Positions 1 through 64,000 of a DNA stretch of 64,000 nt are shown here, piece after piece. The number at the start of each line of letters is the position of its first letter. Position 1 is the first letter of the stretch. A program made the position numbers and the translations under genes. Source of the DNA: Dysidea avara (Eukaryota; Porifera; Demospongiae; Dictyoceratida; Dysideidae); contig NC_089274.1 in NCBI RefSeq assembly GCF_963678975.1, forward strand, positions 22,591,133 to 22,655,132, read 5' to 3'. The notes under the pieces were generated by a model, which saw only the letters and a list, made by a program, of their open reading frames with translations, was not told where the DNA came from and made no database searches.

Positions 1-2144
1 GTACGTGAAGACAGTTCCGTACAATGGTGACACCACTGAGGATAATACTCCTTATAGATCCACTAGGGAGAAGGAATTTCACTATTTTTACAAGTAACAA
101 TAATGATCAACATGTCATATAGAAGTACTCATGTCAAAGTACATTAAAATTTCACAAATCAAACTCCACAGCCTTCGTGATGTTATTTTCAGGTAACAAA
201 TGTATCACATGAGCTGGCTAACATGGATCTTGTGACCTTAATTTCAATACCAACATTCTAAACAATATCTGAGCACTTGCAGTATTTATTTCAGCATTAA
301 AAGTAATTTTCTTTTGGAACATGAGGTTCATGTTTGACGACCTGAATGAAGAACAAAAAGTGTATCGTTCAAGTTGAGTATGTAACTAATCAAATCATTA
401 TTTTCTTGTCTTCAGACTAGTTTGTTAATTTACTGAAGGCTGGCAAAAGTAATTTCTGCCAGACCCTCAACACATTTACTTTCATACATACTGCACTGTA
501 TGTGGACTTAGTTCGTAGTCCCTTGTATGTTGTGCTGTAAAGCCTATAATAATAATAATAATGTTCTCAGCACATTAGAGGGTATACTGTACGTACGTAT
601 ACATGCACACATGAACACCGCTGTTTACATTGCTGATCACCAAAAATTGAAACGATTAGGGCATACGCTCCAAGCAAGAACAGGAAGTACAAGTATAATT
701 TAAAGTACCACATATGCTTGTATGTACAAAAAATACAGCACTTGAGTGTGTCTCGAGGCAAATACAGCGCTCGATTTTGCCTCATCTCTTGACATGTCCC
801 CTTATGCTGTATTTTCCGTACCCACATGTAGCACTGCTTTAACTGTAACACCCACTCACGATATCCTCAAAGCATGCAGCATTTATAGCCCATGTGTTTA
901 AACTCTATTGTAACAAAACTGCAACAACAAAAATACAACATTCAGCTAACCTGTCTATCACTAAAGAACTTATAACCAATTCAATAAATTCCAAATGCAA
1001 CTTTTAGCATAGATTATAATTATGATATACATACTACATGCTTTTAGTCACATTAATTTGTAAATACATATGCATGCTTGTAATTAGAAACACAAATGGC
1101 TGCTGTTCATCACATTCCTTTCTACTACACACTAATATAAGCTGAGTAGTGTACGAATACAAGAGTGCATGAGGTTTGAACTGTACCAGATACTACTCAA
1201 CTTAATGACAAAGAGAAAAAGGCTTCACATACCACGGAGGCTGCTTAGGGCAATTGGAAGACTTCCAACTACCATTTATGGTTTAGCACCCTCCACAAAG
1301 ACACACGCAAAAGTTAGAATACTGCAGGTAATTTATCCTCTAACTACTTTGTATCTCCAAATACTCATCTTGTGGCACATCAATTGGAATCACCCAGAGT
1401 GCGGTGTATGTATATAGCTAGCATGATAACATTAAAGTGTGTACGTGCCATTGATGACCTTAAGAATCATTGCCTGCTCTATTGTGCCAAACTCATAGAC
1501 ATTACAACACTTCTTTTACCCAAACCTCTAAGTTGACCACACCTGTAAGCCAAGGCATATTGTGCAAGTTAAACTATGACTTTAATTCCTGTCACAGCAT
1601 TCAAATAATGCACCCAGGGTAAAGTACCGTGCAGTACACGTTTCGTACAAAAAAAAGTAACATACCTCACATCCTGAGAGTTGAGTATATCTTCTCTCTT
1701 GTGTCCAAGCTTGTGCCTGTGTGTCTCGTAATATCGATCTTCATAGGCGCACTGTAATCTCTGATTAATTATTTTTATAAAAGCGCCTGAGGCGCTTATG
1801 GACTCAACGTGGGTGAACAAAACGATAGCCCTGAGTATAGGCTATAGCTAACCTGCTTTGTATATAATATCAAGCAGAAGGTTTTTACATTGTCGTACCT
1901 ATTGACTATGCCGGATGGCACTCTGCTTTCATTTCTTTTTGGGGAAGGGGCCCGGCTAGTCCGGCTCTTAGCAGTTTCTGTAATTCAGTCAAGATCGAGC
2001 TAGCTAGGTATATACCTCTATAGAGCAATCATATTTTGGTCTGATTAGCTATTCTATTCTCTAGAGCTGAGATGTATTTTGCTTTACTGTAATTAAGATA
2101 TAATTTGCTTTACTGCATGATGCAAACCTACACTGTTAAAACTG
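1..2144. other. Intergenic stretch without a recognised gene
   Basis: AT-rich sequence with only short, low-complexity open frames on both strands. None shows a known motif or a convincing exon bounded by splice sites. A short AAT run lies near 549-563 and a small palindrome (GCGCCTGAGGCGC) at about 1784-1796. I see no RNA gene or mobile-element terminus. A distal exon or regulatory DNA cannot be excluded. Confidence 0.5.
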
Positions 2145-2433
2145 CATAGGCGTAGGAAGCGGGGGGGCCAGGGGGGCCATGGCCCCCCAACAATTGGGAA
2201 GTTGAAATACAAGACCATGGTTGAAAAAGAAACAAATTTTCACTATCAATATGAAGGGACTAGCTGGTTAGCAATACAATATAATCGAAATATGCGTACA
2301 TAACTAGCACTCACGAGTTTCCTTGGTTGCCTTATTCTGCAATGGCCTCGTCTCATTTTCGTTACGTGGCAACAAGCACCCCTAAAATTATTTTATGCAT
2401 TATTTGGAATTGCTATAAATAGTGAGTAAATTT

Positions 2434-5067
2434 ATGGAATTTGTGATGGAATCAACAGAAGAGCACCTAGAAGAGCAAGAGGTAACTGTTTGGTGTATAT
2501 CTGATGGCTTATTATTATTAAATTATATAAACAGGTGTGCTCTATCAAGCCACCAGCTGCCAAAAAATTTAAGCAGGGAACACTTTGTTTTGCTAGCAAA
2601 CGTTCCAGTGGCAGCACAAATAATGAGCCTTCATCAAGTGTCAGGGGGAAGAGTTCCATTCCTAGTGATAGAAACATTGCTGATCAATTTACTGCTCAGC
2701 AAAGTAGCAGCACCACCACTACTACCACCACCAGCAGCACCACCACTACCACCAGCAGCAGCACCACCACCAGCAGCACCACCACCAGCAGCACCACCAC
2801 CAGCGGCACCACCACCACTACCACCAGCAGCAGCACCATCACCACTACCACCAGCAGCTGCACCACCACCAGCAGAGATGTTCAAATGAACAGCATGCCT
2901 ACTTCTGTGGAAAAATGCTCAGCTAAATGTTGTGAGCTGTCATTAACTCCATTTCAACCCACTAATCCATCTGTGCTTAACAAGTTTCAGCAGCAACAAG
3001 GGAAGCGCTGTCGTAACTTTTCACCCAACTGGTATTCTACCTACTCATGGTTGACATTATGCACCACCAAATGCAAAGCATTTTGTGTTTTGTGTCGATA
3101 CTGTGCAGAAAGCAATCTATTGTGCTTTGCTAAAAAAGGAGATGATGCTTTTGTTAGTAACGGTTTTAATAACTGGAAGAAGGCTCTTGAAAGATTTTCA
3201 CAACATTCTCAGTCTGATTTGCACAAAGAATCTATTTTAAAAATTCAGCTGATAAACCAAAAGGGTGTTGACACCCTCAACAATGAGCAAATTATGGTTT
3301 CACAGAGGAACCATCGACAAATGCTAATTAAGCAGCTATCATCACTGAAGTTCTTATTGAGGCAAGGCCTTGCAATTAGGGGGCATGATGAAATTCAGAG
3401 CAATCTTGTTCAATTATTGAACCTCAGAAGCAATGATTGCAGTGAATTAAACAATTGGATCAGAGAACGCAAGTATATGTCACCTGATATAGTGAATGAT
3501 CAAATCAAATTGATAGCTGATAGTGTGCTAACAAACATTATAGCAGACATTAGAAAAGTGCACTGGTTTTCAATCATTGCCGATGAAGCTACGGATGTCA
3601 GTAACAAAGAGCAGTTAACTGTATGCATCAGATGGGTAGATGATGATTTTTGTATATATGAAGACCCAATCGAATTGATTAAACTCCCAAAAACTGATGC
3701 TGAAACAATCACTAGGGAGCTGAAAAGTTGTTTGGGTAAGCATGTTTTACCAATTGCTCAGTGTCGTGGCCAAGCATATGATGGTGCCAGCAACATGAGT
3801 GGTCACTTAAATGGTGTTGCTGCTAGAATTGAAAAGGATGTTCCAGCAGTTTTATACCTACATTGCTTTGCACACTGCACAAATTTGTGTTTGCAAACAG
3901 TAGGTAGGAAATGTGTTGTAGTTAGGGATGCTCTAGATTTAGTTATGGAGATATCCCAGCTAATCAGATTCTCTCCAAAAAGATCAACACTTTTTTCGGA
4001 TGTACAAAAAGAGCTTGGAGCTTGTTCTGTTTCATTGAAACCATTATGTCCTACACGATGGACTGTTCGTACTGCAGCTATATCTGCTGTTTTAAGTAAT
4101 TATTCCAACTTATTAGCTGCTTTAGAACAGATAAATGCTGAAACTCATGATGACTATGGTCGAAAAGCTGGAGGTTACCTTGCTCAGATGGATAAATTTA
4201 GTACCTTTTTTTGGACTGAAACTAGCTCATTTAATTTTTTCAGGAACAGAACAGCTCTCTTTAACATTACAAGGTAAGGACACCACTATCCAAGAAGCTG
4301 TCAATGCTACTGAGTTAGCTGTAAAATATTTGACAAGGCTAAGGTCTGATAGTACTTTTGTTGACTTTTACTCTAAAACAGTAGAAGAGGCTAAAGAATT
4401 AACTTCTGACCCTGTTTTACCCAGATATAGAAGACCCCCTCATCGGATTGATGATGGAGAAGCTCCTGTACTGTTTTCTGACCCTAAAAGCTATTTCAAG
4501 CAACAGTATTTTGAAATATTAGATCTGCTTGTTAATGAACTTAAGCGAAGATTTCAACAAAAACGAGGATTACCTGTAATGTCAGTCTTAGAGAAAACCT
4601 TACTAGACTCTGCAAATGGCAAATTTTGTGCTTTAGAATTACCAGAAGAATTTGATATATACAACAGTGACCTTGATTTATCTCGATTGAAAATTCAACT
4701 GACAATGTTGCCTGATTTGATTACAACACATAATACTAACAGTAAGGTGCCAATAAAAAAAGTGACCAATGTAAGAACTATCTGTGATATCATCAATGAA
4801 CCTGGGAAAGTAATGTTCTCAGAAGTAATAAAGCTTTTAAAAATCTTCTACACTCTACCTGTGACAACTTCAACTGCAGAGAGAAGTTTTTCTGCACTGA
4901 GACGATTGAAGACCTTCTTGCGTAGCACGATGTCTCAATCTAGATTAAACCACACATTCATTACATTTATACATAAAGAGCGTACAGATAGTGTTGATGA
5001 GAAAGACATTGCTAAGACATTTATATCAGCTAATGATAAAAGAAGAAAATATTTTGGAAATGTTTAA
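2434..5067 (+). pseudogene. hAT transposase (TTF zinc finger, DUF4371, hAT dimerisation), one frameshift
   Basis: A likely first exon, 2434-2481, encodes MEFVMESTEEHLEEQE. A 53-bp GT-AG intron (2482-2534) then leads in phase 0 to a long exon from 2535. About residues 60-115 are a Ser/Thr tract encoded by a trinucleotide microsatellite. A TTF-type zinc finger follows at about 155-230 (NWYSTYSWL, then paired Cys, CVLCRYC). The DUF4371/RNase-H-like core includes IIADEATDVSNKEQL near 345 and the strongly conserved AYDGASNMSG near 410. The C-terminal hAT dimerisation motif TTSTAERSFSALRRLK lies at about 4867-4914. The frame changes inside a run of seven T at about 4206-4212. With six T the two halves would read continuously, so a 1-nt insertion (or sequencing error) broke the gene. 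The family cuts and pastes the element between its inverted repeats. Confidence 0.9.
2703..2872 (+). repeat. In-frame ACC/AGC trinucleotide microsatellite inside the transposase
   Basis: An interrupted run of ACC, AGC and CACCAGCAG units lies within the open frame that begins at 2535. It adds a poly-Thr/Ser stretch of about 55 residues before the zinc finger. The other forward frame reads as Pro/Ala and the reverse strand as Gly/Ala; these are shadows of the repeat, not genes. Confidence 0.9.
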
Positions 5068-5506
5068 CAATAGTAAATGAAACTATCACTGAAAAAAAAT
5101 TATTTTTAACTGTCTGCATGAGGTACAGTAAAACGATTAACCATGTTACTACAAAGACTATGAAAAATTCAGTCATATGCAAGTAAATTTCCAAAAGACA
5201 TGTACATCCCGGGGGCACATGGCCTTAGACCCCCTATAACTGAGTTGAATACATATACAAATAAGTCTAATTTGTTTGACTGAAAATTGCTCCAGATCCT
5301 ATCCATGTGCATATAAATTTCAAAATTTTCCTGGGGGGGGCATGCCCCCAGACCCCCCTAGACTGCAGCTGCTTCGCAGCTGACTGATCCTCAATCAACA
5401 GCATGCAGTCCATCTCAATAAGTATAACAATATACAATTACTGTGACCCCCAGTACTTTATATAGCTCATGGCCCCCCCAACTTGAAGATGCTTCCTACG
5501 CCTATG

Positions 5507-7436
5507 AAAGCCAGTATGTTTGTATCAATAAAGTAACCAATTTGCATCAACCAAGAGTAAAACTCTTGATTAACATTAACTCATAGAATTTCCATTAGAT
5601 TAATCCAGTGAACAGTAGAGAGATGAAAAAGATGATCAGTGGGGGCCCATACATATCTTAAGGTAGCTTCAGCTGAGTGAAATTAAACCCACAATCAAAC
5701 TCCAGGCTTGGTGATATAGGTTTATTATACATTTTGAAACAATGTTTCGGATTGGAAAGCATGCAGTAAGTTGCTGACTGACTAATAGTGTTGTGTACTG
5801 TTTGTAGATTGTTGACATTCCAGGAATGTTACACCAATTGTGAAACTGCAGATGATGTAATATTTCACAATAATACTATGATGAGTGGTTGACTTTGATA
5901 ATAAAGCTGTCACATTCTACCCTTCCACTCCTGAATGCACAAGTGCTTTTTTTCTCCACAGTGGAAATGCTATATATTACTTTGAAAGTACACAAGCTGT
6001 ATACTATAGTAATGTATGTTCTTTAGAATAGTCAAGTTAATTATCTAGCTGTTGCATAGCAACCACATACACTGAAAACGCATTGTAAATTTTAATTTTT
6101 ATTTCTTCTTCCATGCACGCAGTACATTGTGGCTGCAATTGCTACACATATATTACTTCCTATTGGATTCATGATCCATGCATTGTTTAATTGATATAAT
6201 GAAAATTCAAAAATCAGGCCATTATTACATAATGCTACTCCTCCTTCATACCTGTAATAGAGTTTATGATGTAATGTAATGATGTGCCATGATGTAATAA
6301 TTCATTATGCATACTTGTAATATTAATATTGTGTGCTGTAGTTGTAAGAGTTATAGTTGTTATTGTGTGCTTTCAATTATTGATGAATAATATTATATAC
6401 AGTGGTCTGTTCTACTTATAAAAGATTTGCCCAAGAGCCTACACTTCCCTACAATTATAGAACAACATATGTGATAGCAGCCATATTAATTAATTTGTAT
6501 CCATTGGAAAATATAGCCAATTTTTTACAGTCACATATATGTATATTATTTCATTAAATATTTTATTCTATTGTTGATACATAATCTATTGTTTAGCTTT
6601 AATTTGTTAGTACACTATAGCTTCCACTTAAAAATGGATATTTATGCCTGATGGCATGCACTAAAGGAGTGTTGAGCAGACAATTTTAATCAGATGAGCT
6701 CGAGAAGTACAATGTAATGATTGCTCAAACAGAGGAAGATCTGGAGAATTCTGATACAATAACATCGAGGGAGGTAGCAAAGAGATTTTACTGTAGAGAA
6801 AGCAATATTCCAGTTTGCAAATTAATGTAAATCTAGCTGTAGCGTAGCATTATTAGCATAATTAATTGCATGTGCAACAAATTCTTTTTAAGCTGAATCT
6901 TTGCTATTGAATGAGGCATGCACATTGCCTACTGAGGAAAACATAACATGGCAGAGATTTTATGGTGAGTTTATGAGTTCTAATGAATATTTCAGTAACG
7001 AATGTATATGTATATATATATATATATATTATCTGGCATTGTTTAATTGTTAAGTGCATGTGTTGTAACCACTCACTACTTTCTGTGGATGGGACAATGT
7101 GTTTAGCTACTCTTATCTGAATGTATAGCTATACTCTTTAAAGTTAACAACATCCACGTTAATTTGTGCTGTAGGTCCAGTGTGATGAATGTGAGTGGTG
7201 GTACTACTTACAGTATGTACAAACAAGAAAAGTACGCAAACAGGAAATTGGATCCTCAAAAGAAGAAGAGTGTATATATAGTAGATAAAGATGCAAAGAC
7301 AGTGAGGGGCCATGTTGCACAACTGATAACACTTACAAAGTTCATTTGTCAAGTTGTTAAGAAATGCTTGTAAAGATAGCCCATTGTAGCTAGGTGATGG
7401 CAAGGCTAGAAGACACTGAGAAAAGGCATAATACGC
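5507..7436. other. Non-coding stretch with weak open fragments
   Basis: No recognised gene. A TA run lies at about 7009-7029. Two open + strand fragments, about 6694-6828 (acidic, containing EEDLENSDTITSREVAKRF) and 7164-7373 (lysine-rich, containing YKQEKYANRKLDPQKKK), look slightly protein-like. They have no family motif or convincing splice context, so I leave them uncalled. Confidence 0.4.
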
Positions 7437-7535
7437 ATATGGTACGTACCATACGCATATGCCTATACCGTACGCGTATGGTATGTACCATACGCGTATG
7501 GTACATACCATACGTGTACGGTACAAAATACGCGT
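7437..7535. repeat. Cluster of palindromes built on CATACGCGTATG
   Basis: Successive near-perfect palindromes such as TACCATACGCGTATGGTA and GCATATGGTACGTACCATA are packed into about 100 bp, partly as tandem units about 30 bp long. The block borders a CpG-richer stretch (about 7540-8060). It may be a decayed satellite or the core of a mobile element; I see no flanking inverted repeats that would settle this. Confidence 0.6.
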
Positions 7536-9455
7536 ATAGAACATATCAAGACTCACGGTAGTGAGTCGCGCGGCCAGTAAAGCAGAAACGCGCGCCGCAG
7601 ACAATAAATGACGCGACCACTACGTGAGGATTTTACAAGAACGAACGTTCTCAAATTTGGCCTTCCTGTAATCCACCCGTCACTTACGCTATCCCTCTGA
7701 AACTCTGGAGTTGAACTCATCGTGTCACTAGTAACTACCACACAAGCAGTGAAGCAAATCCATGCCGATTGTTTCGTGATCGAGATTGCCGACATGAAAG
7801 GGGACGTTTCATTTTTATTTTTATTTTTATTTTTATCGCATGCGGTTAGACGCAACCGCAGGTGTATGCCTTGCGTTCCTTTGTGCATTCCGAACATTGA
7901 TCGCCCTGTTATCGCTTCAGTATTCACTCAATCACCTCAAGATTCACATCATCGATTTCACCATACATGATTACCCTACAGTCGTGATTTCAGCACCAAA
8001 CGAAGTTTCAGTCGTCCTCAGTCGACCTAGAGGCCAAATACAAATCCCAGATTGTTGTTTTCCGCAATACTCGCTTGGCATGTAGGGCAATGTGTCTTTA
8101 AACTGTTCTGAAAGTTTCGTTCAGATTGAAACATTTGTTTTCGAGAATGGCTAGTTTGAAATTTGAATTTAGTCGCCCCCACGTCATTTGCTCTCTAAGA
8201 ATTTTACTCGGAATTTAAAGAATGACGCAGAGCACAACTGCGGTCTCTGGGTATTGATGAACTGGCGCTCTATGTAGTTAATCAGTACATATAGCCACCA
8301 AGAAGTGTGCTGCCATAGATTATAGTCCATAGATATAGCTAATCTATGGTGCTGCATACCATCCTTCGTTTTGAAATTAGTCGCCCCCACATAATTTGTC
8401 CTCTAAGGGCGCGGCTTAAAGAATGACACAAGAGTACAACTGCGGTTACCAGTTGTTGACACAAGCTGTGAGTAATTAGCACATGTAGCTAGCTTAAAAG
8501 GAAGTGTGCAAAATCGCCTAATACAATTGTCACCATGCATTATTGCATTTTATAGCACCCCCACACAAAATTACACATGTAATTACAACATACAGAGGAG
8601 ACACATGAATACCAAACACTTTTCACAACAATAATGTAAGAATTGTACAATAATGACTGTAATATAACTGCTATGCAAATGTTTTCCAGTGGCCCGCCAT
8701 GGTAGCAAGTCTCACATGACGGCATGTATATTCATCCAAACACAATGGGAGTAACGAGTGAGTATGATGACAACAAGTTGGTATGACTCCATTTGTAGAA
8801 TCCAGATGAGTGGGTGTGGCTCCAGTATGTCTAAACGGTTAACAAACATTCCTGTTATAAATACGTGCTAGAGTTGCAATATAATAGTATAGTATTTAAA
8901 TGCAATAATACATAGTCTCCATTGCATCACTATCAAACGACACTAAGTGGAGGATATTGTTGCATCTCTAGTATGTACACTCTATCAGTACAACCTATCT
9001 TAATGGCCACTAGTATAGAAAGACAACCACTCTTGAAAAGCCAATTCCAATTGAGAATTTATACACTGTTACCTGCTGAATGAGTGAAGGTGGCAATAAA
9101 CAAGTTCCACCGTAATTTATACACGTGATCTGATCCTGTATATTCTGTCAGTGGATGAGATCCACTTGGCCAGGACAAAATGTGACTCAAGTGCCCTGGA
9201 TGATCCATACTCAACCAACTTATGACCCAGTGGCACAATGGAACTGACTATTTATAGAGAATACAATTACATTTATTTCTAAGATGTGTGGATGTGTGGA
9301 CACATTACAACACATTACATGTACATACAAGACACGCTACGTACTGTTTTAGCATTTCAAGTCACCACATTATACACGTACCAGTCAACAATGCTTCATA
9401 GTGCCCATCAGTAAACCTGAAGAAAAGTTACAAAAAATAAAAATTCACATAAGTA
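7536..9455. other. Repeat-bearing intergenic stretch, no gene recognised
   Basis: A direct repeat of about 70 bp occurs at 8171-8246 and 8378-8447, sharing TAGTCGCCCCCAC at the start and AACTGCGGT at the end. An A/T pentamer run (ATTTTT) lies at about 7809-7836. The short open frames on both strands overlap each other and have no motif, so none is called as a gene. Confidence 0.5.
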
Positions 9456-9631
9456 CAATGAAACCTCATTAATATGGCAGGCTGTGGGACCAAAAAATTT
9501 GGCCTGAATAACAAGGTGGCCTTATTAATGAGGTCATAAGTAATGCTTAGCTATATTTGGGACCTACTAGAGGTGGCCAATATAATGAGGTGGTCTTATT
9601 AAAGAGGTGGCCACTAAGTGAGGTTTCACTG
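9456..9631. mobile_element. pogo/Tc1-like MITE with TA target duplication
   Basis: Terminal inverted repeats CAATGAAACCTCATTAATA at the left and its near reverse complement ending GAGGTTTCACTG at the right enclose a 176-bp AT-rich interior. TA dinucleotides sit at both outer borders (9454-9455 and 9632-9633). The interior contains repeated GAGGTGG(C/T)C segments. There is no coding capacity; it would need a mariner/pogo-type transposase supplied in trans. Confidence 0.75.
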
Positions 9632-10385
9632 TACATATAGTTCACAATATTGTGAACAATATTAATGGTTAACAATATACACTGAAACCTGCAGGTCACT
9701 TCTTGTGGAAGATTGCTCTCTACACAAAATGACACATTCAGAGATTGTATTTAGATGGATGATACAGTAACGCATTGTGACTTCAATACTCGTGATGTGT
9801 CACTGCTAGGCAGCAACCATATACACGGCACTGCCACATCGCACTTGCTCGCACACACAATTTTGCTAACGATTTTACAAATTGATAATTAAGGGGTGTG
9901 GCAACTAGCTGTTTCCCTTCTGTACAAGTGGCCACCAAGACAGGTCCACTGTGGATGAAAGCCAGGCATTAGATATTTGGTATTTCATGTGTTGAAGACA
10001 TTCCAGGGCTTCTGGTAGTCTCAAATCTCACCACAGTTTAACTCAGGCAGTGTTGTGGTCACCACTAAACTACTGGAATGCTGTGTTATGTTCATCTTAT
10101 GCTTGGCTACTATATTGTAGAACTGAAATGGATACTCTGAAAAATATATCCTATGGATAATGACTTCATCACTTTCTTCATCAGGAGCTTATAAGGACCA
10201 ACAGTGAAACTTTTTACACTTGGGGCTGACAGTCAACTGCCTATGTCTGAAGCAGTGCTTTTGGTGCTCTAACAGATTGGCTGCCCCCTTGCTGCCAGCA
10301 CTCACTGTCTCATACGCTGTCATACACTAAATCCATCTCTATAGCCAGTTAGAACAGCATGCTTCTTACCTTTTTTTAAGGCCGC

Positions 10386-10462
10386 ATAATGCAGCCACCT
10401 CTTTAAAAGGCAAGGTTAGAAAATTTTGTCCCTACGGCCTGAATAATGACCAGTTTTCACTG
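10386..10462. mobile_element. Fragment of the same GTTTCACTG-type MITE family
   Basis: The stretch ends in GACCAGTTTTCACTGTA and contains GGCCTGAATAATGA, matching the interior and right end of the element at 9456-9631. No left terminus was found nearby, so it is a truncated copy. Confidence 0.45.
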
Positions 10463-11096
10463 TACTATTAGTGATTAGTGATCATGGGGGATTATTTATT
10501 AAGATACTAAGATATACAAACGCTACAACCTCTAAATATAGCAGTAAATTTTTTACCCTGGTCCAATGTCTCATAATAATCGTGACTTCGTGAGAGACTC
10601 TACTGTGACAAATACATGTTTATCATGATATGTGCTAATCGCCTTTTTACAATTAAGTTTTACAACACAAATACATGTATAGTTAAACTCACCAATTGCG
10701 ACTAAATCCCTTCAACACGAAAAGACAAATAATGAGACAACCTTGGAGACAACAGCCACACAAGCCTATTCTGGTGCGTTTATTTAGTAGTAATATAAAT
10801 TTTAAAGGCGTTTATTTACAACAGGACATAATTACGCGCCCCTCTATTGTCTCTGTACATACTTGCCTTTTCTTTACTATTCTCATTTCATTTCACAAGA
10901 TCTCTTGGCAGGGGCGTAGCTTCTTCACTTGAATTAGTCAATGCTTGAAGTAGATCGAGATACTCTAATAAAACAGTCACATTTCTACAAGTGCCATATT
11001 TTTATATTGTAAAGTCTGTAAGTAGCTAGTAATTTAAACTATACAATCCGATGCTAAGCAGAAGTTGTAACTATGCTAAATATTGATTGCTGTGTT

Positions 11097-11420
11097 CAGC
11101 GGTGGAGCAAGTAGTTGATATGAGGGGGGCTGGGCTGACCCAGACTTATTTCTATAGTTTAGTAAGGTGAGACCAAAAAAAAAAAAAAAAGGTCGCAACC
11201 AACTGACAAGAGCTTCCACCTCACCAGCTACCATTTCTAGCTGATAAACTACATAAAAATCCTTACATAGCTCGCTACACACTGAATACTTTATTAGAGT
11301 GACTGCTCTATTAGAGTATCTCGATCTTTATCACGGTTTTCAGCCCCACTCCAAGAAAGATAATTTCGGTGTGATATCATTCTGAGGGGGGGCTAAGCCC
11401 CCCCCCTTCCGCCGCCTATG
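11097..11420. mobile_element. hAT-like MITE with exact 8-bp target duplication
   Basis: The left end CAGCGGTGGAGCAAG and right end CTTCCGCCGCCTATG are imperfect inverted repeats. Both are flanked by GCTGTGTT (11089-11096 and 11421-11428), an exact 8-bp duplication as expected for hAT insertions. Inside are a poly-A run (11174-11190), then the dispersed CTCTATTAGAG motif (about 11300-11331), then G/C runs near the right end. It is homologous to the element at 18910-19217. It has no coding capacity and probably used a hAT transposase in trans. Confidence 0.85.
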
Positions 11421-11558
11421 GCTGTGTTACAGCTGTTTTGTGACTGCTCTAATAGAGTATCTTGATCGTTTCAATGCAGTACAAGATGAAAGGCAAAGTG
11501 TTGTTAAGGGTTTACTAGTTAAAATGGGTGTTAGTTGACTGCAGTTGCATGCCACTAA

Positions 11559-11749
11559 CAGGGTCGTCCAGAGAAATTAGAGGGCCCAGGGAAAAGAGTT
11601 AAAGAGGGGCCCAGGGGCAAGGAAGGGTCTAGATCCTGACTGCTCTATTAGAGTATATCGATCTTTCTTTAAACAGGTATTCAAGTGGCCCCTTTCAGGC
11701 TGTGGTAGGGGGAAAAATACCCCAGTTACCCCCAATGTGGGCGGCCCTG
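11559..11749. mobile_element. hAT-like MITE, 191 bp, exact 8-bp target duplication
   Basis: It starts CAGGGTCGTCCAGAG and ends GTGGGCGGCCCTG, an imperfect inverted repeat. Exact 8-bp duplications GCCACTAA lie at 11551-11558 and 11750-11757. The interior again carries GACTGCTCTATTAGAGTA (about 11639-11656). Its termini differ from those of the 11097 element, yet it bears the same internal motif. Confidence 0.85.
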
Positions 11750-11879
11750 GCCACTAAAATTACAGTTATATTTTAATATTCTGTCACTGTAATCTGGGGT
11801 TTCTGTCAAAACCATGGAAACTACTGACTCACCTACTGTTATCAACAGTGCATTGCTTATTCTAACAAAAAGTATTGAA

Positions 11880-12498
11880 ATCCCATCCAAAAACAGCTTA
11901 TAGCTGTAAAAAAAGTGCGCGTCCAAGTAAAGCAGAGTTAACTGCGACAAAAAGTAATGATATCATAATGCGGCCATGTGCGAGGTGTGCAAGTTGTAAT
12001 ATTAGCTAATCAGATAATACAATGTTATTGTTAAAGTGTTAATGAGAACTATGTGATGCTGCTAGTTTTGAAGTGTGTGAGCATCTTCATAAATGCCACA
12101 TAAATTTAATTCTCAATAAAGCAATGTGTATAGATTCTCTGATAGTAATAAATAGTTTGAGTTTGGCCGCCTTTCCTGTATACAGCAATGCTACGAACAA
12201 AGGAAAGGTGGCCAAACTCAAACTATTTATTACTATCAGAGAATCTATACACATTGCTTTATTGAGAATTAAATTTATGTGGCATTTATGAAGATGCTCA
12301 CACACTTCAAAACTAGCAGCATCACATAGTTCTCATTAACACTTTAACAATAACATTGTATTATCTGATTAGCTAATATTACAACTTGCACACCTCGCAC
12401 ATGGCCGCATTATGATATCATTACTTTTTGTCGCAGTTAACTCTGCTTTACTTGGACGCGCACTTTTTTTACAGCTATAAGCTGTTTTTGGATGGGAT
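11880..12498. repeat. Large near-perfect hairpin (298-bp arms, 23-bp spacer)
   Basis: The left arm 11880-12177 and right arm 12201-12498 are reverse complements with no indel. I noticed one substitution, near the spacer (GGCCGCC versus the complement of GGTGGCC). The outer ends are ATCCCATCC and GGATGGGAT. Mirror-image open frames of 72 codons on opposite strands are a by-product of the symmetry. The near identity implies a recent foldback or long-TIR MITE insertion, or active homogenisation. No clear target duplication is visible. Confidence 0.9.
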
Positions 12499-12855
12499 AT
12501 ATAATGTCGGCACTATAGTTATTGGATAGTCTCATTAACTATTAATTTTTTGTGTAAGGTCTAGCCGGTATGCATGGCTTTGTAAGCAGCAAAAAATTAA
12601 ACTACAGTAGATATTTACCACCTCTAATTTTGTACACTGAACAGTGTAATAATCTTGATGCATTGTTAGGTGTTGTAAAGCAAATTTATATGCCATCACA
12701 TTGTTGTGCATGCCATATGCATGTATACTGTCACACAAAAGGTATATTAAAATCATCACTGTACCAATACTGAGCTCTGTATACTATCTGTCTTCGATCA
12801 TTTACCATTAGTTGATTGTTGTCATTTTCCTACTACTCTCCAAGAGGGAAAGTGA
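12499..12855. other. Short gap before locus C; upstream exons not found
   Basis: AT-rich sequence between the hairpin and the first discoidin exon of locus C. A signal-peptide exon for locus C would be expected here or further upstream, but no convincing ATG plus hydrophobic stretch is seen. Confidence 0.35.
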
Positions 12856-13427
12856 AGGATAGAGGGTGTTGTATTGAGGGCTAATAGTGAACAAAGCAAC
12901 TACCCCACCTCTAAGGTGAGATATGATGATGATGGCTGGTGCTCTGCTCAACTTGGAGGAGACATTTTTGATCCTTACCTGGAGGTGGAGTTTGGCCAAG
13001 ATGTGTTATTTCATGCTGTAGTGACTGAAGGGTTTAGCACTGAGCTCAGGCTGTTACCAAGTGCATATATAGAACAATACCAAGTTGAAATAGCTGGAAA
13101 CGATGAACACTTCCGTTACGTAGCTGTACCAAAAAACATGACCAGTTCTACTATGTCACAACCTGCTGTAAGTAGAGGAAAAATTAAGTTTAAGCAATTG
13201 TATCACATTTTCTCACAGGTGTTTCCTTTGGAACAGGAGCAGATTATGAGCCCCGGCTCATACACACAGCTGTTATATTATCCAATTTATGGCCAAAACT
13301 TCAGACTAAGACCATACAAGCAGAGCAATTTTCTTCATGCTTGCACAAAACTTGAGATAATTGGATGTCCAATACATGGTAATATATACATGAACATATA
13401 TTTGGGTGCCGTGGGAAGTACAGTTTC

Positions 13428-13781
13428 CAGTGGTGGATCTAATATGCTCCCCACCCCCAAAATTATACAAGATCAAGATACTCTAATAGAACAGTCAGTC
13501 AAATACTCTAATAGAACAGTCACCACACACAACACTATTGAGAATCCTTCATAGCTTATAAGTATGAAAACTAGCATCTGCAGCGCTATTCCATGCAATG
13601 TTTTTGCATATGAAATTAATGTACATGGTCCTTTGCATGTGATATTTGTGGATAAAACTGCTCTACATCTGAAATATCCATCCTGAAACATATGAAAATA
13701 ATAGCTTCAACTTCTCAGGGTCCCCCTACTCCATATACCTACTATCCCCCAACCCCTTGCCAAATCCTGGATCCGCCCTTC
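13428..13781. mobile_element. hAT-like MITE inserted in locus C
   Basis: The left end CAGTGGTGGATCTA and the right end CCTGGATCCGCCCTTC form imperfect inverted repeats. The left subterminal part contains two head-to-tail copies of the TACTCTAATAGA-type motif (13478-13525). The reverse complement of its right half aligns with the start of the element at 15323. I see no matching 8-bp flanks. Confidence 0.65.
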
Positions 13782-15322
13782 CCTATAAGTGTTCAATGTT
13801 TTTACTCTGTTTTCAAGCAGCTGTCAAACTGTTACAGCTTAGATCGTTGGGTAGTTTTCCTGCTAATATTGATATGCATGGGTTATGTATATATTGCACA
13901 CATCCAAGGATTTGATTATACTCTATTTTCAAAACCTATAGGGAATGCCATTAAGTCTTGTATGGATTGGAGACTTTCATTTATTTATGAATTATTTTCC
14001 TGTTTCAAAATTTATTTCTAAATTCTCCACCACTTTTAATAGAACTTATCACCAAAACTTAAAAAACTGTTTTCATATAATTATGAAACTTGCCAATGAG
14101 TTACTTTGCACATCTACAGTTTGGGGTGAATATTGTGTCATTCCTCAGGTCTCTAAAATAGCATAGATCCTTTCCATGTGCCTGATTTGTTGCAAAGGAT
14201 GAAATAGACTGAAATGGAATGAAATGCTACTGAGCTAGTGACTAGAGTTACTTATGATCTTTCTTGAAAGTTGACAATGCTGTATACATGCTCAAAGAAA
14301 CTATACACATTTGTCAGTTTGTTAATTTGGTCAAGCTGGCATCATAATTTATTTTGGCAGATACATGATGTATAACATCAGTCAGGAAGGTTAACCTTGT
14401 GGTGAATATAGTTATTGTGTGTGGGATACCTTTCCATCTTCCAAATAATATTCATTTAACATCAACTATGATGAATTTGTCTATAGCTACTTACAGTGGA
14501 AGTAAGTGAGAAGGATGGCTGTGTTATCAGCTGCAATTAACCCATAGCTGCAATGCCACCTATAAGGTTATCATTTTTATAGTTGACATTTCTTGAGCTT
14601 AAATCCATATTTATAATCCAGGGCATATACTATGGCTTATGATAAACTTTAGCAAAGTTTATAGCAATTCTATACCAGGTGATGGGGTACTACTTAGTGC
14701 ATTGTATAGTGACATTTAAACAGTGGTGGACTCTGGTGCACGTGATTAAATAGAGTTTTTATATTTCTTTACTTTTGGCAGAATATACCAGTTGTCTGTA
14801 TGGGTCCATAGGTTACCATGAATTAGGTCCTTGCCCATATGTTTTTTCCTCCAATATTTGTTGCACTGTATAAACACCAAGTTTATAGTTACTGTTAGAC
14901 ACCAGCCTATTATGCTTTTAATTTTACCTATTATGCTATGCTGTAGTGCTCAAATATTTTGTCTATTATGCTCATAATTATGCTCAAAACTTTTGCCACA
15001 GTTCCAATGTTTTGTTTCTTTCTAATGGATAATGATAAACTTTGGCTTATGAACAACTGGTTAAATGTAAAACGTACTCGTGCATTAAGAATTTGGCTAC
15101 ATTGTAAACTATAATAACAGTGGTGTCAGATAACTACTTAATGCCATATCAGTGGCATCAATTGTTCTATTGTGTAAGTCAACCTTTTTCTGTGGCATGC
15201 ATTTTTACTTACAGTATGACAACTATTCTGACTATTATGCTAGCATTATGCTTGATGCTTTCACGCACCTATTATGCCTAAAATTATGCCTAGTTACTGT
15301 TCAAGTTGAATCAATCAAATAG
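13782..15322. other. Intron-like AT-rich stretch with ATTATGC repeats
   Basis: No exon recognised. The stretches 14908-15002 and 15229-15292 hold clustered CTATTATGC and AATTATGC words that also occur at about 22345-22430 and 24880-25575. These look like decayed copies of one short repeat family. Confidence 0.45.
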
Positions 15323-15752
15323 CAGGGGCAGATCCAGGGTTTTGGGGTAGTAGGAATATGGAGCAGGGGTCTGGGGGGTACAACTCCTGGCCAGAAGCTA
15401 AAACTATTTTATGTGTTTCGGGACTAAAAGTTTTGATGTAGGGTGGTTTTTGCACAAAAATATCTAAATTGTACTGTACACTGATTCGTACTGCACACTA
15501 GGGTAGTATAGGGATAAGTGATGGTCTCATGAGTAGTCAACTATAATTATTATGGACCTAAAGAATGGCGCACACAAAGACCAGAATGGACATGTGCAGA
15601 TGCTAGTTTTCATACTTGGCAACTGTGGAGAATTCTTACATGTGGTGACTGTTCTGTTAGAGTATTTGGCTGACTGCTCTATCAGAGTATCTCAATCTTG
15701 TATAATTTTTGTGGGGGTGGGGGGCACATGCCCCCTGTGCCACCCCTTGGGT
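15323..15752. mobile_element. hAT-like MITE, inverted copy of the 13428 element
   Basis: It begins CAGGGGCAGATCCAGGG and its first about 100 bp align with the reverse complement of 13690-13781. Near its right end it carries two head-to-tail GACTG(C/T)TCT motif copies (15645-15700) followed by AATCTTGTATAATTTT, also shared with the 13428 element. The right end is degenerate, so its border is approximate. Confidence 0.6.
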
Positions 15753-15847
15753 GAATAGGCACTACAGCTACCAACTCATTTCATTCTATTCCATTCATTC
15801 TGGCTACTTAAGGCATCATGCATTCAAATATAAACCTGATTATAGTT

Positions 15848-15932
15848 ATTATTACTATGTAGCTAGTTATGATAGTAATATTGGATGTTATTATTACTAT
15901 GTAGCTAGTTATGATAGTAATATTGGATGTTG
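15848..15932. repeat. Two-copy tandem repeat of about 43 bp
   Basis: The unit containing ACTATGTAGCTAGTTATGAT and ATAGTAATATTGGATGT occurs twice in immediate succession with virtually no difference, consistent with a recent slippage or unequal-exchange duplication. Confidence 0.85.
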
Positions 15933-17891
15933 TCATCTCACATGATTAATGACTATAGAGTGCAAGGCAGAAAAGAATTTGAGTGAGGATGATGGTGTTG
16001 TGGTCACAATGGATGGATCAATGGTACCAAATAAGGACCTGTTTAACTTTGACAATGGACAGTCATTTGCTTACCCAGTGATGAGGACCACCCCAATATC
16101 ACCATTACATTTCCCCTTCAGTAGTACAAATAATGGAAATTGGTATACGTGGTTCAGATAGCCTGTTTTTGAATACATTTGTAACAAATTCTACATTATC
16201 CCATTCAGAAGAAGCATATGGATATTTTGTTGACTATACTAATGACCTTGGATCAACAACAGTATGTGATGTGTGGTATAAAGTAGACTGTATCAGTGTA
16301 TCATTTCTGTAGGTATTTACTATTTCAGATGTTGGTAAAAATTACTTTGGGATGTGGCCTCCTATTAAAGTTAACGGACTAAACCCAATACATGGAGTAA
16401 TCGTCCTTGCTTGAATCTATTGCTGAAGGGATATAGTGGTAGTGATAGTAAGTTATAGCTGCATCATTGACTACATGTATTAAACGTTCATTATGTAGTT
16501 GTGCAGCACACAGTCAATCCTACTGCAGGCCTGGTTGACAATCCAATGGAGGTACTGACAACTACAAATATAGTGTGTCCCACCCCCACCTGGCATGTAA
16601 ACATGATGATGATAATTATCAAGCATTTGTATTGTCAATTGGTGGGGTGGTTATGGGTTCAGTCACTAATAACAGGTATTAGTATGATAGTGGGTGTGTG
16701 TGCGTGTCGTCATCATCATCGTCAAGCTAAGAAGAGTTTGGAATCAAAAGATTGTTTGATACCAAGAAGACGTAGAACTATTGCTCATGCTTGTAATACT
16801 AATGTGGGAGCTGATAATGACCTTTATGGACAGCCAGAACTGTGTCTGTGAATGATGTTATTAACAACTAGATTGACACAATGTGTGTGTAAGCATCAGT
16901 CCACCATATAGGAAAAATTTACAAATTTGACAAAGTATAGTTACTATGATAATTAAAATTAAAGTTCTCTGCATACCATGTGCATGATGAGTTTGGTATA
17001 TGTGCTTTTTGGAAGTCAAATTATGACATGCAGTTGTTATTATAGACTGGTAGACCGAACAGCTAGCCTACTAATAGGTGATGCTGAAAGTTCAACAGTA
17101 CATTATTACTGTTTTTCATATAACATATCATAGTTTTATAAATTCAATTTTCATTTCAAAAGGTGTGATGACTACTTATATATGAGCTTACTGAATGATT
17201 TCTCTTTAAGAGTACGTACCTCTTTACACTCTATAGGTACATGATCTGCAGTATGTTGTCCAGTAGTATTGCATGCTGGAACAGTACAGCTAACCAGAAA
17301 AATAGTCACTGCAATGTGAATAAATAGTATGCGCTACCACCAACTACTGTGATAAAGTTAATTATTCTCATACAATAGTGTTACAATAATATGTCTGAGA
17401 CCCTGAACTAACAGCTGCTAAGATCAATTCAGTACATTCTCACTCACTTGTAATTACTTTCTTATTTTGAAATATGTATATAGCTAGATATATTACAAGT
17501 TTACTCAGTTTAGTAGCTATATAGTATGATTATGATTGTTTTATTATGATTAAAGTACTTGGTAAAGGCAGAGCCTGTATACCAGAAGGCTTATAAAGGC
17601 CTAAGATGTTTAAATTAACTAATGATTGTATCTGTATTATTGTGTCTAGCATAAACTTTAAAGCCATATGCTATGGTATAATATTAAATGTCATTCTGCA
17701 GTATTTGTGTATTAACACTGAATTATTCTTGTCAGACAAGTTATGGGACAACTGAACTGGAAGAATATGATAATGACATGACACAACAGTTCAGCATCAG
17801 TGATGGAATCAACAATACTATGTATGGATCAATTTTGGAAGTAAATAGTAGCAATGTCCATAATTATGAAGAGATCTATCCTCGCCCATGA

Positions 17892-18909
17892 AGATTATTA
17901 GGTGTACATACAGCAACCAACCAAATGTCAATTTGTGTATTTTTTTATAGACCGTATAGAATTCATAATATGAACTCTTGGTTAATAGTAAATTTGAATT
18001 GTGTGCAAAATTGTATTTCCAATGCTATACATAGTTCTGTACATGATGTGTCAATGAAATTGTGTGCAAAATTGTATTGAATTCCGATGCTTTGTTCCAA
18101 TGCTTTGTACATGATGTGTAAATATATAATATCTTTTATTCAACTTTTCAAAAGAATCATATAACATTCCGCAAAATATATAATATATTGTTAAACATTA
18201 ATGACCATTGCCATTATAGTGTGCTTACCTTCTGTATATAGTTGTTTGTTCCCTGCTTTGTTTACATGCAATCAGTCACTACAACATTGAACCACCATGG
18301 GGCTATGGTATTAATTGAACGACACAACAGTATAGGGTTGATATATACTGTACACTATATGGATCAACAATGCCAAGCTGCAATTATGCAAGTTAATATA
18401 TATGTAGTCTAACATAGAAAAAGTCTGCATGTTACTTGTGCTGATAAATCACATGTCATTTGTTTCAAAGATCATACATTATTAAGCTCACAAAAATGTA
18501 TGCAGCTTCAATTAACATTGGTGTGATCTTAATATGATGTAACTGATTACAGAAGGTCATTTTTCAAGAAAGTATGGCAGTACCTCTCCTTCCTCTAATG
18601 CATGTGGGAGCTGAAAATGACATTGACCTTTATGGACAGACAATGAGAAGTTCTGTATATGTCTGTTCTTGTATGGACACATCCACATAGTACTGTGGAA
18701 CCTGTTTAACCATGCAAGTCAAAGTATTCATTCTCTAAACTGCCCATTGTAGCAATCCCTAAAATATGATGTTTCATTTGTGTTCAAAATGACCTGCCAC
18801 CTGCATAATGAGGTCAAGAAATTTCGACCAGAATAGACAGGTATATCTTTGTTAGTTAGAATGATTGACAAGGTTTCTTCGCAATTTAGAGACCTGAGGA
18901 GGATGACAT
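17892..18909. other. Downstream region of locus C with short duplications
   Basis: Two similar segments at about 17999-18060 and 18061-18122 share GTGTGCAAAATTGTATT and GTACATGATGTGT. Near 18601-18640 a stretch with GTGGGAGCTGA and CCTTTATGGACAGAC resembles the tail exon at about 16806-16842, a small duplicated remnant of locus C. Confidence 0.5.
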
Positions 18910-19217
18910 CATAGGCATAGCAAGATATTTTTAGATAGGGGGGCTCTAGTTTGGCAAAAAAAAAAAAAAAAAAAAAAAGGTCGACACTTGCTAAGAATGG
19001 CTGCTCTCCACTAAATATAGCTTGTATCACTGATAAAGCACATAAAAATCCTTATTCACAACTTCATAGTTTGCTACACAACTTCTCTGAGTCCTGTGAC
19101 TGCTTTATTAGAGTAACTGACTGCTCTATTAGAGTATCTCGATTTTTTGCATTTAGAACCAGAAAATTGCAAGGAGGGCTCCAGCCCCCCTTGCCCCCTC
19201 GGGTTGCTATGCCTATG
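18910..19217. mobile_element. hAT-like MITE, relative of the 11097 element
   Basis: The termini CATAGGCATAGCAAG and TTGCTATGCCTATG are inverted repeats closely resembling those of the hAT transposon at 2145. The inside order is a poly-A run, AAAGGTCG, CATAAAAATCCTTA, then two motif copies (19097-19147), which matches the 11097 element. The flanks share only GATG, so the target duplication is uncertain. Confidence 0.75.
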
Positions 19218-20912
19218 GATGTGGGCGAGAATACCCATAAACTTAATTATGAGGCCCCAAGTGTACATCCCAAAAATTGCATGTATGAGTAATTATTTCA
19301 GTAAATTTAATCAGTATCTAGCTGGTATACCACTGTTCAGCCAATACATCAAATCATTTAAGATGCATATGATCTACAACAGAGGGGTTTACTTGCCTAT
19401 ACTATTCAACTCATTGTCTGATAGCTATATATAGGCAGTATATACAATTTATATGTGACATGCATGTGTTAGCAATTATGGTTCCATCATTTCTTGATAG
19501 TCTTTATGATGAGCACAGCTTTAACATGCTAACTAACTGCTTCTCCAAACTTTTTATCAATATTCACAGATAACTAACTGTACATGTGTGATTGTAAGCA
19601 ATATACAATAGACCTTTATCAGCTCAATGTGAACTAATCATTACAATTCAATACAAAATTGTGCAATAACATTAGCTGTTTACTATCATATCGTATTCAT
19701 CATACAGAATATATTTTACAAACTACAAGTTAATCATATTACTATTAGGTCAAGTGTTATCACCATGATGATGATGAACCATCACAGGAGGTTAGTCTCA
19801 GTGTTGGAGTCAACAACCATATATGCGAAGAAATAGCAACTGTGTCAGTAATAGTTTTGTCCTTGCCCCACTGGTACATTCTTTCTGCATCAGAATAATC
19901 TGTGCGTTTTTAGGTCTATAAGTTGTCTGTCAGCAGTCAGCATTAACATGAACAGATATTTTTATCTGGTGATCAAGTGCCTTAGCTACCTGTGGAGTGT
20001 GGACAGTAAGTTTGCTACTTTACTAAAAGAGAAACATGTCTTACACATGCTACAATGATACAACTATAAATATTGCTATAAATAAGGCCAAGTTAGGGCT
20101 GTTCTAGTATTTGTGGACACAAATAAATGCTGCATATATAGAAATTTGACATTTGTTCACAACACATGCACTTCACTATAGTCACATCAATACACTGTAT
20201 ACGTAACAACATTTGTACCACACCTGTACCACTGTATATGTTGCTTACTAAAATGTCTATATAGCCTGTTTTCATGAGTGCATTTTTTAAAAGATTTGTG
20301 CCACTGAGGAGCATGAGGTTAGAGACATAGACATCATTGGACGATGTAATACTGTGGCCAAGAGCTATACAGATGGATACACTTAAGGTGAAAGAAGCTG
20401 CACATTTCATTTCTATGTGATATCAACTGTCTGGAGCCTGGGATTGCTTCAGCCAGAATTATAGGTAACATTCATGCACATCTTGTGTGTCTGCAAAACA
20501 CACCTTGTGTTTATGTACTTACTGTTCATACATAAGATTATTGTTATTAAAACTGTAGAAGTTGAAACAATTGAGCAGGTAGTTTATATGTTTCGAGTAG
20601 TTCTTGGCATTTTGTATATAATGCAATGCATTTGACTGCTATATACCATACTAGAAAACATTGGTCACTTTGTTTGTAATACAAATAAAGTTAAACTCAA
20701 TGACCTATAGTCCATAAAGACTATATTAATACATTTATGCACTGCAACCACACTGCGTGATTCATTCAGTAAATTGGTCAGTATATTTGAGCAATTACAA
20801 ATCATTAACTGAGCACACTGTATCATTGTGTCACACTGTATCATTGAATGTCAAACTTTTTCGGTCATGCATGAGGTCAGCAACCACACGCATTTAGTAG
20901 CCAATAGTATAA
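19218..20912. other. Intergenic stretch between loci C and A, no gene recognised
   Basis: Convergent space between the + strand locus C and the - strand gene A. Open frames are short and lack motifs. I see no complete mobile element in it. Confidence 0.45.
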
Positions 20913-23900
20913 TTAATTGTTCAAACTGGTGAGTACTTCATAAGTTGCAGCAATTCCATGTGGTCCTTCTTGCACATGGTCTTGTATTTGTTGTTGGCTT
21001 GCTTGATCTTGACTTGGGTTCTCTATCACTTCATAAAATGTACCGTTGGGGTGGTGATGAGGTTTGGATTCATCTTTTTGATGTTCCAGTTTATTGTAGC
21101 TATCCTTGTCATCAGCTGTGGATATTCTTGCATAGAAATTATCTGGTTTCAATGGATCAGTTCTTTCAAGCCCACTAATAATGAAAGAAAGTTATCACCT
21201 ATTATATAGCACAAAGATTATCTCACCCAAATTTAGTCTTGTCATAATGGCCACTTGCTGTATTTGCTTTAATAAATCTGTGTGTAACACAGTATGATTA
21301 TTCATATGGTAGTTAGTGCATGAGAACATACGTTGTATACTGCTCATACATTGGATTTTCTGATTGAATTGAACCTGAAGACATCTGAAAGTGATGCCTG
21401 CATGAAGAGATACACATGTGATTGCCTATGCAAAGATAAAATATCAACTGTAGTTGACAATGCAGTGATGTGTGTGACATATAGTGACATTACAATACTT
21501 TTCAGTTTTCCTTCTAAATCTCGTCCAAAGTAACACAGTCACAATGGTCACTAGTAATAGTGTCAGGATAATTGGTAACACTATTGCTACAATTGTTGCT
21601 GTATTGTCATCATCATCAGAAATTATTTTCTTATCCACATTGACACAAGTGAGCAATACATTATTTGGTGGTGCAATACATGTACCATCAAATGAGGAAT
21701 GAGTGCCATCCATTGAGCTAGAGTCAGAAATAGCTAAATAGAAATAATGATGGGTAATAGCATTGAAATATACATATACCTTCACTGATCCTGCAGCCAA
21801 ACAGTCCAACTGAAAGACATGGAGTGATATGCCAGTCTGTTATGAGTAGTTGAAGTTGTCGGACACGAATGGGCTCCCAAAATGAATGAAAGAATGGCCG
21901 AACACGATTGTTGTGAAATACCTGGGAAAAAAAAGCATAAGTATCAAATACTTTATAGAGAGACAAACTAACTGATCTTCCTAGCAGATCCTTGTACTGA
22001 GTTAGGTTACACAAATCATCATTAGTAGTATAAGACAAAGAATATGATGTTATAAAGTAGTCAGCATTTCTGGTCTCCCTCCCTACTATCACCATTGATG
22101 TGATAATCACTTCCTCATCAAAATTAAAACTGATGACCAAAGGAAGATCCACTCCTTCAACAGATGGACACCAATGATCATCATCATCCTCATTATGTAA
22201 CAAGCTTGACTCAACCAGTTCATCATTAGAATTACTAGTGATGTTTGTGATCATATCATTAAACTCCTCTTCTTGATCAGGCTGACAGTGATGTGATTCT
22301 GTGAATTAGTATTAACATTGGATTGATAAATAGCAGATAGGCTTGCGCCAATTATGCTGGCATAATTTTGAGCACAATAGGCTGGCAAAAGCATCAAGCA
22401 TTATGCCAGCATAATAGGACAAGTTTCAAGAATTTTAATTAAAATATGCAATGCGTGTGCCAAAAATACTGCACAATATGAACACACTGCACATTATTAC
22501 TGTATTTCATATCAAAAAACCTTGCAGTGCTATTAGTTTTACTATTTCTTGACTGATTATTCACACTTTGTGGTAATAAGATCGAGATACTCTAATAGAG
22601 CAGTCACTTACTCTAATACAGCAGTCAGGAAATGCAGATATCTTCTATATATATAAAGCTGAAAAGCCGTCTATCTGTCTGTCTGCATTCCATTTGAGTT
22701 CACGCATTCTTCTCGCCAGTTGCTGCACGTGTCAAAGCGGTTTTGGCACCAAACAAAGCGCTCATCATCTAGGAATAACCTAGCGTTTAAATGGAGGTTC
22801 TAGCTGCCGTCGTTCGTGGTTTACAGCGCATTTAGTGCAAGGGTGTAGAGCAAAAATTCACCTGAATTCTTTCTGTAAACCGCATGCAAACTGCAAGTAA
22901 ACACCTATTGCCATTCAACTTAAGCATGCCTTTATAAACAACAACGTAGCCACAGGTGAAATTTTGTGCAAGCGGTAGAGCGTGAAGCTTGAAAGTGGGA
23001 GGTCATGAGCTCAATTCCCAGTTGTTCATTTCTTTTCCCTTTTCCAAACCTTTCGGTTACAACTTTTTTCTTCAACTTTTTTTGCTACTACTTTTTTTTC
23101 TTCGTTTTGGCAGCCTTTTTGGTAACAGGTTTTCTATTATGTTCTTTTCATGCTATTTTTGTCTCACTCTACAGTGAAACCTGTGTAGTAAGGACACCTT
23201 GGGACTGACCAAATGTGTCCTGATTATAAAGGTTTCCTGATTTTCCAGGTCAGTTTACATGTTAAGGGATACTTTAGGACCATTACCAAGTGTCCAGATT
23301 ATGCAGGTGCCCTCCACTACATTGGTTGATAACAGTTAGTAGTAGCTGTACAGGTGATGACAATAGGTAATAACAGTCAGTAGTAGCTAGCTTGCTCAAA
23401 GTATCATACAGTATAGTAGTGCTGTAAATGTAGGGAGGTTATAGAGGTGATGACAATAGTACAGGTTGTAGTGTAGTAAAGGGAACATTAGGGAGTGTAG
23501 TATTGTTACAATATGGCAACTTCTACATTGTAGGGCAGGTACCAATAAAGTAATGTCTTTTTTGTGGTCAAGACATTATCAAATGATGCTCCATGTATAG
23601 CCTACATAATATGACAGGTACTACAAGAACCATCCACATTGTTCACACCTGTGTGTTGTATTACTACAGTAGTTTAGCTACTGAAGTTCTGGAGTACTTT
23701 TGCTATACTATGCAAGATAGTGGTATTAAAAACGATATCACCATTCATGTTGCAGGGCATGAATGGCACTAATGTTTAATGCTTGGTTGTTATTATGGTG
23801 TGATCCACTGGTCATCTGGAAAAGTGAGTATTGTTATAGCAAATCAATACATGCTTTTATAGGCTTTTTTTCACTTTTGGGAATTTCTGAGGCACCTTTT

Positions 23901-26900
23901 TGTTCTACCAGTCTGTTCCATACAATTTTTTTATCCATATATTCTTATGCTCACAGTTTTTCAGCACTGGCACATAAAATCATCATAGGGACTCTTATAG
24001 CACTTTTGTAGTAGGGCAGGTGAATTGCCAACATAGTGTGTTTGTCCTGTCTCTAGGTAAAAGCTTCTTTCACACTTAATCTGCAGCTGTAAGACATTAT
24101 ACTGCTGTAGAAAAGAAACAACGTAATTGCATGATTGCATGGGCAGGTATACTACTGTGCATCTGAAAAGTGATATTACTACTGGCATCATGCAGATAAC
24201 ATAGTTTACAATGAGGAACTGTGTGTGCAATTGCTTGACCTCGCACAACTATTTCACTAACCCTGTTTACATCCTTTCACTTTAGATCTAGATCTGCTTA
24301 AAGGATCACAGATTACCTTAATGATAGGACAATTAATGATAATGTTTAAACACCTACGTGGGGTTTGTATGGCAACATGTGTCACTACAACATTAGTGCA
24401 TAGCATACTGAAAATGTGCTATGTGTACATCTCCTGTCATGTAGGTATTGCCTTAGCTTGCATGTATAGTTTAACTAACACTGCATGTTCATTATTTCAC
24501 TATACATAGTTAAAAGAAGGCATAAGGATCATGCACTAACATGCATGCTATACACACACTATAACATTTATGCTTGGCCCAGTTCCCAATGTATTATTAA
24601 TTATCCTGCATGTAAAGCAGGTACCAATGCTTTTATTTGTTCTTTACAACATGTTAAAGGCACTGGTAGGGACATCTCACTAAATAATTGAGCTACATTC
24701 CTGTTGAAACCACAGACAAAATAAACTTCATATTTTAAAAGTTTTTAAAAAATGCATGCTACATAGCTACATGGTGCTTAATGCTTGGTGTCTGTTTGTG
24801 GCATTAAAATGTTTAGTCCTGCACGTAGGGCAGGTACCAATGCTAGTACTCTAATAAAACAGTCTGCTCTCGAGCATAATCTTGATTTTGAGAGCATAAT
24901 TTTGAGCATAATAGGCTGGATTTTTGAGCACTGCTCAAAAGCATAATAGGTTATTTTTCAAAGCATAATTGGCTCAAGCTTAATAGCAGAGTGTGCATGG
25001 GGTCCGGTGATAACTGTGTATAAACTGCCATAGTGAATGTACAGGTCATACACTATATACTGGGAGTAAGAGATTGATGTTGGAACTTTCAGATTTTTAT
25101 GAAATTTCAATCATTCTCTTTAATGGCTGATTAATGCATTAGAATAGATGATTGTTATATTAGAGTGTTTAATTGTCCATCTTGATCTTGCTGTGAAGAT
25201 TTTGGTCCTGCTCTGATATCCCATACACTATTTTTGTTTGTTGTCTAGAGCTAATTCAATTATACAAAAAGGGAAGTTAAATATTTAATGCTTATCACTG
25301 GACTGGATGGCTGGATTAGACCAATTTTGGGAGAAACCTGCATGGTTATAGCAAACGAATCACGCAAGTTTAAAAACATAGGTAAATTTAATGTACTCAC
25401 ATGCCTTGGGCTGTTTTTACAACCCCAGTCATATCTACTGACTGCTCTATGAGTATCAACCTATTTCATGGAATTAAGCTCCATAGTTTGAAATATCCAC
25501 CTAATATGCCAGCATAGCACTCCAGTCTATTATGCTTTTATTATGCTGGCATAATTGAATAATTTTGACTCTGGGGGATTATAGTTGGTACATAGTGAAT
25601 AATATATCTAGACACATGATAGTGTGTTATGCGGCCAAGTACATGTGCAACAAACAAAATATGTATTTTATAGGAACCAAGAAAACACTGTTTTCACATA
25701 TCCATAGCTCGATCCTATATGGAAATTAACTATTTTTGTTATGAGAACTCCCTTGCAGTAGGGCACCTACTATTTCAAATTTGAGTTAAATCTGCCTAGC
25801 CATCACTGATTCAGAGATATAATTTTCTTAATCTTTTTTTATGTATATAATTGTATAATGTGTTCTTTTTCTTTCTCACACTTTAAAAATATTGCAATCA
25901 CTTGCACGTGCTTTAGTTGATTCACTTCAAATTTGGAAGGCAGTATGAGCATAATGTAGTACAATTACAGTCTTATGTTAACAAGTTTAAGGAAAAATTT
26001 AAAATTTAAAATTCGATTAGGGATCATAGAAAAAAAAGTAGGGAAACAAGGGAGATCACCTACACCTGCAGACATACTAGCAAACATTTAATCCCAAATC
26101 AAGTCTATACCCAAAACCAAGAGACTGAATTAGGGATTAAATGTTCGCTAGTATATCTGCAGGTGTAGGCGACCTCCCTTGTTTCCCTACTTTTTATCTA
26201 TGATCCCTAATCGAACTTAAAATTTTTAATTTTTCCTTAAACTTGTTTGTTTACTTTTTTGTAACATTATTATGACTGGTGAACCCACACATACTGCATC
26301 AAAAGAAAGGATGGCACCAGAATTAATGTTTTCATATGAAAGCACGCCCCAGCAATCAAAACCTGTTTCAAAAGTGCAGTGACCATTATGCTTCGCTTTC
26401 AGCTATGTTTGGCCCGTTACACAGTGCTACAGATCAAAAACAGTAGAATAAGTGCCTCTGCAACAATCCAGCCACCACGAAAATACGATGATTTGTGCGC
26501 CCTCAACTATCAATGACTGCCTTGAAAGTGCAGCGGCCATTACACTTCGCTTTCAGCTATGTTCAGCCGTTACACAGCGTTACAAGCGAAGGACAGTGTT
26601 AGAATTGTCTCTGCAATCAGTCCAGTCACAATGGAAAATACGGATGATTCCCGTTTACAAACATACTGTAGGGAAGTCACACATCACGCTACCGCGAATC
26701 AGCACCTTTGGCTGTCAGCAAAAAGAAATGAGACACAAAGGAGGACAAAGGTAAGTCCATGATGCGTGCATAGTATGTATTGTAGTATGCCAAAATGCAT
26801 GTCTCGGGACGAAGCGATGTTGAACAGTGAAAAAATCAAGCCCATAGCCTTAGCCGCTATCGAGTTACGCTTACCTGAAAGCAGGCAGGCAGGCGGGCAG

Positions 26901-29900
26901 GCGGGCGGGCGGGCAGGCAGGCAGGCAGGCAGTTAGTCAGTAGAAAATTCCATTGAATAATTTTAAAAATTGTAATAATTTATTGGAAGCTTTTAGGATC
27001 ATACTGAAGGCACTTTTGGGCTTGGTTATACCTAACCAATACCACCAAGGTGCCAGGATGGAGTTGTGAAGTTGGTTTTTGGGTGAATTTTTTGGATAGG
27101 AAAACCCAAATCTCCATGATCCCTAATATACAGCACTACTGTACTGTTTGACAGATCAGATTAAGAACAAGGGAGCTATGTATGATTTTTAAAAAATGCA
27201 AAATAATAATCCGCTTGACAGAATAACTTGAAATCAGTACAATAAGTAGACTAACTATAATAGTGCAAACCTAGAAAGTTCTGAGAGTATTAGTTAAGGA
27301 GATATAAAGCAAAAACCAAACAGGAGAAACAAATGTGTTTAAGATTCTCTAATAGAAGAGTCACTGAGGAAGTAAAAAAAAAAAAAAAAAAAAAAAACAC
27401 ACACACACAATAATGTCAAAAAAAGCTTATCCAGGGTTCAAACCATGGACCCCAACCCCTAAACTTTTTACCACTCTACCACTACTATCAGTTGGTCACC
27501 TTACTTAATTTCTACCTTATAAATAAAAGTTCTAGCTTACATAGATCTATCCATAAGTTGTATTAGAAGTGCTCAGAAAAAATGTACACTCTATTAGAGT
27601 ACTTGCACAGTGTTTATAATTATAAAATAAATAAACACCAAACATATATGTCACACAATCAACGTACTCTAATAGAGCAGTCACCCACACTGCAATCTGT
27701 TGTCACGCCTAGCAGCTAAACTGCTTATGCAGACTAATTGAATTTTCTTACATGTTTCAAGCATAGTTAGCTATACAAATACAATATGAAATGATACCTA
27801 TAATCCTAAAACAGCCAAGCTGCAAAAAAGGGTGCATGCGGCCTTCCAAAAATAGGCTAGTATGAAAAAGATTTGATATCAAATGTGGCAGCCACTATAT
27901 TTTTTAGGGTAAATGGTACCATTCAGTACTAAAATGTTGTCACAAGTCATCCAAATGTGCATGTCAAACAAAAAAAATGTCAGTCCAGTGGTTACACACT
28001 AGACTGACATTATAGCTCAACCAATAGCAATTAAAAGCCATATCAAGAAGATGAATAGAACCTCAGGTGTGCTATAATCTTATGGGCTCTTAGTATAAGG
28101 CCCTTAGAATGAGATGCATATACCAAATGATTGCATTGTATTACATTAAAGTTTATCATGTACTTGCCCTCACAAATAAACTCCATACACATTACCTTCG
28201 CTCTCCAGTTCAGCACAACCATACAATTCCCATTTCAGACAAACTCTACCAGTATTTATTGTGTTAGTTCCATCTACCACAGCTAATGATGTCCAGTTTA
28301 GTGGATAAAGTCTAAATATTTTGCCTCTACTTTCAGTTGGTATGGTGAACTTTATATTGTCAAGATAATCATCACCATTATTGCCTTGAAATATCTTTAA
28401 GAATAATGTTTACAACAGCACTCCACTAATCATTTATGGACTCACCATCGGATTTCCATTCTCATCATTCACAACACAGAATTCTTCTGATTCTAAATCC
28501 ATGTATGCTAACTGAAATCTGCTGACATATCGGGGTTGTCTCTCATCTTCATTAATCTCAATACCTTGTATTGCTCCAGCAGATATGACTACAATGGTAC
28601 CAAACTCCACCTGAATATAAGGTGCATTGTTCACCAAATTAGTCACAATCTGTGAACACCATCCCAGAAAACCAGAGTACGTGTAACTAGCAACTCTACC
28701 CTCCTCTGGTCTCAGTAGCACCCTCTCATTCATGTTATCATAAGTGTAGTGTAGTGGATCATATCCACTAGCTGATAACTGGTCATCACTAACATAGTAA
28801 CGTGTTCCTGATATCAGTGCCTCTCCATTACCGTAACATCTTGAGGCTGAAATAAAATATTTAACTAAGACACGCAGTAGTGTTGTGTGGCCAAGAAAGC
28901 AACATGTCACGCTATGTATAGATTGACACAAAGAAAGAAAATACTGTTCTCACATCTGCATAGCTCTATGGTGCCTTCTCCAAAGCACACCATTTTTACA
29001 TCTTTATATATAACTGTCTGCCAGGTTACAAAGGCTATCCGTCATAGCAGTGCCTTTTGATGGTTTGAAAACAAAGCAGTAGTAGCTACAGAGTTACAAA
29101 GTAAAAACTTAACAACTGTAAATCGCGGGGTCGAGAAACTGTAACAGAACAGTCATTGTGGGGTTAAAATGTGCATGAAAAATGTCAAAAAGTTTACTAG
29201 AGTTTGAACCGGGGACCTTCATACTAAACTCCAGCCTATGATATGGTTGGCTTTGGGGCCATACAGATAAGCTGTGAAATAAGGATGCAGCCTTCAAAAA
29301 CCTGGGTGATAAAAGTTGTGAAATCAAAAGAAATGGTGATAATGGTTATAATGGCTGTGCATTATTAACATTATTACCATTGAAGCTATTTCTTGACGCC
29401 ACCTTTGATTTCACAACTTCTTTCACCCACTAAAACAATGTGTTATATAATAGCCACTACTTTTTGGGCTTCTAAGTAATATAAGACATTAGTGTGGAAA
29501 TATAATTTAGGCTACTTTTGAATAAATAGTAACCGGAAAAGTAATAATTATGTAATAAAGTAATAATACACAGTAATATTGTCATATAAGGCATTATAGC
29601 ATTACAGCTACTGTAAAGCAGAAAACTTTGATGGCATAAAACATTGACAAAATTGTATTTAATTTGCCAAAAATATTCTACCAATTAAAGTACATTTCTT
29701 GCCGTTGTTAGCCATATGCTATGTGTAGTATAGTAACACATGACAAAATGTGATTCGATTTTTTTTCCAACTGAATTCATTGCAGATTCGCCGAACTTTT
29801 TAAAAAGTTTCCTACTATACAGTAATAACTATAATCATAGTTAGGTGTGAGTCCAGTCCAGCCAGTTATAGGCATGGCTGCATGACCCATAGGGCTGAAC

Positions 29901-32379
29901 CAAAGATAAGGAAGCAGCCCACATAGAAGTATGAGAGAGATTTTAACTGCTGCTAGCTGGTTGGCTATAACAAAGTAACTTATTACATTGCTGCAGAAAT
30001 AAAGAGTATAATATGTAATGTATTACATTGACGCCCAACACTCATCTTTCCTGTCCCTCCACGCTATCTACTTTTTATGCTAGGCTCCAGGGGCATCAGA
30101 GTAAAGGTAAAAGTGGTAAGCCTCAGTCCAAAGGCAGCTAGTCTAGGGGAATCTGAAGGTATGTTCCCTGGCCCAGGAAAATTAGAAAATTGTATACTAT
30201 TTGGAGGCAATTTAGGGCTGTAATACTGTATGCAAGGTGCTAGCTAGCTGCTTCTGACAAGTATTTAGGGGATAAAACTGGGCACTGAAAAGCACCTCCA
30301 TAATACTGTTTAAATCTTAAACCCTTACTATTTGAGTTTATTAAGAGATAAATTGCAAGGAATGTTTCCAAAGTATAGTAGTCACAAGGGAAACAAAGCT
30401 GAAGATAAATATATGGTAGAGGCACTTGATACGGACGGAGTGACATGAAGCTGTTCTGGGTAAAAAACAGTGTTGTTTCTGTAAATTGTTGCCATAAGTA
30501 TTGCATGTTCACTACTTTTAATTTTGGCTTCATCAAGTTTGAAAGCTTTGTTTTTATTTCAGTCAAAAAGTGGTGAGGCTTGGGCCTCACTGGTCGCACC
30601 TACTCTGACACCCTTGATGCTAGTGTTGGCTGTTGTAAAAATAGACCTATAATCCACTGCCTTGATGTAGTTATGACTAAAAAACCACCATAGCAGTTTC
30701 CTACATTTTAATCTAAGGTATCAGACTAAACACTTGCATTATAAGAGCACAGTATAGGTCATTGTAGTGACTGCTATTTTGATATTATGTAAGTTGATTG
30801 TTTGAAATTAAGTTATCAATATGACGTAAGTTTACCTGGAGGTGAAGGAGTTGGTGATGCCATTAGTGTAGATGTAGTTTGTGTTGTCAAAGATGACAAT
30901 GGTACAGTAGTTATACTGTGATCAACAGATGAGTTTGTTGATGATACAACACTACTAGTAGGTATATAGTTAATGATTGATGTACTGGTTATGATATTAG
31001 TAGTGGAGGTGGTGATGGTAGATACTTGAGGTATTGAATTCAAAGTTACTATGAAAAGAGTATCATAATATTATATAGTCAACGCGTAAACATTATCATG
31101 ACATTGAACAGATGTTACACATACCTCCACTGACTTTGCAGCCAAAGAATTGAAATGCAATACATGGTCGAATGTGTGAACCAAGAATGACAAATCTTAA
31201 AGTCTGTACACGAATTGGATCCCAAAATGTTTGTTGAAACTTGTCCTCTCTGTTATTCACAAACACCTAACCATATCTGGTGAAAATCACACATTAAAAC
31301 TATTTAATACTTACAGTCATGTTGTTCAGATCAGCATATGTCCTAAATGATGAATTACCAACTGAATACTCCCAAGAATAAAGAGTAACATAATCATCAG
31401 CAGTTGGACCGTCAAGGGCATGATATGTCACTGATGTCAGCAAAATTTCCTCATTGAAGTAGAACGTCACATTTATGGGGAAAGGATCATTTCTATCAGC
31501 ACACCAGAATCTTGGTAGTTCATTGTAGAGCACAATGTATTCTATAGGGTCATATTGATCTTGGGATGTTGCCACAACATTTCTGATCAAGTCTCCAGGC
31601 AGACCAAATGTACAACAGCTTAACTGGTACACTGACTGACATTCTGAAGTATTTGATATAGGACATAAATTGCAAGTACGTCCATATTACAATAACCTAT
31701 TCTATTAACAAATAAAAAATACTCTAATACAGCATACACATAGACATGTACTGTATTATAGACATTAACTACACTAGACATATTTACCCTCTTCTCTCTG
31801 TGGCACACAGCCATGAAGTTCTAGTTTAACACAAGTTCTTCCTAATGACATTGAATACAGCCGAACAATTCTGGCACTAATGGGATGTGGGAGGTCTTGA
31901 AACATTGATGCTGTAATGTCACTATTCAATTGGCCTGAAAACATCTATAGAATAAATATACATTTATATATCTTTGAAGTGTATAGGCATCCAAACCTTA
32001 GTAGTGTTTGAATTAACTTCTGTTACAGCAGTGAGTGGTATGGTTGTACTTGTACCATATGCTAGCCAAAAGCCTTGGACATATCTTGCCTCATCATTTA
32101 TATAAAATCCTTGAGTTTCAACTTGTCGGATGATTACTTCTCTTCCAAAGTCCACCTGAAGGTAAGGCTCATCATCTCCACTGTTGATATATTCAGAACA
32201 CCATCCACGATAGTGGTCAGCTCCTATACGAGCCTCGTAGTTCCACAGTACCTCACAAGATGAGTCCTCTTCAAACAGGCTACCAGGATAACAATTGGAG
32301 TCATTACTATTAGATGTTATCTGATAATCCAACACTGAGAAGTGTAGCCCACTCATGAGAGGATAGTTACCTGTACATT
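20913..32379 (-). CDS. Gene A: four-discoidin-domain single-pass receptor
   Basis: Exons read on the minus strand: 32379-31997, 31944-31788 (discoidin type I), 31643-31315, 31266-31125 (type II), 31048-30836 (Ser/Thr linker), 28846-28446, 28394-28196 (type I), 22298-21973, 21921-21780 (type II), 21733-21499 (membrane helix IVAIVLPIILTLLLVTIVTV, then basic TRFRRK), then tail exons. Type I domains carry GWCSE/GWCSQ and YLQVDFGREV/YIQVEFGT; type II carry WCAD/WCPS and a closing FWEPIRVRQLQL...FGC pattern. The last exon 21174-20913 ends NGTFYEV...TYEVLTSLNN with Tyr motifs. The short tail exons near 21384-21332 and 21266-21227 do not phase cleanly with the conserved NPMYE frame. About 840 residues precede the tail. 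No clear signal-peptide exon was found; the 5' end may lie above 32379. The product should sit in the plasma membrane with the discoidin domains outside. The ligand is unknown. Confidence 0.8.
22644..23030. mobile_element. Possible non-autonomous Helitron start and tRNA-like SINE core
   Basis: The start TCTATATATATAAAG followed by GTCTATCTGTCTGTCTG resembles 5' ends of invertebrate Helitrons. Further on, GCAAGCGGTAGAGCG (22968-22982) and GGTCATGAGCTCAATTCCC (23001-23019) resemble Pol III A and B boxes, spaced as in a tRNA. No CTRR terminus with a hairpin was identified, and the TTC-rich tail after 23030 is not diagnostic. Both readings are tentative. Confidence 0.35.
23172..23318. mobile_element. 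pogo/Tc1-like MITE, degenerate right end
   Basis: The left end is preceded by TA and reads CAGTGAAACCTGTGTAGTAA. The interior alternates GGACACCTTGGGAC and TGTCC(A/T)GATTAT words typical of the family at 9456. The right end is decayed, so the border is approximate. Confidence 0.5.
25980..26247. repeat. Foldback element, about 268 bp
   Basis: Arms running inward from AACAAGTTTAAGGAAAAATT on the left and its reverse complement on the right contain matching words such as GATTAGGGATCATAGA, GTAGGGAAACAAGGGAG, CACCTGCAGA and GGGATTAAATGTT. A short unpaired centre lies near 26100-26125. It has no coding content. It is a MITE-like hairpin of a family distinct from the 11880 hairpin. Confidence 0.8.
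26372..26650. repeat. Two diverged tandem copies of about 125 bp
   Basis: Both copies begin AAAGTGCAG and contain CTTCGCTTTCAGCTATGTT, GTTACACAG and GAAAATACGATGATT or GAAAATACGGATGATT, offset by about 153 bp. They are followed by a GGCAGGCGGGCAGG-type array at 26881-26931. No function seen. Confidence 0.65.
26881..26931. repeat. GGCAGGCGGGC-type microsatellite
   Basis: Interrupted GCAG/GCGG tetranucleotide array, the most G-rich short stretch in the intron. Confidence 0.85.
27370..27480 (-). repeat. Poly-A, CA run and tRNA-like SINE remnant
   Basis: About 23 A residues and a short AC run (27376-27409) are followed by a minus-strand segment with GTGGTAGAGTGG and GGTTTGAACCCTGG, resembling Pol III A and B boxes. 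A related remnant with GGTTCAAACTC lies at about 29195-29270, preceded in both cases by an AATGTCAAAAA word. These look like decayed tRNA-derived SINEs rather than tRNA genes, because no cloverleaf forms. Confidence 0.4.
30836..31048 (-). other. Ser/Thr-rich linker exon of gene A
   Basis: This 213-nt exon encodes a mucin-like segment rich in Ser, Thr and Ile, ending MASPTPSPPGK. The paralogous exon in gene B is 303 nt. It lies between the two discoidin I-II pairs and is likely an extended O-glycosylated spacer. Confidence 0.75.
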
Positions 32380-34142
32380 CTAAAACAGGAAATGCATCCA
32401 TTAGTAAAAATGAACTTTGCATTGTTTTATTATTATAAACGGTTGTACTACATGACCCACCAGTTGCAGGTACCCGGTCTCTGTTGCACAGTAATATTAA
32501 ACATGCAACTAACTGTTATATATCCAGACTACACAAGACATTGTGTCAGTTTCCATTCACCAACAATGAAAACAACTAGATCATATTACCTCATCATATC
32601 TAATTCTTCCAGCCCCACTGCTAGCACTAGGTCATATCAAAGCAGCTGATTTTCCAGGAATGGAACACCCAGTCATTAAACCCCTGATTCTGTTTACATC
32701 ACCCCTACCAATCTTAATATGTAGTTGTTGCCAATCCTAGTGTGTATAAATATCTTTCAGGTTTTCCTGAGCATGACTGACTGCTCAGATATCAAAATTG
32801 ATATTTTTGTACAGGATTGTTAATTTAGTAGAAATCAATACAGATGACATTCTCTTCCCCTGACTCCCTATTCATAATACAAGAGGGCATCAACTGAGAT
32901 TTTTACCACCTCCCACCAGAATCACATGTCAAAATGTTTTGAACATTAGTAATATATTACCATTGAAAAGGCCATGCCCCCAAAATCACATAAAATGCAT
33001 AAAATGGTGCAAAAACACAAGTGATGTTTGTGTACTTTCGAAACACCAGCAACACTATGTGGTGCTACCCACAAAAAATGGCCTGTTTATTACTCACATA
33101 CCTCTAAGGAATACTCCATCTTATTCTCATGGCTCTAATCGCAGTGCATATTACCACCTTTTCACGAATTCTGCCACTTGTTCATCGTTTTACCCAATGC
33201 GTAATGTACACACAGGGAATGTATTGTGGGATACACCAGTTGCCAAGACCAGGGAATTCACCCTAAACTAACTAGTTTAATTAGAATAAACAGTCTGGAA
33301 TACCGTATATGTGAACTATTCTTTGATATTTCGAAGGAATTTGACCAAGAGTGTAACCGCCTTTTTAGTGTTTAGCTAGATGAAATATACGGGAGTTCAC
33401 TTCAAAAAGCATCCGCATGAGTGATCTTGTTTATAATGGTTGGGTTCTTGGTTGTGTAAGTCCAGCATACCTAAGTTTTTATAAACACAAATTGTGTTTC
33501 CTAGTCCTCAGTTTAGTGGGTTTTGAGCTTACCACCGTGTCATTTTAATATCGGTAAATATACCAATGGCTATCAACTCCTAACAGTAGAGATTTCCAAC
33601 TAAATTAAATAATTAACATTCCATGCATTCATTGGTATGACAAATATTGTGCTATTTTCAGGGTCATTTTAATGCAACGCCACCCCAATTGGTGGTTCTT
33701 ATCAAAAGATATAAGCAAAAGAAGTTGACAGTGTGATGATTTTTTGTGTACAGTATTTTCAATGCTTTTACATATATCGCATGGCACCAAACACAATATT
33801 CAAAGTTTCATAAATCTAGATAGGAAACTAATAATGACATGAAATTTTCACCACATAACTATTTTATGGAGAACAACATATGAGCTAGGTAAAACCTCTC
33901 AAGAGTGACCACTTCTTTGTAGACTGACCACTCAGGGCATTACATGAATAAAGCAAGTGATTCACAAATAAAACTGTGTGTATTGTGTAATACTAAGTAT
34001 ACACAGGTACCTAATGCATTTTCAAGGATAACTAACTAGATAAATCAGTAATATTATATAACATGGTAAGTAATGGCATCACAAATCACAATTAACAAAT
34101 ACTTTGGAAACATGACAATCAGATAACAAAATGTAAGACCAA
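32380..34142. other. Upstream flank of gene A, first exon not found
   Basis: The ATG at 32420-32422 on the minus strand reads straight into the first discoidin exon (MQSSFLLMDAFPVLEC), but its leader is weak and gene B has an acceptor site at the same point. No other signal-peptide candidate was seen. No complete mobile element recognised. Confidence 0.4.
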
Positions 34143-37100
34143 TAGTAGAGCTGCTAAGTCTTAAAAACAGGAAGGTCTGTGCACTTTGTGATAAAAGCAT
34201 GAAACTTGGTACACAGCTTGTATATATCCTAAAGGTCATTTTAAGATCGGGAGCCACCTCAGATTTGACCTTTTGTGACTTCTAGAGGTCAATTAAGTAT
34301 TAAAAATGCCTTATTTCTACCTTTTGACTACTTTTTCAATAAATAAATATAAAGTGTTGGGTGTCAAATGAAAGCTGAATATTCAAGCACAGTGAGACTA
34401 GAATTATGTCTGTACCATATTCTATTGTAATTTTATGCTATTATTTACCTGATTACATGTATAGTAAATTTGTACAACAATGGTAATTTCAATTAAACAA
34501 TAGAAAGTTCACAGACAATAGTTCACATTTATAAATCATAGTGACATTCTCCCTGGCAGAAGCATAGAGCAGTGCACTTAAGTGCAGCCTTGACACACTT
34601 ACACTGTCTGGTACATCCTTTCTTGCAACCGCAATGGATCAGTTCATGGCATGCTAGGGATGCTTCTGAAATTGTGCTCCAAAGAGGTTCCCAGCCTGTA
34701 CTAATCTTTCTCCACAACCAATTCGCAGGGTCAGGAAGTTCCTGCATAGGAGTTAAGGCCCTTTCCCAGCAAATAGGCTCGTTTAATATGTTGTTTGAGT
34801 ACTTCGCAAGTTGGTGGCAGGTTCTCAAGACTTCTGGTCTTCTGTGTGCACAAGTATTTCCTACTATCATTAACATTAAAAGTCATGATATCATTTGTAC
34901 AATCATATAGCAGCACAACAAATCATTCTAATGTTTCCATTGCCACATCACTGATCTCAATTTGCATCAATGGAAACTCTTCAAAAGCCTCGATGACTTC
35001 AGGATAAACTTTCCATGTATTCCAAGCCGTCTTCTTGCCCCTACCACAAAATGATGAGACAGTATCGCATCCTGTAAATGCATGAAACATTGGGAGAGTA
35101 GCACAAATTCTAGGATCCATGTTAACAACTACTTCATGGATAGGTATATACCTAAAATTAGGTCCAGTTCCAAAGGCCAGCCACAACTCCTCAAAGTTTA
35201 TCTCATTAAGCATAGAAATCGCTAGTATTACTATGTCAGTGTCTACAGTCCTCACAGATAACTTTCTATATCCTTTATTTACAGCATCAGATGCATGGAG
35301 GAATATACATGTGTCTGCTTCTTCTTGGGAACAGGGAACCACATTATCTAGATCAGCATCAACCAGTGAGCATAATACATTGGTTCTGTCAGTTGCATAT
35401 ATATTCTTACCATCTACCATCTCTTTATTGCCTGGTGAGAAAGAAACCTGAAAAGTTTAGTTTTATTTTCATCCAAGTGTAAGAAATCTTTCCATTTAGG
35501 TGGAAGGACTGTAGTAGAAGCAGCTCTTCTTCGTATGCCTTTTCCTCTCTTCTCCCTCGTTGTCGCTTTCAAACTATTTTCCATATACACATCCCAAACA
35601 ATGTCAACTCTATTGGCATTCTGTAACTGAGACAATATATATGAACCAAATACTGTGTCTGCATAATCTTGAAAAGTTCTTGCCGTTCCAGGATGAAGCA
35701 TGTGAACAACAGCAGCACCATCAAGAATTATGGCATCAACGTTAGGTGCATGTAACAACTGTTTTTCACACAATTCAAGACAATGGAGGAGATCTGACTT
35801 TGCATTAGGTCTAATTTTTCCTCCCAATGACAATGATGGTGGAGTGGCCTGATTTTCATGGGCAAAGAATGTATCCAAATCCCCATCTCTGATTTGACAA
35901 GATATATATAGAGTCTAGAAAAAAGACTACAGTCATTCTTTAGTGCTGTGATTTGATTCTGCTGTCTTGTAGGATGATGTATGACTGTTGGTTTGCTGAA
36001 TGAAGATAACTTATTTTTGATGATTGGCTCTGTGATGGGTTTTTTCACATTTCTCAAGTCGTTCTTTAATAAACCTTCTGTACTGATCCTCACCAATCAC
36101 TTCAATTCCCTGGACTGTTTTTCCAACAGAATTATCCATAATATCTCTTGTATCAAGGACCAATAAATCTTGACCTTTATCAAGAAATGGATTTCCAAAC
36201 ACTTCGAATATTGCAATTAAAGAATTTACATCTTTCTGAAATGTGCACTGGACACTACAATACTGTTCATGATATAAGTGTTTGCCATCTTCCTGTGCTA
36301 TGTTCGCATACTCCTCAAATTCTACTACAATTCTTGCAACTTCAGGTCCAGCCATCATCCAACGCCTCAAAGCTAAGGGATCAGTTGTCAATCCAATTGC
36401 TCCTCCTGACTCTTTGACTGTAGCATTATTTTGCTCATGGCATTGGTCAATAGCCATTGCTGAAAACTTGTTGCTAGTTTTGTGGATGACGAATTTTCCT
36501 GTATGAAATTCTGCCACAATATCTGGATGCTTTTCAGAAAGTGCCATCATGTCACGAATATGTACAGGTAGCCACCTGGAGTAATGAATGTGATCTAGTG
36601 CAAACATCCAGGGAGAGATCTTTGCAAGGGATTCAATGTAAAGCTGAAAATTTCCCTCCTGAATAGACCTAACGTACAGCAGTAAAAGAATCTCCAGGGA
36701 CAATGTTTTAAACCAGTAGCTGAACATTAAACTCTGCTGTGCTTGTGATAAGCACCATTGATGATCAAGAGGCAAATTAATCCCTGACTCAGACATGTAT
36801 TTGTCATATGCTAGTTTCAAGAGCGCATGGATACATGCGGCTGTGACTTGGTGTGCATGCCTTGTCTTGGTCACATGGCTTACTTTAATGAAGGAATCTA
36901 CTGTACCTGCACTAGCAATGTCTGCTTGTACTAGAGCACTGATCCATCCACTCCCTTCAAGCCAGTTTGCTTAGATCTGCACATTGAGTTAAGATACATG
37001 GGCATGCATAAAACTTTATATCTTTGTAATAGAATATAGTACAGACATAATTCCAGTCTCATTTTACTCCTTGGATATTCAGCTTTCATTTGATACCCAA

Positions 37101-37303
37101 CACTTTATATTTATTCATTGTAGAAATGGTCAAAGGTAGAAATTAGGCATGTTTAATACTTAATTGACCTCTAGAGGTCACAAAAGGTCAAATCTGAGAT
37201 GGCTCCCGATCTTAAAGTGACCTTTATGGTACATGCAAACTATATACCAAGTTTCATACTTTTATCACAAAGTGCACAAAGAAAGTGCTTAGCAGCTCTA
37301 CTA
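34143..37303 (-). mobile_element. Academ-like DNA transposon with long inverted repeats
   Basis: Both ends begin TAGTAGAGCTGCTAAG read inward. Inverted repeats continue for about 295 bp (34143-34441 and about 37005-37303) with scattered mismatches; shared inner words include AAGATCGGGAGCCA and AGATTTGACCTTTTGTGAC. The flanks are CAA at 34140-34142 and CAA at 37304-37306, a 3-bp target duplication as described for Academ elements. The minus strand carries a broken gene with an XPG-type nuclease signature and a Cys-rich C-terminus. The element is 3,161 bp. The assignment to Academ rests on this nuclease, the Cys cluster and the short duplication. Confidence 0.8.
34529..36990 (-). pseudogene. 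Academ-type transposase: XPG-like nuclease plus CXC domain, broken
   Basis: Collinear minus-strand pieces in changing frames occupy the element's interior: 36985-36011, 36096-35728, 35878-35414, 35420-34720 and 34876-34529. Family landmarks seen are VTKTRHAHQVTAA, CHEQNNATVKESGGAIG, DIVWDVYMENSLK with TREKRGKGIRRR, the XPG-I-like SQEEADTCIFLHA followed by RTVDTDIVILAI, HAFTGCDTVSSFCGRGKK, and a C-terminal Cys cluster CGCKKGCTRQCKC. At least four frame changes and one in-frame stop (after METLE near 34923) separate them. The left-hand reading also stops about 15 nt before the inverted repeat, so the N-terminal part is probably missing. The enzyme would be expected to cut DNA at the element ends; the Cys cluster resembles Tesmin/TSO1 DNA-binding domains. 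Confidence 0.8.
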
Positions 37304-37395
37304 CAATATTATTATTAAAATAGATTTGTTTGGACACTGTTTAGCTTTATTTATCACATTGTAAGCACTAAGGATAATACTTATTGTATAACGCA

Positions 37396-38069
37396 ATGGC
37401 ATCACTATATACTACAAAGAGAAATTATGAAAAGTTTCTGAACAAAATTACAATCACTGAAGCTGCTATAAAATGGATCAAAACAGCAGTAAATACACCA
37501 GAGTATAACATTAGGTAAGTGTGAAGCCATGTAAGGTTGGTATCACATGCCAGTCTCCACTTTTGAAAAGATTATGCTCAACCTTGAACCTTATATTGCA
37601 ATTCCGCGCAAGACAACAAACTGCTCACCTTCAAACTATACTTGCATCAATGTAGAGGGATGCTTTGAAGCCCAGGGTGACTGTAATGCTGAATTCTGAA
37701 CAGTGTTAGATGGCCATTTACCTTTAAAAGGGCCATATTTTCGTCACAATCCAACGTCAGTCGTCCTCCAATCAAAAAACACATGGCATAATCGAAATCA
37801 GCATATACAGTTTGCCCAGGACCACTTTCTTCGCCCTCATCTGCCACAGATTCACGCGGAAACACTCGGAAACTTCGGCTATCACCGGTGCCGTATTCTT
37901 CCAATTAGAATTATGTACGCAATTATTTGTATGGGATTCCTATGGGGATTTTTATTTCTCAAACTTTGATTTGACATATTTCAATAAATACCGCATGGAT
38001 TTTAATCCAGTAAAGTACATTACGACGCACAACGTACTGACTACTAGTAACTGGAATGGCAGATTGTGA
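37396..38069 (+). CDS. Possible two-exon gene, unrecognised
   Basis: An ATG exon 37396-37514 (starting MASLYTTKRNYEKFLNK) ends at a perfect ATTAG|GTAAGT donor in phase 2. A compatible acceptor, GCATATACAG at 37801-37810, opens an exon to a stop at 38067-38069. The joined product would be about 125 residues with alternating hydrophobic and basic segments such as TFFALICHRFTRKH and AVFFQLELCTQLFVW. I recognise no family; a short helical DNA-binding fold is possible. An overlapping minus-strand frame (37904-37647) is an alternative. The gene starts 92 bp beyond the Academ-like element. Confidence 0.35.
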
Positions 38070-39040
38070 AACATTTATTGAAGGGGTGTAATTTAAGTAG
38101 CAAAAATATGTGTGAAAAATTGGTTGGTTGGAAATCGCTACTAATAGCTACCACTACTCCTATGTTTCCCTTCAACAATTCGACAATCTTCCGGAATCTG
38201 TAATTAATGCATCAAATATAGAACATTGTAAATCTCTACTAGCTAGCTATTTAATTTATAACTATACACGTGTGCTTTTATACTCTATTCATTTGAGGTC
38301 TAGCTTGCACAGTAATAAATAGAACGGTCAGGTCAACTACACCGGTATGTGTAACCCTAAGTGAGGTTGCGAATTTTCCTACAAACTGGTTACTACAGCT
38401 GTACAAGAGCCCAGTTGGCACCCGGGCCTCGGCCGACATAGCCCACGTGTAGCGCGTGTTGATCTACAGCAAACGACCATGCGTACCTGCTGAGATCTCC
38501 AATCGTCTTGAAATCATTAGCACTAGTAAAAGGATCTCGAAGACGACTGATAACATCATTCTCTTGTACTGTGACGTCCCCCAACTCTCCTACACATACA
38601 AGCTCTTTATAGATAATGGTCTGGTCACATGCTCTTACATGTATGGGATATATCACGTCACCTACCACGTGAACATTTATCATAATTTGGGAGTGTTAAC
38701 TCATGATCATAATAGTTTAAACATTTATGTAGCTATATACAGTAACACCACTGAAATAGCTACATAAGTAAAACCGTTACTACTTTTTTTTGGTGGCAAA
38801 TCCCAATGAAAGTCAAATTCCAGTGAAGGTCACTGATTTTCACTGGGATTTGCCATTCAGAAGTAGTGATGGTTGCTAAGTCGTTTTGATTGTGTGAATC
38901 ATTATGGGAAATAATATACCCTAGCTACATGCATATGATCAAAACAGCTATCTATTGAAGTATCCTAGCATGCCCATATTGCTTAGTTTAGGTATGAACA
39001 CATTTACAGACTGTAAAACAATATTATGTGATATATACAT
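38070..39040. other. Gap before gene B tail, one CpG-richer patch
   Basis: CpG-rich sequence lies at about 38395-38540, within a 96-codon minus-strand frame (38683-38393) that ends a potential exon at CAG|GTACGC. No partner exon or family was recognised. A small hairpin (38780-38867) lies to its right. Confidence 0.35.
38780..38867. repeat. Small inverted repeat, MITE-like
   Basis: GGCAAATCCCAATGAAAGTCA on the left pairs with CTGATTTTCACTGGGATTTGCC on the right, with outer ACTACTTT/AAGTAGT ends. It folds into an 88-nt hairpin with no coding content. Confidence 0.65.
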
Positions 39041-42000
39041 TTAATTAGATTTTGAATTGACTTCGAAATAAGGTAAGTCTTCATAGGTTGTATCGGATTC
39101 TAAAGGTCCATCTTTAGCATAATCTTGTACTCTATCATATTGGTTGATGCTTAATGTAGAGTCCCTTTTGTGATGCTCCAGCTTTTGGTATTTCTCTTCT
39201 TCGTCATCAACACCAGTTGGCTGTAACTTAGAGTAGAGTGCGTTACATTTAAGAACACTGGCTTGTCTTTCTTGCTGACTAAAACAAAACAATGAACACA
39301 CAATATGTTTGCTGCACTTAAATGCATATCGTGCATACATGTTTACAAGCATGTACAGATCTATAGATACATGCATGTACATCACATGTAGTAGTTCAGG
39401 GTCATATGCACAACACAGTTAACTATTATTCTTTGTATAGATATTAACTCTGTCACATTATGGTGATAACATTGTAGATATAAGACTTTGACCTTATGGA
39501 GTTAGTTCTATTGTGGTGTTGCAACAGTAACATGTTCCTTTGACAGTTCGCTCTACATATTTGATTAGTCACTGCATTGATTTTTGGAACTAAGGTAATA
39601 AACGCTATGGCGTTTAGCCAGTAAATATAGCAGGGTCTGTTACGGCAAAATTTTGCCAAAATCGTGACACGGTAGATTCAAGCACCAAGTCTGGTACAGT
39701 GATTCCTTAGGATATGTAAAGTGATTTCAGAAGGGGTGCCACCATGAACTCACCCTGCACCCCTTCGTACGAACAGCTAATTTTGTCAGTCTGCAAAATT
39801 AAAACTCATCGCATTTACTATTTTGAATAACTTGGTTTCGTAACTACATTCCCAAAGTTTGATAGTTCCTGTTTGTGAGTGAGTAGTCCATGATATCCCA
39901 TAATAGTTTTATTGCCTCTGTGTGAAAGATACATGCATGGCCTAAACAAAACTATAAGTATAGCGAAAATAAAATCAGTAAAATTTAAACATGGCTATTC
40001 GTGAAGGTTTTTCACAATAATAAGAAATTTTGATGTAAGAAAAGAACGAATCCACACTTCATCAGATTTGACGAATTAAATATTGACGAAAATCAAGAAA
40101 TTGCAGATAAAATTTGTACTTTTAAAAGAGCTTACAAGCATTTGATGAATTTAAATTTGACAAATTAAACCGATTCGTCAATTCGTCGAATTTTTCTTAT
40201 GTCAAAATTTCCTTGCTTACAGTACTTATTTTTTGTCGATGTCCATGTTTCCACTACACTAGCTGAGTACTGTACACAGAACATCAATTTCCTGGATACT
40301 TGACCTCCTGAGGTTGTGAACAGGTTCAACTTTATACATACATAACTACAGCCAGAATTTTGCTATAGCTAGCTATACATTTGCACAGTTCTATTTACTA
40401 ATGAATGTTCATACATTGCTGTTCTGTTGTTGAAATTCTTCAAAGTGATGATAAAATCAGATAGAGACCATCTGAATTTGTTATCTGTTATCTCTTTAGC
40501 AATTAGCTAATGTATGTACATTTCATTAGCAAATAAAACTGTGCAAAATTGCAAATGTATAGTTTATACAATGCTGTAGTTAGCTATGCATGCATGAGGT
40601 TGAACCCGTTTACAACCTCAGGGGGTCAAGTATCTAGAAAACTGGTGTTCTGTGTACAGTACTCAGCTAGAGTAGTGGAAACATGGACATTACTTTTGAC
40701 AGAAAATTAGTAACTAGTTATTATTGTGAAAAACCTTCATGAATAGACATGTTTAAATAAATTTTACTGATTTTTGCTAAACTTATAGTTTTGTTTAGGC
40801 CATGTATCTTTCACACGGAGACATAATATTTTAATAAAACTGTTATGGGATGTCATGGACAACTCATTCACAAACAGGAACTATTAACTTTTGGAAAAGT
40901 GGTTAGGAAAATAAGTTTTTCAAAATAGTAAATGCACTAAGTTTTAATTTCGCAGACTGTCAAAATTAGCTGTTCAGACAAAGGGGTGCAGGGTGAGTTC
41001 ATGGTGCCACCACTTCTGAAATCACTTTATACATCTTAAGGAATCACTGTACCAAATTTGGTGTTTTAATCTGCCATGTCACGATTAAATTCATAAAGAA
41101 CCAGAATAATATGGTCAGCATGATAAACAAAACATTTGACAAGTACACAAAACTAGGTAATCAATTACAAGTCAAATCACAAATCATTAAGTAAATAAGA
41201 ATGGTAATCATGCTGATAATAATAAGGGTCCTTGATGACAGTGGATGGTATAGCATTTCACTAATGGGAAGCTCTAGCACTAAAGTACTTTTGAGGTGAA
41301 ATCTTTCACAGTTAGCAAAATAATCTTTTACTCTGGTGTTATACTGAGAATGACAAGCAATCAGTTATCTTGCTCAATGAAACATCAGTAACAAGCACTG
41401 AACCATCAAGTGCACCAATCACTAGGTAGTGCTGCCCCATACACACACAGACTGACACACATGCACAAACAGACAGACAAACACGTACTACATACCCAAA
41501 TACAACACACACAGTGCATATACCTATTAAATTGAATCTGATCATATTGGTCATTTGGCACTTTCAGCAGCAAACTGCTGTTCCTATATTCATGGATACA
41601 AAATCTCAGTGAAGTATTGCTATAAATGTGACTATTTAGAGGTAATTACTGAGTGCTTACCTCTCATACATGGGGTTATCTGATATCATTGACAATGGAG
41701 AACCAGTCTTATACCTACATAATATTATAAGAGATATGTTGCTTGCTATTGTTCCCAAAACTCTTCTTAGCATAGCAGTACGTATATAGCTGAAACAATT
41801 TTAATACATATACATAGTTATATGGCACATATGTAGGCAGCATCATTTACATATATACCGGTGCAATCAACAATTATGTACACTACAAGAACATGCACCC
41901 ACACAGTGACAGTAAACACGACTCTACATGGTTATTACAAAACAAGCTTACCTTTTCCTTGAAAATTTCTTTTTCGCTATTCTCCACAGATAAATTGTTG

Positions 42001-45000
42001 CAATAATCACAAGTAAGGATAGCAAACAAACCGACAACACAATTATTACGACAGTTGAGACATTATTATCATTATTAGATACAACCTCCTCCACACCAAC
42101 ACAGGACAATAATACATTATTTGATGGTGCAGTACAAACACCATCTGATGGAGATGGGGTTTCCACTGAAGTGGTATCGGTATCACCTAAGGATGTATTA
42201 GTTAACCTGACTGGTTGTACATAACACAACAATACCTTCACTGTTCCTGCAGCCAAACAGTCCAACTGAAAGACATGGAGTGATATGCCAGTCTGCTATG
42301 AGTAGTTGAAATTGCCGGACACGAATGGGCTCCCAAAATGAATGAAAGAATGGCCGTACATGATTGTTGTGAAATACCTGGAAAAAAGTATCAAATGTGT
42401 TATATATAGGGAGACAAACTAACTGATCTTCCAAACAGATCCTTGTACTGAGTTAGGTTACACAAATCATCATTAGTAGCATAAGACAAAGAATATGATG
42501 TTATAAAGTAGTCAGCATTTCTGGTCTCCCTCCCTGCTATCACCATTGATGTGATGATCACTTCCTTATCAAAACTAAAACTAATGACCAAAGGAAGATC
42601 CACTCCTTCAACAGATGGACACCAATGATCATCATCATCCTTGTAACGTAAAAAGCTCGTCTTTACCACATCATCATTAGAATTACTAGTGATGTTTGTG
42701 ATCATATCATTAAACTCCTCTGCTTGATCAGGTTGACAGTGATGTAATTCTGTGAACCAGTGTTAATAATTAAAATGAGTGTGGTGAATCAGACAGATTA
42801 CTATTAGATTCCAATGGTTACCTTTACATTAGAATAGCTGATTGTTATATTAGATTGTTAGATTGTGAAAATTTTGGTCTGGCAAGTTGGCTCTACTGCA
42901 CAATTTGTTTGTGTTTGTTGTGTATAGCTAATTCAACTACACAAAAGGGCAGCTAAATGCATCTAAAGTCTAACAAGTAATTTTATGCCAAATTGAGAAG
43001 CTATTAACAAAAGTACAAGAATCCATATGTGTCGCAAGGTCACTGATGATGTGCTCCTGATAATACGTTAATAACCTAGGAGATAACAAGCTTCTAACCA
43101 CGTGTATATAACCTTATGTACATGCCTATACATACACATGCCCTTACATATGAACTCCATACACATTACCTTCACTCTCCAGTTCAGCACAACCAAACAA
43201 CTCCCACTTCAGACAAGCTCTACCAGTATCAATTGTGTTAGTTCCATCTACCACAGCTGATGATGTCCAATTTAGTGGATAAAGTCTAAATATTCTGCCT
43301 CTGATTTCAGTTGGTATGGTGAACTTTATATCATCACGATAATCATCACCATTATTGCCTTGAATTGTCTAGAATAATATTTGCAATGGCACTCCACTAA
43401 TCAACTGTGAACTCACCATTGGATTTCCATCCTCATCATTCACAACACAGAATTCTTCTGATTCTAAATCCATGTATGCTAGCCGAAATCTGCTGACATA
43501 TCGAGGTTGTCTTTCATCTCCATTAATCTCAATACCTTGTATAGCTCCAGCAGATACAACTACGTCAGTACCAAACTCCACCTGAATATAAGGTGCATTG
43601 TTCACCAAATTAGTCACAATTTGTGAACACCATCCCAGAAAACTAGAGTACATGTTACCAATTCTACACTCCTCTGGTCTCAGTAGTACCCTCTCATTCA
43701 TGTTATCATAAGTGTAGTGTAGTGGATCATATCCACTAGCTGATAACTGGTCATCACTAACATAGTAACGTGTTCCTGATATCAGTGCCTCTTCATCACC
43801 GTAACATTTTGAGGCTGGATTGAAACAAAGAAGTATACACACAGGTATATCAATTACAACAATATTATCAAAGCTACAACAATAAAACTAGCTACTGTAC
43901 AAACACTAATTTTGCTACCAAACCATATCAGTGTAGTGCTATATAATTGATTCATGAAGATAACTGGCAGGAACAAATGCAACTTAATTACAACAACTTT
44001 AAGTCCTTGAAGAAGAGTTCTCTGTAAGGACTAACTGCTTGTTTCCTCAGGCTTTGCAGCATAGGTATGATTGTAAACATGCTATGTGGTATTCACTATG
44101 TATCGACCAACAAATTGATTCTACCAAACTACTATAATATGTCACACAACATATAATGTGGATGTGTGATGTATTCACCTAGTGATGAAGGTGTTGGAAA
44201 GGGTTCCACCATCACTGATGATGATGTAGTCATTACAGGTGAAGATGACACCAGCAGAGATGACATCACTACCATGGTACTGACAACAGTGACGGTAGCA
44301 GGTTCTAGTGGTGGACATGACATAGTCGGAATGACTGATGTAGTCCTTTTTGTTGTACTATTAGGGGCACTTGTTGAGGTGGTGGATGTCATAACACTAT
44401 CAGTAGTTGTGGTGGCATCACTAAATGAACTGACTGTAGTAGATGATGGAGCTACACTAGAAATTTGTGGTCTTGATATGACTACATAAAATGAAAAGAC
44501 AAGCACAGTGATTGTACAAGCATTAACATTACACTACTATTATTTTCATACCTTCGCTAAGTTTACAGCCAAAGAACTGAAATGCAATACACGGTCGAAT
44601 GTTCTTGTCGTGAATGACAAATCTTAAAGTCTGTACACGAATTGGGTTCCAAAATGTTTGCTGAAACTTGTCTTCTCTGTTATTCACGAACTCCTAACCA
44701 TATTTGGTGAAACTCACACAAGAAAATTACTTAATACTTACGGTCATGTTGTTCAGATCAGCATATGTCCTAAATGATGAATTACCAACTGAATATTCCC
44801 AAGAGTATAGTGTGACATAGTCATCTGCATTCTCTCCATCAAATCCGTGATATGCTACTGATGTTAACAAAATTTCTTCAGTAAAATAAAATGTTGCATT
44901 ATTTGGGAAAGGTTCATATCTGTCAGCACACCAGTATTTAGTGACATCATTGTAGGTAAGAATATTCTCCTTTTCACCGGGCTTGTCACCAGTACGTTCT

Positions 45001-47903
45001 TCTGATGATACTTCTACATTACTGATCAAGTCTCCCGGCTCACCATAAGCACAACAACTTAACTGGTAGACTGACTGACACTCTGAAATATATAATGACA
45101 AAATTCAATTCTATGATATCAGCAGACCAATTGTTATGGCAATAGCCTTGATCAAAAATTATATTAATGTCCAGGTATCTTCAATTAGAGTAAACATCCA
45201 AGCACTTTAGTGAAGCACTCTTATTAAACCTAAGGCCACCAATTGTAGATTCCTTGTTTCCTGTCACCTACCCGCATGGTAATTTTAGAGCCGCATACAA
45301 ATTTATTATTGCATTTGATAGTCATATGATTTTTGTTTATAAGTACTAGTGTGAGCACATGATGTATTATATTGGAAAAGTAGTGAGTTTCTGATGTTGT
45401 TTAGTGCCAAAAAACATGGATAATTACATAGTTTGAATCCATTCCAGCCTCAGGCCGGATTACAAGCAGCAGATCTCTTCAAGTAGCCATTGGTGAACAA
45501 GATACATAGATGAGCAGGAGTCTAACTCATCTGACAATACGTTATTAATGTGTGTGGAACATATGGAAAATTCATACTGTTGCAGTTGATGGCTAAATTA
45601 GCATTATGACCACAAGCAGATACACCCAGCCAGCAAACTCTATAAAAGCTTTTAAAATTTGGTGGCTGCATGCTCAGAGAAAGTGAGGGGTCTGCAACAC
45701 TTCGAATCTAAACTATGAGATTTGAATCTTGATGAGTCCCAGTGAAATCACAACAAATGTTACATCTCTGCTAAATCTGAGAGAAAAGGCAATTAGGAGT
45801 TAATGGGCTCCCTTTAATATCTTTGATATTAAATAATAGATTTTAACAATATAATAAATAATAACTGCCCGCCTGCATGGTATATTTTGCCTGACTAGGA
45901 CGGGAAACAAACAATTTACAATTGTTGGCCTAAGATGTTTTAAAACTACTAGTTTACTGGTACAATAAAAGCAAGGGAGATCATCACCTGATAAGGCTAA
46001 TATGCAAATTTAATTTCTATACCATATTCCATACAAACCAATAAACTTGCACATAAGGTGATGATCAATGCCTTATGTTTCAGAATATAATGATACCTAG
46101 CTACTAGCTTATTTAAAAAAATGTAAAATACAAAGTAAAAGAATGGACATCAGGGCACGATAATGAAGCACTACTTATTATTAGCAAGTAAAGTAACCAT
46201 TCACATAGTTTTAGTAATATAGCCAGCAAGATACAAAGCACACCTACAATCTATTCTCTTGGAGGTATGGTACACTTTGGAGACACAAGTCCCATTTATA
46301 GCATCGCAAGTACAAAAAAAGGAAAACATGCAGCAAGTGATTACAGTCACTATATGGCTATTTGTGTGTATTTCAATGTGTATAAATAAACTATTCTATA
46401 TATACTAGTACACTTATAACCTTCTGCTCTTTGTGGAACGCAGCCATGAAACTCTAGCTTAGTACAAGTTTGTGGTGGAGGAATCATAGCAATGGAGTAG
46501 AGACGCACTATTCTAGCACTAATAGAATATGGGAGATCTTGCAGCATAGATGCTCTATAGTTGTTCACATCTTGGCCAGGAAATACCTGCAAATTAACAT
46601 ATGTATCTGCAAAACAGTACAAGTGGATATACAATAATAAGGTTTACATTCTAATGGTCACATAAGTATTCCTTGAGCACCAATCCGAGAACCAAAATCC
46701 TTAAAATGTGACACACTTAACTTTATGTATAAGTGCATGAAATACCTATGGCACAGCTCACATGATGCATTTGTCACCATGAAACAACATCATGAAGACT
46801 GTAGAGTTTGTTTGGCGTAGCTACTTTACTTAACGTACATTATAATTATTATACTAGTTAGGACCACTAACATCATGCAGTACTATATGGTGATTGTATT
46901 ATTGCTTATACTTGAGAAAAAGTTGAAAGGGGGAATTACAGCTGTACTACAAGTATAGCTAGCAGTGGTGGAGGAAGGTATGAAAAGTTGGGGGGCTGAG
47001 CATAGCTATTGTAGCTATACATGCACAGTGCATGAAGCGCACTTGCATGCTCCCCCTAACATTTTTTGAAAAAATAAGTGCTATGATATTAAATCTGGAG
47101 GCAGTTTTAGCCAATAATCTTAATCACAGTAATGCTACATATAGCAAGTAAGCATTGCTATAATTCAGCATTAATACTTGAGCTATTAGTCATGCTTACA
47201 AGTGTATACGGTGTTGATCATGTGATAAGTCTTATGATGTCATAAAACACATTTGTTGGGGGTGGGGGCTCTCCCCTGTTTTTCGAAAGTTTAAGGGGCT
47301 TTGGCCCCTGTGCCCCCCTCTTCCGCTGCCACTGCCATATATACTGGCTAGTATTCATGAGTAGCTATTTCTAATTGACTCTCAGTAGAGGTATGGTACT
47401 TGAATACTACAGAGTACTTAAGATACTGAAAATCCATGATTCAGCATTTCTATTATATTGAAAATATTGATCATTAAGAGTTCACTTAACTTATATGGTA
47501 CTGACGTGTAATGTTCAGCCTACCTTAGTAGTGGTTGAATTTACTTCTGTCACATTGATAAACACTTCTGCTGCACTGGTGCTATAAGCTAGCCAGAAAC
47601 TGGTAATGTACCTAGCTTGAGTATTGATCAACAATCCCTGTGTCTCAACTTGCCGTATGACCACTTCTCTCCCAAAATCCACTTGTAGATATGATCTAAC
47701 ACTAGAATTATGTTCAGAACACCAGCCACGATAGTGGTCAGCTCCGATACGACCTTCGTAACTCCTCAACTCCTCACAATCTGAGTTCTCCCCAAACTGA
47801 TCAGTAGGCATATAGCAGGTAGTGTCACGACTATTAGATGTTATCTGATAATCCAACACTGAGAAGTGGAGCCCACTCATAAGAGGATAGTTACCTGTAC
47901 ATT
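39041..47903 (-). CDS. Gene B: four-discoidin-domain receptor with NPxY-type tail
   Basis: Exons read on the minus strand: 47903-47524, 46586-46421 (type I), 45082-44742, 44693-44552 (type II), 44481-44179 (Ser/Thr linker), 43814-43417, 43368-43170 (type I), 42749-42424, 42377-42236 (type II), 42186-41952 (membrane helix STVVIIVLSVCLLSLLVIIA, then RIAKKK), 41714-41661, 41583-41524 and 39278-39041. All junctions I checked are GT-AG and phase-compatible, giving about 990 residues. Discoidin landmarks include HYRGWCSEH, SYLQVDFGREVVIRQV, KYWCADRYEPFP and FHSFWEPIRVRQFQLL. The tail contains SDNPMYERN, NDQYDQIQF and TTYEDLPYFEV; NPxY-type motifs recruit PTB or clathrin-adaptor proteins in animal receptors. 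Exon lengths match gene A almost throughout (142, 199, 326, 142, 235). The signal-peptide exon was not found. Cell-surface adhesion or ligand binding is inferred. Confidence 0.85.
39661..41085. mobile_element. Inverted-repeat element in the last intron of gene B
   Basis: The left arm starts ATCGTGACACGGTAGATT and the right arm ends with its diverged complement (AATCTGCCATGTCACGAT). Matching inner words include TACAGTGATTCCTTA, CACCCTGCACCCCTT, AGATACATG(C)ATGGCC, and ACTGTACACAGAACA. The arms run to about 40415 and 40500, so nearly the whole 1.4 kb is a diverged palindrome. A smaller element is nested in the left arm only. No coding content. It accounts for most of the 2.2-kb intron 39279-41523. 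Confidence 0.75.
40024..40211. mobile_element. Nested MITE, 188 bp
   Basis: The ends GAAATTTTGATGTAAGAAAA and TTTTCTTATGTCAAAATTTC are inverted repeats. GACGAATT words occur inside both ends. The segment has no counterpart in the right arm of the larger palindrome at 39661-41085, so it inserted after that palindrome formed. Confidence 0.75.
44179..44481 (-). other. Ser/Thr-rich linker exon of gene B
   Basis: This 303-nt exon encodes a mucin-like segment (SSTTVSSFSDATTTTDSV and similar), 90 nt longer than in gene A. The opposite strand is also open for 107 codons, a consequence of the Ser/Thr/Val codon bias and not a gene. Confidence 0.8.
46963..47334. mobile_element. hAT-like MITE in the first intron of gene B
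   Basis: The left end CAGTGGTGGAGGAAG and right end CTTCCGCTGCCACTG are inverted repeats of the same style as the 11097 element. Subterminal G/C runs (TTGGGGGGCT, GTGCCCCCCTC) are also shared. The flanking octamers do not match. Unlike its relatives it lacks an obvious CTCTATTAGAG motif. Confidence 0.7.
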
Positions 47904-48001
47904 CTAACAAGTAGTATTAAACTCAGTAACATAGTCTGACAGTATATAACAATACACACATGGTTTATTTAAATACGGCAATACTATGAGCAGCCTTTGA
48001 C

Positions 48002-48238
48002 TTAGTGTACGTGTGCCTTGCTATATAAACAAGCTGTCATGCACGGCCGGCTTGCAATTCTGGTTTTATACCTGAAGATACAAGCCGTCCCAGTACCATT
48101 ACCAAACCATAGATCGTCAACAAAATCTCCCTTGCTTCCATTCCCACGTCTGCGATTCCTTTTATGACGAGTTAAGCCCAGCCCTAAGAGGTCACGAGAT
48201 AATTGATCGTGACGTTTCATGGAATTTAGTTTCCCCAT
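48002..48238 (-). CDS. Possible small divergent gene, 78 codons
   Basis: The frame starts MGKLNSMKRHDQLSRDLL, is basic (KRNRRRGNG), and either reads through to a stop at 48002 or splices at ATCTTCAG|GTATAA near 48073. An AATAAA lies about 35 bp past the stop on the minus strand. The ATG is 93 bp from that of the CFAP97-domain gene, head to head, so the two could share a promoter. No family recognised, and its frame does not phase with the first discoidin exon of gene B. Confidence 0.35.
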   Translation of the reverse strand: MGKLNSMKRHDQLSRDLLGLGLTRHKRNRRRGNGSKGDFVDDLWFGNGTGTACIFRYKTRIASRPCMTACLYSKAHVH

Positions 48239-48241
48239 ATG

Positions 48242-48255
48242 GTTTCCCTAGCAAC
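48242..48255 (+). promoter_or_regulatory. RFX X-box-like site
   Basis: GTTTCCCTAGCAAC fits the X-box pattern GTNNCC-N2-RGNAAC. It lies 77 bp upstream of the ATG of the CFAP97-domain gene, the usual place for RFX sites in ciliary genes. Function is inferred from position and motif only. Confidence 0.6.
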
Positions 48256-48331
48256 GTGAGGTTAATATTGATTGTAGTTTATTATTGCTAATGGTGTTAG
48301 ATTGTGTTAACAATATTACAGCGAAGTGATA

Positions 48332-49488
48332 ATGGCGAGTAAGAACAGTACGACGCTACCCGCTTGTAACAGACTCCTCCAGAAGAAGTGGGAGGAGAAA
48401 TCGCTACAGCAACACAAGTTGAAGGTAAAGAAACAACACGTTGCGCTGACAGCCGCATGCTGTGAGCCTGTTGATACTCACTAGTTGAAGCAAGTCCGAG
48501 CGACAGTGGATACAAAGGCTCCCCACGAGTACAAGCACATCAGAAATAGAGTGAAGCAAAGACAGGTTAGACCTTCGCAAAGCAAACTCGGACACGCCCA
48601 ATTTTTGGCATGCGCATAAGCACATATGCAGTCGTTTATGGGTAGCTAGAGCATGGTGATTACTTTTCATATTTCCTGCAAGTGTAAAACTATGCAATGC
48701 AGATGTTGGTGGAAGCTGTTAGTCAGTTTGTGTGACCCTGTACTCAGTTAAAATACTGAACTGTTTCTTGTCTACAGATTGAAGAAGAGAAGCTAGCCTT
48801 GATACAAAAGCATAACAAGGAACTTGCTGGACGCATGCAACACATCATGACGACCACAGGACGTGTGGACCACAGAAACAGTTATAGACACCACAGGTGT
48901 GACTTTCAGTGTAACTCCTACTAGTGTAATAGTTCCTGTTTAGCCTGAACCATTCAAGGAGACAGAGAGAACTTGACTTTATCTCGAAGAGAAATAAGGT
49001 GACTAGTGAGCAGTAAATTGCAGTGGTGATACCTCTACTGTAGGAAATAGCCGAACGTTTGGAGAAAGTCAAGCCACTTTATGACACTGCCAAATGGGTA
49101 ATTATTACAATGACTTGGCACAGCGTGTGACGTTTCACACTTTCTGTACTTCTTTAGGAGAATGAGTATAAGTTTCATGAAGGAGCTCAGAAAAGAATTG
49201 GTTTGTTCCCAGTCATCAAGCCGAATGTTTCACCTAAGACATCCCCTGAGAAAGTCAAAGAATCTGAAAAGAGAGTTCGATTACCTGCCATTGTAAGGGA
49301 TAATTGTATACATGTTTGTTACTATTTCTGTTGAATGTCAGACTGATTCACCTCAACTTACAACTGCACCAGTTGAAATGGATACCACTGAAACTAAACA
49401 GGTATTTCAGCTAGCTGAAATGGCTGGCAAAATTGAGTGCTGTTTTCTGTAGGCATCAGATGAACAAGAGGAAATTGAAGTTACGTAG
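48332..49488 (+). CDS. CFAP97-domain protein (CFAP97D1-like), ciliary
   Basis: There are eight exons: 48332-48424, 48485-48565, 48778-48896, 48944-48998, 49044-49097, 49158-49292, 49342-49401 and 49453-49488. All introns are GT-AG, the phases agree, and six are 45-60 bp. The product is 210 residues starting MASKNSTTLP. The KIAA1430/CFAP97 homology region covers about residues 20-135, with ATVDTKAPHEYKHI, QIEEEKLALIQKHNKEL, MTTTGRVDHRNSYRHHS, LNHSRRQRELDFISKRNKE and VKPLYDTAKW. The acidic/Ser-Pro C-terminus is not conserved. CFAP97 proteins are axonemal or ciliogenesis-associated; vertebrate CFAP97D1 is needed for sperm flagella. The gene is complete and is the best-defined host gene in the window. 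The upstream X-box-like site fits ciliary expression. Confidence 0.9.
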
Positions 49489-49753
49489 CTACAGCAATTG
49501 CACTTATTTCATTGTATACAAATTTCATGCATCAGATCAATAATACATGAATAACTACATTAAATTCATTGGCTGGCTGGTCTTCTACCACCCTACCTAT
49601 GGTTGAACAGTGCGAGGTACCAGTACGAGCATGTATCTGATGGCATGTCTACAAGTGAACATTCTGCCCCACCCCTTAATTGTTGACTAGAAGCCGGTAT
49701 TTTGGAAGTCCAAGAGTATCCGGCGGTGCGCAGTAATCAGAAATGCTGATATA

Positions 49754-53097
<3,344 letters not shown>

Positions 53098-54023
53098 GTG
53101 AGCATGTTTACTTACCACCAGATCTGCATACCACACACTTGTATACATCTTATGTGTTTGTTCTATGATAATATAAGAATACTATTGGGGGATTTGTATG
53201 TTTATTGTGTCACAAATAATTTAGTAAGAATGATATTTGCATGAAAGAGGTATGGTTGAAGTTTTATTGAATTCCTCTAATTTTGGGAAGTGACACATGG
53301 TATTGTGTTTTGTGCCCAAGGAAAGGCAGACAATAGACAAGTGTGTAAAGAATGTGTTGGTTTTTCCAGGATGTAAACAGGCCATTTTAGTGGTGAAAAT
53401 TACCTCAGCGTAGTACAAGTATATACTTGAGCCCAATCTGCCAAACTATCCTTGAGACATATACCTTCAAATTCTAACTTTGTTTTCAAATAACTTGTAC
53501 ATGCTTTATCCAATTTATTTCAAATTTGGAAGGTTACATGTTAAGCTGCATTAAAATTGGAAAGTTAGGAATTACAGGTGTGATTTGTTGTTACTGCTTG
53601 TTGTGTATTGTGCATGTGTACTCCAGTAGAAAAGGATGGTTGTACTTGATTAACATGCTACACAGTATTGCTATATGGTATGGATGTGTCCAAATCGTAT
53701 GTGCCTCTGTTTATGTCTGGGATGCAACGTGTCCAACGTGTATGCATAAAGTTTTTCATTGTTTTCCTACACTATACTATAAAATGTCAACTATACCAAC
53801 ATCAACTTTCCTTCACAACTTGGCAGTATTGGCCTTCAGAGCAACCTAAAACACTTCCGATAAGTTTCTATGAAATTTTAAATTTCCTTTTCAGTGGAAT
53901 TTTCTACTGACTGACCAATTAACTGACTGTTGCCTTCAGAGGAGTGTAACTCAATAATGGCCAATGCTATGGACCTGGGTATTCGTTGTTAGATGACCTG
54001 TTGATGTGCTGCAGTACTGCTTA
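53098..54023. other. Intergenic stretch, nothing recognised
   Basis: AT-rich sequence without exon-like segments or element termini. The next exon of the gene above, if any, was not found here. Confidence 0.4.
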
Positions 54024-54025
54024 TA

Positions 54026-55498
54026 CAGTCAACCTCTCTAATCCGACGCTCTATGGGAGCCATAAATTTTGCTAGATTAAGGGTGCTTGCGGATATTTGA
54101 AGCCATACAATGCGTGATTTGTACTCTCTCTTATAACCAGACAATGTGTAAAATGAATCCATATGGTACTTATATTGGTAGTGGTTCCCCTTCTCTTCAA
54201 CACAAACCAAACAGAATTTCGCTAGCCTTTACCATTCTATAGCTACATGAAATTCTTTCCAGAGCACTTAAATCGAAACTAGTCCTTCATCTTTACCACT
54301 AGAGTGCTGGAAATATACTTAAGGTTAAAACTCACATATCTATGAAAAGTATTAATCCATAGCTTACATTGATAATAAGTAAGCGCTGAAAGTGTGTTTC
54401 ACTAACCAAACCCTCACATTCCCATTGCCATTACTCGTGAAGCCATAGTGCTACGGACTAAATCTTTTCATAGTCCTGTAGAGAATTTATCTGCCTATCT
54501 CCGTGCAAAATTTGAAGCTTTTACGGCTATGACTCAAAAACTAGTTTTATTTTTAGTAAACATGTGCAAAGATTGCGTGCGCCCAACATTATTGATATAA
54601 TAGCCACACAAATTCTCCTATTAACCGCAATCACCAACTTTTCAAAATAACATTCATAAATGCTGTCAAAACACAAAGAAGCTCTGTTTTCTCGTTAGGT
54701 AACACTAGGCATGCCAGCTTGTAATGCCTTGTGATCCCAGCTGGTAACACAGTCCCCTACATAAGCAGCTACAATTACAATACAAACTACCAGCATACCC
54801 TATCACTCAAGAAAACAAGGCACGAACGTATGTTGGCTGCAAGCAAAACATGCATTCGTACTTGTCGCCTTATAATAACACTTACTTTTAGACTAATTCA
54901 CGCTAGTGTAACTCTTGATCCATCAGACAATCATTTGTTAACACTTCAGCAACGATTTTAAAGTAAAAAACATGCTGCTCTTCCTCATGTTCTGATACTA
55001 CAAGTATGCATAGCAATGCCAATTATGATGCAACAGCCGCATGTGGTTTCTGGGCTGGCACTTAAACGGCTTCAAATATCAGCGAGCACCCTTAAGGAGG
55101 TTGTTGGATTATCAAGTCACCTCTGTAATCCGACATTGTACAATATCTAAGATTATGCAGTAAATAACGGATCACACAATGTTTTTTAAGATGAACTAAT
55201 TTTAGAATTTGCAAGTATTGCAGCTTTTTTCTATTATTGTTAACCAATTAAATACTTTGGTTGCTTAATAATTATTTTTATGATTGTTTTAATGCCGCTA
55301 TTATTCTCTGTCGGATTACCAAGGTCGAAAACAGTGTATTTTCAAGTCTAGGGAATCAAACTTTGTGTCGGATTACAGAGTACAAAGGTATCAGATTACA
55401 TAGGTTGTTTTCTATACAGAAGTGTTAGTAAATGACATTATGGTTGGATTAGAGAGGATTCTGGATTATGCAGGTGTCGGATTAGAGAGGTTTGACTG
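54026..55498. mobile_element. pogo/Tc1-like non-autonomous element, 1.47 kb
   Basis: The left end CAGTCAACCTCTCTAATCCG and right end CGGATTAGAGAGGTTTGACTG are inverted repeats differing by one extra T. TA lies at both borders (54024-54025 and 55499-55500). A second inverted pair inside (near 54070-54105 and 55063-55098, sharing GGATATTTGAAGCC-like words) and several TCGGATTA(C/G) words near the right end suggest a composite. No transposase frame is present. Confidence 0.8.
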
Positions 55499-55716
55499 TA
55501 CTACTGTAAAAGGAAGCGGATAGCTACTTTTGGAGTGATTGGTTATAAACTCCTACAGAAAGCAATATCCCCTTAAATATTTTTTAAATGTAGTAGTCCA
55601 CATGTGCTGAATGCAAGACACATAGTTGTACTAGTGTAATAAAAGATTGTTAATTTTAAAATGAAGTATAGAGTCCCAGTGTAAAAAGTTGTGAAACAAG
55701 AAATGATGGTAGCTTT

Positions 55717-55847
55717 GAGGGAAAATCCCTACTTGGCATTGTAGCAATGTGGGAAAATCCCTAAATTGGCATGTTTTTACCATCTTTTCTATGCCAAAGT
55801 AGAAATTCTCCCACATTGCTACAATGCCAACTAGAAGATTTTCCCTC
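55717..55847. repeat. Nested hairpin with GGGAAAATCCC ends
   Basis: The ends GAGGGAAAATCCCTACTTGG and its imperfect complement pair over about 57 bp and include ATTGTAGCAATGTGGGA inside. Each arm itself contains two GGGAAAATCCC palindromes. A shorter copy is at 56597-56671. Confidence 0.75.
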
Positions 55848-56596
55848 GTAACTACTTGCTAGAGCATATAAAATACACGTGTGGTTGTGACTGCTGTATT
55901 AGAGTATCTCGATCTTGCTACAGTACTGCGTAAGCTTGGGGGTGTGTTACAATATTTTGTTTATACGGAGCTAGACCATTTATGGGTGTGGCATCAGCCC
56001 TGATTATTAGAGGTGTGGTGGTATGTTCTGATTGTTTAAGGGTGTGTGGCCTATTGCGATTGTTTATAAACCCAGCTTAGCTGCTACCTGATACTACAAA
56101 GGATACTACAGTGCGTTAAGCACCACTAATAGTTTTGTGGCATCTAAATGTGCTCCTTCAAGGAACGTGTTGATATGGAAATTAAAGCTGTGGTATGGTT
56201 TCCTGGCTTGAAAAAGAAGAAGACTATTTAGTTAAAGATGAAAGAAATGGCAAAGCACAGAAGGCAGACGTTCGTTGGTACCATAAAAGGCACTGCAAAT
56301 TTGTTGTTGTGGCATAAAATGGTGGTTGTGTGCTGGTTCGTTTGACCTCTAGCTTTGTGACTGTAATCAGGCAGGCAGACCAAAATGCTGGTTTTGGTGA
56401 TTTTCAAAGAAAGTTCTATATTCAGCCACTTGTAAGTGTTGTCTTCTTTGATGCAAGACTATCTTGTTCGGGTGATTGTCGTAACGTATGATATTTCTAT
56501 GATAGTTTTTACACATGGTATTAATTTTAAGTGGCACCCATCACTTTAGGGGGGAACCCTACTAAACAGTAGTACCATACTGTTTGATAACTTTGC

Positions 56597-56671
56597 TATG
56601 TGGGAAAATCCCTACATCGGCATTGAATGAATTGTATAATCACATGCCAAAGTAGGGATTTTCCCTCATAT
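56597..56671. repeat. Second GGGAAAATCCC hairpin
   Basis: TATGTGGGAAAATCCCTACA pairs with AGTAGGGATTTTCCCTCATA around a short loop. It is the same family as 55717-55847, at half the arm length, and probably a single-unit copy. Confidence 0.7.
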
Positions 56672-57381
56672 ATAGCTATGGCACAGTGTACCGTCAAGTC
56701 TCTTGTATTCTCAACTCATTTGCTGAATGCTCTATTAGAGTAGTCAATTGTTTGTTAGAAATCTTGATTATATTGGCATTTTTATTTTGCTCCCTGGCAT
56801 TGATAGCTAGTTCATGTATAAACAAACCTCATGTGGTTTTCAAAAGTGGTAGACACGACAATGAGTATATCACATAACTTGTTATGGCCTTTTTATGGGT
56901 ATATAAAACCAGAGTTCCATATATCACACTTGTCCATTGCACTTCCCTTAGTTGTATGATACAATACCATGTGTCTTGATGTAGTAGCCAAACTGTTTTG
57001 GGGATAAATGATTGCTTAAAGTGATATGGCATTTCTAATTCTGGTTGCTACATAATTGTGTTGTATGCTGTGGTACAATACTGTTCGTGGCTGCTACGAT
57101 TAAAGTTGGCATTGGCTAGCAGATCCTATTGGTAATGTGTTTATGAACAGTGCTCTCAAACAGGCTGGATTGCTCATGCCATTCATAGGCTGACTGTAAT
57201 GTCGAAACTGGTGGGCAAAGACCCATTGCTATTCTGTTATTGATAGTGGATTTCAAATGTTTTTATAGAGATGCAGTATCCATGTTACTTATTGCAATCA
57301 TTTATAACCCCTTTGCATACAGCTGTATTATCATACAATATTGAAGCTGCTTCCTTTCCATTACTCCATCTTCTGCTTTAG

Positions 57382-57668
57382 CAACATTGCAACGGTCGTT
57401 TCGAATGTACACCCCAGTTGGGAATCTAGCAGAAAGTTTTGACGAGTACGAGGACCCTAGCTGCTACCACTGGTGCTGTCATCCTTGCCACTCGGGACGT
57501 GAGTGGTACAGCATCTCACGAGCAGGATGTCTGCGTCAACTTTGTCTAATCCTCATTTTGCTCCTGCTGGTGGCCACGTGTGGTTGGCAGTGTGGCTGTT
57601 GTGCAGCAACAATCTTCTGCTGTCACTGTACATGTGAATGGATGGAGGAATTTAGTGACGATGACTAG
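57382..57668 (+). CDS. Cys-rich single-pass membrane protein, array copy 1
   Basis: The coding exon follows an acceptor-like TTCTGCTTTAG and runs to TAG at 57666-57668. An internal ATG at 57405 gives an 87-residue product. Order: an acidic N-terminus (ESFDEYED), a Cys/His segment (CYHWCCHPCHSG), the shared motif EWYSISRAGCLRQLC, a hydrophobic helix (LILILLLLVATCGW), a Cys cluster (QCGCCAATIFCCHCTC) and an acidic end (MEEFSDDD). The family is not one I recognise. The Cys pattern after the helix suggests palmitoylation or metal binding, but this is inference. The upstream exon, if the acceptor is used, was not found. Confidence 0.65.
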
Positions 57669-60351
57669 GCTGCACAACTGCATGCCTTTATTTAATTCAT
57701 TTGTAAATATGAAATTTATACACAGTTCGATTTAACATTAAATTTGTAAATTTTTAATGGCAATGTGTGCAACAAGAGGGGTACGGAAGGGAAGCAGTGG
57801 CTTCAGAAGGGAAGAAGTAGCTGTAGTTAGTTGGTGTAATAAAGGAGTTTACCAGAGTGTACTTTTCTGAGGATGTAATGTATAGCTTTACACTGTATGA
57901 CATAACTGTAATGGGTGTCTTAGTGTGTACCCCACCCCTGTTATCCCAATGACATCCCTCAAAATGGACACCTTACACACATTTAGACCCCTGAAATAGG
58001 ACATCTTTCTAATATTGACACCTTTGAGGATAGGAGGGGACTGTCACTATTTCAGTCCATGCTGTACTATGTGTAAGATACTTGAAAACTTTAACAACTG
58101 CTTTTATGAAAATCTGTGTATTTGAATTTTGGAAAACTATTCAGTAGTTTCATGATAAATGTTTTCAAACAACTCACCAAGGATATAGCATAATATAAAA
58201 TATTATTCACCTTTCAGAGCATTCTCTATACTGGAAATTGTCTGCTTGTTTTCTTGAAAAGTATAGTAGTGTCATGTGTGCTTACAAGAGGGTGGAGGAG
58301 TGGCACCTTCCAGGCTTCAAAATGGAATGCTAGAGATGAAGTTGTACAGCTGTAATGGCATTTTGGCAGCTATAATGTAGCAAAATTAACACAGAAATCA
58401 TCTAGCTAGCTGTAGAAGGCAATCCATCCCTGCACTACCCATAAAGCTAGGTCCTTACTAAGGCTAGTTGAGGCTTGTCACACCATCCAGGAGACACAAA
58501 GCCTTGTGTAGGTAGTTGAGGAATGCTGAGACTTAGCTACTCAATGGTATGGTTACCCATTGTGTGATTTGGATCATTTTTTGTTGTAAAATCTAGTCAC
58601 ATACAGTATGTACTGTTTAGCAACTCTATTTTGAAGCATATAATACACGTATGTAGGTACTGCTGTATGTTTCTGTTGCTATTTATTGCACCCACTACGT
58701 CGGTGACATGCAGTGTTTTATGTATGATGAAGAAAACATTCAATAACTTCTAGCCTAACAATAAATACCTGTAAAAGAAAGCTGTCATAGAGAATTCAAA
58801 TTCCTCATCATAAGCACTGTATTGAACCAACTGTAGGGCAACTGGGACAACCATTCATTGAACTGGACATTTCTCAGGTCCATATGTGGACACTACACTA
58901 CAAAACACTCATGAAGGAGATATTTAGTGATACGGGTTAACTTGTACATAGTTGTTGTTGTAGTTAACTGTTGGGTTAGTAGATTCAATTTAGAGCACAT
59001 ACATTTGGTACAGCAGAACCGTGATTATACAAACAGTAGTGATGACTGTTCTATTAGAGTATTTTGTCAACAGGTGTATGTTCTATTAGAGTATTTGAAT
59101 GCATCTCTGTATGTAAATGAATGGGCTTCATTAATTCACTTTCTGAGCACTTTTGTGATTGAACTGGTACACAAGTGTTCAGATAAAGAAGGTTCCACTG
59201 TAGAGAAATAGTGAAAATTTTGACACAACTGCTCCTCTTGAAATTAAGCATCATGCTTGGCCCTTGATCTTGTGTTGTTCTGTTAGTCACCATAAACTGG
59301 GTCATGGTGCATACACAATAGCCCAGTACAAGTAAGCACTTAATAACCTGATGAAGTAATGGAGTACCTAGGTTCAGTATGAAATAACACTTAAAGTATA
59401 CACATACATGCATTCACTGTTGGTAAATTGTTTATCTAATACTTACAAATGCACACTTTCAAATTTTACATACAAGTAGAAGGGTCCCATACCTGTAACT
59501 ATATAGTCAGTGGCTTATTAAATTATGTACTTGCCTCTTTAGTACCTAGGCATGCATGTATGTCCTGTAAAGTTCTGAGTTATGCATCAAAAAGATGCCA
59601 TAAATCAGCAAATTAGCTAGGGGGTGTGACACTTGAGAAAGTTCCCTTGAGTAGTCCAGTATGATCTTGATAATGTGAGTCTTCATTAACCAAACCCCTA
59701 GAGTGCTTAAAGTGACTGTTCTATTAAAGTGTTTTGTCAACTGTTTGAAATATGTGTCTGTTTTATTAGAGTAATTGAACAGAATATGAATGGGCTTCAG
59801 GTATCCAAACTACTTCATTCACAGTATCTGCATGGTCTTGTGATTGAACTGGTGCACACAGATATTCAGATAATGGGGGGTCCCAGTCCCATTATGGTAT
59901 TTTTTGTTCACCAACTTGATCACAAGACACCAGTTAAAAGAGGCAAACGTGCTTGGGTCTAACAGCCTTATGATCAGTAGTAACTCAAGTAGCTGCCAAC
60001 CATTGTCATTTTATTCCTTGATCTCTCGTCACTGCCCCCATCAATTTTAATTATTTGTTACAGATCATATGAACGCACTTTTTATATGATAGAGACTTAG
60101 AATGAATGATCAAGTGACTGAATGAGTGACTGAGAGGAAATGCATTAGCTGTGCAAATAAATGTAGCAGAAAAATAACTAAGGATTCCACTATTGTGTTA
60201 CAGGGTGCATGTAGACCTTACACCATTCAAGATCAAGATACTCTAATAGAGCAGTCATATCCTGTAATAAAACAGTCAAGTATGTCTATGAGTGTACAAT
60301 CAATAATTGCCAGCAATATAACAATGCTAGATTGACACCTTTAGTGCTAAC
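57669..60351. other. Space between array copies, with MITE and motif copies
   Basis: Holds the MITE at 59011-59200 and a diverged second copy at about 59711-59890. No gene recognised. TTGAGGCTTG and GTAGTTGAGG words near 58460-58530 hint at another decayed repeat. Confidence 0.45.
59011..59200. mobile_element. pogo-like MITE, 190 bp, TA target duplication
   Basis: The left end CAGCAGAACCGTGATTATAC and right end GATAAAGAAGGTTCCACTG are imperfect inverted repeats flanked by TA (59009-59010 and 59201-59202). The interior holds two TTCTATTAGAGTATTT motif copies and TGTGATTGAACTGGTACAC. The stretch 59711-59890 repeats this interior but lacks clear ends. Confidence 0.75.
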
Positions 60352-60385
60352 ATGGTAGGTTACAGTACACATGCTCTATACACAG

Positions 60386-60738
60386 CTATGGAATACTCAT
60401 TTGGGGAAAGCTACTTCAGTGAGGAAGACCCAAATGATCGCCGCAGGCGACCTCGTCCGTTTAAATGGAATTGGGCAACAGTTTGTATTGCAATTGTGTA
60501 TATTGGCTGTGAATCTGGAGAGAACTGGTATAGCATCAGAGATGCTGGATGGTTACGGCAATGTTGTTGGTTTATTATATTACTGCTCATCATTATGCTG
60601 TTTGGTACTGTGTGCGGCACTTTCGTGACTTGTGGTTACATTTGCTATAAGTGCGTAACATGTGACTGGTGCTATTACAGTGATGAATCTGCGTGTGTCT
60701 TGTATGATTTAGATGAAGGTTGTTGTTATTGTTTTTAG
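60386..60738 (+). CDS. Cys-rich single-pass membrane protein, array copy 2
   Basis: The frame can start at ATG 60352 (MVGYSTHALYTAMEYSFGES) or be entered by splicing at CTATACACAG|CT; the second matches the acceptor-like position of copies 1 and 3. Order: acidic/basic N-terminus (SEEDPNDRRRRPRP), ENWYSIRDAGWLRQCC, a hydrophobic helix (WFIILLLIIMLFGTVC), then Cys- and Tyr-rich CGYICYKCVTCDWCYY and an acidic end. Up to 128 residues. It lacks the CGCC doublet of the other two copies but keeps the same layout. Confidence 0.65.
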
Positions 60739-61149
60739 TGTGAGGACTGAACAGATATCTTTTTCATAATTTTCTTTGAAATGTGTATATTTATTTTCAG
60801 TGGTTTTCATATTTTTATATCTTATTTAAATCTATTAATTGTAAACTTAAATTAGGGAGTGGTGCTTATTCAGTATTTACAAGATGTGAATACAATACAT
60901 TTCCAACTTTGGTATCCAGAATTGTAATATGTTAATCTGTAAATGTAGTTTTATGTTTTAAACAGGGTTTTAGCTGTGAAAGTATATCATGAGTACAAAC
61001 ACGTAGATGGATTGGTGTACTGGTTAACTTTTTAAATTATCCAATACCAGTACTACAGGTGTAGATACAATAGAAATATGTGCCATCTTATTGTAGTATC
61101 ACTTTGTATGACGGATTTGCAGTAAAAAACCTTACACTCTGACTGTGTA

Positions 61150-61400
61150 ACATAACCATAGTAGTATTGGTGGTGGAGGAGAGCACACATGATATGTTTC
61201 AGTGGAATTGTCCACAATGTTTTCTGGTGACAATGCCTTGAGCATGAGAATACCAGACGAGCTGGATGGCCATTATATGACTAAGATATTTTAGCTTTTC
61301 TTCATCGTGATGCCTGCTTGTTGGTGTGGCTGTTGTGTGACTGGCTGCCATATACTTGTGAATTAATTGCTGAGGGATGATGGTTTATATAATGCATGCT
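61150..61400 (+). pseudogene. Decayed array copy
   Basis: GTGGTGGAGGAGAG, ATGTTTCAGTGGAAT, GAGCTGGATGG and GGTGTGGCTGTTGTGT occur in the same order as in copy 3 (62225-62450), but the reading frame is not maintained. A broken member of the Cys-rich family between copies 2 and 3. Confidence 0.6.
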
Positions 61401-62201
61401 ATGACAATGACTGGATAAGCTTTTGGTTACTTGGTTTATATGTATAGTCAAACTGCTCATCATCATTCTAATACATGCAACCCTGATGTTGAGAATGTAG
61501 CTTATTGTATGTCATCATCTACGATGTGTGTTGTGATGAATCTTTAAATACAAGTATAAACATTTTACTCATATCATAGTCGGGACCACTCAGATAGCAA
61601 AACTATATCAGAAAAATTGGTAAATGAACCGTGATCTCAAACTGCAAGGTCATATACCATATAGAATAAAAGTTTGCCGAATTTGGCGATTTGCTATAAT
61701 ACAAAATCACCAAAGTTCAACCCTCCATTCAATCGTAGCACCTGAGATTAGCATTTTAATAGCTAAAGAAAAAAAGAGTTTATTTTGCCAAATACAATTT
61801 TAGCTGGCTATTCACCGAAGTTTATCCCTGCTGAAGTTTTCCTCTATACTGTAATCAGCATATTATTGTATTACAGTATAATATGTATATTAGGTTCAAC
61901 TTCTTTAGTTTGGTAGTGTTGTCTGTGGCATTTTATTTAAATATCCCATTGTATTATGTCATCTACAGGTGGTTATTAAGTGAGTAAACACATTTCCAAT
62001 TCCAACTAATCTGTACAACCACATGAAGTAAGCATGTATGGATTGGATTGGAATATGGTAAACTATAGTTACTGTCTGTAATTCCTCAGTCATTGCTACA
62101 AGTGTAGCTGCACTGACCAGTAGATGTTAAACAATGTGTGTGTGATGTTTACATCTATTTGCACCACATACATACACTGACAATGGTTGTATGTTACACA
62201 G

Positions 62202-62575
62202 CCAAACTGGAAGGTTCATTTCGGGACAGCAGTACTAGTGGTGGTGGTGGTGGTGGTGGGAGAAACATGTTCCAGTGGAATCATAGACATCGTCGATGCT
62301 GTTTTCTGAATTGTGACAGTGCATGGGACAAAGGAGATGAGTTTTATAGTATCAGAGGAGCTGGATGGCTGCGACAGATATGTTTGATTTTCCTATTGTT
62401 GTTCTTCATTGGAGTGTGTGGCTGCTGGTGTGGCTGTTGTATAACTTGCTGCTACCTATGTGCAAAGAGTAGTAAATTTTTACCTTACTGTGATTGTGAT
62501 GAGGACTGGGACTGCTGTGAAGATAGTGTTTGTTGTTCATGCTGCGGTTGTGATGAATGTTGGGATGAAGATTGA
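62202..62575 (+). CDS. Cys-rich single-pass membrane protein, array copy 3
   Basis: The frame can start at ATG 62183 (MVVCYTAKLEGSFRDSS) or be entered at ATGTTACACAG|CC. Order: Gly run (about 8 Gly from a GGT microsatellite), HRHRRCCFLNCDSAWDKG, the motif EFYSIRGAGWLRQIC, helix LIFLLLFFIGVCGCWC, then CCITCCYLCAK and a long Cys/Asp/Glu tail (CDCDEDWDCCEDSVCCSC). The longest and most Cys-rich member. Spacing of the SF residues (GSFR, YSFG, RSFR) after the putative splice site is the same in all three copies. Confidence 0.7.
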
Positions 62576-63171
62576 ATAATAATCTATTATGTTTGTTTGT
62601 TTATTTTTGTTCAATGTTTACATTGTATTGATTTTGTATTTTTGATGTAAATTGCATGAATATTAGGTAATATTCATGCTGAAATATATACTGTTTAAGA
62701 CATTTTTTCTGAGATTCTACTATTTTTCTACCTGTATGTGCTTTAGTTATGTGGGTACTGACTCCCGAGTAGGTAAAATTATAATACTATTGATGTAGGT
62801 ATACTAGTATATAGTGTAGTTGTTTTGAATTGGTCCAATACCATTGCCACAAGTGTAGACAGTGGGGGGAGGGGTGTTATATATCCACACCAATACTTTT
62901 TCATCTGGTTTAACGATTGAATAATTTGACACTGATGAAACACTTCAATATTTATGTTACAGAATACCAAAAATTTAAGGGGGGAATTTTTGACAAACTT
63001 CAAGTGAACTGTTCAAATTTACCCCCTTTAAACTTTTGCGCTATATGTTATCTCTTCAGTTGGTTCAATATCAATGCTCAACTTACATAGGTGGTAATAT
63101 TAAAGACCATACATATTATCTGAACGTATCACTTCACCACATGCATTAACATGCTCCTGTATGTTACACAG

Positions 63172-63297
63172 CCATACTGGAACATTCATTTTGGGACAAC
63201 AGTAATGGAGGGGAACGTACATAATATTATATGTTCCGTTGACACCATCGATGGTGTTTTCTGAATTGTGAAAATCTATACATACGCTTTGGGACAA
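63172..63297 (+). pseudogene. Truncated array copy
   Basis: CTGTATGTTACACAGCCA, CTGGAA, TTCATTTTGGGACA and TGGTGTTTTCTGAATTGTGA match the start of copy 3 (62188-62320), but the segment stops before the YSI motif. A TTTGGGACAACAGTAAT word is repeated at its end. Nonfunctional remnant. Confidence 0.6.
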
Positions 63298-64000
63298 CAG
63301 TAATAATTAACAGTTTAGGGGGGAATTAACAGTTTAATGTTAACAATTAACAGTTTAATGTTGAAAATATGCACTAAAAGCATCAAATCCAGTGAGGGTG
63401 TCCATTACATTGTAATCTATCTTGTGAATAACTGTTGATTCATATATATAGTGAAAATAAATCTGATAGTTTAGTATTTTCAGTGTCTAGCTACTATGTA
63501 ACAGTTGTGTAGCATTCACTGTACACTGAACAATCAAGATGACTGCTAATCTTATAGTGTACAGTCAAGCTATATACAATATCTATATACACTATATTGG
63601 TGCTAGCAGTAGACAATTTCAAACTCAGTTGCAGTGAATATGTATGATACAGGCAAAGCTGTGCGTTAATTGTATGGCTGTTCTTTCACAAATGCATGTA
63701 TCATATATAGCCAGAAAGCAAATTTTACTGTATTTGTGTTTCCTCTATATGCAGGAAACTCCGTTTGAAATGGTTTGTGTGCCCAGCTATAGCTAAGCCA
63801 AATTCCATGCAGCTATATAATAGTAAACAATGATACAACCCCAAATGACTCGTATATGTATATATTCTCACAACATATGTTTTTACATCTTACATGTGCT
63901 CTGTATGTGGAATTACACATCAGTGCAGAAAGATGTATAGATTTAATTCACATACTGCGTGGGTATTTATTTTTGTAGCCAAACTGATTACAGGAAAGCA
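63298..64000. other. Right edge of the window, nothing recognised
   Basis: AT-rich sequence with short AACAGTTTA(A/G) repeats near 63308-63360. No exon-like segment or element end seen. Confidence 0.4.

Follow-up and report, generated by a model that had tools for sequence, protein, structure and literature searches.

A probable tandem family of Cys-rich membrane protein genes with a YSI-x3-GxLRQ motif in the sponge Dysidea avara

Introduction

Sarcoglycans have a large extracellular domain. The gamma and delta sarcoglycans (PF04790) carry Y-x-[IV]-x3-GW-x2-[RQ]-C just before the helix, and the same pattern stands at this place in one protein (c2) of the array described here. In the available text of PMC4582122 sarcoglycans are restricted to cnidarians and bilaterians, and in that of PMC10293626 some sarcoglycan classes occur in sponges. 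The CYSTM proteins, as the accessible part of PMC10217909 describes them, have 3-4 consecutive cysteines and a C-terminal helix with 5-6 Cys, after which an acidic residue comes; under manganese excess, two members from yeast are needed.

A tandem array of Cys-rich proteins in the sponge Dysidea avara was compared with both groups. The array proteins have no sarcoglycan ectodomain: they stop 18-41 residues past the 24-residue helix segment. Like the CYSTM proteins, they are small, with a variable N-terminus, and appear to have a Cys-rich helix towards the C-terminus and an acidic end; unlike them, they have an extra motif before the helix and a tail of 18-41 residues, and they show neither a run of 3-4 Cys nor a match in Pfam.

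Results

The window (the whole stretch of 64,000 nt that was analyzed, C3:22591133-22655132) lies in a genome of 550.8 Mb and 108 contigs. Three open frames and two broken copies were found in it, all on the + strand, which confirms the original prediction of three open and two broken copies in 6 kb of one strand.

57382..57668, + strand: copy c1, open exon; first in-frame ATG at 57405, stop at 57666-57668 (tblastn similarity, pN/pS)
60386..60738, + strand: copy c2, open exon; ATG at 60388 (tblastn similarity, pN/pS)
~61160..61354, + strand: copy c4, decayed; the frame is interrupted, and remnants of the motif and Cys region can be recognised
62202..62575, + strand: copy c3, open exon with the longest Cys/acid tail; first in-frame ATG at 62267 (tblastn similarity, pN/pS)
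63158..63287, + strand: copy c5, 5' part, decayed; in-frame stops, DNA match to c3
L006:202-330 (C3:22655201-22655329), just beyond the window end: 3' piece that matches the array family

From stop to stop, the open frames extend over 57345-57668 (c1), 60331-60738 (c2) and 62117-62575 (c3). Copy c4 matched c3 at the DNA level with E 1.4e-7 and with gap lengths that are not multiples of three, and c5 was 85% identical to c3 over 33 nt and 90% over 31 nt, with stops in frame. The 3' piece (E 1.5e-5 within the fetched loci, E 0.2 against the whole genome) translates as AGWLQQICMIILL; we infer that it is the missing 3' half of c5, ~0.8 kb away, although it could be a separate relic. The spacing is ~1.1 kb from c4 to c3 and ~1.0 kb from c3 to c5. 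Because c3, c4 and c5 have non-coding sequence upstream of the acceptor in common, these three arose by tandem duplication at the DNA level. When c1 and c2 were compared within the 64 kb window, no DNA match to each other was found, nor any clear flanking DNA in common with c3 or DNA match outside the coding core. They are thus either older duplicates or copies whose match has been lost, and their tandem origin rests on position and protein similarity. The window also contains a hAT transposon and fragments of F5/8 type C domains, and Rfam and tRNA scans of it gave no match at the gathering score; by these signs its content is that of an animal genome.

The frame of each open copy opens near a phase-1 AG (exon starts 57382, 60386 and 62202), and a phase-1 AG exon start was also found at 63172 in the decayed c5. 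In the 14 nt before the AG there are 12, 8 and 7 pyrimidines in c1, c2 and c3, respectively. A splice-acceptor phase common to the copies is weakly supported by this pattern, which is suggestive only, because by chance 23% of 36-nt stretches contain a phase-1 AG with at least 8/14 pyrimidines, a count that c3 does not reach. A search of the upstream sequences for a donor and ATG, based on a rough donor model, recovered no first exon for c1, c2 or c3 and no candidate common to the copies. Two hydrophobic ATG candidates, unlike each other, were observed before c2 and c3, and c1 had none. Upstream of c3, c4 and c5 there is a recurrent block that ends in CAAGTGTAG or CAGGTGTAG and might be a candidate donor; in c3, read by eye, no open ATG frame leads into it. 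All three open exons contain an in-frame ATG, so that the genes could also have just one coding exon. For an animal gene, nothing can be learned from a bacterial promoter/terminator scan of 57000-57400.

In all three open copies, [WF]YSI-x3-G[CW]LRQ is followed by one hydrophobic helix and a Cys/acid-rich tail, as had been claimed from the sequence.

57504..57539, + strand: c1 motif, WYSISRAGCLRQ, 8/8 motif positions
57540..57611, + strand: c1 hydrophobic helix, 24 codons after LRQ; GxxxG (GWQCG) at 57582-57596
60526..60561, + strand: c2 motif, WYSIRDAGWLRQ, 8/8 motif positions
60562..60633, + strand: c2 hydrophobic helix; GxxxG (GTVCG) at 60604-60618
62342..62377, + strand: c3 motif, FYSIRGAGWLRQ, 8/8 motif positions
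62378..62449, + strand: c3 hydrophobic helix; GxxxG (GCWCG) at 62420-62434

A six-frame scan of the window with the eight-position motif found 8/8 positions at three places (57504, 60526 and 62342, all +), none at 6 or 7 of 8, and 20 places at 5. Similarity among the copies was also seen with tblastn in the 64 kb window (c1 to c3, E 4.5e-5; c1 to c2, 8.9e-5; c2 to c3, 2.6e-6), the weakest directions being c2 to c1 (8e-4) and c3 to c1 (0.002). The three proteins were aligned over an ungapped core of 46 residues, of which 21, 22 and 22 are identical in the three pairs. Outside the core there is little recognisable likeness, apart from a short aligned stretch after the acceptor (KLEGSFR in c3, TLQRSFR in c1, MEYSFG in c2), which accords with the divergence of the flanks claimed before. 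The motif, proposed to be the most conserved part, is the densest invariant stretch of the core, with 9/14 invariant columns against 7/32 in the rest (Fisher p 0.008, for a stretch picked after looking); all statements on conservation rest on three sequences.

A feature absent from the original prediction is G-x-x-C-G at one fixed place of the helix in all three copies, which amounts to an invariant GxxxG step. GxxxG is also expected by chance in sequence rich in Gly and Cys. A cysteine stands at the second place after LRQ in each copy, and the N-terminal part varies between copies. Within the first 24 residues past LRQ, c1 has 5 Cys, c2 has 4 and c3 has 7; the tails beyond this segment are 18, 34 and 41 residues long, contain 4, 8 and 12 Cys and carry net charges of -6, -5 and -10. 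The net charge of the 15 residues before the helix is +2, 0 and 0, and that of the 15 after it -3, 0 and +1. These near-helix charges do not decide the topology, the charge rule being marginal there. An AlphaFold2 model of c3, built from the three sequences, was poor (mean pLDDT 51.4). Besides a long helix of moderate confidence at residues 55-89, it contained two weak ones (27-44 and 108-114); a mean pLDDT of 70 or more was reached by ten-residue blocks in residues 51-80 alone, inside the long helix.

To the original prediction, equal nonsynonymous and synonymous rates would have been adverse; pN was below pS in all three pairs. For the core, pN was 0.40 (c1-c2), 0.33 (c1-c3) and 0.31 (c2-c3), and pS was 0.82, 0.64 and 0.67, respectively; no rate ratio is given, because the synonymous sites are near saturation. 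In a codon bootstrap of the core (2000 draws), pN reached or exceeded pS in 0.1% (c1-c2), 0.5% (c1-c3) and 0.25% (c2-c3) of draws. The direction was kept in the 14-column motif alone (fractions 0.0685, 0.049 and 0.0115), for which the 95% interval excludes zero for c2-c3 only, and the remaining 32 core columns gave fractions of 0.004, 0.0285 and 0.028. Third codon positions were the most divergent in every pair, and the motif residues were kept despite synonymous codon changes.

Protein searches of the sponge's own 550.8 Mb genome listed five matches for c3, five for c1 and four for c2. Among the best candidates of these three queries, relatives were confined to the array. Four matches outside it (L005, L011, L012 and L016) all have internal stops, and fewer than 6/8 motif positions are present in every fetched locus outside the array. 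We take these four as chance matches, even though two of them, L011 (E 0.015) and L016 (E 0.097), beat the relic past the window (E 0.2); E-values thus do not separate relics from chance. As the search scores the best candidates, a diverged cluster could be missed.

No significant match was found in Pfam and PHROGs with c1, c2 and c3, or in the PDB with c2, c3 and a three-row profile, and no match in phages with c3 or plasmids with c2. The profile gave 32 and 78 pattern-matching stretches in IMG/VR and GTDB, respectively, none of them confirmed. Of these libraries, those other than Pfam and the PDB are not expected to contain animal genes. Weak matches taken as chance were those of c3 to SLC38A9 (PDB, E 0.14 and 0.2) and to a TMCO1 partner (PDB, E 0.9), of c2 to profilin (E 0.5), of c2 residues 17-38 to phrog_1610 of unknown function (E 0.023), of c2 to zf-C2H2_ZNF462_11 (Pfam, E 7.2), of a c3 segment to GerA (Pfam, E 0.52) and of the profile to the Na/K-ATPase beta subunit (PDB, E 0.99). 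Among the papers listed for GWLRQ (whose titles deal with no such family), sponge Cys-rich tandem transmembrane families, CYSTM, and GxxxG/Cys-rich/palmitoylation, no description of the family was found. The family had been put forward as an unrecognised one, and in the libraries searched it has no significant relative. A match to a transposon-encoded protein would have told against the prediction; neither dispersed copies (three protein queries, best candidates) nor a significant Pfam or PHROGs match was found.

The likeness of c2 to sarcoglycan was analyzed separately. Against the PDB, c2 matched sarcoglycan delta with E 0.25 and gamma with E 1.4. Against PF04790 it scored 8 bits (E 2.1), short of the cut-off of 32.5 bits, and segments of it gave E 0.25 and 0.51; c1 and c3 had no match, and a PDB search with the three-row profile A1 gave no sarcoglycan match. 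When the juxtamembrane block was shuffled, none of nine shuffles matched sarcoglycan, so the residue order of the block matters for that match, and six of nine matched some other family at E <=10. The best match of a shuffled segment was to WBP-1 (E 0.012); the c2 segment itself matched SNARE (0.21) better than sarcoglycan (0.25). Kinship of c2 with sarcoglycan was therefore rejected, since shuffled segments attain scores of this range with other families. A separate, clear sarcoglycan elsewhere in the genome (on C11) keeps GIYGWRKRCLY; in BLASTP against its first exon, c2 gave E 0.63 and c3 E 84. The shuffle control and this separate sarcoglycan make common descent unlikely, and the likeness may reflect convergence on a membrane-entry design of an aromatic residue, Gly-Trp, a basic residue and Cys.

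Discussion

The copies are very probably real genes, since their similarity is above chance and nonsynonymous change is below synonymous change in all three pairs. The earlier claim of a real tandem family is upheld by the same two results. As an explanation of the array, we propose, with a probability of about 0.4, a lineage-restricted tandem family of single-pass membrane proteins with the N-terminus inside and the C-terminus outside, GxxxG pairing, and a Cys/acid tail for disulfides or metal. The gene family itself is a finding, and the mechanism is drawn from the anatomy of the proteins. Local tandem duplication would have filled one chromosomal locus with five copies, of which two have decayed; each of the three open genes would give a small single-pass membrane protein whose charge pattern suggests a cytosolic N-terminus and an outside C-terminus. 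At the cytosolic membrane face, [WF]YSI-x3-G[CW]LRQ-x-C may anchor the protein at the interface or contact a partner, and it has a Cys that could be lipidated. The invariant GxxxG would allow a copy to pair with its own kind or with another copy; the exposed Cys/Asp/Glu tail, of a length and charge that vary by copy, would form disulfides or bind metal. An upstream exon and the lineage restriction are parts of this explanation that we infer. It is very doubtful, though conceivable, that the paralogues combine into mixed pairs through motif and GxxxG helix, display different exposed Cys/acid tails (possibly from alternative last exons) and so make up a small combinatorial surface-tag system private to one animal lineage.

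Two other readings of the same anatomy were weighed. Metal or redox buffering at the membrane, as in CYSTM proteins, with the Cys-rich helix end and tail binding metal and the array giving dosage, would suit the 4-7 Cys in the 24 residues after LRQ and the 4-12 beyond; it is nevertheless somewhat unlikely, given that none of the three proteins or their core segments matched CYSTM in Pfam up to E 10 (with HMMER filters that drop most matches above E ~0.1), that the longest Cys run in the open copies, by eye, is two and not 3-4, and that Cys count and spacing differ strongly between copies. The opposite topology, with an upstream signal-peptide exon, the YSI/GW stretch outside at the membrane face and a cytosolic, palmitoylated Cys cluster like those of receptor tails or membrane-fusion proteins, appears unlikely. 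The putative intron is of phase 1, a common phase after signal-peptide exons, and the charges near the helix leave both orientations open. In the available text of PMC2805634, a membrane-fusion protein is described whose parts follow each other in this way: a juxtamembrane aromatic part, then a hydrophobic stretch, then a Cys-rich motif. The donor/ATG search, however, gave no convincing signal-peptide exon. By the positive-inside rule an acidic tail speaks against the cytosolic side, and the whole tails of all three copies are acidic, so a cytosolic tail is disfavoured.

The remaining readings concern the genes themselves. In one of them, a single gene with one upstream exon uses the copies as alternative last exons. 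This would agree with frames that each start directly behind an AG of one shared phase, and with the failure to recognise a private first exon for c1, c2 or c3; yet the latter is a negative result from a rough donor model, which non-coding or very short first exons would escape, and each exon has its own in-frame ATG, which leaves this reading improbable. Chance or relic open frames without function are less probable still: two copies are broken, and open frames as long as these (107-152 codons) are nothing rare in this DNA, the first 55 kb being overlapped by 33 with 110 aa or more, but pN is below pS in every pair and the motif residues have been kept through synonymous codon changes.

The preferred reading, a tandem family of membrane proteins, describes a small, apparently undescribed gene family that is ordinary in kind, with about five copies at one locus and without a functional anchor; lineage-specific gene clusters of this sort are common. 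By itself, the array settles no wider question. If transcribed, it would be a compact case of a membrane protein family that appears restricted to its lineage, that arose and decays through tandem duplication, and whose motif is clear and testable.

Genes and repeats around the array

The features recognised in the window and elsewhere in the same genome (C11, another contig; L006, L007, L018 and L019, fetched loci) were as follows.

Window 2505-5067: remains of a transposon of the hAT type, matching DUF4371 (E 8.2e-24) and the hAT dimerisation region (E 9.5e-8)
Window 12856-13554, +: F5/8 type C (discoidin-like) exon
Window 21724-22305, -: F5/8 type C (discoidin-like) exon
Window 31964-32515, -: F5/8 type C (discoidin-like) exon
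Window 28434-28949, 41948-42762, 43369-43887 and 44727-47916, -: F5/8 type C look-alikes
L006:1940-2080, right of the array: weak SH2-like exon (E 0.042, under the cut-off)
L007:8777-9823: NACHT NTPase exon (E 3.3e-11)
C11:17513192-17514859 (L018, L019), -: sarcoglycan gene of at least two exons (Pfam match)

When four of the F5/8 type C frames were scanned, one (21727-22305) passed the Pfam cut-off, two matched below it, and frame 43372-43887 gave no Pfam match. By eye, the F5/8 type C-like open frames of the window resemble one another, a mutual repetition that may be that of a tandem gene array. The NACHT NTPase exon, lying ∼20 kb right of the array, belongs to an NLR-like gene. TGTTCTATTAGAGTA words recur at window 59043-59103 and 59713-59783, with further instances at 55888 and 56721, and look like fragments of a dispersed repeat.

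Sarcoglycan gene on another contig

In the Pfam profile search, both sarcoglycan exons on C11 exceeded the cut-off (57.2 and 45.6 bits). The membrane entry of this gene, GIYGWRKRCLYLF, is the same as that in the sarcoglycans of PDB 9c3c. Provided that the genome is that of a sponge, the gene bears on published claims about sarcoglycans in sponges, which conflict (PMC4582122; PMC10293626).
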